From Salvelinus alpinus (lineage: Eukaryota; Chordata; Actinopteri; Salmoniformes; Salmonidae): 64,000 nt of DNA. A program made the position numbers and the translations under genes. Positions 1 through 64,000 of the stretch are shown piece after piece; the first letter of the stretch is position 1; each line of letters starts with the position of its first letter. The DNA is taken from contig NC_092120.1 in assembly GCF_045679555.1 (NCBI RefSeq), positions 12,575,805 through 12,639,804 of the forward strand, in the 5' to 3' direction. The notes beneath the pieces were generated by a model that saw nothing but the letters and a program-made list of their open reading frames with translations, did no database searches and was not told the DNA's origin.

Positions 1-168
1 ACATACACAGTCCATGTCTCAAGACTTAAAATCCTTATTTTAACCTGTTTCTACCCCTTCAACTACACTGAAGTGGATTTAACAATTGACATCAATAAGG
101 GATAATAGCTTTCACCTGGTCACTGTCATTGAAAGAGCAGGTGTTCCTTATGTTTTGTTCACTCGGTG
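1..168 (-). mobile_element. Partial Tc1-like non-autonomous element, cut by window start
   Basis: The stretch ends in a terminal sequence (cactcggtg, then TA) close to the ends of the element at 21595-23676. It shares with that element the blocks about a lead-in to 'gacatcaataaggg' and 'agagcaggtgttcct'. It is read in the opposite orientation and its other half lies left of the window. Only the part without transposase coding is present. Confidence 0.65.
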
Positions 169-170
169 TA

Positions 171-924
171 CTTTCAGTCAAATTGCCTCAACAGCCCTTG
201 GTGTTTTAATGAGGGTGTTTTCACATTGCCGGTCACATTTGTAAGGAACAGAACCACACAATCTAAACGTATCAAATAATGCTTGATTCAGGGGTGTTGT
301 GTGCTTTAGATGCATCAAACATTAGGCCTACCCCATTCAGAGCTTGATTAACTAGGATAGCTGCACACATCACAAAAGAATGGGCTACATTTGTGTCTCT
401 GGGGATGACTTTTTATAGCTTGTGAAACCATCTATAACCTTACTGAGACAACCAATCGTTTCAGAAGATTTATCATGGACCCCCTGAGAACAGCAAGGTA
501 TGACTGTTTCCTCTGTAGGCCCACCAGGGCTGTATTGTTGAAGTGTGCTCCCCAGGATGACCAATAGCAATGTCTCATTCTCCTTTGGATCAATATTTTT
601 CAATCCTAGTTGCTGCTGGAGTTGATGTATTATTTAACGATTTTAATTCATGGGTTGCTAGTTATCGGCTGCCTGTCTAGATCATAATTGAGAATTGACT
701 TTGTTTTTCAAAGACCAAATTTGAAAGGGGGATAGAATTTAACAACCCACATGATCATTTTGAACTGGATTAAATGCTTACATTTGTCAGTGTAGAATAT
801 TGTTTCATATCAAAATAAACAGGAACCAGTAAGGAGTTCACTTCATGCAAATTGATTTCTACTGTAAATCTATTAATTGTTTATACACTGTCATGGATTG
901 ACCTGTCCCTTATATTTCTTTTAG
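171..924. other. Upstream region of s100a1, no gene seen
   Basis: I see no coding exon here. An untranslated first exon of s100a1 may lie in this stretch or farther left, because coding starts right after a splice acceptor at 923-924. Short reading frames here have no recognisable protein similarity. Confidence 0.5.
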
Positions 925-943
925 GTATTCACAGCAGTGTAAA

Positions 944-1657
944 ATGGGTTCCAAACTCGAGAGTGCAATGGAGGGGCTAATTCAAGTGTTCCACTCATAC
1001 TCCGCAAAAGAAGGGGACAAGTACAAGCTGAGCAAAGTTGAGCTGAAGAATCTGTTGCAGGGTGAACTGAGTGACTTCCTGGTGGTGAGTTTGATTCCTA
1101 ATGCTGTCAAGGGGAGGGATATGTGTGGTTTCAATATGACATTCTGATCAATTACATTTTAATCGACAAACTAAATTAAAACTGCCCCAAAACAAGTCAT
1201 ACAGGCAAGCATTGGAGAGGTCTTGATTTATTTAAGAGTTGTGGGACCCATCACCTTCACAACATATTGTATTAGAATCATTTCAATAATACCATGGCCT
1301 TGCCTAGAAATGACACATCGCCTAGGCATTTATAGATATGAAATGATTTGATGGGTATAACAATGGCATGAGATTGATCTTTCCATCTGATTGGCTTTGC
1401 AATTTCCTGCGCATTGCCTATTCCAATTCTTATCTACAACTGTTCCAAGAGTCATGTGGCTGCTTCTGGTCTGGGCCTACCTTTCAATGCATTAACTGTT
1501 TCTACTCTCTCAGGCATGCAAGGACCCTATGGTAGTAGAGAAGATCATGAGTGATCTGGATGAAAACAAAGATGGCGAAGTGGACTTTCAGGAGTTTGTC
1601 GTCTTGGTTGCTGCGCTGACGGTGGCCTGTAACGAGTTCTTTGTAGAGCCTGAATGA
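944..1657 (+). CDS. s100a1: S100 calcium-binding protein, S100A1-like (two coding exons)
   Basis: This encodes a small EF-hand calcium sensor of 94 residues, the same length as mammalian S100A1. Exon 1 coding runs 944-1084 and follows a splice acceptor at 923-924; exon 2 runs 1514-1657. The intron has a gtgagt donor and a pyrimidine-rich acceptor. Residues 1-47 hold helix I and the S100-specific 14-residue N-terminal loop (SAKEGDKYKLSKVEL region). The C-terminal canonical EF-hand loop is residues 63-74, starting DENKDG and ending in Glu. The C-terminal helix VVLVAALTVAC carries Cys86, matching the conserved C-terminal Cys of S100A1. Family members work as homodimers that expose a hydrophobic target site on Ca2+ binding. 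The paralogue assignment rests on the N-terminus MGSKLESAM and this helix. Another S100 paralogue is possible but less likely. I see no lesions. Confidence 0.9.
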
Positions 1658-1705
1658 GTTTGGAAACCGTCTGTGACATCACCTTTCTACTCATTATTCC
1701 TTGTT

Positions 1706-1711
1706 AATAAA
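1706..1711 (+). terminator. Polyadenylation signal of s100a1
   Basis: An AATAAA hexamer lies about 50 bases after the s100a1 stop codon, the usual place for a short 3' UTR. A weaker alternative sits near 1920. Confidence 0.65.
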
Positions 1712-1719
1712 ACAAATGT

Positions 1720-3150
1720 ATGCTTGAATTTGATTGTCAAAAAATATAAAAGATAAGTTATTTCAAACAGGCAAATGTTTCAATATTCTTGTCACATAAT
1801 GGTCATTTCTAACAAAGGCTCTTTTCACTGTTATAAATGATTGCTTCTGTAGAGAATCCTGCAATGAGGTGGGCAGTTTCAGTGTACTATTGCACTAGTA
1901 GTTAACATTCTGCTCAGATCAATAAAGGTGATCATTGCTGTCTTTCTAAATGTTAAACTCAGCTCATTGACTTGAATGCATGTTACTGGTACATGTCTTT
2001 TGCATGAACTCTGGGCCGTATGAATCAATTGTCTCAGAGTAGGAGTATTGATTTAGGATCAGTTTTGCTTTTTGATCCGTGAATAAGATTACATGGACGG
2101 TAGGGACTTGATCATAGAATAGCACTTGTACTGAGACTCTTCATATGGCCCCTGCTCTGCCACCTATGCTTAAACATGGCAAACTGCACCTACCATTTTA
2201 GTGAGGGATTTGTACTGAAATGCACAACACCTGTTTGCACTTTTAGCCAAACACGGTTCTAAACCAACTTCCAAAATGACTATGCAAATCTCCAGAGATG
2301 AGGAGAAAAAAAAAAAGTTCCCATAGACTGGCTGCATCCTAATCAGATTCCCCAATCTTAATGAAATGCAAAGCTTGATTTAAATCCATGTAAAAAAAAA
2401 AACTGCTTTAGAGCCTGTGTGATGATGTGTTGGCAACAGAACACTGCAGTCTCTGCCAACTTAATGCTGGAGTCTGGCTGCTTCAGTCATTTGTGTTGAA
2501 CACTCCCTGTAACAAATGCACATGTGGTGTAGACTGCAAAATTCAAAAAATGTGTGATTCAATTGATTGTGTCAGAGGTACATCATACTGTCTAGAAAGA
2601 ACACTTGTGGTCATGGACAAGTAGGATATGACTAATGGTATGTTGCAACTGTTACAAAATGTGGTTGATCACGATGTACTGGTGTTACTCTAGCTGATTG
2701 AATAACACCACCCTGGACCTGTGGATAGGATATATGACGTGTAGAGCTTGCTGGCTTAAAATATGAGCGTGCACTGAGCAACATGCCAGGGTTTCATGTA
2801 TGACTGCTGCTGTGTAAAATACATTGGCCACGTTAAAATAATCCTTTAAACAGCCTTCAAAACTACTGTACAGGTCGATTTGAGTGTCAGTGATGAATGT
2901 GTCAATCCCTGAGAAAATTCATGACAGTGACCACTGGAAACAGGTTTAAAAAATAGCTAGGGATTCATCAGGTGAAATCTAAATACTAGTCTTATTAATT
3001 TACACAATTTGCCAGAAAAAGGGGTACATTCTCTTAAAAAAGCCATTTTGGCCAGACAACGTGGAAAAGCAATTGCATTGCATGTATGGTTGCGTGCCCT
3101 CCACTTCTTTCCACATTCTGTGATGAAATATTAGTAATTTGACTCTAGCC
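1720..3150. other. Intergenic DNA between s100a1 and the mettl25b remnant
   Basis: I found no coding exon, RNA gene or clearly recognised repeat here. Reading frames are short and resemble no known protein. Confidence 0.5.
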
Positions 3151-3152
3151 AT

Positions 3153-3592
3153 GTCCGAATACCCATACTTGCGTTCTAAAAAGTTTTATAGTATGTGACA
3201 TTTTGAAAATCAAGTATACTTTAAATGCCCAGGTGTCATACTTATTTCAGCTTTGACAACCAGATATGGGGATGTGCTACCAAACTTAACCAATAACAAT
3301 AAACAATGCAATTGTGCATGATGCATTCTCAGTATGGAAAAACATTTTATAGTATGTCATTTTCAAAAATCAGGTATGGTTTAAATGTTACTAATTTCGG
3401 CTCATCTAGTAGAATTCGATTAACAAATCCACCCGTACTCGGCACCGCAACACCTACTCAGCCAGTCAGGAGCCGTTACTGCGTTGTGGCTGTGGCATAC
3501 TTGTTACTAAACAATACGTGCAAAATAGTTTGCGACAATGAGTACATAGTATGCAGTTTAAGTATGTAGTACGCTAGTATGGATATTTGGAC
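3153..3592. mobile_element. Miniature inverted-repeat element with GTCCGAATACCCATACT-type ends
   Basis: The left end begins GTCCGAATACCCATACTT. The right end, read on the other strand, begins GTCCAAATATCCATACTA. The two ends therefore form an imperfect terminal inverted repeat of about 20 bases or more around a 440-base AT-rich core. No transposase is encoded. The superfamily is not determined; a PIF/Harbinger or hAT derivative is possible. Confidence 0.5.
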
Positions 3593-6172
3593 ACACATAC
3601 TCACTTCTAAACTTCCACTCCAAAGTCTTTGAGCACCAATGAGTAAGGGAGTAAACTCTGAACACAACACACGGTTTTAGAGGTGTCCTTGGTTATGGAA
3701 GAGTACACTCGGCCTTTTTGTCCCTTGTCGGCTGCTTCAAAGCCATCAGTACCAGGTTTCAGGGAGAGAAAGCAGGGTCAAAGAGTGGCACCAGCTGACT
3801 CTTTATACCTACACCAACAATCAAGCAATAACAAATAACACCTTTACTGTTAGCACTGGGCCCACAAAAAAGATGTATGGAATCCAGATACAAGATCTGA
3901 TAACACACAGTCTCTGTACATTTCTTCACCTTTCTCCTGAAGGTATAGCATCCTGTCCAGCAGCACCAGTGTCTACACTACCGGTGCCAGTAGCAGAGCC
4001 AGGTTGAAGTATACCACCACACGACCCTCCTGCCTCAGCATGGCCCCCACTCTGCAGGTGTCCAGTGGCAGGCCAACGCGGGGCAGACCCAGACAGGCAT
4101 ACCCGTGGGTACATGGTGAGAGGGGGTCAGGGGTACATATAAGATGACCATGTTTGACCTAAAGGCTATATAGAGAGAAAGCGGCTATTGAATTCCTAAA
4201 TGTGATCATCAAAATGATTATCATTATAAACAAGGATAATACCAAATAGTAAAGGTTTTTCTGAGACATATGCAAGGATGAATTTCTTAGGTTTTCATCC
4301 TAACATACAGTGAAAGCTGCTGCCTAATGATACAGACTGAAGAGGTATGGATACAAACTTGTGTAAACACTCACTCTGTAAAGGGTAGTAGATGTGCTTC
4401 CTTTATCGCCTGGACTCCCGGGCCTGCACAGCTCCGGCTTCACCTCCCTGATAACTGTCTCCAGGGTTGCCCGATAACAGTGTATCCTTAGCAACCCACT
4501 CTCCTCCCGCAGCCTGTGCACGTAGTCCTCTATGGAGTGACACGCACCCTCCCGCGCTTTATAGGACAGCTAGTGTCCCGGCAACCCCTGCACCCAGTAG
4601 CTCATTGGGTAGCCAAACTCTGAGTGATATGTCTCATTGGTGGGGAAAGGGGACGGGCTATGCGGCCAGGGGGGTTTGGGTTCCAGCTGGTGGTGATCTT
4701 CATGTAGCAGCACGCCACTGAGGTGATGCCACGAACGTGAGAGCAGCTGGCAAAGTGGCAAAGGAGGGTGGCACTGAGGTCCCCGCAGGCATGGAGGCCT
4801 GTTAGGACGAAATCTGGACATCCCTGCCCCTCTTCCACAGGGCAGACAACAACTTCAGTGGATGAACACTTTTGTCAGAGTGGGTGGACATATGGGCCTT
4901 GTCCGGCTTTAGTCTTGCAGAGACGTTTTGGATACGAGAGTGAACTAGACCGGGGTTCATGTTTTACACTAGTAAAAGAGTTTGTACATGCATTGTCATT
5001 ATTCTTGAGGGGAGATGCAGCCTGGCCATTGTCTCAACAACCCAGGAATTCTGATTCTGCAGTCAACACAGGCTGGTCTCCGTGCCCATGTTGCTGATCA
5101 GCTTCTGATATGAACTCCCGCTGTCTCTTCTTACTGGGTCCAACCGGAGTGGTCTGATCTTCACAGACACATTTACCATTTCCTACCTGCTTGATACTTT
5201 GGGTTTGACCCAGCCAGCCACATGGTAGGGTGAGGGGCCAGATCTAGAGAGGGGAGGTCCATTCTGAAAGAGTAAGACCAGTATAAATATTTAATTCTTA
5301 ATTATATTGCATATTAGCAATATTCACCAAATTGCTTCACTCTGGTTTTACAAAAAAATCCTGGTCAACTGGGCCTTTCTTGCACTTTACTACTGAGCGT
5401 TCTGGTGCATTACCTTCCTCTGCCGTTCCTTCTCCAGCATCCACAGAAGCTGTCCATCATATTTGGATGCCATGGAAACTAGAGTGGGATCAGCCTCAAT
5501 TCCAGTCATAGACAGACCGAGCCCAAACGACAAGAAACGAGTCAAATGGCCCTATGGAGACCAGTAGGGATATACAACATCGTGACAAATCATGTACCGT
5601 GACAAATCTCATTGTTAGGCAGATTACAAAAAGTAATATTGTGTGACTCCTAGGTCTGATAACAAGACTGAATATTAGGTTACCTTCCAGAACCCACATC
5701 CACCACACTATTGCAGTCTGTCAGGTCACAAAGCTGCTTCACCAACTGTGGAGAGAGATGAACAGATCAGTATCAACAACTGAAATGCTTATTTGAATCA
5801 GCAGTATATATAAAAAAGTAGTATGCACATCCATATATATGTAAAGTAGTATGCACACCTTTACCTTTACCGTGCCCAGACTCCAGATCTCATGCTGCTT
5901 CTTGGGTTTCACATGTTTCCCAGCAATGAGCTCTGACTCTTGTTCTCCAAGAACTCCTCTGGCTTCAGCATGCCCACTTCATGTCCCCGCTTGCCCTGGG
6001 GTGTCCTGGGGAGCGTCAGAGCATGCGCAGTGGCCCGGAAAGCCAATAGTGAAAGAGGCCATTACACAATAGTAGCTGAAATTTTTAAAAGTAAATTGTA
6101 CAAGTTATTTCTAACTGTTTTATGATATAGAATCCAATTCAAGTTGAACGAATACACTGGTATGACTGAATA

Positions 6173-6466
6173 CCTTTTTTATTTTTTTTATTTCACCTTT
6201 ATTTAACTAGGTAGGCAAGTTGAGAACAAGTTCTCATTTACAACTGCGACCTGGCCAAGATAAAGCAAAGCAGTTCGACACATACAACAACACAGAGTTA
6301 CACATGGAGTAAACATACATACAGTCAATAATACAGTAGAAAAATAAGTCTATATACAATGTGTGCAAATGAGATAAGGGAGGTAAAGGCAATAAATAGG
6401 CCATGGTGGCAAAGTAAATACAATATAGCAATTAAACACTGGAATGGTAGATGTGCAGTAGATGAA
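6173..6466 (-). mobile_element. 5'-truncated LINE 3' tail (RSg-1-like) inserted beside mettl25b exon 2
   Basis: Read on the minus strand this matches, block for block, the last ~290 bases of the LINE that ends at 63775, from 'catctaccattccag' through the Gln/Thr-less 3' UTR to 'gttaaataaaggtgaaat'. It is a dead-on-arrival copy with a T/A-rich end at 6173-6195. It lies in the sense direction of mettl25b, directly after the coding part of exon 2, so it may also have removed that exon's donor. Confidence 0.85.
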
Positions 6467-6696
6467 AAAAAAACGTATATTCACATTCAATCTGTCCAAT
6501 AGGAGGTCAGCTATTTGTGGGGGTGACAGGTCACAGAGGATATATTGCCATCTGGTAGGCAATGTAGCCCATAGATCCTCACTGAAGAATTCCTATGGCA
6601 GGAGAAAAAATGATCAATTACACATTAACTGATGAGTAGCTAGAGAAATCTACCCAGGGGCCCTTTGAGCCAGGGATCAAGCTTCATGGGAGCGTG

Positions 6697-6933
6697 TGTA
6701 ACGGATGTGAAATGGCTAGCTAGTTAGCGGGTACGCGCTAGTAGCATTTCAATCAGTTACGTCACTTGCTCTGAAACCAATATGTAGTGTTGCCCCTTGC
6801 TCTGCAAGGGCCGCGGCTTTTGTGGAGCGATGGGTAACGACGCTTCGTGGGTGTCAGTTGTTGATGTGTGCAGAGGGTCCCTGGTTCGCGCCCGTGTCGG
6901 GGCGAGGGGACGTACTAAAGTTATACTGTTACA
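6697..6933. mobile_element. 237-bp element with TGTAAC...GTTACA ends and 4-bp target duplication
   Basis: The element starts TGTAACGG and ends ACTGTTACA. It is flanked on both sides by CGTG (6693-6696 and 6934-6937), a perfect 4-bp target duplication. A GC-rich core includes 'gagcgatgggtaacgacg' and 'gtccctggttcgcgcc'. There is no coding capacity. TG/CA ends with a 4-bp duplication fit either a short LTR (solo LTR or TRIM) or a Ginger-type DNA element derivative. A shorter relative is at 45632-45705. Confidence 0.7.
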
Positions 6934-7149
6934 CGTGTAGGGTGAAGTTGCCTCTAGACGCTGACCCTTGGTCAGTTTTGCATTATTCCAAATAATGGTT
7001 TAGGTCAGGATTGAGGGAGGGGAAGTTGATCCTAGATCTGTAGGGGAAACTTCAACCTGGAGCGGAGGACTCAAGACTTGATAGCAGTATATCACGTGTT
7101 CATCTTATAATCAAATAACCATATAAATACCTGCAGCAGCTTAACTTAA

Positions 7150-8277
7150 AAAAACTTAGAAATAGAATGCGTTGCTTGCTACGTACAATTATGAAGGAAT
7201 CAGGAAACAGCAGAGGGAGCACCCACCTATCCACATCGACGGGTCAGTAGTGGAGAAGGTGGAAAGTTTTAAGTTCCTCGGTGTACACATCACGGACAAA
7301 CTGAATTGGTCCACCCACACAGACAGCGTTGTGAAGAAGGCGCAGCAGCGCCTCTTCAACCTCAGGAGGCTGAAGAAATTCGGCTTGTCACCAAAAGCAC
7401 TCACAAACTTCTACAGATGCACAATCGAGAGCATCCTGTCGGGCTGTATCACCGCCTGGTACGGCAACTGCTCCGCCCACAACCGTAAGGCTCTCCAGAG
7501 GGTAGTGAGGTCTGCAGAACGCATCACCAGGGGCAAACTACCTGCCCTCCAGGACACCTACACCACCCGATGTCACAGGAAGGCCATAAAGATCATCAAG
7601 GACAACAACCACCCAAGCCACTGCCTGTTCACCCCGCTATCATCCAGAAGGCGAGGTCAGTACAGGTGCATCAAAGCAGGGACCGAGAGACTGAAAAACA
7701 GCTTCTATCTCAAGGCCATCAGACTGTTAAACAGCCACCACTAACATTTAGCGGCCGCTGCCAACATACTGACTCAACTCCAGCCACTTTAAAAATGGGA
7801 ATTGATGGAAATTATGTAAAAATGTACCACTAGCCACTTTAAACAATGCCACTTAATATAATGTTTACATACCCTACATTACCCATCTCATATGTATATA
7901 CTGTACTCTATATCATCTACTGCATCTTGCCATCTTTATGTAATACATGTACCACTAGCCACTTTAAACTATGCCACTTTATGTTTACATACCCTACAGT
8001 ACTCATCTCATATGTATATACCGTACTCTATACCATCTACTGCATCTGCCATGCCGTTCTGTACCACCACTCATTCATATATCTTTATGTACATATTCTT
8101 TATCCCTTTACACTTGTGTGTGTGTGTAAGGTAGTAGTTGTGGAATTGTTAGGTTAGATTACTTGTTGGTTATTACTGCATTGTCGGAACTAGAAGCACA
8201 AGCATTTCGCTACACTCGCATTAACATCTGCTAACCATGTGTATGTGACTAATAAAATTTGATTTGATTTGATTTGA
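7150..8277 (+). mobile_element. 5'-truncated L2/CR1-group LINE, 3' part with reverse-transcriptase C-terminus
   Basis: Positions 7172-7744 encode the C-terminal part of a LINE polymerase (FLGVHITDKLNW, then CTIESILSGCITAWYGNCSA and LQRVVRSAERIT). The 3' UTR ends in the AATAAA-containing tail 'taataaaatttgatttg' with GATTT-type short repeats ending at 8277. The copy lacks the endonuclease and the polymerase catalytic core, as is normal for 5'-truncated LINE insertions. Its tail abuts the last surviving codon of mettl25b exon 1. The same 3' end occurs inverted at 54985-55230. Confidence 0.85.
7827..8055 (+). repeat. Tandem duplication inside the LINE 3' UTR
   Basis: A block of about 120 bases starting 'ccactagccactttaaac' and ending near 'ctactgcatc' occurs twice in a row (about 7827-7935 and 7951-8050) with a few differences. 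This could belong to the LINE subfamily rather than to this copy alone. Confidence 0.65.
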
Positions 8278-8367
8278 ATCGGAGATGTGTTTGTATGTCG
8301 ACAGAAAATATGTAAGATTTCTTGCCAACTCTCTTTGCTGCTCTGCTGAAAGAGTCCGTGAGCACAT

Positions 8368-8600
8368 AATTCGACTGTCGCATCGGCAACTGACTGGCTA
8401 CAACAACCGGTTATGAATTGTGAACATGAAACATGTCAACAATACTCTATCGCAAGAGAGTCCGAGTGAAAGAGTTTTATATAACGACGATAAGAAGTGT
8501 TTGTAGCTCTTCCCCGTGTATCACAACACGACCTCTGAACCGGAAGTAGTCGACTGTTTGGCTGTTAAGGAAGTCGGAGCATGGTGCTATGTTTATAGGT
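8368..8600. promoter_or_regulatory. Probable shared divergent promoter of mettl25b (remnant) and isg20l2
   Basis: The start codon of the mettl25b remnant (8367) and the first coding exon of isg20l2 face away from each other. The same head-to-head layout is known in mammals. This stretch lies next to the mettl25b start. It has scattered CpG such as 'cgactgtcgcatcgg' (just inside exon 1) and 'ccggaagtagtcg', the latter resembling an ETS-type CCGGAAG core common in bidirectional promoters. There is no direct evidence of transcription start sites. Confidence 0.4.
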
Positions 8601-9269
8601 CGGTGTATATGTGTAATTTGTTGTATAACGCTGATTTGTGCACCATCATATTATCAGGATACAATATGAGTGAAGACATACAGTTAAATTAGTCTGTCTG
8701 GAGAATAGAGTTTCATTCCTAGCTAGCTAATGTTCGAGTCGCTGTTTCGGGAAGCTTAGCATTAGAGCTAGGTAGTATTACTATCGCTAGTTAGTTAGCT
8801 AGCCAATGACCCAATTCTAGCTCGCCTAAACCGTATTTTTGACTGTAATATCATCCTGACAGCTAACGTTTACACTATACGGATTACACATACTTTTCGA
8901 AAATACCTAACGTTAATTGTGGCTAGCTAGCTACGTGGGCTCAATGTGTTTCATATTAAACTAGTACCAAACTAGCTAGATTATATAAACAACTAACTAG
9001 CTGGCTTCTTTGTTTGTCATGACTAGAATGTTTTCCTACAATTTCAGACATACCAGCTGCTTTGTTAACAGAAATCTATTTTGTTTTTGTCCAGGTATCA
9101 CAATTGATGTCATGATAATTGGGTCAGAATGACATTTGATTAAAGCAAATATTTGAAGCCAAATTTGCACAGCAGTGAATGCCTTTATGTCCTGTTGAAG
9201 GGAGGTGGATGTAAACAGTTTTTGTCCAAGAACAAACCCAGCCCCAGCTGAGGAAGATTCCCCTCCAAG

Positions 9270-11660
9270 ATGTCTGACATTATGTTAAACCTGGACTGTT
9301 CGGGCAGCAGTGGACCCTGTAAGGACTCATTGGGAAGCAACAAACACAAGGCATTCATCAACAGGCGGCGACTCTTGGAGAAAAAGGGTTACCTCAACAA
9401 AAAGCAGAACCAGCAAAATCGCAGACAGGGGAATAAACATCAGGGCCCACCTCCCTGGCACAATGGGGCCAATCGGCCATCTCAACCCAATGCTGCACAC
9501 AACAAAAGCATTGCTCACACGCAGAATACTCACAGTAAAAGTTCATATCGAATACCCAGGTCAGATCATGCTAGAAGTGTTGCTTCCAAGCCTGCATCAT
9601 CCACAAGCAGCTCAACATCTTTGACCATAACTGTGGAGAATTCCACCAATCCTGAGCAATCCACTTCGGCTATCACCCCGGGGCACCAACCCCCACCCAC
9701 CAGGACTGTTGCCCACTATGCCCCTGTCCCAAGTGGGTCGGCCCCCCTTTGTAACCCCCTGAAGTACCTTGCCTTGGACTGTGAGATGGTCGGCACGGGC
9801 CCCAAGGGTCGCAACAGTGAGCTGGCACGATGCAGTATTGTCTCCTATGATGGAGACGTGGTGTATGACAGGTACATCAAGCCCACCAATCCAGTCACTG
9901 ACTACCGGACTCGTTGGAGTGGCATCTCCTGGCATCAACTGGTCAAAGCCATGCCATTTCAACATGCCAGGAAGGAGGTAAGAAGGCTCCCGGAAGAGAA
10001 TGTTCAAAGGAGGATGAAAAATATGTTTTCCGGTTAACCTTTTTCTACCGTAAAGGACCTATGAGCATATCAAATTGGGTGTCAAATGAAAGCAAAGAGT
10101 CTATATTTTGGGGAAATGAAGGCATAGATACATTTTTCAAACATTATCCATCTTAAAAATGTGATATTAGCAAAGGCTTTGATTTCTGGATAAACAGATG
10201 GAAAAGGGGTCTTAGAAAACATATACCCGAAAAAGTCTTAAAAGGTATCAGAAATACATCAAAACACAGTAATGTTGAAGTAAAGACCCCTGCCAACTAA
10301 TATTAACACTTGTCATTCATTTTGAACTGGACTGTTTTTACAGCATGAGCGGTCATGAGTAGATGCGCTTGTTTTGAGATCAAAGCGAGAGCTACGTGTA
10401 GTGACGTGTGCATATTTGTTCATATACTTTGTTAGTGAGTTATTAGCCCAATTACAGATCATTTGTAGTCGACAATGGAGGATTGATTGCTTCCTACAAG
10501 AGCACAAAACGTGAGCATTTTCTTTGAAAAGCGAGTCAGGTAAATAGCTTTGTAGTGTTGTATTTTGAGACCGGCTTGAATAAGCTAAGTAGCCAATAGG
10601 CAGAGGGTAGCATAATTTGTCTGATTCACTGTAGCAATGGTATGGGAATAATTATGCATTTTATTTTGTAAAGTGGTTTCTTGTATCAAACAACACAACA
10701 TTTGTTGTCGTCTTGTCTGAAGGTCAAGTGGATTAACAGGTTAATGTCAAGCCCTGCATGTTTTTTTTTTCCAAAAGTCTCATGTAATGTAGGCCTATAT
10801 TGAACACCACACATTGGCTGCTACTGTTGATTTTTCTACTCACAGCAGCCTACTTGACCACTGTTAAAACTAACCTAAAGCGGGAACAGCATCAGTGTTC
10901 ACAGTAAACGTGCGCCGGAAGTTGCACTGAATTTTCACAACGTTCGAGTTTGCACTCAGCAGACCTGAAATTTGTTCAGTGATTTTAAAAAATTAGAGGG
11001 AACATTGGTGGTATGGTTTGTTAAACTTTGAAATCAATGGTTTTAGTTTGGCATACATTTTCAAGTGAAAAAACTGAGTCAAAGCGTAAATCTGTTACAG
11101 TGGAATTGCCCCTTAATCTATTCTATTTGGACCTTTGCTAAACTTGACCATGATATCATTTGATCTCTTATATGTATTCCCCCCTCCTATAGATACTGAA
11201 GATCCTTGCAGGAAAGGTGGTGATAGGGCATGCTGTCCATAATGACTTCAAGTCCCTGAGTTACAGTCACCCTGCTGTCTTAACGCGGGACACATCCCGC
11301 ATTCCTCTCCTCAACCAGAAGGCTGGCTTTCCAGAGAAAGATGTTGCCTCACTGAAAAGACTCACCAAGGCCCTGTTCAACCGCAACATCCAGGTGAGAA
11401 GAGACTTCTGATTGAAACGGGATTGATTTGAATATAATCTACAGTGATTCACTCTGGGTTGTTGTTTCTAGTCTCGACAAAAGTAGTAAGCTAATAAACC
11501 TCTTATTGTGTAGCTTATGTTATTTTGTAGTAACAAGGAATTCCCCTTGTGTTCTCAGACTGGGAAGAAGGGGCACTCGTCCGTGGAGGACGCCAAAGCC
11601 ACCATGGAACTGTACAAAGTTGTGGAGGTGGAGTGGGAGAGGACCTTAACCTCCAAATAA
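9270..11660 (+). CDS. isg20l2: Interferon-stimulated 20 kDa exonuclease-like 2, DEDDh 3'-5' exonuclease
   Basis: Three coding exons, 9270-9977, 11193-11393 and 11559-11660, join in frame to 336 residues (human protein 353). Residues 1-160 are basic and low-complexity ([15 protein letters not shown]; His/Pro/Ser-rich), consistent with the nucleolar-targeting tail of the family. The exonuclease fold follows. ExoI is [15 protein letters not shown] with Asp170 and Glu172, ExoII is GHAVHNDF with Asp254, and ExoIII is [14 protein letters not shown] with His309 and Asp314. All DEDDh catalytic residues are present. The mammalian protein trims the 3' end of 12S pre-rRNA during 5.8S rRNA maturation in the nucleolus; that role is known for the family and inferred here. 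The ATG at 9270 opens a frame with the usual N-terminus. An untranslated exon probably ends after the acceptor near 9093. The gene faces away from the mettl25b remnant. Confidence 0.93.
9978..11192 (+). other. First intron of isg20l2
   Basis: The intron has a gtaaga donor and an acceptor after 'cccctcctatag'. I recognise no transposon or nested gene in it. The reading frames inside it show no protein similarity. Confidence 0.6.
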
Positions 11661-12190
11661 AAAAAGCCAGAGATGGACTGAACTGGTGAAAGGGTTGAGA
11701 GATGGTATGGACGTATCATGTTTAACATAATTTTAACATTCAGAAATCACTATCAGGTCTTCCACTTCTCACCTCAGCCACTTCTGTCTCTTTTTCTACT
11801 TCCGTAAAAAAAAACAGTTGCCTTCAGGGTTGCAGTTGTTTATTTTGTGGTGGATGACCTATGGCACAAGATGGCAGTCTTCTGCCACAAGGGTGCAGTC
11901 TATTTTCTTGGTTTTATTAATTAATTCCTAATACAGTACTGTGATGTTTTTTTGCTTTGAATTGTCTAGAGTTATTTGTTCAGACATTTCTATTTTATAT
12001 ATTCAATTGTTAACATACAGTATCTCAGTACATCAAGTACATGTTCATTTTGACGGGTGAAAACAAAATCGATTTTAATATAACTGCAGTATAATGAAGA
12101 AATTGGTTTTAAACAAATATTGTAATGGCAAACATGGCAAAAAAGGAAATAAATGACCATTGCAAACTTTTAAGCCTACATTACTTATTG
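11661..12190 (+). other. 3' UTR and downstream flank of isg20l2
   Basis: AT-rich sequence follows the stop codon. An 'aaataaatgacc' stretch near 12149 can serve as a polyadenylation signal. No further gene is seen. Confidence 0.5.
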
Positions 12191-12194
12191 ATAT

Positions 12195-13375
12195 AATGAA
12201 TGGCGCCCAAGAACATGGCTGACGTTTTACATTCTCCCAATCAATTGTGCTATTTTGTTATTTTTTTTGCGTTTTGCGTAACTTTAAAAAAAACTTATTG
12301 TGTACATAATGTTGCTGCTACCGTATCTTATGACTGAAAAGAACTTCTGGACATCAGAAAAGCGATTACTCACAGCGGACTGGAAGAAACTTTTTCCTTT
12401 AACGAGTTCGACAAGAAGGATATCCTGCTTTCACTGGAACAGGCCCAGATCCACGCCTTTTGCGTGAAGAAAAGATGCCGGAAAAGGGGCCGCAGATCAA
12501 GCATCCTTCTGAGAATCCGGAGACGAGCGAGTTAACTCCCACTGCCTTCCATTCTTCTTGCTAACGTGCAATCATTGGAAAATAAAATTGATGACCTACG
12601 ATTAAGACTATCCTACAATAGTGGCCACAAAGCTCATCACTAAGCTAAGGACTCTGGGACTCAACACATCCCTCTGCAACTGGATCCTGGACTTCCTGAC
12701 GGGCTGCCCCCAAGTGGTAAGAGTAGACAACAACACGTCTGCCACGCTGATCCTTAACACTGGGGCCCCTCAGGAGTGTGTACTTAGTCCCCTCCTGTAT
12801 TCCCTGTTCACCCACAACTGTGTTGCCAAACACGACTCCAACACCATCATTAAGTTTGCTGACGACACAACAGTGTTGGGCCTGATCACCGACAACGATG
12901 AGACAGACTATAGGGTGGAGGTCAGAGAACTGTCAGTGTGTTGCCAGGACAACAACCTCTCCCTCAATGTGAGCAAGACTAAGGAGCTGATCGTTGACTA
13001 CAAGAGAAGGCGGTCCGAACAGGCCCCCCATTTACATCGACAGGGCTGTAGCGGAGCAGGTTGAGAGTTTCAAGTTCCTTGGTGTCCACATCCCCAACAA
13101 AATATCATGGTCCAAACACACCAAGACAGTTGTGAAGAGTGCATGACAAAACCTATTCTTTCTCAGGAAACTGAAAAGATTTGGCATGGGTCCCCAGATC
13201 CTCAAAAGGTTCTACAGCTGCACCATCGAGAGCATCCTGACCAGTTGCATTACCGCCTGGTATGGCAACTGCTCGGCATCTGGCCGTAAGGCGCTACAGA
13301 GGGTTGTGCGAATGGCCCACTACATCACTGGTGCCAAGCTTCCTGCCATCCAGGACCTACAGTTGAAGTCGGGAG
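12195..13375 (+). mobile_element. Internally deleted L2/CR1-group LINE, plus-strand piece
   Basis: The 5' part (12195-12620) matches the 5' region of the LINE seen inverted at 13376-14140, with the start of the endonuclease domain (LLANVQSLENKIDDLR in broken frame). It then jumps directly to the reverse-transcriptase domain at 12621 ([26 protein letters not shown] with the FADD catalytic box, [17 protein letters not shown]). The finger region and most of the endonuclease are missing. After 13064 the frame is broken but the familiar C-terminal blocks (CTIESILTSCITAWYGNCSA) continue to about 13340. There is no proper 3' tail. Confidence 0.8.
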
Positions 13376-14140
13376 TTTACATGCACAGAGTCAAATAAAG
13401 TTCGTTCAGGGCCATCGATGTGTCTGCTTCGGGGGGAATATATACGGTTGTGATTATAATCAAAGAGAATTCCCTTGGTAGATAATGCGGTCGACATTTG
13501 ATTGTGAGGAATTCTAAGTCAGGTGAACAGAAGTACTTGAGTTCCTGTATGTTGTTATGATCACACCCCGTCTCGTTAATCATAAGGCATACCCCCCGCC
13601 CCTCTTCTTACCAGAAAGATGCTTGTTTCTGTCGGCGCGATGCGTGAAGAAACCAGCTGGCTGCACCGACTCCGATAGCGTCTCTCGAGTGAGCCATGTT
13701 TCCGTGAAGCAAAGAACGTTACAGTCTCTGATGTCTCTCTGGAAGGCAACCCTTGCTCGGATTTCATCAACCCTGTTGTCAAGAGACTGGACATTGGCGA
13801 GTAGTATGCTAGGGAGTGGTGCGCGATGTCTCCGGAGCCTGACCAGAAGACCGCTTCGTTTGCCCCTTTTACGGCGACGTTGTTTAGGTTCGCCGGCTGG
13901 GATCAGATCCATTGTCCTGGGTGGAAGGCAAAACACAGGACCGCTTCGGGAAAGTCATATTCCTGGTCGTAATGATGGTGAGTTGACGTTGCTCTTATAT
14001 TCAGTAGTTCTTCCCGACTGTATGTAATAAAACCTAAGATTACCTGGGGTACCAATGTATGAAATAACACGTAAAAAAAAAAAAAATACTGCATAGTTTC
14101 CTAGGAACGCGAAGCGAGGCAGCCATCTCTGTCGGCGCCT
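13376..14140 (-). mobile_element. LINE 5' piece with AP-endonuclease domain start, minus strand
   Basis: On the minus strand, 13936-13580 encodes LANVQSLDNRVDEIRARV and VLCFTETWL, the beginning of an APE-type endonuclease. After a frame change, 13560-13380 encodes FLTIKCRPHYLPREFS and VYIPPEA, the next part of that domain. It belongs to the same family as the plus-strand piece next to it. The two pieces meet around 13376 in opposite orientation, suggesting nested insertion or rearrangement. Confidence 0.8.
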
Positions 14141-14144
14141 GCCC

Positions 14145-17100
14145 GGGTCAGGGTGTGAACCGTGTGCTACTGCCTTTGGCTGTTCTGTTTTCCCCCCTCC
14201 TTCTGTGAAGACCTATGCTAGGTATTCAAAGAGAACCGTTCTGTTCTTCTCATGTCAGCCTTGGCCTACCTCTATTGACCGAGCAGGCAACTGAAAACCA
14301 CGGTATCGCCACCGCTGGTGCCAGAGCTCCTGATGGCTAAATCTAGGACATTACACCTTCTCGCCAGAATGTACCAGTGATTCTGAGAGGGCATGCCACT
14401 CTATGCCAGTCTTCCCGGCTGCCACCCATTCACTGGTTACGTGGATCCTTGTTTTACATTGACGGACATCTTGACTCTTCACAATAACTATCCACTGAGG
14501 TTTAAAGACAATTCATTTCACAAAAAAACTTTGACTTGTTGGAGCTTTCCATCATTTCCTCCTATCAGATGGTTTTTACCATTTCATGTCAAGGAATAAA
14601 TTGTCTCTCATGCATATTCACTTGTAACTCCACTCCCACTTGTGTAGGCACCGCAGAGTGGACCTTTACAAATGGCAGAGAAGCCTGAGTTTTAAATTCT
14701 GCCACAAAATGCCTGGTAGGTACCATGGAGAGAAGTCATTGCGCAAGGTTGAGGAATGACCTATCAATGCATTCATCAGTGACACAGCTGAAGAAGTATG
14801 CAGTCTGTGAGATAAGTTAAACAGGTTCTCATTAATATTGATTTAAAAAGGCAGTAAAGTATTACAGCAGTGGAACAATCAGGTCAGTGATCAGATTTAA
14901 TCCCAGGTGGAATGCATGTCTTTGTGCCATGAAGGGATATAGCTGAATGAATTGGGAAACGTTGCCTGGAATGAAAGTATTCCCAGAGCAAGTTATTAAA
15001 GTTGTAACATACATGTATTTTCTGCAGTTATGTTTTGGCCCTCACATCATTATCAATTATACCATTGACATGGATGGTCGCAATAACCAAGAATGAACTA
15101 GACATTGGGTGGGAAGTGCATATCCATGCCTCTGGGCCTGCAGTCCAACAGCGGCGTCCGTCCCACTGGCTTCCCAGCACCCATGTTGACCGCCCCGCAC
15201 CATGCCTATATGTTAGATTCCTCCACAGCCCGCCACTCGGCCGCGACTGTCAGCTGAGCAAGGCTATGAACAAAGCCGTATTCACCCTCCCCTCTTACCA
15301 AGACCTCTTGCTCAGCACTACTACCATGCTATACCCACATTTCTAACTTCTGTCTGTTCATACCGTTGGACCATTAAAACCTCTGTGGGTGGCCAGCATC
15401 CACACTCTGTCCACAAGTGGTGAGCATAGCAGACATGAATCACAACTCTGACTCTGCAGCCTGTCTGCGAGAAAGCAAGGTCCTGCTTTGTGTCTAGTCG
15501 GAAATCTGTACATAATCGTTTCCCACATAATTTCAACCTGTATCATGTGTTTGACTTTTATAGGAAACTGGGTTAACTCTGATGGCTGTGAAAGGACAAA
15601 TAGTTCCTCCACATTCTCATATTGTTGTGCAAGTAATCCAATACAGGTCTTGATGAATCCCACAGAGATTTTGTTAAATTGGGAACTGAAATTGCATAAG
15701 CATCCAAATGGAACTCAAAGCAATGTGATTGTGACACTTGACCTTTGTTTGGCCTTTCATGTTGTCGATAGGTTGAGCAAAAATATCTGCTATCATCCAC
15801 ATGTTAATCAAGATTATCCCAGATTAATGACCCTTAATTAATCCCTTTGTGCAGGGGCACATACTGAGGATAATTTTAGATTGTTCACCATTAGCTGTTA
15901 ACCCTCAGTCTTGGATGAATTGCTATTTTCTTGAGAGCCTTGCAATATTTCAGGGGAGCTTATAGGAGGAGTATTTTAATGAAGATTTCCTCTCCTTTTT
16001 ATGAGTGATCAGCGATGGTCATAACTGGTCATATTCTTCATGACAGGCAATGAATAGGCCTAATCAAATCACCATGATATGTGCTCTTCTCACTGAATTT
16101 GGAGCGTTGAAACAAATTATTAAAGTGGTTTACAAGTTTGGTTGGTCAATTTAAACAGTTACACGATTGCTCAAAATAGAAAAATTGAAAAACCAACATA
16201 TTGAAGTGCTGTTTTCTTTTAATTGTATTATAGGTAACTGGAGTATGTGAATGGGTGCTGCTGGTAGCCTATAGGGCTCTATTGTAGTCCCACTGCAGCA
16301 TCCTCAGTGGTACCCTCTTCTGCGAGATGGTGTGGGATCGCAACTTTGAATTCAGGCTATTGACTTCTGATATTAATATCCCCTAAAGTGATTCCTTCAA
16401 CCTGCATGCTTGTGGGCGATTGATTTGTTATTTCCGTTATTAACCCCCCCCCCCCCCCCCAATCATCGCGCAAATGGGAAAGCGTTCTTGGTCGGAGGAA
16501 GAAAGTGGGCTGTTCAAGATTTTGGTGTGCATAATTCTCTGCCCCCCTATCCCAATCCCTCTTTACTTTGCTTCCTTCGCTGGCGGACGGAGCTCAAGTC
16601 GTTCTTTAGCTTTTTCAATTCAACTTGGGGAGCCTGACAACCCATTGTCTAATTTCATTCAAATTTGGTGGAAAAAATAATTATTAGAAGTTTCACCTGT
16701 CGAGTCTGCTTCAAAATACAAAGGTCCACAGAAAGGATACTTTGAGAGTGTCGTTTAAATGAGGTAGGTGATGGATTTGTAAATCATATATTTTTGGCAT
16801 GTCCTTGATAAATATAAGCATACATTTCTGTCGCAAAATAACACGTTTTGTTCATGAATTAGCCAACAAATGTTTTTTCGTTGTGTTAATCAAACTTAAA
16901 ATGCTCAATACATTTTGCCATAATTATAGCTATTTAGAGCTATTTCGAAAAACGTTTTAAACAATATAGTCTATATTTTTCGTCAGAAATATATAATTAA
17001 ATATTTTCTATCACCTCTTTTAGCCTACTGTTATTGCTATTCTGTAGGTCAAACTGACAATTTTATGGAAGTTTATTTTGATATAAAGTTATTTTGACTT

Positions 17101-17435
17101 ACCACGAGCCCACAATCTCAAGTATTCAATGTAAAATAACATTTTCCTCATGCATTGTTTGCTGAGCACAGTTAAGCAGGATCCAGACAGATTGTACCTG
17201 CTACAGTGCTGTGTAAGGATTCACTCCAAACTGATTTTATTAAGTAAATCGCATGGGGCAATGCACACTGTTGTTGTAGGCCTACTTGTACCTATAGAAA
17301 TACAAGTTGTACTGTACTCTAAACTGACTACATATGGACATTCTGTGACAGTGAATACAGCATATTTTCCCCAACCAACTACTGTATTGACATTAATACC
17401 AGTGGCTTTGTTTAAACATATTGATTAAGACATAC
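14145..17435. other. Long gene-poor stretch
   Basis: No coding exon, RNA gene or transposon is clearly recognised in these 3.3 kb. A C homopolymer of about 18 bases lies at 16443-16460. Short reading frames around 15035-15840 and 16410-16680 have no similarity that I recognise. Confidence 0.5.
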
Positions 17436-17461
17436 AGATCTCTGAACTGGAAAGGGAAAGG

Positions 17462-17590
17462 GAAAGGTGGAAACCTAGTCAGTTGCACAACTGAATGCAT
17501 TCAACTGAAATGTGTCTTCCGCATTTAACCCAACCCCTCTGAATCAGAGAGGTGCAGGGGGCTGCCTTAATCGACATCCAGCCCGGGAAC
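17462..17590 (-). mobile_element. SINE-like repeat with AvaIII-type ATGCAT core
   Basis: On the minus strand it reads 'ggttgggttaaatgcggaag' followed by 'ttgaatgcattcag'. This is a widespread salmonid repeat block containing the ATGCAT (AvaIII) site at about 17496. I cannot see a tRNA head, so family assignment is tentative. Confidence 0.45.
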
Positions 17591-18289
17591 AACTGCCTGT
17601 CAAAGGCTTGGACCTTTTGATGCCAGTTGATTTTTGAGTGGGCTAACACAGATGTTTTGTGGAATGTCAAGTGATAGTTACGTTGGAACAGGTAGCTAGT
17701 TGCTCTACACCTCTCACAGTCAGCATACCTATTTGGCTAGTTTTCTTCATAGTAAGGGGCACTTACAATGTATAGGCTATTTCATGACATCTCAGTGTTG
17801 ATTTATCAACACCTCTGTTTCTAAGTTGATGTTGTCGTTTTAAAAGAACTAACATCGACCCATACAGTATGTTGACCTAGTTAAGTACTATGCTCCAAGC
17901 AGGACCTTTCTGATACAGTATGTATGTCAACAAGCCTTGTACTTTTACATGGAAAAGTGGAACTGTAAACGTTTACGTGTGAGAGAGCCCCCCAAGCCCA
18001 GCCCCTGGATGTGCTCGTCACTCAAGCCCCAGGTAGGGACAGCCATGAGGAGCTCCCTGAAATATGAAGAGGGGTGTGAGGTGAGCAGAGGAAGTGACAC
18101 GCATGCCCTACCCAAGTGGACTCTACTGCATGGAGTGGAGGGAGAGAGAGAGAGCAGGGTGAGTGCATGACCACTCTGCTGTACAAGAAACAGAATAATT
18201 CACTTCTGTTTGTCAGCTTGAAACTTTTATAGTTTTTATATTTAAATATTCAGCCAACCAGTCACCGGAGAAACGATAAACAGGTCTGT

Positions 18290-18450
18290 CTCATAATATT
18301 AGCTGTTTAGCATACACTTTTATCCAAAGCGACTTACAGTCATGCAAGCATATACTGTATTTTCGTATGTGTGGCCCTTGTGGGAATTGAACCCACAAAC
18401 CTTGGCTTAGCAAGCCCCATGCTCTACCAACTGAGCCTCACAGGACCATT
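18290..18450 (-). mobile_element. tRNA-derived SINE
   Basis: Read on the minus strand, a tRNA-like head begins near 18450 with an A box (tggctcagttggtagagc) and a B box (ggttcaattcc). The tail 'gtaagtcgctttggataaaa' is shared by many fish SINEs of the V-SINE/CORE type. The head is degenerate and has no acceptor stem closing, so this is a SINE and not a working tRNA gene. Confidence 0.75.
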
Positions 18451-18459
18451 ATTATTATC

Positions 18460-19900
18460 TCTTCCATAAAGAAAGTAGAGGCTGATCAGAATAAAGGTGC
18501 ACTTTGATGACACTTAGCTGAGTTTTAACAGGGCCAGATAATGCCCTAGTTGTCAGCCTGACGTTACTGGTCTCTTAATCATGTTCCTATGTACGATCAA
18601 GTAGCTATATCCTCCTTGCAGCCTGACTGTCAAGACAGACACTTTGATGCTATGGTATCTGGGTTATCCTTCTCAGTTTGACTAACCTTGCAAATATGAC
18701 TGTCCATTGCAAATATGAGATCACTGGTTTCTAAATAGGTCATTGCACCATCTTCGTGCTGTTGACTGACGAGAGTAGACTGATTTGGTGTACTGCTGTG
18801 AGTGTTGCCACAGTTTGCCTTGACAGTCTCCCATAAGCCCTTTAAGCGCTCAGAAGCCCTACATTTCTGCCTAATCAGCCCGTGGCACAGGCTACAAATT
18901 GGCCAAGGCTCCCTCCCCCCCATCCACCTCCATGAGTCAGTCCCTTTGGCTGGAGTGGCTAACGGCTAAAGCTAATAGCAATATGGCTAATGTCACTCCT
19001 CAGCTGGACCTTCTGTTGTGTCCTGCCCTGCCGGAGGGGCACTGCTCAATCACGCCAAAGCTTCCTTCCTGTTGACTTTCTCTCTCTCTTTCCTCTCTTA
19101 GTGCACTCTGTACAATTTTGCCCCCCCCCCATCTCTCGCTCTCATAGCCCCTTTCTCATTCCCCCCCCACCCCCTTTTTTTGCTTCCTACCAGCCTGGGC
19201 CTGTGAGGGGGTATGAGTTGCCCCTAGAGATGGGCAGATGGAATCATTCGAGGTAACGCGAGGCAGAATTGGAGGATGGGCGTGGTGGTGGGGTGGAACG
19301 AGGCCGGGTAATGGAGGGTGGCAGACTGGCAACGGTGGTGGTCTGTGCCATTTCCATGAAAGGAGGGGCAGTCACTCAGATTCGGGAACTATACGAAAAT
19401 AATGACTAGGACAGCTGGTGTTTGATAAGCTACAGAGGAGAGAGGCTGTGTGGGAAAGGTGTCTGTGTTCGTGTATACGGTATCTCATTCTATTTGACCA
19501 TAGAGAGTGATGTATCAAACCATTACTTAAGCCAAAAGATAAATAATCTGTTACTAACCCTCATTGAATCAGTCCAAGAAAGTATAAGTCCACTTACAGA
19601 GGTACTTACCCACCCACACACTTCCCCCTTCCCACCACCATCATCCCCATCACCAACACTGTATACTGCAGTCCTTCAGCCTGAAATGACCTTTCTTGGT
19701 CAGACCAAGGTGAAGTCATTGGTTATTCCAGCCACTTGTGATGCACATCTAAGCACTTCTGAGGTTGCCTGGGATGCGTCCTCCCCTCTCTCTCTCTCTC
19801 CCCAGAGGAAGCCCTCTCCCTCTCTCCTTGGAGTATGGAAATGTGTCATGGCTAAGGGCCATGTGCCCAACACAGCAGGGAAGAAAACTACTGTGTGTGT
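18460..19900. other. Intergenic stretch with pyrimidine-rich tracts
   Basis: No gene is seen. C/T-rich tracts lie around 19080-19185 and 19780-19830, and a short GT tract at 19890-19905. Confidence 0.45.
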
Positions 19901-19904
19901 GTGT

Positions 19905-20190
19905 GTTAGAGTTTGGCGATATGAACAAAAATCCATATCATGATAAATTTACTGAATTATCATGATAATGATAAGTTGAACGATAAGTTTACAAGTTACT
20001 TTTTTATATTACACTTAAAACTACTTCTACCTCTTTGAATGTTGTGGCTACCATTGTCCCGTTTCATTTCAAACTTCACATTCCTCTAGTAAAGGCTACT
20101 TATCATTATTATCGATATCAGTAAAACGCCCTCGATAAATGTTTGGTTCGGTCTGTATCGATCATTTTGGGGTTTATTGTCCCAGCGCTA
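19905..20190. mobile_element. Degenerate 'gcgatat/gataa' miniature repeat
   Basis: The stretch starts 'agagtttggcgatatg' and is rich in 'cgataa' motifs. It ends 'ttattgtcccagcgctag'. This layout resembles a common fish miniature element that begins with a GGGCGATATGG-like end. The ends are too degraded to define a target duplication. Confidence 0.35.
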
Positions 20191-20605
20191 GTGTGTGTGT
20201 GTGTGTGTGGATATTGGGGGGTGGTGATGTTTTGGGGGTTGGGGGAAAGGAATACATATCAATGCTGTCTGCTTATATACTTCATTAACAGTCATAGGAT
20301 TGAGGAAGATTGAATGGAGGGTAATTGAGGAACTGTACAAAAAAGACTTCATTTTCCTAGAAACCGGAGCTGAGACAAGTAGGAGAGGGAAGGCTGCCAG
20401 TGTGACAGTTAATTTGCTTGTCCACATTCTCTCCATCTACTGTTATGGATACTGCCACAGATCTATCAGCTCCCCAATTTCATTTCAACTGACAGTTATG
20501 TGGATGAGTTACCCAATGATTTTCTTCACAGGTTCGAGACAGTTTTGTTCATGTGCAATTTACCAACTTCTATCTTCACCACTAATCTCCACTGTATTAT
20601 CAGAG

Positions 20606-20947
20606 TGTTACCACTTCCGCCGAAGTCGGTCCCTCTTCTTGTTCGGGCGGCGTTCGGCGGTTGACGTCACCGGCCTTCTAGCCATCGCCGATCCACTTTT
20701 CATTTTCCATTTGTTTTGTCTTTGTTTTATACACCTGGTTTCAATTCCCCAATTACATGTTCATTATTTAACCCTCTGTTTTCCCCATGGTTTTTGTGCG
20801 TGATTGTTTTATTTTAAGTTCGGTCCGATGTTTGTGGGCTTGGTATTACTTCATGTATTTGGACATTTTGAGTAAAGTTCCTTGTGCTACTCATCTCTGC
20901 TGTCCTGCGCCTGACTCCTCTGCACCAGCTACACCCAGATCCTTACA
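20606..20947 (+). mobile_element. Solo LTR of a Ty3/gypsy-type retrotransposon
   Basis: The block starts TGTTACCACTTCCG and ends CCTTACA, so it has the TG...CA ends of an LTR. CAGAG flanks it on both sides (20601-20605 and 20948-20952), a perfect 5-bp target duplication as expected for Ty3/gypsy integration. The sequence is the long-known salmonid type containing 'gttcgggcggcgttcggcgg' and no coding region. No internal part or second LTR is present, so it probably arose by LTR-LTR recombination. Confidence 0.75.
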
Positions 20948-21779
20948 CAGAGATCACACTCTAACAACCCCCATGTTTACTAATGGATTTACAGTTTATG
21001 TTATGCAATAGGTCACTGTACTTCAAACTTTGAAAAGAGTTTTACATGGGAACTTTGGGTAATTGATCATTAAGCAACAATCGGATTACTACAAAACCAA
21101 CATTAATTTCTGCCTTGATTTCTAGTTAATTTAGTTCTTCTTGACCTAATTCCAGTTCCTGATGTGATTTCCCACAATATCAGGATTCTATATAAAAGTG
21201 AAGCAACAATCCAGGCAGGCAGTGTAGTGTATAGGTTGAGATTCTCTTCCTCTAACCTCGTCACTGGTTGCTTGTAAAATAGCTTGTAAAAAATATTAAA
21301 AGGTCTGGATGTGACTTTTACAGTTAGTCGGCTTAATCTACCGTGGGCTGTCAGTAGACATTTCCTCCTGCTTCTCCATTTAGCGGAATCATCACTTCCT
21401 CCTAAGTCAAACTTTAGGACATCAAGACATTTGAATTACAGGGATATATCTGCAGATATAATAATTATAAAGATAATTGGCCTGATATACATGAATGCCA
21501 CCTACAGTACTAGATAGTTTAGGTTGAATAAAGAATTCACATTGACTATATAGCCGAAGTTAGACTTGCATTTGAATAAAGGCAATGTACTGTACACTGA
21601 GTGTACAAAACATTAATAATGCCTGTTCTGGCCATGACATAGACTGACCAGGTGAATCCAGGTGAAAGCTATGATCCCATATTGATGTGTAGATAATCAG
21701 TGTAGATGAAGGGGAGGAGACAAGTTAATTAAAGAAGGATTTTTAAGCCTTGAGAAAATGAAGACATGGATTGTGTATA

Positions 21780-23384
<1,605 letters not shown>

Positions 23385-23689
23385 TATGTGCCATACAAAG
23401 GGCAAGACAAAAGATTTAAGTGCCTTTGAACGGGGTATGGTAGTAGGTGCCAGGCTCACCAGTTTGTGTCAAGAACGGCAACGCTGCTGGGTTATTCACG
23501 CTCAACAGTTTCCCATGTGTATGAAGAATGGTCCACCACCCAAAGGACATCCAGCCAACTTGGAACGCTTTTGACACCTTGTAGAGTCCATGACCTGGCA
23601 AATTGAGGCTGCTCTGAGGGCAAAAGGGGTCTGATCAATAATAGGAAGGTGTTCTTAATGTTTTGTCCACTCAGTGTAGATTCTCTAAC

Positions 23690-24834
23690 TGTTAGAAAGT
23701 GATCACTAAAGCAACCAGTGCACTGGGTTTGCAGCATGACTGCGCAGTTCATTCACCAACACATCCAGTGGGGGGGGGGACTCTATTCATGTATACATTT
23801 TTGCACCCTCTAAGAAACGCACTGCTTATTTGAATACACCGGCCTGCTCAGAATGGGTAATGTGGCGGTCCTATCGAGTCAGTGGGGAAAATGTGTAGCT
23901 GTGTCTTTAGTGCGTAGGTAATGTTGATGGGGTGGGGGTGGTTGGGGTTTAACATTTAGGTTGCTAAAAGGGATATAATGATGATAAAGCAGTGGAGTTG
24001 GAGAAAGGGCTTTGTGCCATGCCATCCTGGGGGAATTTGGGGGACATCAGAATTCTGCTCACACTCGAGAGCTCCCAAAGTCTGACTCATGCCAACTGGA
24101 TAACACCAAGGCCACACAGACAGTTCCTCTCTAACACACTCTAGTTGACTGTGACTGATGCTAAAAGGCACATGCTGTACACAGCTACTCTATCGACACA
24201 CACACACACAATCTGACTAATGACACTCCTTGACTTAAAGAGATTTATATACACATGTAAAAACACAATTCCCCACAAACACATATCCATAATCTCATCA
24301 ATTAACTTATTGGAAGCTCAACAAAATTCTGCAGAACTAAAGAACAATCCCTCACACTTGTCATACAAATCAATTTGTCAAAATGAAGAATGAATATTTG
24401 TTATTTCAAAAGGACTTCAGCCTGGTCAGGACTGACGTTGCATGTGATGGATTAACACACCCTCCTATCCGTTCTCAAGGTCTCTGCTAAATGACAGCGC
24501 TGATGTCTTAGCCACGGCTTTTACTTTACGGTAGTAGAGGCTGAGGTGGTTGGTGAAAGTTGGCCACTTGCCACTGTCTAGTAATATACTCTGAGGTTGA
24601 TGAATGCCTGTAAGCATGAATCAATATTTTTTTATTTTTTTATCTTGTCTCTAGGTATCCAAAGAGGCCGCATGACCCTCTGAGAGTTATTGAGGGAGTC
24701 ATCCCTACCTCTGCCTCTTCTTACTTTCTCTACAGCACTTCTCCATTTGTCTATTAAGCTGTCACTATAATGATAATGTCTTTCTCTCTTTGTCTCTCTC
24801 TCCCCCTCCACCTCTCTTTTTCTCTCTATTGCAG
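23690..24834 (+). other. Region upstream of bcan coding sequence
   Basis: No coding exon is recognised. The stretch contains a G run at 23769, a short CA tract near 24200 and pyrimidine-rich tracts before the acceptor at 24833-24834. Untranslated bcan exons and promoter may lie here or farther left; none can be assigned from sequence alone. Confidence 0.45.
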
Positions 24835-24841
24835 ATTGGAG

Positions 24842-27800
24842 ATGCTCCTGTCTTTGCTGCTGTGTGCCATCTGTCCGCTCGTCCTACCGTCCTCCTCTAC
24901 CCCCAGCCAAGCCTCAGGTGCGTGACTACCCCGTCAGCCCCGGCTATACTGACATCCATTTAATTATCTATGACCTTTGACTTCTAAGGGTATAGGGGCA
25001 CTTTTTAATCACTCCCCGATCATTCATAGTTTTTGCTGACACACACACTCTGGAAACAATTTTAGAAGGTGTGACTTTAGAAGCATAAATCAAGGTTAAC
25101 TGATGTGCCCAGGTGTGTAGAGGACGTGTCTCATCCGGTATTTGTGTCAACAACACCATGACGGCAAGTGACAACTGGCAAGACTGTTGAATGGGTTCCA
25201 GACTTTAACAAATAACATTAACTGCAACCTGAGACGCCCCCCAATTGTTTTTAAACTGGGAACTTTTTGACTGTATAAAGTCAGCAATTTAACCCCTTCA
25301 TTCTGCACTCTCCAGATGACTCCAGACTCCTACAGGTGACCATCCCTACGACCCCTCCCTTATCTGCCGTCTTGGGGGGCTCTCTTACCCTACCTTGCCT
25401 GGTGTCTCTGTCCCACCCGCCCCCCAATACAAATGGCCGCCATGCCGTACTCTCCCTACCCAGGGTCAAGTGGAGCGTGCTGTCCCAGGGACACGAGACT
25501 GAGATCCTGGTGGCCCGAGGGGACAGGGTGAAGGTCAGCGAGGCCTACAAGGACAGAGCCTCCCTGCTCCATTACGCCTCCTCCCCAGCCGACCTCACCC
25601 TGAGGCTGAAGGGCCTGCAGTACAACGACTCTGGCTTCTACCGCTGTGAGGTGCAGCAGGGCCTGGAGGATGCCAACGATGTGGCTCAGGTCAAGGTCAA
25701 AGGTGAGGCCAGGGGTTGATGTCATAGATGTAGGGGATAAGCCAGAGTTCCTGACCTATGACAGTAACAACTCAGAAGTGTGTGTGTCAAGGCTTGTGGC
25801 TTGTGATTTTAATAATGAATTCACTTGTTAAATCAACTTCAATTAAAGTTAAAGGAGGACTTTTAAGCCTTGATACAATTGAGACATGGATTGTTTATGT
25901 GTGCCATTCAGAGGGTGAATGGGCAAGACAAAAGACTTAAGTGTCTTTGAACGGTGTATGGTAGTAGGTGCCAGGTGCACTGGTTTGTCTCAAGAACGGC
26001 AATGCTGCTGGGTTTTTCACGCTCAACAGTTTCCCGTGTGTACGTGGGCCAGAACCCCTGTGCAACGCTTTCGACACCTCGTAGAGTCCATGGCCCGATG
26101 AAATTAGGCTGTTCTGGTGCAACTCGATATTAGGAATGTGTTCTTTATGTTCTGTACACTTACTGTACATTTCTGTACCTTTATAATGTCATACAAATTC
26201 TGCTGAGATTAATTGGTTGTCCCACCGTATGCACCCAGAAAGTAATAGATTATGGATTGCCTGACTAATAAAACAGATATAGGCTACCCTTGTGAATGTA
26301 GCTGTAGTTCGCACAAAATACTGAATCTGAAATAACGCCAAGACTGTGGACCCTCAACAGGGGTGGTGTTCCACTACCGGGATGCTTCCAGTCGCTATGC
26401 CTTTACCTTTGCGCAGGCCCGGGACGCCTGTGAGGAGATCGGGGCTCACATCGCCACCCCAGAGCAGCTCTTGGCAGCCTACCACAGTGGCTATGAGCAG
26501 TGTGATGCGGGCTGGCTCTCAGACCACTCAGTGAGGTAAGGGCCCGGCAGAGAAAAGACCACTGTAAATGTTCTCTCATATCAAGCGGACACAGATAGAG
26601 AGATGCTTTCATCCACTTCAATATACTTTCCCCCCTGTTATAACAGTTGTTTAACACTATGTAGTATCAACACCCTTCTCCACAGATATCCCATCCAGAT
26701 GCCACGAGAGGGATGTTTTGGAGACATGGACGGGCATCCTGGAGTGAGGAACTATGGGCTGCCTGAACCTGATGAGCTGTACGATGTATACTGTTATGTG
26801 GAGAATATAGAGGGTAAGAAAATCTTATTTATTGGAGTATTTCATAAATTTGATCAAGTGCAGATGATCACAATCTGATTTCTCCCTCCATATATACAGG
26901 GGAAGTGTTCCATGGATCTGCCCCCCGAAGTTTCACCCTATGGGAAGCTAAGGCCTATTGTCTGGCTCAGGGAGCGGAGCTGGCTACCACAGGTCAGCTG
27001 TATGCAGCCTGGAATGACGGACTGAACGCCTGCAGCCCGGGGTGGTTGGCTGATGGGAGTGTACGCTACCCCATTGTCACTCCCAGGGAGCGTTGTGGTG
27101 GAGGGGAGCCTGGGGTCAGGACTGTCTATCGCCATTTGAACCAGACAGGCTTTCCAGAGGCACACACTCGCCACGACACTTACTGCTTCCGAGGTAAGAG
27201 CTTTTGAAAGCATAGGTATTGATATGATACTGGGCTTCAGTAGTGGCATCCAAACTCAGTTCCTACTGTATTCTAAGTCATCCTCTGGCCTAACTTTTAT
27301 TCATTGCCCTTGCATCTGACAGGCAACAGCAACACTCACACCGAATCTCCCCATGATTACCTGGCAACAGAGCCAGAGGACATCGGCCAGGACATTGTGA
27401 CGCTGCCTGAGCCTCTGGAGGAATTCAGCCTGGGTCAGGTGACGGAGCAGGTGGTGAGCGAAGAAGCTCAGGGCTCCCTGACTGCCGTCCCTGTTCCAGA
27501 GGAGCAGTACGCATCAGAGCATATAGAGGAGCAAGGGGCTGTCCCTGGAGAGCAGTACCCAGAGCAGAGGGCTGTCCCTGGAGAACAGTACCCAGAGCAG
27601 GGGGCTGTCCCTGGAGAACAGTACCCAGAGCAGGGGGCTGTCCCTGGAGAACAGTACCCAGAGCAGAGGGCTGTCCCTGGAGAACAGTACCCAGAGCAGA
27701 GGGCTGTCCCTGGGGAACAGTACCCAGAGCAGAGGGCTGTCCCTGGAGAACAGTACCCAGAGCAGGTGGCTGTCCCTAGAGAGCAGTACCCAGAGCAGAT

Positions 27801-30800
27801 GGCTGTCCCTAGAGAGCAGTACCCAGAGCAGGTGGCTGTCCCTGGGGAGCACGGAGAAGAACAGGGGTTTGTTCCTGGAGAACACGGAGAGGAGCAGGGG
27901 GCTGTTACTGAGGAGGCCTACACCAAGGAGGATGGAGAGGAGCAGGCGGTTGTGCCTGGGCAGCACAGAGAGGAACAGGGGGTTGTTCCTGGGGAGCAGT
28001 ACCCAGACCAGCCTGGAGAGGAGCAGGGGGCTGTCGATGGCCAGGGCCCTACTGTTGTCTATCACGAGGAGCTACCCTTTCCGGTTGAACCCCAAGACCC
28101 ATTCACCCCCACATCCTTCCCCCAAGACCTGGAGCCCACAGAGGACACCTGGCAGCCGGTGAAAGAGGTCAGCAACCCAGAATCATATCAGCCTGCCCCT
28201 GAGGAGACAAACTTAGACTCAAACTACCCAGTCCCACCCTATGATGAGCTGAATGCAAACCCAACACTGTATCCACTTTCTCCCGAGACAAATTATGAGT
28301 CAGGTGATCTTACAACTGCTCATGAAGACAACATTAGTAGCGCCGATCCCTACCAGCCCTTGTCAGAGTCAAACGTGGAATCAGGAGAGCTCTCTATAGA
28401 GGGTGTACCAGGGACTGCTCTGGAGGCCCCCGTGCCCACCACAGGGTATGAGGAGGTGGACGGGTCCAGTGATCCACAGCCCATGCCTGGCACAACCCCT
28501 GAGAGTGGTGTGTCTCAGTATGGTATTTCAGAGGAAAGCCATCTGCAAACAGGGATCACCCAGGAGACCGAACACTACACTTTTACCTCTGAGACCGCAG
28601 GCTACAATGTATCAGGAGTTGAAGCCACTACTAGTCATGACAGCTCTCCAGAGGAGCAACTGGAAAGTGGGCTGCCCACACCTCCTGAGGAGGACCACTT
28701 CGGAGATGAGCATGTCATCCAGGAGCATGTCACAGACACAGACTCGGTCTACCCAAGCACCTCTTACGACCTCTCAGGAGGGTCCATCAGGCCTGAGGGA
28801 GCCATCGCTGGGGGTGTTGAGGAGACATCTGTATCTTCCACTTCACCTCACGAGGAAACGGAGCTCTTCCCTGACCAGTCCACCACTCAGCCTCCATACT
28901 GGGAGAACACACCTGAATACCGCCGTACCAACTCTGTGGACCACAGTGCCAGTGTCCTTCTCCCTGAGGAGCATACCACATCACTGGACTCATTGGTAAT
29001 CCAGACAGCGGAGAACGGTGGCTCTGCTACTGCTGAGTCAGGATACCTGGCTACCTTAAGCCCAGTGGAGATGGACCCCTATGAACTGATCCCTACCTCT
29101 GAATATGGTGAGTCCATAGAGAAGCCTTTCTGTGCATAAGGGGCATTTTTTAAACACTTTTATTTATGTAATGTACTGAAGATTTAGTGTAGTAAATATT
29201 CAGATGTGTATTTAATGGTATTGAATGACATAAAAAGCATGAGCTGGCGCACCCCTAAAAAAGGTGGTAGAGGTGCTGACTAATGGCGTGTAAATTGTAT
29301 TTATTAATTTATCTAACCTTTATTTTACCAGATAAGTTGACTGAGAACACATTCTCATTTACAGCAATGACCTGGGGTATAGTTACACGGGAGAGGAGGG
29401 GGATGAATGAGCCAATTGGAAGCTGGGGATGATATGGTGGCCATGATGGTATGAGGGCCAGATTGGGAATTTAACCACTGGGGTTAACACCCCTACTCTT
29501 ACGAGAAGTGCCATGGGATCTTTAGTGACCACAGAGAGTCAAGACAACTGTTTAATGTCCCATCCGAAAGACAGCACCCTACACAGGGCAATGTCCCCAA
29601 TCACTGCCCTGGGGCATTGGGATATTTTTTTTAGACCAGAGGAAAGTGTGCTTTCTACTAGCCCTCCAACACCACTTCCAGCAGCATCGAGTCTCCCATC
29701 CAGGGACCGACCAGGACCAACCCTGCTTAGCTTCAGAGCCAAGCCAGCATTCGGATGCAGGGTGTTATTCTATAAAAAGCTATAAAATTGTAGGCTATTC
29801 AAAATTAAAAATTAAATAAAAATAGAGTTGCACACTCTATATACAAGCTCCCAGTCATTTATTTGATAAACCACCAACATTTCAGCATCACTGTGCCTTC
29901 TTCAGGGTAATGTCATGAATGCTTTAACGTGAATGTCTACATAACCTGGTTCAAGCATTCATGACATTACCTTGAAGGCACAGTGATGCCGAAACGTTGG
30001 TGGTTAACCCAATAAATTACTCGAAGCTTGCACAGTATTTATTTTATATTTACGTTGATTTAACTAGGCAAGTCAGTTAAGAACAAATTCTTATTTTCAG
30101 TGACGGCCTAGGGACAGTGGGTTAACTGCCTTGTTCAGGGGCAGAATGACAGATTTTTACCTTGTCAGTTCGGGGAATCGATTTTGCAACCTTTCGGTTA
30201 CTAGTCCAATGCTCTAACCGCCCCGTATATCTTTATTAAATTACATGAAAACATCTGTGCATATGTAATGTGTGATACATTTTTTTTATTAAGAGCTGAA
30301 CACTCAAGTGTGGACAGGGTTACACTAACCGTAGGCTTGAATAATGTTTGTGATCTGTTTCCTGGCAGCTTTTGACCCCACTCAGGAGCAGTCTGGTGTC
30401 ACGTCACCTGACTCCTCTACCCTAGATGACCATGTGGAGCAGAAGGCAGGAGGCACAGTGGACTCATTATCAGAAGTTTCCATGGGCTCCACTGACCTGG
30501 GTTCAGTTCCAACTGACGAAGTCCTCACAGTTACTTATGACACTGGCTCTAATGAAGCCTCTGGGGTCCACGAGGGAATGCTTGACGTTACCCTCTTGAC
30601 ATCCCCCAAACCTATAACCTATTCCCCCCCGACCCAGCGATCCGTGGAAGCAGAGGCCAGCTCCCCAGGTGACTTCATAACCTTCATCCCAGAATCCAGC
30701 GTTCCATCTGGGTTTGATCCCCTGGAGGAAGGGCTGGAGAAGGTGGAGCGAGAGGGGTTGGGGGAAATCTCAGAAGTAGTCGAAACTACTACCCCAGAGA

Positions 30801-33744
30801 CGGCTTCTGGTGAGGAGGGGAGTGGAGATGAGCAGAATGGTCAGGAGGTGAGTGGAGAAGAGGAGAGTGGTCAGGAGGTGAGTGGAGACAAGAAGAGTGG
30901 TCAGGAGGTGAGTGGAGACAAGAAGAGTGGTCAGGAGGTGAGTGGAGACGAGAAGAGTGGTCAGGAGGTGAGTGGAGATGAGAAGAGTGGTCAGGAGGTG
31001 AGTGGAGACGAGGAGAGTGGCCAGGAGGCGAGTGGAGACGAGGAGAGTGGTCAGGAGGCGAGTGGAGACAAGGAGAGTGGTCAGGAGGCGAGTGGAGACG
31101 AGCAGAGTGGTCAGGAGGCGAGTGGAGACAAGGAGAGTGGCCAGGAGGCGAGTGGTCAGGAGGAGAGTGGAGATGAGGAGAGTGGTCAGGAGGCGAGTGG
31201 AAACAAGGAGAGTGGCCAGGAGGCGAGTGGAGACGAGGAGAGTGGTCAGGAGGCGAGTGGAGACGAGGAGAGTGGTCAGGAGGCGAGTGGAGACGAGGAG
31301 AGTGGTCAGGAGGCGAGTGGAGACCAGGAGAGTGGCCAGGAGGCGAGTGGAGACGAGGAGAGTGGTCAGGAGGCGAGTGGAGACGAGGAGAGTGGTCAGG
31401 AGGCGAGTGGAGACGAGAAGAGTGGTCAGGAGGCGAGTGGAGATGAGGAAAGTGGTCAGGAGGCGAGTGGAGACGAGGAGAGTGGTCAGGACGCAAGTGG
31501 AGACGAGGAGAGTGGTCAGGAGGCGAGTGGAGATGAGGCGAGTGGAGACAAGGAGAGTGGTCAGGAGTTGAGTGGCCAAGAGGGAGTAGAGTCCGGCTCA
31601 GGATCAGGATCAGGCGAGGTGCATTCTGCATCTGCTGAATCTGGAGAAAGCTCAGGGATCCTTGAACCAGAAGTCCCATACATCAATGAAACTGTCACTC
31701 CCATCAATGGCACAACTGTCAATGGCACAGATGAAAGCGAGCCTGAGTCGAGCACAGATGCGCCCTCTACTGACATGGAGATCACGCTGCTCCCTGACTT
31801 GTCCCAGACCCCCGTGCCCTCACCCACCGTACCCCAGGAGTCCCGGGCCGATGTAGATCTGGAGTACAGTGGGGAGACCTCAGTCACGGAGGATCCTGAC
31901 TCCATCACTCCACCCACTGAGGAGCCTGAGGAGACCCCCAGCCCGACGCCCACCACAGTAGACTACGATGACCAGACTACGACGGCAGCACCCCTATATC
32001 CAGAGGACGTTGATGAGGAGAAAGTGATTACCACTCCTACTACTCCAAGATTTGGGAACATTTCAGGTAACGTTCAATGCAACTCAAACCATGGCAATTA
32101 TTTGAATGCATGTGTTAATGCAAATCATAATTGCATACTTTCTACCATATACCTCATCTTAAATTACTCACTTGACTCTTGTATTTATTTTATGGTCTCA
32201 TGCCTCCCCCACTCTGCTTAGTCATTAGAACGTTTTTAAAAATGCATTCACATGGCAGTCAGAGTAAACAACTGACTCAGCAAAAGAAGGGGATGATCAT
32301 TGTTTCTGTTGGAGGTAAACACACAGCAGGGGGAGCTGTCTCTGTTCATAGCAGCAAAGGATTGGGAACATAATATGCAGTGACCTCCAAAGGTATTCGT
32401 ACAGTGACAATTTTTGTTTTTCCTTTGGCTCTACTCCAGCACTTTGGATTTGAAATGATACAATGACTATGAAATTCTAAACACTTCTACATTAATGTGG
32501 ATGCTACCATGATTACGGCTAACCGTGAATGAATCGTGAATGATGATGACTGAGAAAGTTAGAGGCATAGATAACATACCCCTCCAAAAGTGTTTTGAAA
32601 CATATTCTATTCTTATTTCCAATACAAGTGACTCCAAAATGACACATTACATTATTCACCATTCATTTGTATTGGGCACAAAATAATCTGAAACACAACC
32701 AAAACAAATGCATCCAACAGGTTTGTAGTCACAAGCTTGATGTACTGTATTTAGTCATTGTGTGCTAGGAATTTTGGACCAAATACTAATCTTTCAACTA
32801 CTTGTATACACATAAGTGAATTTGTCCAAATACTTTTGGTTGCCTAAAATGGGGGGACTATCTACAAAAAGTGCTGTAAATTCACCCGATATGTATGAAA
32901 ATACCCTTACATAAAAGCTGACAGTCTGCACTTTAAGCTCATAGTCATTGTATCATTTCAAAGCGCTGGAGTACAGAGGCAAAACAAAAATAAACAAAGG
33001 GGCAGTGCAGTCAAAACAGGATTTCCTGTTTTTTGTAATGATATTTCCACACTATGAGGTCGAAATAACACTCTGAAATTGTAAAAATTATGATCATTCC
33101 CTTTTAGTACAAGAGCTTTTTTTTAAAGAAAAAAAATACCTGGAATTTCAGCCTGTTCAGGTGGGAGGGAGTTTTTGGCCCACAGCATGACATCACAATC
33201 CAATCTGATTATTCTGACCAATGACCAGTCATCTTTTATTTGCATATGTATCCTCTTACATTGAAGGGGCTCTAGAGTCTAGACAATCCTATCTGCCAAG
33301 CAGGGCAGGGCAGGCAAGTATATGTAAATATATTTCAATTTGTATCAACAAGCTCACACAATCATACTGAGCAATTAAATGGCAAAATGAGACTCAGGAA
33401 GTTATTTTCAAGTAGTTATTTTCATTTATTAGACATATACAGTGATGATCTAAAAATAAAATGTAAAAGAATCCACTTCATATATGCATGTGAAAAGGTC
33501 ACCTATGTATGAAATTTCCTCAGTACAGGGGCTTGAATAGGTAAAATTATATTTTCTATAAGCTGAACACTCAGGCCACTGTAGGCCTATAGTCAGTCAG
33601 TCTGGTGATGAGTACTGTTGGTATAATTGCTCCCTCCAGTGGCACTTAAATAAATTCCCATGTAAATCAACAATAAAGTGATCCCGTCGTATCTGTCCTT
33701 TACATCGACACTATATAGAGGGGATTCAAAAATGGAACAAATGG

Positions 33745-33818
<74 letters not shown>

Positions 33819-36800
33819 ATATTTTAGATATGTTGTTACTGCATTTACATTGGTGCCAATGCTTGTCCTCTCCTACCTTTGTCTCAGATGCCTGCCTAGA
33901 TAATCCTTGTTCCAACGGGGGAACATGTGTCGACAGTGGGTCTTCAACCAAGTGCCTTTGCTTGCCCACCTATGGAGGAAACATGTGCCAGACAGGTACA
34001 GTAACAGATTTCATGTTTTGTTTTCTCAAAGATAATGTTGAAATAATTAACATTATAATGTTATGTGTTATTATAATATAATGTTAATTATGTATATTTT
34101 TGTCTCCTCTGTGTGCATCTAACCTCTTCTTCTTCATGTTGGTTAGACCTGGAGGTGTGTGAGCCGGGTTGGGAAAAGTTCATGGGCTTCTGTTACCAAC
34201 ATTTCACCAAGCGTCAGGGCTGGGAGGTGGCAGAGCAGCACTGTCGTTTGTGTGGCGGTCACCTGATCTCGGTCATGACCCCTGAGGAACAGGACTACAT
34301 TAATGGTACAGCAGGCCTGAAAACATGTCCTTTGATCTTGTAACAGACAGCGCCGAGTGCTCTGCATAACTTGACCTGTGTGACCCTCATTCCCTGGATT
34401 GTTAAAAAGGTGTAATTCAATCACTTAAATGGGAAAATTTGTTAATTTAACTATTTATCAGAGCTTCATTTAGTGTGAACAGAACTTAGTCCTAAAATGC
34501 ATAAACTGAATGCGTAATGACCCCTCTGTAACCCCAGTACCATCTGTGAGGAATATTTTGTAAACAAATGAATTTATTTGTTTAAAGGTTGAATGGTCCA
34601 GGGAAGACGCAACATTGTCTTCTTTCATGTCTTACCTGCCATTCACTCATTTTACCCTGGCTTTGATGCCAGTGTTGATATTGTGTCTGGAAATATGTAG
34701 CAGACGATTATCTAGCATTCCTTAGTTGTTTCCCATTGCCTGTAGTCTTACAGCGGCCCCTACTTGCTAGTGAGCGAGTGTTTGCAGGCCCAAAGTTACA
34801 GTGAGCTCTCTCTTTCCCTTTAGATAAGTACAGAGAGTACCAGTGGACGGGACTGAATGACAGGACCATAGAGGGAGACTTCCGCTGGTCTGACGGGAAT
34901 CCTCTGGTGAGTCTCACATAGTCTGTGTTCCCATCAAATATGTCTAGGTTCTCCATAAACATAATGTTAATTGCATGAACGTGCCTCTGGGATTGTATCC
35001 CATTGGTATACAGAACATCCTCACTTATGTTTTGTTAGACCTGGTGCAAAAATAACCTCCTCCTGGTATGTGATCTGCTTCTCATGCTACTTCACAGCTA
35101 CTGTATACAGTGGGGCAAAAAAGTATTTAGTCAGCCACCAATTGTGCAAGTTCTCCCACTTAAAAAGATGAGAGAGGCCTGTAATTTTCATCATAGGTAC
35201 ACTTCAACTATGACAGACAAAATGAGAAAAAGAAATCCAGAAAATCACATTGTAGGATTTTTAATGAATTCATTTGCAAATTATGGTGGAAAATAAGTAT
35301 TTGGTCACCTACAAACAAGCAAGATTTCTGGCTCTCACAGACCTTCTTTAAGAGGCTCCTCTGTCCTCCACTCGTTACCTGTATTAATGGCACCTGTTTG
35401 AACTTGTTATCAGTATAAAAGACACCTGTCCACAACCTCAAACAGTCACACTCCAAACTCCACTATGGCCAAGACCAAAGAGCTGTCAAAGGACACCAGA
35501 AACAAAATTGTAGACCTGCACCAGGCTGGGAAGACTGAATCTGCAATAGGTAAGCAGCTTGGTTTGAAGAAATCAACTGTGGGAGCAATTATTAGGAAAT
35601 GGAAGACATACAAGACCACTGATAATCTCCCTCGATCTGGGGCTCCACGCAAGATCTCACCCCGTGGGGTCAAAATGATCACAAGAACGGTGAGCAAAAA
35701 TCCCAGAACCACACGGGGGGACCTAGTGAATGACCTGCAGAGAGCTGGGACCAAAGTAACAAAGCCTACCATCAGTAACACACTACGCCGCCAGGGACTC
35801 AAATCCTGCAGTGCCAGACGTGTCCCCCTGCTTAAGCCAGTACATGTCCAGGCCCGTCTGAAGTTTGCTAGAGAGCATTTGGATGATCCAGAAGAAGATT
35901 GGGAGAATGTCATATAGTCAGATGAAACCAAAATATAACTTTTTTGGTAAAAACTCAACTCGTCGTGTTTGGAGGACAAAGAATGCTGAGTTGCATCCAA
36001 AGAACACCATACCTACGGTGAAGCATGGGGGTGGAAACATCATGCTTTGGGGCTGTTTTTCTGCAAAGGGACCAGGACAACTGATCCGTGTAAAGGAAAG
36101 AATGAATGGGGCCATGTATCGTGAGATTTTGAGTGAAAACCTCCTTCCATCAGCAAGGGCATTGAAGATGAAACGTGGCTGGGTCTTTCAGCATGACAAT
36201 GATCCCAAACACACCGCCCGGGCAACGAAGGAGTGGCTTCGTAAGAAGCATTTCAAGGTCCTGGAGTGGCCTAGCCAGTCTCCAGATCTCAACCCCATAG
36301 AAAATCTTTGGAGGGAGTTGAAAGTCCGTGTTGCCCAGCAACAGACCCAAAACATCACTGCTCTAGAGGAGATCTGCATGGAGGAATGGGCCAAAATACC
36401 AGCAACAGTGTGTGAAAACCTTGTGAAGACTTACAGAAAACGTTTGACCTCTGTCATTGCCAACAAAGGGTATATAACAAAGTATTGAGATAAACTTTTG
36501 TTATTGACCAAATACTTATTTTCCACCATAATTTGCAAATAAATTCATAAAAATCCTACAATGTGATTTTCTGGAGAAAAAAAATCTAATTTTGTCTGTC
36601 ATAGTTGAAATGTACCTATGATGAAAATTACAGGCCTCTCTCATCTTTTTAAGTGGGAGAACTTGCACAATTGGTGGCTGACTAAATACTTTTTTTGCCC
36701 CACTGTATGTGAACTAACAGTATTACAACTCCTCTACTTCTTCATCATCCTTCCCATCTTTCTCTGCCAGTTGTATGAGAACTGGTACCGGGGCCAGCCG

Positions 36801-37482
36801 GACAGTTACTTCCTGTCTGGAGAGGACTGTGTGGTGATGGTATGGCATGACGGGGGGCGCTGGAGCGATGTGCCCTGTAACTACCACCTCTCCTACACCT
36901 GCAAGAAGGGCACCTGTGAGTACACAACCAAAACCACCACTGTAGTGTAGCATAGAAGTCCTCAATCTCTCAGTATGGTTTTAATGTATTTGCACCCCTA
37001 ACAGCATTATTTCTGTTCAGCTTTCTGTGGCCAGCCCCCCGTCATTGCCAATGCCAAGGTGTTTGGTAAGTCGCATCTGCGCTACGAGACCAACTCCAAG
37101 GTGCGCTACTACTGTGAAGAAGGATTCCTCCAGACACAGAACCCCGTCATTAAGTGCCTATCCAACGGCCAATGGGAGGAGGCTTTGATCAACTGTCACC
37201 CTGGTGAGGACAGACATTCATTCTATTGACTGACATGAAACAAAATAATGTATGATGTGTGTGATAGGTCTCTAATGTTATCATTGTATGACCCGCTTAA
37301 GTTATTTTATGCTCACTGTGATAATGACATGATGTACCTGCTATGTTTTTCCAGCCCTGACCAACTTAGCAGAGGGAGAGCAGAAGGTCACAACACCACC
37401 CTATCAGAACGAGGGGGTGGAGGTGGTGGACACAGCCACGGAGAAAGCCACTTCAGAGTTCTGGGACATCAAGTGGAACTAA
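24842..37482 (+). CDS. bcan: Brevican core protein (lectican), 13 coding exons, greatly enlarged central region
   Basis: Coding exons: 24842-24917, 25316-25702, 26361-26535, 26686-26813, 26900-27193, 27323-29107, 30369-32066, 33888-33995, 34147-34305, 34824-34906, 36771-36915, 37021-37203, 37355-37482. Phases join cleanly to 1782 residues and TAA. Order: signal peptide 1-25, Ig V domain 26-154, Link module 1 (155-255), Link module 2 (256-353), acidic central region 354-1514 with two repeat arrays, one EGF module 1515-1550 with six Cys, C-type lectin domain 1551-1679 ([32 protein letters not shown]), CCP/sushi module 1680-1740 with four Cys, and a short tail. Link modules bind hyaluronan; the lectin domain binds tenascins. 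One EGF module (neurocan has two) and the neighbouring hapln2 favour brevican. Human brevican is 911 residues, so the doubling is in exons 6 and 7. Confidence 0.93.
25845..26165. mobile_element. 5'-truncated Tc1-like miniature element in bcan intron 2
   Basis: It is about 85 percent alike by eye to the right half of the element at 21595-23676, sharing 'gggcaagacaaaagac', 'tttgaacggtgtatggtag' and the right end 'cacttactg' before TA. It lacks the left terminal repeat. It contains no complete protein. Confidence 0.7.
27538..28035 (+). repeat. 33-bp coding minisatellite in bcan exon 6 (VPGEQYPEQ repeats)
   Basis: Nine clean copies of an 11-residue unit, [10 protein letters not shown] plus R, G, V or M, run from residue 426 to about 525. 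They are followed by about five diverged units ([20 protein letters not shown]). The period is 33 bases, so copy-number change keeps the reading frame. The unit is acidic and Pro/Gln-rich with no Ser-Gly site, so it probably acts as an extended spacer. Neighbouring copies are nearly identical in DNA, which indicates recent expansion or homogenisation. Confidence 0.95.
29285..29785 (-). mobile_element. 5S-rRNA-derived SINE (OS-SINE1/SINE3 type) in bcan intron 6
   Basis: On the minus strand the head near 29775-29690 resembles 5S rRNA, including the stretch complementary to 'ccctgcttagcttcagag' and 'gtctcccatccagggac'. A central conserved body follows, complementary to 'ttaacacccctactcttacg' and 'gaaagacagcaccctacac'. 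The 3' end is complementary to 'cctttattttaccagataag', the same tail family as the LINE ending at 63775. It is one of the 5S-headed fish SINEs; the exact family name is inferred. Confidence 0.8.
29871..30003. repeat. Near-perfect foldback (hairpin) sequence in bcan intron 6
   Basis: The left arm (29871-29925, starting ccaccaacatttcagcatca) pairs with the right arm (29952-30003, ending gaaacgttggtgg) over about 50 bases with few mismatches, leaving a loop of about 25 bases. It contains no coding region. It could be a miniature foldback transposon; no target duplication is evident. Confidence 0.8.
30041..30224 (-). mobile_element. HpaI-family SINE in bcan intron 6
   Basis: On the minus strand a tRNA-derived head with 'ggttagagcattggactag' and 'accgaaaggttgcaaaatcg' leads to a unique region holding a GTTAAC (HpaI) site at 30121-30126. 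The 3' tail, complementary to 'ttaactaggcaagtcagtta', is shared with the LINE tail. This is the classical salmonid HpaI SINE. Confidence 0.88.
30821..31569 (+). repeat. 30-bp coding minisatellite in bcan exon 7: Ser-Gly chondroitin-sulfate attachment repeats
   Basis: About 24 complete copies plus three partial ones of a 10-residue unit, consensus [10 protein letters not shown], occupy residues 1100-1349. Each unit offers two Ser-Gly dipeptides preceded or followed by acidic residues, the known context for xylosyltransferase priming of chondroitin sulfate. I count about 50 Ser-Gly pairs in the array, plus more in the following SGSGSGSG stretch. DNA of neighbouring units is almost identical (agtggagacgaggagagtgg core). 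Aggrecan has a comparable CS region, whereas mammalian brevican carries only a few chains. Copy number may differ between alleles. Confidence 0.96.
32375..33005. mobile_element. Large palindromic (foldback) repeat in bcan intron 7
   Basis: The left end contains 'ctactccagcactttggatt' followed by 'gaaatgatacaatgactatg'. The right end holds the complement of the same blocks (tcatagtcattgtatcattt, agcgctggagtacag), giving inverted arms of about 75 bases. The core includes 'acaacc..aaacaaatgcatcc' and no coding sequence. It matches a salmonid non-autonomous palindromic repeat known from general experience; the left arm is partly deleted. Confidence 0.65.
33747..33813 (+). repeat. (CA)n microsatellite
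   Basis: An uninterrupted CA dinucleotide tract of about 33 units lies about 75 bases upstream of the bcan EGF exon. Its length makes it likely to be polymorphic. Confidence 0.97.
35108..36705 (+). mobile_element. Tc1/mariner element, full length, in bcan intron 10
   Basis: The ends are CAGTGGGGCAAAAAAGTATT and its complement, flanked by TA at 35106-35107 and 36706-36707. The inverted repeats extend over 200 bases. The element is 1598 bases and lies in the same orientation as bcan between the second and third lectin-domain exons. Its right end is only 65 bases before the acceptor of the exon at 36771. Confidence 0.93.
35465..36488 (+). pseudogene. Disabled Tc1 transposase
   Basis: From the ATG at 35465 the frame encodes both N-terminal helix-turn-helix regions ([39 protein letters not shown]) and [20 protein letters not shown]. 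It is stopped by TAG at 35915-35917, where the family has Trp before SDETKI. A second stop follows after DETKI and a one-base shift occurs near 35945. The catalytic half then continues: [31 protein letters not shown] (Asp), [15 protein letters not shown] (Glu), ending TKY at 36488. It is of a different subfamily from the copy at 22148. Confidence 0.88.
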
Positions 37483-37582
37483 TAAGCTCATCAAACTCAA
37501 TATGCCCCTTCCCTCTGCCCCCTTCCCTGGAATCCTATGTTCCACTCAAAGACTGTCCCTCCAACAAGTTGGAGCCTTGTAA

Positions 37583-37644
37583 AATAAATGTTCTCCCTGA
37601 GAATGAGTCATCACATTCCTGTCACCAGCTCTCTCCAGAATAAA
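37583..37644 (+). terminator. Polyadenylation signals of bcan
   Basis: Two AATAAA hexamers, at 37583-37588 and 37639-37644, follow the bcan stop codon by about 100 and 157 bases. Either could be used. Confidence 0.55.
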
Positions 37645-37649
37645 CCCAT

Positions 37650-39185
37650 TCAAAACATCAACAGACTTGATGTTACTCGGACCTAGTGCCGATCGATCAC
37701 ACTTACAATAAGAGTACATCCCAACATATGGCCACGATTAGAGGTAATGGATCAAATTTGCACAGTACAGTTTGTCATTGGAATGAGCTTTAACGAAGAT
37801 GTCCCATCCATCATTGGGCTTGTTTGTTGTATAATGATATGTGATTGTTGACTAGTGAAATTCTTTGATATTCACCTGTGCTACGACACTGTTGGATTAC
37901 TGTATTTGACTGCGATTAACATATATTATGACATGTTTATGATGGTATACAGTAAGATTTTGATGGAGAGTTTTAGTAAAGTGCAATCTAAATCTCAACC
38001 TCAGCTGGTCTGACATTAACCGAAACCACTTTCCCCACTCTCTGCCACCAAGACAGAATTAAGATGTCCACTTTCGTATGCTTTTGTATAAGAAAATCTC
38101 CTTATCAATCCATATCTTCTCAATTCCCACAACACAAAGCATTTTCTCAACATGTCCTCTTATCTGGTGCTTTGTTTTTCAGGTGTCTTGCGAACTTTGG
38201 ACCCAAAATTAGAAGCCAATATCCACTTTTAATGTACTTGGTTTGAAAATAGCCAGAATCCAAAGTTTTTTTTTTTTATACTCTCGTAAAAACGTAATCA
38301 CTAAGATACTAGGAAGAACATGTGAAAATGTCCACAATGGTATTTCCGTTTTCATGCATCAATGATGTCATTGTCTTAGTTCCAGTGGAAGTAATACTGT
38401 ACGTTGGTAGTGTTTAACAGTAATCAAATAATGCTAATTGTAAATCCCATTTGTGACTGCACAATTGCATATTGAACTTGTTATGAAAGAAAAAATGTAA
38501 TTGTTAAACTAATTAAAAAGGAGATGGATTAAATGAAAATAAGAAAAATATCGTTTTTGGAGAGTAGAAAATACATATCTAATAAAATGAATTGATTACA
38601 ATGTATTTATCCATGTGAATATGGTTGCATTTGAATTATATTTTCATGCCACATATCAAATACACTGTCAAGATATTTTATTGTATTACAGTTATGCTCA
38701 GTGCGTATACTTTCTCCCATTCTGCTATTTACACACTCTTACATCAGCTAAGAAGCTAACAGCAGCATTTTATGAAATTGTCATTGTGTAATAACTACCC
38801 TGTTACACTAGAATAATGCTTCTTGGATAACAAAGTTCACAAAACGAATGTTACACAAATGCAGGAAAACATGTACAGCAGTTGTTACCTGTAGCAGTAA
38901 AGCTCATAAAAGTGGCAGGCTTTTGTTGATGTGTCCCATGGAAAAAGGCATTAAGTATTTGAGGTTTCCTGTAATAACATATTGTAGTATTGCAGAAAAG
39001 CGCAGTGCTACTTGTATCTTTTTGCCATTGTTGTGGAACCAGTTCCTAGCCTTTTGACTACCTGTATCTGCAAGCCCTGCGTACTGAAACCTGTAGGGGT
39101 CACTGGTAATCTTCACAATGGTTCTGCGTCTTGGATCTACGAAGTCAGTGGAAGTAGGCTCCACACGCAATGGGTCTCATGAAAG
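37650..39185. other. Intergenic region between the 3' ends of bcan and hapln2
   Basis: The two genes converge here and share about 1.7 kb of downstream sequence. The DNA is AT-rich and I see no exon. Potential AATAAA signals in both directions (for example near 38580 on the plus strand) may mark UTR ends. Confidence 0.5.
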
Positions 39186-42577
<3,392 letters not shown>

Positions 42578-42579
42578 AA

Positions 42580-43080
42580 TGAAGCAAGTCACCCTCCCTG
42601 TCCCTGCAATAGAATAACAGCATTATCTGATTTATAATGGTTACATAATGTGGTAGAGCATTTTTGATTGTACTAAGAACAGTTTTATACATAGAACATT
42701 TGTCCCTAAGGAGGACCAATACAGCTCAACAGACACTAAAAGAAAATCCCAAAGCTCTAACCTGCAGCAGTTGATGAGATGAGGATTTATTTTCCTCTTC
42801 AAAACAGCGGTGACTGATCACCTTTGAGGGTTGTTCAGCCAAACATGACCGTTTTCCGTTAGTGGGATAGTTCGGAAGCAAAAATATCTTTATTTTTCTC
42901 TGAGCCCATTTCTGCCACTGTGATCTCTCCTCCCTTTGACCCCCAAGGTCTCTCTCTCTCTCTCCTTCCCTTGACTCTCTCTCTCTCTCTCTCTCAGACC
43001 AGTGCTCATATGTCTCAGGCTGTGGTGGACAGTGTAAACTGGGTTGTTCTCTGTTCTGCTCCAGATGTTAATGAGGATGT
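42580..43080 (-). promoter_or_regulatory. Upstream flank of hapln2, with CT-rich tract
   Basis: This stretch precedes the hapln2 start codon and probably holds its 5' UTR exon and promoter. A CT/GA tract lies at 42951-43005. No transcription start can be fixed. Confidence 0.35.
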
Positions 43081-43084
43081 GATG

Positions 43085-44400
43085 TGACAGGCTGCCATTG
43101 TGTCTCTCTCTGCCTCCATCCTCTACTTATCAATAAGGAACAAGTGAGAGGAAGTGAGGAAGAGTTGCCCATTTTCAAAGAGTTTGAACCTAGAACGCGT
43201 TTGTTTACTGTATTTATGTAATAGAGAGACAGTTCGAGAAAGGGATATTTATACATATTTAGTTTTGAGTCTGGTATTGTGTATGGGTAAAACAGCAGTA
43301 TATCCCCATGGAGGTAACCATGTTGCTGGTCAATGCTGTAACTTTCAGTAGCAAGGTTGTAGCCTACTGCTGGCTCAACCACTGGCATAACGCAGTTTCT
43401 CTGGACCGCAGAAAAATCTTATGTGTCAGCCGCTCACGAAGTTTAGAACTACTTACTAATCACTGTCCATGGTTCTTAAATTGGGACGTTTACACGGCTG
43501 CCTATCAGATTATGTGGTGCTAGTGCTTGTCGTAGACTATAGCTTTGCTTTAATGGATTCATATTTACTTTTATTTGGTCGTCATTTTCTCATGTTAAGT
43601 CTAACCTTTATGTTTCACGAAGCTATAGGCCTACGGTGTCACAATGCTGCTATCTAGAATGATGGCTGGCGGCAATATTGTATGTACTTGTACAGCAATT
43701 AAAGTTGGAAATTTAAACATTGCAGATTGTAAAATAAATTTTCCATGAAACAGCCCCAATGTAGATTGCACAACACAAACACTTTGCTTGCTACATGTGG
43801 ACATTAAAAAGGAGGGTTACTGTCAAAATTATAAAAAATATATAATACAATTTAGACATACTGTAGGTGTGAGATGATGGTCGCATTGGCACCCAGAGCT
43901 CGCGGGACCCCCACCTTGCAGGGGCTACGGGGGTTTCCGCTACACCAGTGAGCTCAATTTATCATCTCAAAACCTTATTGATGGCAAGCCTGCCTGTACG
44001 CTGAGGCCCTTGCCATCTTGCAGGGAGGGAGGAAGCTGTGTGAGCCCTGGCTTACTCTGGCCCTGTGGCCCCAGACACAAGGGCTGCATTGTGAGAGCCA
44101 TGGTCTCCTTTCCCCCCAAAGACAACAGGCGGTGGGCTGGCATACAAACACGAGGAGAAGGGAAAAATGAAATAATAGAATTCCTCTGCTTCCCCTGTCC
44201 CTTCTCCATTGTGCTCAGCCATCAATGGAACTCATTCTGGCTCTTTAGTTCACAGCAATTAGTATTCATCAGGACACGCTTAAGTGACAACTGTCCCGTC
44301 TCTGTCCCTCTTTCCATCCAACTATATATCTTTCTCTCACTGTACTTCGACCCCAGCTCTCCATGTATTTTCTATTATACTGTATGTGTTGGTCTTATTG
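43085..44400. other. Intergenic stretch, nothing recognised
   Basis: I see no coding exon, RNA gene or clear repeat in these 1.3 kb. Confidence 0.45.
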
Positions 44401-44429
44401 ATATATTTGAGTTAAGTTCAGATGTTAGA

Positions 44430-45985
44430 TCAGGGGCGTCAAACTCTTTCCATGGAGGGCAGAGTTGCTGGTTTTTGTTATTTCCCTTCAGTAGCGGTGC
44501 GTGGGTCAAATCACTGAGGAAGCCAAGCCAGTAAAAAAATCCATATAACAACCTATGTTGTGATAATTGCGTTGTTTACTCTATAACCCAATTGTTCATA
44601 CGCCACTGTGATATACAATAAAGCCGTGACAACAAAAACACAACAGTCACACAGTGGCGGAATAAATTCAACTACACATACATTTGTTTCATCACAAAAC
44701 CGGAGAGCAACATCTGTCCAGTGAAGTCCACAAAGAAAATATTGCATGCAACAAACCGTTATATCACCTGCAGAATGGTCAAGCAAGTTAATGTTTGACA
44801 GTTTACTAAACAACTAACGATTTAGAACCACGGAGTTACCGCAAATTTGCACAAAGACAACAGGAGCACTGCCTTAGCTATTTCAGCACTATTTCAACAT
44901 AAACACTTAAACATCGTCAAATCAACGCTATACATGCTTAGTTTTATACACTGAAAACAAACTTAAAGGTACCAAAAATGATTTAGTCCAATCAATGTTG
45001 TGTGTGTAAGTGTGTGAGCGAGCAAGCTAAAACAATTTGGGACTCACCCTAATTGTAGACTAGAACGCCAATGCCATCCTCCTCTCTTTTATGTTGACAA
45101 AACGGTCCATGGCTCTGTCATATAGTAAGTATGCTTTAAGTTTTTGTTGTCCTAGGCTACCTAGCTAAAATGCTTGCTAGCCTAACTTCCTTGCATGTGC
45201 AAAAATTAACCAACTAAGTTAGCTAGCTAGTTAACTTGAGCCTAAAAGAGCTAGGCTACATCAAGGCTAGATATTGAACTTCATTCGTCTCAGGCCAGTG
45301 GCACAGCATATTCGTTGATGGTTAGATCAGAATCGCATCATAATCATTGGCCTGTACAGAGAATTAAGTCAAAACCACAAGTCCAAATCCCCATCTCCAA
45401 ATCCCCATCTCCATTCATGGATTAGGAAAGGGCCGATAGCTACTGCAGGACATCAACACAAGTAGACCAGAAACTAAAATGACATGTTGCTTAGGGTGAG
45501 ATTTGATTCGTGTGAAGCTAAATCCAAACTGGCCTCCCTTGGTGAAGCACCAGGACAACCCACAGTTGAGCTCAGCTAATTGGCTAATTATCCTATAATT
45601 ATTTTATTAAGAGAGGCCAAATGATTGCTGGTGTAACGGATGTGAAATGGATAGCTAGTTAGCGGGTACGCGCTAGTAGCGTTTCAATCAAGTTATACTG
45701 TTACACTGGCATCAATCAATCAAATGCTACAGCCATAACATGTCATACTCTTTTAGTCCAGGCAGCATCAGATACATGGGCTACACACACTGAGACAGAG
45801 GGGCGCCATATCCAACGCTTGGAGGATTTCTCCGGTGAGATTCAGTCACTTGCGAATTGACGGAAAATGATGAAAACACAGAGAGACGAAAGATAAATTA
45901 TTTCATAATTGATATTTTTTTATTGGTCAAATATTTGGTGAGGCCTGGCTTTCCTTTCGATTTGTGAAAAAAAGGTGCTATCTAA
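44430..45985. repeat. Long diverged repeat, copy A
   Basis: From 'gttgtgataattgcgttgtt' (44559) through 'gactcaccctaattgtagac' to 'gaggcctggcttccctt' (about 45955) this runs parallel to copy B at 47950-49260 with many small differences. It contains the 74-bp TGTAAC element at 45632-45705, which copy B lacks. No protein is encoded. It may be a repeat family or an old segmental duplication. Confidence 0.65.
45632..45705. mobile_element. Internally deleted TGTAAC...GTTACA element with 4-bp target duplication
   Basis: The left 59 bases (TGTAACGGATGTGAAATGG onward) and the last 14 bases (ending ACTGTTACA) match the 237-bp element at 6697-6933; everything between is missing. CTGG flanks both ends (45628-45631, 45706-45709). 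Confidence 0.75.
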
Positions 45986-46227
45986 AACCTAAAAAGGTTC
46001 TTCGGCTGTCCACATAGGAAAACCCTTTGAAGAACTCCTTTTGGACCAAGGTAGAAGAACCTTTTTGGTTTGAGGTAGAACAATTTTTGGTTCCATGTAG
46101 AACCCTTCCCACATGGAACCCAAAAGGGTTCTACTTGGAACCCAAAAGGGTTCTACCTGGAGCCAAATAGGGGTTTCATATGGGGACAGCCGAAGAACCC
46201 TTTTTTAACCCTTTTTTATAAGAGTGT
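45975..46227. mobile_element. Palindromic miniature element rich in 'gaaccctttt' motifs
   Basis: The left part 'aaaaggttcttcggctgtcc' and the right part 'ggacagccgaagaacccttt' are inverted copies. The core holds internal repeats of 'ggaacccaaaagggttctac'. No coding region is present. It is a typical fish miniature inverted-repeat element, directly after repeat copy A. Confidence 0.75.
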
Positions 46228-46229
46228 AC

Positions 46230-47030
46230 AACTAAGATCTACACAACCAGGTGAGGGGTGTTTCTAACTAATCACTGACCTTCATTTATCAATCAAGTAC
46301 AAGGGAGGAGCGAAAACCTCAGGCACTCGGCCCTCCATTGAATGAATTACAGGTGTTCAGGCGAAGTTTGTAGGCAGGTATATGCAGGTAGGAGAGTTGG
46401 ACATGGTGGAGTTATGTTTGCTCTTTCTAATTTCCCTGTCTCTTTCCTCTCCCTTTTCTCATTCTCAATCAATTACCGTTTGATTGAGAAAGAGCTTTCT
46501 CTGTCCTGATCATATCTGTCTCTACCTCACTTTCTCAGTTGCTTTCCTCTGTCTCATCAGCTCCATAACCCAACGTTCTTTTAAATCATACTCCTCTCTG
46601 CTGAGTCAATGAAACGCTGCCCTCTGGTGAATATTTGTATAAGAGACGCACAATCAATACCTACTCCTCAGTGCTGAGAGTCAATGAAACACTGCCCTCT
46701 GGTACATATTTGTAATGTAGTTAAGAAAGTTCAGATTACCCCATCAGTATAGCCAGTATTTATAGGGAAACGTTTATAATGTTACCTCATTAGCATAGGG
46801 CACCCTGTCATCAGCATCTGGCTCTGAGGAGCGCTCCTCGGAGACGAGGCCTACCCCAAACTATTCAATAAAATTCCATATTGTATTCTGTCTCTGTCAT
46901 TCAGTTAAGCCTGTACTCGATTGAATTAAAGATGCACTTCAATACCTTCAGAAACTTTAATCACATCAGTTGATGTCGTAGGTCAGGCCTGGTGTCAGAG
47001 GTGAGGTTAACGTGTTCTTCTCTAAAGCCT
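46230..47030. other. Intergenic stretch with a short local duplication
   Basis: No gene is seen. A block of about 55 bases containing 'gccctctggt' after 'agtcaatgaaac' occurs twice, at about 46588-46642 and 46664-46715. Confidence 0.45.
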
Positions 47031-47935
47031 GGTGGACACTACACGATTTTGGCCCCGGTTTAGCTGTCCCAGGCAAGTTTTTGAGATCGGAGACAAAATT
47101 CCCATGTCTTGCCTACCTGGGGGCGCGCGGCTGTCACGGACTCTCGTTTAATGTGAGCGGGTCAGAGGCACAATCTGAGGGCTACTGATATTGTCTTTAA
47201 ACAGTACCAGAAGTCCTGATATTTATCGGCACAAAATTCTGCAATGCTTTTGTAGTGTGAGATGTGCAATGACAAGTTTTGAGAACGGTGATCAGAAATA
47301 GCCAATGAGAGCTCGCCAGAGAAGAAGCCAGTGAGATGATAACGTTGTTTCGCATCACCCAGAATGTGTAGGCTCTCGAGCAGGAGTGAGGACTATTATT
47401 AGTATGCATTTGTACTTTCCTTTAAGCCAGCATTTCCCAAACTCGGTCCTCGCGACCCCAAGGGGTGCACATTTCGGTGTTTTCCCTAACACTACACAGC
47501 TGATTTAAATTATCAAAGCTTGAAGATTAGTTGATTATTTGAATCAGAATCAAAGCCAAAGTATCAAATCATTACAGCTCTGAAGTTCACAAGCAACGTT
47601 ATTCAATTCAAAATCTTGACTAGATATTTCAACTCTGTATGGCAAGAGTGAATCTCTGATGCTAAACCTTTATGGGGCTGCTATGAGCAACAGCTGGTAG
47701 TAGCTACGTTAAATCTAATCACATCACTGTTTTGGCGAGACAGCGTGGTATTGAGAATCCTCACCACCAAGTGAAGAATCTTGTAGTGTGTGACCCCCGT
47801 CTGTGCCACATCGTTTAGTGTGCTCACCACAACGTTGGCAAGACAATAAAAACTACAGGAGAAATGGTCATTTAATGTGAGAGGCTCAGCAATGTTAGGG
47901 TTCTGAAAGTTGTGTAGTGTACACCCGGCTTAACC
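47031..47935. mobile_element. Probable non-autonomous DNA transposon with 'gtggacactacacgat' ends
   Basis: The left end reads aagcctggtggacactacac. The complement of the right end reads aagccgggtgtacactacac. These form an inverted repeat of about 25 bases around 0.9 kb with no transposase. A separate hAT-like fragment (tttcccaaactcggtcctcg) sits inside at about 47428-47535. A target duplication could not be fixed. Confidence 0.55.
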
Positions 47936-47949
47936 TGTCTCTCACACAG

Positions 47950-49260
47950 TTAAGACCCGTGTTGTGATAATTGCGTTGTTTGCTCTATAACCAGTTAGTT
48001 CATATGCCTTGATACCGTGATATATAGGCCTAAAGGCTGAGACAATAAGAAGACACAGTGGCAGAATAAATTCAAACAAACCTTTGTTTCATTACAAAAC
48101 CTGAAGTCCACAAAACATATTGCATGTAACAAACAGTTGACTTACAGCATGGTCAAGCAAGTTTAACAACTATTGATGTAGAACCATTGAGCGCAGAGGA
48201 GGCTGGTGGGAGGAGCGATAGGAGGACAGGCTCATTGTAATGGCTGGAATGGAATCAATGGAACGGTATCAAACACATCAAACACATGGAAGCTCTGTTC
48301 CATTTATTCCATTCCAGCCATTATAATGAGCCCATTCTCTTATAGCTCCTCCTACCAGCCTCCATTGAAAGAGAGTTAAGAGTTTCTGTGTGCGTGTGTG
48401 TGTGTTTTGCATGCGTGCATGCCAGTAGAAAAAAACATGTTGACTCACCCTACTTGTAGGGAAACGCCAATGCCTTCCTCTTTAATGTAGCAGAAACGAT
48501 CTATGACTCTGTCATACAGTACACGATTTTAGTTTTTGTTGTCCTATGCTACCTGGCTAAAATGCTTCATCAGTAGCCTAACTTCCTTTCATGGGCAACG
48601 ATGTGCCAGGCCAGCTAGTTAATAACATTAGCCTACTACATCTACCTACATGTTGAACTTCCATCCTCTCAATGTATGAATTTATGGATGGATCAGAATC
48701 ACCGTTATAATCATTGGCCAGTACGGATAATTCAATAAAACCACAAGTCCAAATCCCTATCTCCATCCATGGATAATTTAGGAAAGGGCTGATTTTAGCT
48801 AGCTAGATGCAGATGCAACAATTCAAGTTCTTTCTGTCAATGACGTTTAGCTTCTGATGTGATTGGTTTGAATCCAAATCCGAACTGGCTTCCCTTGATA
48901 CTTTTTTTTTGGTGCGCCAGGACCATTCACAGCTGAACTCACTCAGTTTAGCTCAACGCTGATTGGATATTATTTTATACGTTTTTTATTAAGGGAGGCC
49001 AAATGCTTTCTGGCTTCCCTTGCATTCAATGCTACAGGCGGAAACATCATACTCTTTCTGACCAAATAGCATCAGATAGATGGGCTACACATACTGAGAC
49101 AGAAGGGCACTCTTTCGTTCACTCGGATGCTTTCTCCAGTGAGATACATTCAGCAAATTGAAGGAAATGTATGAAGCACAGAGAGATGACTGTATGTTTT
49201 GTATGTTTTTGTCTTGGTAAAGTTTTGGGGAAGCCTGGCTTCCCTTGGCATCCATGAATA
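47950..49260. repeat. Long diverged repeat, copy B
   Basis: It parallels copy A (44430-45985) in the same orientation, from 'gttgtgataattgcgttgtt' to 'gaagcctggcttcccttgg'. It is interrupted by the palindromic element at 48198-48363 and lacks the 74-bp insertion found in copy A. Confidence 0.65.
48198..48363. mobile_element. Palindromic miniature element (ggaggctggtgggaggagc ends)
   Basis: The left arm ggaggctggtgggaggagc through 'ggctcattgtaatggctgga' is mirrored by the right arm, which ends 'ctcctcctaccagcctcc'. The arms together form a near-complete hairpin of about 65-base arms. This is a very common salmonid miniature element. Confidence 0.85.
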
Positions 49261-49264
49261 CGCG

Positions 49265-50170
49265 TAACTGTCCTTAGGGCCACGAGATAGAGTAGAGAGA
49301 CTAATGCAAGACTAACTGACAGGTTTTCTCTGTGTTTTCTAGTGTACTACTGTATGTACTCTGTGTTGGAAGTTATCACAAATGTATCGACCCCTCTCTG
49401 TATTGCTTCTCTCCGTTATCGCTCGATCCCATTCTCATTATACATTTTTTTACTCTTACCCTCAGGTAAACAGTACTAAATAACCGACTCAAGTAAAGAC
49501 ATGTTCATATGTTTAATTTCAATTTGATTTATGGACTTTTTTGTGGCTTCTCAGAAATAATCTTTGTGGTAAACCAACAGGTTTTTCAAGAAGCTAGGGT
49601 CATGAGTATCATGGATATTACAGTGGAGCTGCAGTACTTATTTAGTGTACGCTAACTAAACATGGATTAATGGATGTACAGTAACAAGGTAACTTGTTTT
49701 CTATACCTAACTAAACATTTTAGTGTAATTTAGCTCATCACTAAGTGTGAAGAGGTACAGTATTACACTATAGATGTCAAATATAGTCTGTAAACCTATT
49801 GTCCACAACGTTAACATGACATTTCATATTTTTGGGTGTCAGTTGAACTAGAGCTTTTGAATGACCTTTTCTTTGCCTATATCATAGATAAGAAATAATG
49901 ATAAAGAGCAGGTTTGTCCTACCAGCCCTGAAGCCCTTATGTAGTATCAGTTTACTGGGATCACCAGTGCATGACTGTGTTGATGAAAGCTTGGCGCACA
50001 CATCGGGGTCATGAAGGCTTTTCAAAGCCAAAGGCATGCATTTCTGACAGGTCTTTATCAACTTGCAAGAGGCCCTTTCCCTCCAGGTAAATACATGCTC
50101 CGGAACTTTGGTGATTAGTAAGTCATTTTACAACCTCCCGCTATGGGCTGGATGTGTCAATGTGTAGTTC
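49265..50170. other. Intergenic stretch, nothing recognised
   Basis: No gene or clear transposon is seen in this 0.9 kb AT-rich interval. Confidence 0.45.
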
Positions 50171-50173
50171 ATA

Positions 50174-51668
50174 AACTCAGCAAAAAAAGAAACGTCCTCT
50201 CACTGTCAACTGCGTTTATTTTTAGGAAACTTAACATGTGTAAATATTTGTATGAACATAACAAGATTCAACAACTGAGACATAAACTGAACAAGTTCCA
50301 CAGATGTGACTAACAGAAATGGAATAATATGTCCCTGAACAAAGGGGGGGTCAAAATCAAAAGTAACAGTCAGTATCTGGTGTGGCCACCAGCTGCATTA
50401 ATTAAGTACTGTAGTGCATCTCCTCCTCATGGACTGCACCTGATTTGCCAGTTCTTGCTGTGAGATGTTACCCAACTCTTCCACCAAGGCACCTGCAAGT
50501 TCCCTCACATTTCTGGGTGGAATGGCACTAGCCCTCACCCTCCGATCCAACAGGTCCCAGACGTGCTCAATGGGATTGAGATCCGGGCTCTTCGCTGGCC
50601 ATGGCAGAACACTGACATTGCTGTCTTGCAGGAAATCACGCACAGAACGAGCAGTATGGCTGGTGGCACTGTCATGCTGGAGGGTCATGTCAGGATGAGC
50701 CTGCAGGAAGGGTACCACATGAGGGAGGAGGATCTTCCCTGTAACGCACAACATTGACATTGCCTGCAATGACAACAAGCTCAGTCCGATGATGCTGTGA
50801 CACACCGGCCCAGACCATGACGGACCCTTCACCTCCAAATCGATCCCGCTCCAGAGTACAGGCCTTGGTGTAACACTCATTCCTTCGACGATAAACGTGA
50901 ATCCGACCATCACCCCTGGTGAGACAAAACCGTGACTCGTCAGTGAAGAGCACTTTTTGCCAGTCCTGTCTAGTCCAGCAACGGTGGGTTTGTGCCCATA
51001 GGCGACGTTGTTGCTGGTGATGTCTGGTGAGGACCTGCCTTACAACAGGCCTACAAGCCCTCAATCCAGCATCTCTCAGCCTATTACGGACAGTCTGAGC
51101 ACTGATGGAGGGATTGTGCATTCCTGGTGTAACTCAGGCAGTTGTTGTTGCCATCCTGTACCTGTCCCAAAGGTGTGATGTTTGGATATACCGATCCTGT
51201 GCAGGTGTTGTTACACGTGGTCTGCCACTGCGAGGACGATCAGCTGTCCGACCTGTCTCCCTGTAGCACTGTCTTAGGCGTCTTACAGTATGGACATTGC
51301 AATTTATTGCCCTGGCCACATCTGTAATCCTCATGCCTCCTTGCAGCATGCCTAAGGCACGTTCACGCAGATGAGCAGGGACCCTGGGCATCTTTCTTTT
51401 GGTGTTTTTCAGAGTCAGTAGAAAGGCCTCTTTAGTGTCCTAAGTTTTCATAACTGTGACCTTAATTGCCTATCGTCTGTAAGCTGTTAGTGTCTTAACG
51501 ACCGTTACACAGGTGCATGTGCATTAATTGTTTATAGTTCATTGAACAAGCATGGGAAACAGTGTTTAAACCCTTTACAATGAAGATCTGTGAAATAATT
51601 TGGATTTTTACGAATTATCTCTGAAAGACAGGGTCCTGAAAAAGGGATGTTTCCTTTTTTGCTGAGTT
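50174..51668 (-). mobile_element. Tc1/mariner element with AACTCAGCAAAAAAAG ends
   Basis: The left end AACTCAGCAAAAAAAGAAAC and the right end ttccttttttgctgagtt are inverted copies, flanked by TA (50172-50173, 51669-51670). The element is 1495 bases and carries one disabled transposase on the minus strand. The terminal repeats are short (about 25-30 bases), unlike the 200-base ends of the copies at 21780 and 35108. Confidence 0.9.
50398..51391 (-). pseudogene. Disabled Tc1-type transposase
   Basis: From 51391 downward it encodes the N-terminal helix-turn-helix region (RALGMLQGGMRITDVARAIN, VRRLRQCYRETGRTADRPRS). The catalytic domain follows: VLFTDESRF (first Asp), LQHDSATSHTARSVRDFL (second Asp) and [18 protein letters not shown] (Glu). 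An in-frame TGA interrupts after MATTTA near 51134. A one-base loss near 50737, after RYRE, shifts the frame before ILLPHVVPFLQAHP. Otherwise the family length of about 330 residues is preserved. Confidence 0.88.
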
Positions 51669-51840
51669 TACATGCATAATCTATGAGCAGAATTACAGTC
51701 TTCCTTAAATTAGCCACGAAATCCATAGTTTGAAAGCGACTGTTTATCGAAAGCTGTGTGGTGACATTTTCCCAAAATGTTCACCCACTTGGGCCAGCCT
51801 CCTACCAATTCGAGATCAAGCCAATGAGCTTCAACCAGTG

Positions 51841-52135
51841 GAGACTCCTCAGAGGAGGAAGGGGAGGACCATCATTCACAGTGAATTTCATAAAAATAGT
51901 AAAACATTGAAAAAGTTAACATTTTTAGATATAACTTTACAAAATATATTTATATCACCAAATAATTGATTAAAACACTGTTTTGCAATGAAGCTCTACA
52001 GTAGCTTCAACAGCACTCTGTAGGGTAGCGCCATGGTGTAGCCGGAGGACTTCTAGTTTCTGTCCTCCTTTGGGTACGTCAATACAAAACCAAGGAGGCT
52101 CATGGTTCTCACTCCATTCCATTGTATTTTCACTT
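51841..52135. repeat. Degenerate interspersed repeat (ggagactcctcagaggagg start)
   Basis: Sequence such as 'ttgcaatgaagctctacag', 'actctgtagggtagcgccat' and 'aaccaaggaggctcatggtt' belongs to a repeat common in salmonid DNA as far as I recognise it. No ends or coding region can be defined. Confidence 0.4.
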
Positions 52136-52691
52136 TCACTTAGCTAGCGAATGTACAGTAGCTAGCTAGTGTAGCCTACTCAAACACCCAGCTCATAAAG
52201 AGAGGAATGCTATGTTAGCTAGCTGGCTATGGCTATCACACTGGAACTGTCACACCCTGATCTGTTTCACCTGTCTTTGTGCTTGTCTCCATCCCCCACC
52301 AGGTGTCTCCCATCTCACCTCATTATCCCCTGTGCATTTATACCTGTGTTCTCTGTTTGTCTGTTACCAATTTGTTTTGTTCGTCAAGCCTACCAGCGTT
52401 TTTCCCCTTGCTCCTGTCTTTTCTAAAGTTCCTGTTTTCTAGTTTTCCCGGTTTTGACCATTCCTGCTTGCCGTCCTGTACCTTGTCCCACCACACTGGA
52501 TTATTGACCTCTGCCTGCCCTGACCCTGAGACTGCCTGCCATTCTGTACCTCTTGGACTCTGCTCTGGATCCTGACCTCTGCCTGCACTTGACCTGTCGT
52601 TTTGCCTACCCCTGTTCTAGTAATACACTTTTGTTACTTCGACACTGTCTGCTTCTAGGTCTTTCCTGAAATGTGATAGTACGAACTGGCC

Positions 52692-53405
52692 ATGACCGAC
52701 CCAGCAGACTCAGACCAGCTCCCCAATGCTGTCTCCCTGCAAGGAGCCACCATTGGACGACACGAGGAGTTACTGCAAAGTCTTATGGAGAGACTCGATA
52801 CCCTGGCAGCACGCCATGACCAGGCGTTCGAGACTTTGCTGGAGCAATTCCTTGGATTCCCCACTGGGCAGCAGATCACACCCGTAATCTCCCAGCCTAC
52901 CCCAGTGTCCCAAGAACCCTGCTTACCTCCTCTGGGACGCTACGCTGGAGATTCCGGAACCTGCCGGGCTTATCTCTCCCAGTGCTCCCTCCTTTTCAAG
53001 CTGCAGCCTTCTTAATTTCCCTCGGACCGCTCGAGGATAGTGTACATCATAACGTTGATGTCTGGGAGGGCACTCACCGGGGCTACGGCGGTGTGGGAGC
53101 AACAGTCCACCATCTGCCTCAGTCTAGAGGAGTTTGATGCGGAAGTTCGGAAGGTGTTTGATTCTCCGTTGTCTGGGAGTGAGGCTGCTCGTAAGCTGCT
53201 CCAGCTACGTCAAGACTCCCGTAGTGTGGCAGACTGCGCGGTGGATTTTCGCTCGTTGGCGGCTGAGAGTGCCTGGAACCCGGAAGCATTGTTTGACATG
53301 TTCCTTCATGGATTATCGGAGGTGGTCAAAGATGAGCTTGCAGCCCGGGAGCTGCCCATGGACCTTTACTCCCTCATAGCCTTGACCTTGCCCAACCCGG
53401 ATTGA
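52692..53405 (+). pseudogene. gag of the Ty3/gypsy element, with one internal stop
   Basis: The frame starts MTDPADSDQLPNAV just after the LTR. It has a coiled-coil-like stretch (HEELLQSLMERLDTLAARHD) and the sushi/PEG10-type gag core (CRAYLSQCSLLFKLQP, then SGRALTGATAVWEQQ, VADCAVDFRSLAAES and LHGLSEVVKDELAARELP). One in-frame TAA (53013-53015) interrupts it. After 53405 the frame is shifted but a zinc-knuckle remnant (LYCGPMGHFVATC, near 53650-53690) remains, with Phe in place of its first Cys. Confidence 0.82.
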
Positions 53406-53759
53406 TGGGTGGCTTCGAGAACGTAGGAGGAAGAGGGAATTTGTGCCCTGTCGCCCTCATTTGCCCTCGAACCCACCTCACCTCCAAAGAATCCCGGAGA
53501 CCCCCGAAGTCTACATGTTCGAGTGAACCCGATGTCACACGAGTTCTCTCGGGAATCACGAGGGCTGCCGACTCGCCTCCTTCAGAGTCCAAGCACCTGG
53601 GCAGGGCTAGATTGACTCTGGCTGAGCGCTTACGCCGACACCCAGAGCTTTCTATATTGTGGACCTATGGGACATTTCGTGGCTACCTGCCATTTAAAAA
53701 TCCAAGCTCATCAATAAGGGGTGAATACTCTGGTGGGCCTTATGGAAAACTTTTCCTCT

Positions 53760-54900
53760 CCACTTACTCGCACCCCTTTCCATGCCATCCTGCTGTGGGG
53801 TAACCAGTCTAAATCTCTCCTGGACTCTGGGGCCGATGAGAGTTTTTTTGGACGCTACCCTGGAGTCCGAGCTGGGCATCCCCACTCAGCCCCTCTCCAT
53901 TCTCATGGATGTTAGAGCACTGGATGGGCACTCTAAAGGCCGGGTCACTCACAATACCACTCCCATCAACCGACGAGTGTCAGGGAACCACAGCGAGGCA
54001 ATCCAATTTATGCTGATTAAGTCTCCTCAGGTTCCCGTGGTATTGGGATTCTATTGGCTCCAGCGACACAATCCCATCATAGACTGGACTGCTGGTGCCA
54101 TTATGGGCTGGAGCCCGCTCTGCCACACCCATTGTCTGAAGTCAGCGCTGCCTGCCCGGAACGTCTTCCTGTGGGCTTGGATGTTGCCCTGGACCTCTCC
54201 GCCATTCCCACGGAGTACCAGGACCTCCGGAAAGTGTTCAGTAAGGCCCGGGCCACTTTGCTTCCTCCGCACCGACCCTATGACTGTGGGACTGACCTTC
54301 TCCCAGGCATCACTCCGCCCCGGGGACGACTGTACTCTCTGTCGGGTCCGAAGACCAAGGCTATGGAGACATTGAGGACTCCCTAGCTGCAGGGTTCATC
54401 TCTCCTTCTGTCTCCCCCGCCAGCGCAGGGTTCTTCTTTGTGGAGAAGAAGGACAAAACCCTGCGCCCATGCATCGACTACCGGGGTCTCAACGACATCA
54501 CGGTGAAGAACAGCTACCCGCTACCCCTCATCTCCTCGACCTTCAAGACACTCCAGGGGGCCACCATGTTCTCTAAGCTGGACCTACGGAATGCCTACCA
54601 CCTGGTGCGGATATAGGAAGGGAACAAGTGGAAGACTGCCTTCAACACGGCCAGCAGTCACTACGAGTATCTGGTCATGCCATTTGGCCTTACTAACACA
54701 CCTGCTGTGTTTCAGGCTCTGGTTAATGATGTTCTCCGTGACATGTTGAACCGGTTTGTCTTCGTTTACCTCAATGACATCCTCGTCTTCTCTCGACAGG
54801 TTCTCCAACGCCTCCTGGAGAACCAGCTTTTTGTAAAAGCAGAGAAGTGCAAATTCAGATGGATCCCAGGAAAGGTGAGAGCGATGGTAAATTGGCCCCA
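53760..54900 (+). pseudogene. Protease and reverse-transcriptase remnants of the Ty3/gypsy element
   Basis: The aspartic protease active site appears as SLLDSGADESFF near 53815-53850, then the frame shifts. Reverse transcriptase is recognisable from about 54395: [45 protein letters not shown], a TAG stop near 54614, then [20 protein letters not shown] and [11 protein letters not shown]. The catalytic YLDD box reads YLND here, an Asp to Asn change. No intact enzyme is encoded. Confidence 0.82.
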
Positions 54901-54984
54901 GCCTATGTCCAGGGTGCAGCCAAAATGTTTCCACCAACTGTTATTGACGCTTTATCCGGGGTTACAGCACCCTGGCTTCCCCCC

Positions 54985-55230
54985 TGTCTCAAATCACATT
55001 ACATTTTATTGGTCACATACACATGGTTAGCAGATGTTAATGCGAGTCTAGCGAAATGCTTGTGCTTCTAGTCCCAACCGTGCAGTAATATCTAACAAGT
55101 AATCTAACAATTAAACAACAACTACCTTATACACACAAGTGTAAAGGAATGAATATGTACATATAAATATATGGATGAGCAATGGCCGTGCGGCATAGGC
55201 AAGATGCAGTAGATTGTAAAGAGTACAGTA
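54985..55230 (-). mobile_element. 5'-truncated LINE 3' end (same family as 7150-8277)
   Basis: On the minus strand it matches the 3' UTR ending at 8277, including 'agaagcacaagcatttcgct' and 'taacatctgctaaccatgtg', and finishes in the 'aaaatgtaatgtgatttg' tail. It lies directly after the broken end of the gypsy element, so its insertion may mark the truncation point. Confidence 0.85.
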
Positions 55231-55234
55231 TATA

Positions 55235-55917
55235 CAGTTGAAGTCGGAAGTTTACATACACTTAGGTTGGAGTCATTAAAACTCGTTTTTCAACCACTCC
55301 ACAAATTTCTTGTTAACAAACTATAGTTTTGGCAAGTCGGTTAGGACATCTACTTTGTGCATGACACAAGTCATTTTTCCAACAATTGTTTATAGACAGA
55401 TTATTTCACTTATAATCACTGTATCACAATTCCAGTGTGTCAGAAGTTTACATACACTAAGTTGACTGTGCCTTTAAACAGCTTGGAAAATTCCTGAAAA
55501 TGATGTCATGGCATTAGAAGGTTCTGATAGGCTAATTGACATCATTTGAGTCAATTGGAGGTGTACCTGTGGATGTATTTCAAGGCCTACCTTCAAACTC
55601 ACTTTGCTTGACATCATGGGAAAATCAAAAGAAATCAGCCAAGACCTCAGACAAAAATTGTAGACCTCCCACTAGTCTGGTTCATCCTTGGGAGAAATTT
55701 CCAAACGTCTGAATGTACCACGTTCATCTGTACAAACAATAGTACGCAAGTATAATCACCATGGGACCACGCAGCCGTCATACCGCTCAGGAAGGAAACG
55801 CGTTCTGTCTCCTAGAGATGAACGTACTTTGGTGCGAAAAGTGCAAATCAATGAGTGGTTGAAAAACGAGTTTTAATGACTCCAACCTAATTGTATGTAA
55901 ACTTCCGACTTCAACTG
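55235..55917 (+). mobile_element. Sleeping Beauty-type Tc1 miniature
   Basis: The ends CAGTTGAAGTCGGAAGTTTA and the complement are flanked by TA (55233-55234, 55918-55919). The inner direct repeat (tcagaagtttacatacacta) at about 55440-55460 gives the IR/DR structure on the left side. Coding from 55617 ([14 protein letters not shown]) through ISKRLNVPRSSVQTIVRKYN and KRVLSPRDERTLVRKVQIN is the paired-like DNA-binding domain, interrupted by stops. The catalytic domain has been deleted. The right inner repeat is missing. Confidence 0.9.
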
Positions 55918-56099
55918 TACGTGCGAAAAACAGTTTTTTTTAGGTTGAGGTCTGAACGTTGTGCTGCATTTTATTTTCGTCTTTCATGCTATCTAAAGTG
56001 CAGTATGTTCCTTAGGCTATGATATAAATATAACTTGGCACTGACACTAATAGATGAATGGTAAAGTAATTAAAGCATAATTGGACTGCTGGTTCACTT

Positions 56100-56208
56100 C
56101 CAACTGGGCACACATTGGTTGAATTAACGTTGTTTCCACATCATATAAATGAAATTACATTGAACCAACGTAGTTTAGATGTTGAATTGACGTCTGTGCC
56201 CAGTGGGT
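56100..56208. mobile_element. Small palindromic element with CCCACTGGGCACA ends
   Basis: The left end aactgggcacacattggttg and the right end ctgtgcccagtggg form inverted repeats around 'aacgttgtttccacatcat' and 'aaccaacgtagtttagatg'. It has no coding capacity. This matches a widespread fish miniature element. Confidence 0.7.
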
Positions 56209-56214
56209 TGGTTG

Positions 56215-57385
56215 TTGTTGTTGGAGGAAGGCTTTACATTGTTGTTGTGTAATCGACGAAATGCCACAAAAATGTTTGTATCGAATTGCCCCAAATTTAA
56301 CTTGTAATGTATTCTTTTTTTGACAGGAACCTTTACAGTAGATCACAAGATACATTTTCCTTCACATTCCCTTGTGAGTCGTTCATATGAATATTAGTCA
56401 GGTGAACCTAGAAGGCATGCTGACCTGACAAAAACGCTCAATGTGAGAAACGGTACTCTTTTTTTTACTGTCTGCCTCTCTGCACTTTCAGTTGGGCGTT
56501 TGACTGCATTATGCCTTCACAAACTGCCATTGTACAGGGAGAACTGATAAAGGGTCTACACACATACCTGAGTGAATGGTTATGTGTTCAGTTTTTGTGC
56601 CATATTTTCATGGTCTACTGATGGTTGTCTAAAATGTGTCATGTGATGTTCTGGTATACAGATTGCCTAGGTGACAACCAGATGCTCCTCCCATTCACAC
56701 ATAGGTTGTTACGGATTGGCTCATTCAAAACTCTGCTGAACCAGTTCTAGTGAGACTTATCTCTGTGCTCGCTTGTAAAAGCTGAAATGTTCATCATTGT
56801 CATGAGCCTTCTTCCACAATGAGTTACCCGTGCCATTACATTGTTTCTCCAAAGATATTGCATGCTAATTGTACTCATCACCCCTGGAACCTCCATGAAA
56901 AATAAAAAGCCAAGCTTCTATATGTGCTTTGTAGATATGCCAAGGCCTACTGTTCCATGTGTAGCGCACAGTAAGGCATCTCTTACTTAGACATTATTAT
57001 CAGGGTACCTTATAGTGACAACACTGATTCACTCACTATAGTGAACCTAAGCTCTGGGAGGTTAGGTGAGACGCTATCTCTTCATCTCTGTTATTTCTGA
57101 CCTGTCGCCCAGGGGTCACTATCCCCACATGCCACTTTTTTGCACCCCTTGGTGACAACAACATACTGGATAACCCCATAGATTCTCAGTGTAGTTGGTT
57201 TTGGGGCATGTGTGCTCCCCATTTGATGGGAAGTCACATAGGCAGAGATCAGAGATAGGGCTCAGGTATAGGACTGTTTACTTATCTCTTTCTCGCTCCG
57301 TTTCCCCTGCAGCTACTCCGCACCACTCTGTGTTCTAACAACACACTGCATGCCATGGGTGCTGACGGACATCACATGAGGAAAT

Positions 57386-57436
<51 letters not shown>

Positions 57437-58590
57437 ACTGTCTTTTGGTTAGGAATGTAATCACAAAAATGTCTTCCTAAACACACATACCTGACTTCCA
57501 CATCACCTGTGGAAGAGGAGTTAATAGGCGCACTCTCACATCTACAGTCTTCGATGGAGTCCGCCACTTCAGAATTTCTCTCCTAGCCTCATGACTAAGC
57601 ATGCAAGCACAGTAGTACTATAACGTTCCGTAACACACACACCTCCACACACACAGGTGTGAAGTACCTGTATGGTGTACTACTGTATGTTATCACAGGC
57701 TGCATAACGGACAGGTCCTTTCTTGTACTTATCGCGTCAGATCAGGTGCCAAGGCTCCAGTAGCCAGTTCTGTTACAACGCATGTCCCTTCTTTGACCCC
57801 CCCCCCCCACACACACACACAAGCAACTCCCCCATCGCCACATGTCCCATCGGCCCTGCCTGATGGCCAGATTGTCTTATCTGAGAGGCCCAGGACCCAG
57901 CCTGCAGATGGAGTGTCAATAGAACACTTCATAGGACATCTCTTGCACGCATATTTGTGGTAGTGCAGCTGCTGGAATTCTACAGTTGATGCCTGTGGGG
58001 GCAGGGGTTGTTGACACACTGAAGGGTGTGTATGTGTGTATAAAATGTTATTTCTTTGAAATGTGTGTCTATGCAAATGAAATGTAATTATTCAATACAT
58101 AGGTGTATTGGAACTGCATTATGGCATATGACAATGTCTAGTGTTCATGTTTAATAGATGAAATATGTTACAGAGTTTGAGCCTCTTATCAGAGCAAAGG
58201 AAATGACAACAGAGATATTGTTTGTGCCAGCACGGGACAGGCTTGCATCTGGCTTACGAAACTGTTGGGACACCATGTGTGTCTCCCCACTATGCCTGAG
58301 TGTGTGTGCTGGAATGACAGGGATTCCTGGCATCTCACTGGCATCCGTCATAGCTAGCCTAATCCTGTATCGCACCTAGGTCTATATCGCACATCTCCTG
58401 CCGTGGTTACACCTTGCATTAACATGTGGTTCTCGTCATCCGATCAAGACAAATAAATTCAAAGATGGCTTAGCAGTCAGACATGTGTTTGTCTTGTCTC
58501 ATCTTGTCCCGTGTAAATAGTAGTTTTTCTTAATTTTTTCCGTATATATTTCGTATATATTTTACTCACTCTTTCCATCTATGGACTGAA
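56215..58590. other. Intergenic stretch with simple repeats
   Basis: No gene is recognised. A (GT)n-(GA)n compound repeat is at 57389-57432, and a C run followed by a CA tract is at 57798-57823. Short reading frames have no similarity that I recognise. Confidence 0.45.
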
Positions 58591-58594
58591 TATA

Positions 58595-60177
58595 CACTGC
58601 TCAACAAAAAAAAAGGGAACACTTAAACAACACAATGTAACTCCAAGTCAATCACACTTCTGTGAAATCAAACTGTCCACTTAGGAAGCAACACTGATTG
58701 ACAATAAATTTCACATGCTGTTGTGCAAATGGAATAGACAACAGGTTGAAATTATAGGCAATTAGCAAGACACCCCCAATAAAGGAGTGGTTCTGCAGGT
58801 GGTGACCACAGACCACTTCTCAGTTCCTATGCTTCCTGGCTGATGTTTTGGTCACTTTTGAATGCTGGCGGTACTTTCACTCTAGTGGTAGCATGAGACG
58901 GAGTCTACAACCCACACAAGTGGCTCAGGTAGTGCAACTCATCCAGGATGGCACATCAATGCGAGCTGTGGCAAGAAGGTTTGCTGTGTCTGTCAGTGTA
59001 GTGTCCAGAGCATGGAGGCGCTACCAGGAGACAGGCCAGTACATCAGGAGACGTGGAGGAGGCCGTAGGAGGGCAACAACCCAGCAGCAGGACCGCTACC
59101 TCCGCCTTTGTGCAAGGAGGAGCAGGAGGAGCACTGCCAGAGCCCTGCAAAATGACCTCCAGCAGGCCACAAATGTGCATGTGTCTGCTCAAACGGTCAG
59201 AAACAGACTCCATGAGGGTGGTATGAGGGCCCGACGTCCACAGGTGGGGGTTATGCTTACAGCCCAACACCGTGCAGGACGTTTGGCATTTGCCAGAGAA
59301 CACCAAGATTGGCAAATTCGCCACTGGCGCCCTGTGCTCTTCACAGATGAAAGCAGGTTCACACTGAGCACATGTGACAGACGTGACAGAGTCTGGAGAC
59401 GCCGTGGAGAACGTTCTGCTGCCTGCAACATCCTCCAGCATGACCGGTTTGGCGGTGGGTCAGTCATGGTGTGGGGTGGCATTTCTTTGGGGGGGCCGCA
59501 CAGCCCTCCATGTGCTCGCCAGAGGTAGCCTGACTGCCATTAGGTACCGAGATGAGATCCTCAGACCCCTTGTGAGACCATATGCTGGTGCGGTTGGCCC
59601 TGGGTTCCTCCTAATGCAAGACAATGCTAGACCTCATGTGGCTGGAGTGTGTCAGCAGTTCCTGCAAGAGGAAGGCATTGATGCTATGGACTGGCCCGCC
59701 CGTTCCCCAGACCTGAATCCAATTGAGCACATCTGGGACATCATGTCTCGCTCCATCCACCAACGCCACGTTGCACCACAGACTGTCCAGGAGTTGGCGG
59801 ATGCTTTAGTCCAGGTCTGGGAGGAGATCCCTCAGGAGACCATCCGCCACCTCATCAGGAGCATGCCCAGGCGTTGTAGGGAGGTCATACAGGCACGTGG
59901 AGGCCACACACACTACTGAGCCTCATTTTGACTTGTTTTAAGGACATTACATCAAAGTTGGATCAGCCTGTAGTGTGGTTTTCCACTTTAATTTTGAGTG
60001 TGACTCCAAATCCAGACCTCCATGGGTTGATAAATTTGATTTCCATTCATAATTTTTGTGTGATTTTGTTGTCAGCACATTCAACTATGTAAAGAAAAAA
60101 GTATTTAATAAGAATATTTCATTCATTCAGATCTAGGATGTGTTATTTTAGTGTTCCCTTTATTTTTTTGAGCAGTG
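58595..60177 (+). mobile_element. Tc1/mariner element with CACTGCTCAA ends, nearly intact
   Basis: The left end CACTGCTCAACAAAAAAAAA and the right end tttttttgagcagtg are inverted copies flanked by TA (58593-58594, 60178-60179). The element is 1583 bases and carries a single transposase frame broken once. Confidence 0.92.
58893..59919 (+). pseudogene. Tc1-type transposase with a single frameshift
   Basis: From the ATG at 58893 ([20 protein letters not shown]) it encodes the helix-turn-helix region ([20 protein letters not shown]), a GRPR-like linker ([10 protein letters not shown]), and the catalytic start [12 protein letters not shown]. After [11 protein letters not shown] a run of seven G at 59490-59496 puts the frame one base off. 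The other frame continues [34 protein letters not shown] (second Asp) and [16 protein letters not shown] (Glu), ending HTHY at 59916-59919. All DD34E residues are present. The family length of about 340 residues is otherwise intact. The one-base change could also be a sequencing error in the G run. Confidence 0.88.
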
Positions 60178-61096
60178 TACTTTCCTGCAACCTGCCTCAC
60201 CCAATGTGGTAATGATCTGCTATTTTTATACTTTAGAACCGGAACCCACATCAGAAGCTAGCCAGCTAACTAGCTACTATCTAGTAGGCAGTTAGCCACT
60301 GCCAGCGGTCTTCACCGTTAACATGGACACCAGCCAGCTGCTGCTCAGTCAATAGCTGCCAGTCTGCACAGCGCTATATCAACCAAGAGCACATCGGACT
60401 GCTTTTTCTCTACCACTTCACCGGAATCCTATTGCAAGCTCTGAACCAGTACACCGGATCATCGCAGCTAGCTAGCTGCAACCTGAGTGGCTACTGCTGG
60501 CTAATGCCTCTGTCCCGAAGCAAGCACCAGTTAGCCTTGAGCTAGCCTCAAGCTAGGCCCATCTCCCGGCTAGCCGAAGAGGTCTACCAGCTAATTCTTG
60601 GCTACAATACCTCTTTTGCCAACTGGCTTGGACCCTTTTTTGCCGACACGGAGCCCCGCTGATCCATCACGACTGGTCTGCCGACGTTATTGTCCGAGGA
60701 GGTTTCAACAGGCTTTTTTGTTGCGACTTCGCCGTAGACCCATCTGCTAGCCCTGGCCCGCTAGCTTTCTGAATCGCCGTGTCTCCAGCTCGCCTAGCGT
60801 AGTAGCGACTACCAAACGGCTCCCTGACCTACCTATTGCTGCTTAATGGACCCCATGATCACTTGGCTACACATGCCTCTCCCTAATGTCAATATGCCTT
60901 GTCTACTGCTGTTTAGGATAGTTATTATTGTTTTATTTCACTGTAGAGCCCCCAGCCGCGCCATACATGCCTTAGATGGCTTTTTTGTCACCTCACCTGG
61001 CTTAACTGGTGCGTCCAGAGACACTGCCGATCTCATCGTCACTCAGCCTAGGTTTACCTAGGTTTACCTCCACTGTGCTCACATCCTACCATACCC

Positions 61097-61441
61097 TTGT
61101 CTGTACATTATGCCCTGAATCTATTCCACCACGCCCAGAAATCTGCTCCTTTTATTCTCTGTTCCCAACGCACTAGACGACCAGTTCTTATAGCCTTTAG
61201 CCATACCCATATCCTACTCCTGCTCTGTTCCTCTGGTGATGTAGAGATTAACCCAGGCCCTGCAGCCCCCAGCACCACACCTATTCCCAGGCCCCAGGCA
61301 CTCACATTTGTTGACTTCTGTAACTGCCTTGGTTTCATGCATGTTAACATCAGAAGCCTCGTCCCTAAGCGTGTTTTATTCACTGCTTTAGCACAATCCG
61401 CCAACTCTGATGTGCTAGCCGTGTCTGAATTACTGGCTTAG
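61097..61441 (+). pseudogene. LINE 5' frame: 2A-like motif plus truncated APE endonuclease
   Basis: The frame contains LLLLCSSGDVEINPGP (residues about 43-58), which fits the 2A consensus D(V/I)ExNPGP where the ribosome skips a Gly-Pro bond. The APE domain start MHVNIRSLVPKRV and NSDVLAVSE follows directly, then a stop at 61439-61441. Downstream, matching APE sequence (KNSDISIPNYNIFQQD, GGRVAIYCRDHLQSS) continues in another frame to about 61600. 2A-like motifs are known in several APE-type non-LTR retrotransposons. Confidence 0.75.
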
Positions 61442-61574
61442 GAAGGCCACCAAAAATTCGGACATTTCCATCCCCAACTACAACATTTTCCAACAAGATA
61501 AAACTGCCAAAGGGGGCAGAGTTGCAATCTACTGCAGAGATCACCTGCAGAGTTCTGTCATACTAGCCAGGTCT

Positions 61575-62627
61575 GTGCTTAAACAATTCGAGCTTCTACT
61601 TTTAAAAATCCACCTTTACAGAAAGTCCATGGAGAATAAGAGCACCTCCTCCCAGCTGCCCACTGCACTGAGGCTAGGTAACACGGTCACCACTGATAAA
61701 TCCATGATAATCAAAAATTTCAATCAGCATTTCTCAACGGCTGGCCATGCCTTCCTCCTGGCTACTACAACCCCGGCCAACAGCTCCGCCTCCCCCGCAG
61801 CTACTCGCCCAAGCCTCCCCAGCTTCTCCTTCACCCAAATCCAGACAGCAGGTGTTCTGAAAGAGCTGCAAAACCTGGACCCGTACAAATCAGCTGGGCT
61901 AGACAATCTGGACACTCTCTTTCTAAAACTATCCGCCGCCATTGTTGCAACCCCTATTACCAGCCTGTTCAACCTCTCTTTCATATCGTCTGAGATCCCT
62001 AAAGATTGGAAAGCTGCCGCGGTCATCCCCCTCTTCAAAGGGGGTGACACCCTAGACCCAAACTGTTACAGACCTATATCCATCCTGCCCTGCCTATCTA
62101 AAGTCTTCGAAAGCCAAGTTAATAAACAGATCACTGACCATTTCGAATCCCACCGTACCTTCTCCGCTGTGCAATCCGGCTTCCGAGCCGGTCAACGGTG
62201 CACCTCAGCCACACTCAAGGTCCTAAATGATATCATAGCCGCCATCGATAACAGACATTACTGTGCAGCCGTATTCATCGACCTGGCCAAGGCTTTCGAC
62301 TCTGTCAATCACCATATTCTTATTGGCAGACTCAATAGCCTTGGTTTCTCAAATGATTGCCTCGCCTGGTTTACCAACTACTTCTCTGATAGAGTTCAGT
62401 GTGTCAAATCGGAGGGCCTGTTGTCCGGACCTCTGGCAGTCTCTATGGGGGTGCCACAGGGTTCAATTCTCGGGCCGACTCTTTTCTCTGTATACATCAA
62501 TGATGTCGCTCTTGCTGCTGGTGATTCTCTGATCCACCTCTACACAGACGACACCCTTCTGTATACTTCTGGCCCTTCGTTGGACACTGTGTTAACAAAC
62601 CTCCAGACGAGCTTCAATGCCATATAA
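61575..62627 (+). pseudogene. LINE reverse-transcriptase domain, ended by a premature stop
   Basis: This open stretch of 350 codons covers RT motifs: KSAGLDNLDTLFLKL, WKAAAVIPLFKGGD, YRPISILPCLSKVFE, QSGFRAGQRCTSATLKV, AVFIDLAKAFDSVNH, GVPQGSILGPTLFSVYIND and HLYTDDTLLYTSG. The catalytic box reads YTDD rather than the usual YADD; both Asp residues are kept. TAA at 62625-62627 stops it, after which the C-terminal sequence LQLLLNASKTKCMLFN continues. The N-terminal linker and most of the endonuclease have been lost by an internal deletion upstream. Confidence 0.85.
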
Positions 62628-63775
62628 CTCTCCTTCCATGGCCTCCAACTGCTCTTAAATGCAAGTAAAACTAAATGCATGCTCTTCAACCGATCAATGC
62701 CTGCACCTGCCCGCCCGTCCAGCATCACTACTCTGGACGGCTCTGACTTAGAATATGTGGATAACTACAAATACCTAGGTGTCTGGTTAGACTGTAAACT
62801 CTCCTTTCAGACTCACATTAAGCATCTCCAATCCTAAATGAAATCTAGAATCGGCTTCCTATTTTGCAACAAAGCCTCCTTCACTCATGCTGCCAAACAT
62901 ACCCTCGTAAAACTGACCATCCTGCCGATCCTCGACTTCAGCGATGTCATTTGTAAAATAGCCTCCAACACTCTACTCAACAAATTGGATGCAGTCTATC
63001 ACAGTGCCATCTGTTTTGTCACCAAAGCCCCATATACTACCCACCACTGTGACCTGTATGCTCTCGTTGGCTAGCCCTCGCTTCACACTCGTTGCCAAAC
63101 CCACTGGCTCCGGGTCATCTACAAGTCTCTGCTAGGTAAACCCAGCCTTATCTCAGCTCACTGGTCACCATAGCAGCACCCACTAGTAGAACTCGTTCCA
63201 TCAGGTATATCTCACTGGACACCCCCAAAGCCAATTCATCCTTTGGCCGCCTTTCCTTCCAGTTCTCTGCTGCCAATGATTGGAACGAACTGCAAAAATC
63301 ACTGAAGCTGGAGGGTCATATCTCCCTCACTAGCTTTAAGCACCAGCTGTCAGAGCAGCTCACAGATCACTGCACCTGTACCTAGCCAATCTGTAAACAG
63401 CCCATCCAACTACCTCATCCCCATACTGTATAAATTTTTTTATCTTGCTCCTTTGCACCCCAGTATCTCTAATTGCACATTCATCTTCTGCACATCTACC
63501 ATTCCAGTGTTTAATTGATATATTGTAATTACCTCGCCACCATGGCCTATTTATTGCCTTAACTCCCTTATCTTACCTCATTTGCACTCACTGTATATAG
63601 ACTTTTTGTTTTCTTTTTTCTACTGTATTATTGACTGTATTTTTGTTTATTCCATGTGTAACTCTGTGTTGTTTTATGTGTCGAACTGCTATGCTTTAGC
63701 TTGGCCAGGTCGCAGTTGCAAATGAGAACTTGTTCTCTACTGGCCTACCTGGTTAAATAAAGGTGAAATATATAT

Positions 63776-64000
63776 ATTTTTGAAATCATCCTCTAACTTG
63801 ATTGGAGTCCACCTGTGGTGAATTCAATTGATTGTAAATTATTTGGAAAGGCACTCACCTGTCTATAGAAGGTTCCACAGTTGATAGTGCATGTCAGAGC
63901 AAAAATCAAGCCATGAGGTTGAAGGAATTGTCCATAGAGCTCTGAGACAGGATTGGGTCGAGGCATAGATCTGGGGAAGGGTACCAAAAAATTGCTGCAG
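63776..64000 (+). mobile_element. Tc1-type element fragment, cut by window end
   Basis: After the LINE tail the sequence 'tgattggagtccacctgtgg' and 'catgtcagagcaaaaatcaa' is typical Tc1 5' flank. The frame from 63916 (MRLKELSIEL, stop, DRIGSRHRSGEGYQKI) is the transposase N-terminus with one nonsense change (TGA at 63946-63948). The left terminal repeat is missing, so the LINE may have inserted into this element. The remainder lies beyond the window. Confidence 0.75.

Follow-up and report, generated by a model that had tools for sequence, protein, structure and literature searches.

The window, by which we mean the whole 64,000-nucleotide stretch of Salvelinus alpinus DNA analysed here, contains a brevican-like lectican gene on the plus strand (24842..37482). 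The complete coding model has 13 coding exons and a CDS of 5349 nt including the stop, encoding 1782 aa, with GT-AG at every intron, consistent phases and zero internal stops. Coding exon 1 (24842..24917) encodes a predicted signal peptide, called from its position and hydrophobicity. Coding exon 2 (25316..25702) encodes an Ig V-set domain (Pfam V-set, 8.5e-10) and is followed by link module 1 on coding exons 3 and 4 (26361..26813, made up of 26361-26535 and 26686-26813; Pfam Xlink, 3.5e-26, in two stretches) and link module 2 on coding exon 5 (26900..27193; Pfam Xlink, 1.7e-28). After two large central exons, coding exon 8 (33888..33995) carries one EGF module (Pfam EGF, 3.4e-05), and coding exons 9-11 (34147..36915, made up of 34147-34305, 34824-34906 and 36771-36915) together form a C-type lectin domain, for which Pfam Lectin_C (9e-06) matched on the last lectin exon only. 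The model closes with a CCP/Sushi module on coding exon 12 (37021..37203; Pfam Sushi, 1.5e-08) and with coding exon 13 (37355..37482), which holds the C-terminal tail and the stop. The ends of the EGF exon and of the first lectin exon rest on phase and homology, as the donors there are weak (0.87 after the EGF exon and -1.41 after the first lectin exon at 34305, by a simple matrix). Structure comparisons agree with the Pfam matches. Residues 22-354 match the aggrecan G1 structure 9dff_A (E 2.8e-114), and the aggrecan lectin domain 1tdq_B matches the C-terminus of the joined protein (E 4.2e-55). Both ends that define a lectican are therefore present, the V-set with two link modules at the N-terminus (Pfam and 9dff_A) and the EGF, C-type lectin and CCP modules at the C-terminus (Pfam and 1tdq_B). 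Judged by these matches the gene is an intact lectican with the correct domain order, and its N-terminus is predicted to bind hyaluronan.

The earlier note had called this gene brevican. Among the lecticans, that is where the predicted protein and its neighbourhood best place it, because of the Pfam lectican order, the lone EGF module, the link-protein neighbour, the ISG20L2-like gene upstream and the closest similarity to brevican among the provisional lectican reference sequences compared. Neurocan and versican have two EGF modules each; here, the Pfam matches with E up to 0.01 across 24001-39002, read in all three plus frames, include no second EGF module. Identity over the lectin domain is 74.0% to BCAN versus 56.6, 58.1 and 60.8% to the other three lecticans, a strong lead towards brevican rather than a database result. 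Over G1, identity to human brevican is 64.6%, again with a provisional reference sequence. Convergent with the brevican gene, a hyaluronan and proteoglycan link protein gene most like HAPLN2 lies on the minus strand (39192..42217, a partial exon model). Its Pfam matches, V-set at 8.3e-11 and Xlink at 3e-16, 8.6e-08 and 3e-23, correspond to a V-set and two Xlink modules. Against provisional reference sequences it is 72.6% identical to HAPLN2 over 62 residues, 62.1% to HAPLN4 over 58 and 58.1% to HAPLN1 over 62, HAPLN3 being outside the comparison. On the upstream side, part of an ISG20L2-like gene lies on the plus strand at 9270..10034 (best PDB match 7yw5_A, ISG20L2, E 3.8e-26; Pfam RNase_T), and ISG20L2 is a neighbour of human BCAN as well. 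Neurocan, whose link-protein neighbour is convergent as it is here, is rejected on the lone EGF module, the lectin identity and the HAPLN2-like and ISG20L2-like neighbours. Domain order, the single EGF module, linkage to HAPLN2 and the ISG20L2 region (the last as in human) are all points of likeness to mammalian BCAN. BRAL1/HAPLN2 is paired with brevican in Fugu (PMC514892) and in sunfish (PMC5016917), and in mammals and chicken BCAN is placed in the nestin/transitin region, with HAPLN2 in the legend (PMC2075511). In dog, the promoter of BCAN and its first exons are downstream of HAPLN2 (PMC3898273), so that the two genes are in tandem there, whereas they are convergent here.

The two central exons, coding exon 6 (CS-A, 27323..29107) and coding exon 7 (CS-B, 30369..32066), are on the plus strand, both phase 1-1, and encode 595 aa with 7 Ser-Gly pairs and 566 aa with 61; the whole protein has 72. 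CS-A is not enriched for Ser-Gly, since 179 of 2000 residue shuffles reach 7 pairs (4.0 expected). For CS-B, 2000 shuffles of the residues average 12.5 pairs and never exceed 22. Pfam matches nothing in CS-B up to E 1; the exon encodes no Cys and has a balance of Lys+Arg minus Asp+Glu of -133. Each exon carries an in-frame tandem array. That of CS-A (27529..28034, plus strand) has a 33-base unit encoding EQxAVPxEQYP, with nine regular units and then a degenerate tail; Tandem Repeats Finder reports 9.6 copies with 95% matches at 27529-27845, and its further rows reach 28034. Its 168 residues include two threonines and no serine.

The Ser-Gly array of CS-B (30821..31585, plus strand) runs in frame over 765 bases, which is 51 half-units of 15 bases or 25.5 units of 30 bases, and holds 50 Ser-Gly pairs, about 0.2 per residue (50 in 255). 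Its half-units are of two types, A with the consensus AGT GGT CAG GAG GCG (SGQEA, in general SGQEx; n=26) and B with AGT GGA GAC GAG GAG (SGDEE, in general SGxxx; n=25). Their alternation is broken at three places, A-A at 31136/31151, B-B at 31526/31541 and A-A at 31556/31571. A previous count from the letters had given 24 complete 30-bp units with about 50 pairs in exon 7. The exon is indeed the seventh coding exon of the model, the number of pairs stands (50 in the array, 61 in the exon, and 49 that start within 30821..31569) and the number of units is close, but the arrangement, 51 half-units with three breaks, falls short of full regularity. The sole half-unit without Ser-Gly is that at 30836, where Asn-Gly replaces it. 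Tandem Repeats Finder places a period of 30 bases at 30808-31575 (25.6 copies, 91% matches, 0% indels). A 90-base row scores 720 against 598 and yet has no peak in the shift identities; the three breaks in alternation blur those identities, so that a 90-base higher-order repeat may still be present. Directly after the array comes a Ser-Gly-rich tail (31586..31660, plus strand) that includes SGSGSGSG, and four N-glycosylation sequons follow it within the exon. On the plus strand the repeat unit is 79% purine. Its composition explains the open minus-strand frames at 30770-31597 and 30789-31682 and the other plus-strand frames, which we do not take as genes, and a Pfam HC2 match in another frame (19.9 bits, cut-off 40) is likewise taken as a composition effect.

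The surroundings of the Ser-Gly pairs are those expected of attachment sites for glycosaminoglycans. All 50 pairs of the array have at least two Asp/Glu within -4..+5, as the description of acidic flanks had it, and the region has no Pfam match, so that Ser-Gly with acidic neighbours stands throughout in a stretch without folded domains. The motif [DE][GA]SG fits 19 of the 50, and the stretches from -5 to +5 around the sites have a median pI of 4.05. Five pairs have Lys at -1, which we count against the attachment reading together with the lack of Ser-Gly enrichment in CS-A, and with a site every five residues, crowding may keep some of them from being used. In unstructured regions, Ser-Gly receives xylose from xylosyltransferases; chondroitin sulfate (CS), the default chain in vitro, is then built unless EXTL3 overrides (PMC10570366). 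Acidic residues are found near attachment sites (PMC8418075, PMC10424144), and for C. elegans [DE][GA]SG is reported as the stringent motif for chondroitin attachment, given with the warning that the motif by itself is no proof of a proteoglycan (PMC8418075). The decorin site EDEASG resembles the array units QEASG and DEASG, and higher CS sulfation goes with acidity (PMC10424144). The premise that acidic residues near Ser-Gly favour attachment finds agreement in these papers, and the motif is of the accepted kind (PMC10570366, PMC8418075, PMC10424144). Because of the acidic context, the fits to [DE][GA]SG and the low pI, the simplest reading of the array is an attachment domain that was multiplied.

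We consider it likely that CS-B encodes an enlarged glycosaminoglycan-attachment domain that was multiplied by tandem duplication. The gene, its reading frame, the array and the number and context of its sites are direct observations; from them we infer the origin by duplication, xylosylation, the type of chain and a role in the brain. A five-codon Ser-Gly-acidic motif within a Ser-Gly-rich region would have been paired into a ten-codon unit, and tandem duplication would have multiplied that unit to about 25. Golgi xylosyltransferase would act on many serines of the acidic stretch without folded domains, and the xylosylated serines would probably receive chondroitin sulfate by default, or mixed chains of CS and heparan sulfate (HS). 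Held by a hyaluronan-binding N-terminus and a lectin C-terminus, the brush of sulfated chains would stand in the brain matrix more densely than that of mammalian brevican. Rodent brevican bears between one and three CS chains, or is free of them (PMC2263047), in keeping with the statement in the earlier note that mammalian brevican carries only a few, compared with 72 Ser-Gly pairs, as possible sites, in the protein predicted here.

The repeat had also been described as aggrecan-like, which holds as analogy and fails as homology with the CS repeats of aggrecan. Aggrecan has a G2 pair of link modules and a Ser-Gly density of about 0.1 per residue. Aggrecan-type G2 link modules were not found, the only Xlink matches being two in 24001-33002 (three frames) and none in 33001-39002 on the plus strand. 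Like aggrecan CS1, the array repeats in tandem and in frame within an exon and determines how many attachment sites its lectican has; in human aggrecan, however, the unit of the coding VNTR, whose length is linked to height, is 57 bases (PMC12776774), as opposed to 30 bases (10 residues) in two 15-base halves (5 residues each) here. Coding repeats that set chain number are thus known from aggrecan, and neither a Ser-Gly array in fish brevican nor a 50-site array in brevican was met among the literature matches listed, subscription journals lying outside their scope. Database gene predictions may well show the array already. Dense Ser-Gly clusters also occur in serglycin and in perlecan domain I, with acidic flanks in perlecan; these clusters are short, lie in unrelated core proteins and are not known to include a 50-site array.

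An alternative is that the array is a passive minisatellite, a purine-rich coding repeat extended by slippage and unequal exchange in the length-tolerant centre of a lectican, with few of its serines carrying chains. We regard this as unlikely, though several observations fit it. The serine-free 33-base array in the preceding exon indicates that the central region of this gene tolerates repeats that add no attachment sites. The medaka versican GAG domain shares 10% with that of mouse and human (PMC6603046), and from so low a figure regions of this kind would seem to evolve loosely. Outside the Ser-Gly codons, 12 of the 27 amino-acid changes in the array are CpG transitions, as plain mutation would produce. 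Successive half-units of type A are alike beyond chance (4 of 5000 shuffled orders were as high), whereas those of type B are not (1178 of 5000), so that neighbouring units exceed the overall similarity of the array only in part. Adjacent units had been described as nearly identical; at a 30-base shift their identity is 0.909.

Against a passive origin, 50 of 51 half-units retain Ser-Gly whereas their other codons vary, and CS-B is enriched for Ser-Gly outside the array too (11 pairs where 3.4 are expected, a number reached in 1 of 2000 shuffles). Compared with the half-unit consensus, amino-acid differences occur in 1 of 102 Ser/Gly codon cells and in 27 of 153 others (p 6.7e-6; p 0.003 without the 12 CpG transitions), whereas synonymous differences are equally frequent in the two (5 of 102 and 8 of 153). 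Codon cells are not independent, however, because units copy each other. Counted by distinct variants, the same contrast gives p 0.014, or 0.042 without CpG transitions, and the distinct synonymous variants number 1 of about 8 possible in the Ser-Gly codons versus 4 of about 8 in the other codons. These contrasts are no more than suggestive of selection on the Ser-Gly codons of the array. A search for relatives of the CS-B protein in a contig collection that by its description is without fish genomes gave 123 pattern matches, none of them confirmed.

If CS-B does encode an attachment domain, the chains themselves may differ from those assumed above. One variant, which does not exclude the preferred reading, is that the array bears HS or mixed HS/CS rather than CS alone, and we think this rather improbable. 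EXTL3, the enzyme that initiates HS, is favoured by acidic residues on the C-terminal side of Ser-Gly, which govern its priming in vitro, and a second Ser-Gly improved priming 5.2-fold in one peptide (PMC10570366). Averaged over the sites of the array, +2..+8 contains 3.04 acidic residues, and the array is followed by SGSGSGSG; with about three acidic residues in this position, HS could be favoured. Speaking against HS, the array has no aromatic residues, and no lectican is known to be an HS proteoglycan.

A more elaborate reading would make this brevican a tunable heavy proteoglycan, its glycosaminoglycan dose set jointly by the copy number of the array, skipping of the CS exons and splice donors within the array. 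We doubt it strongly. Apart from that reading, both central exons are phase 1-1, so the frame survives the omission of CS-A, of CS-B or of the pair, and in-frame skipping of the versican kind would be possible. Versican has two large central exons of this kind, GAG-alpha and GAG-beta, although it differs in having two EGF modules against one here. Its isoforms V0-V3 arise by alternative splicing, and in medaka embryos V1 and V2 were detected while the V0 and V3 junctions were not (PMC6603046). The predicted isoforms would have 1187 residues and 65 Ser-Gly pairs without CS-A, 1216 and 11 without CS-B, and 621 and 4 without both; none of the four exon combinations, the full form included, has an internal stop. 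The donors in question are six GAG/GTGAGT words (30845..31003, plus strand), all in phase 0, with the first six A half-units containing one apiece; junctions from them would leave the exon at 30847, 30877, 30907, 30937, 30967 and 30997. These six half-units have a GTG codon where later A half-units mostly have GCG, and the corresponding GCGAGT, without GT, occurs at 17 further places in the exon (16 in A half-units and one in B). By a simple matrix, the words in the array score 7.13, compared with 6.64 for the highest of 12 donors in the model and 3.52 for the donor of CS-B. The EGF exon requires phase 1 and, when read from its first base, gives MPA and then a stop, so that splicing from the phase-0 donors of the array to it is predicted to end the protein after three codons. 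Were the gene tunable in this way, use of these donors with the EGF exon would yield a form without the lectin domain, growth of the array would turn donors on or off through the difference between GTG and GCG units, and skipping would set the number of Ser-Gly pairs at 72, 65, 11 or 4.

It is very unlikely that misassembly made, lengthened or shortened the array. Short reads cope poorly with 30-base units so nearly alike, and the true copy number could differ from the assembled one, but the differences between units are ordered along the array, with GTG in the first six A half-units and mostly GCG thereafter, the frame is kept throughout and both ends of the exon are intact. We give next to no credence to an acidic phosphoprotein tract with the serines as sites of acidophilic kinases, for although Asp/Glu stands at +3 in 42 of the 50 serines, a CK2-type pattern, the S-x-E pattern of the secretory-pathway kinase Fam20C fits 1 of 50 and a kinase site has no need of Gly after every Ser.

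If the array of CS-B is heavily substituted, chain load would be an evolvable and perhaps allelic property of the adult brain matrix, not one fixed by paralogue. One suspect in the failure of mammals to regrow central axons is how much chondroitin sulfate their matrix carries. Goldfish regrow theirs (PMC5890146), and the VNTR of human aggrecan is an example of how a coding repeat of this sort can influence a trait (PMC12776774). For the question of axon regrowth, an array that occurs naturally in a gene of the brain matrix would offer a handle.

The aligned place after G1 resembles aggrecanase sites, and the predicted protein may have a candidate ADAMTS place there, N-terminal of both arrays. 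In rodent brevican the ADAMTS site lies just after G1 and reads EA[VM]ESE (PMC2263047), an epitope that is absent from the whole predicted protein. With such a place N-terminal of the arrays, cleavage would release nearly all Ser-Gly sites together with the lectin end.

The two large central exons of the brevican-like gene, coding exon 6 (CS-A, 27323-29107) and coding exon 7 (CS-B, 30369-32066), are both phase 1-1, and omitting either one, or both, is predicted from the sequence to introduce no internal stop. Versican resembles this gene in that its central exons can likewise be left out in frame. Within the Ser-Gly coding array of CS-B are six GAG|GTGAGT splice-donor words (30845-31003), all of which score higher, by a simple donor matrix, than any of the gene model's 12 donors. 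The phase of these six words does not match that of the next exon.

Beside the Ser-Gly array, brevican carries another in-frame tandem array in CS-A (27529-28034), with a 33-base unit repeated regularly nine times before a degenerate tail. Its product is rich in Glu, Gln and Pro and lacks serine; this array may be a spacer or a passive repeat. Further downstream, a microsatellite made up purely of AC (33746-33814, 34.5 copies) ends 73 bases upstream of the EGF exon, and an influence on splicing of that exon is possible.

Apart from brevican and HAPLN2, the mammalian lectican-HAPLN pairs are described as convergent, and therefore a convergent brevican-HAPLN2 arrangement may predate the tandem one. 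Here brevican and its HAPLN2-like neighbour face each other convergently (24842-42217), whereas HAPLN2 and BCAN lie in tandem in the dog (PMC3898273).

A Tc1/Sleeping Beauty-type transposase remnant (35402-36485; Pfam HTH_SB, HTH_Tnp_Tc3_2 and DDE_3), spread over two overlapping frames, sits in the intron separating the second from the third lectin exon. Four further stretches resemble Tc1-type transposase remnants. Open frames mark three by eye, at 22100-23165 (+), 50693-51133 (-) and 58806-59916 (+); the Pfam scan covered only the fourth, near 40.3 kb (about 40308, -), where HTH_SB scored 36.9 bits, below the cut-off of 43. Reverse-transcriptase/retroelement-like open frames, all on the plus strand, lie at 12618-13233, with matches to Pfam RVT_1 and ALKBH8_N, and, as judged by eye, at 52680-55027 and 61052-62624.
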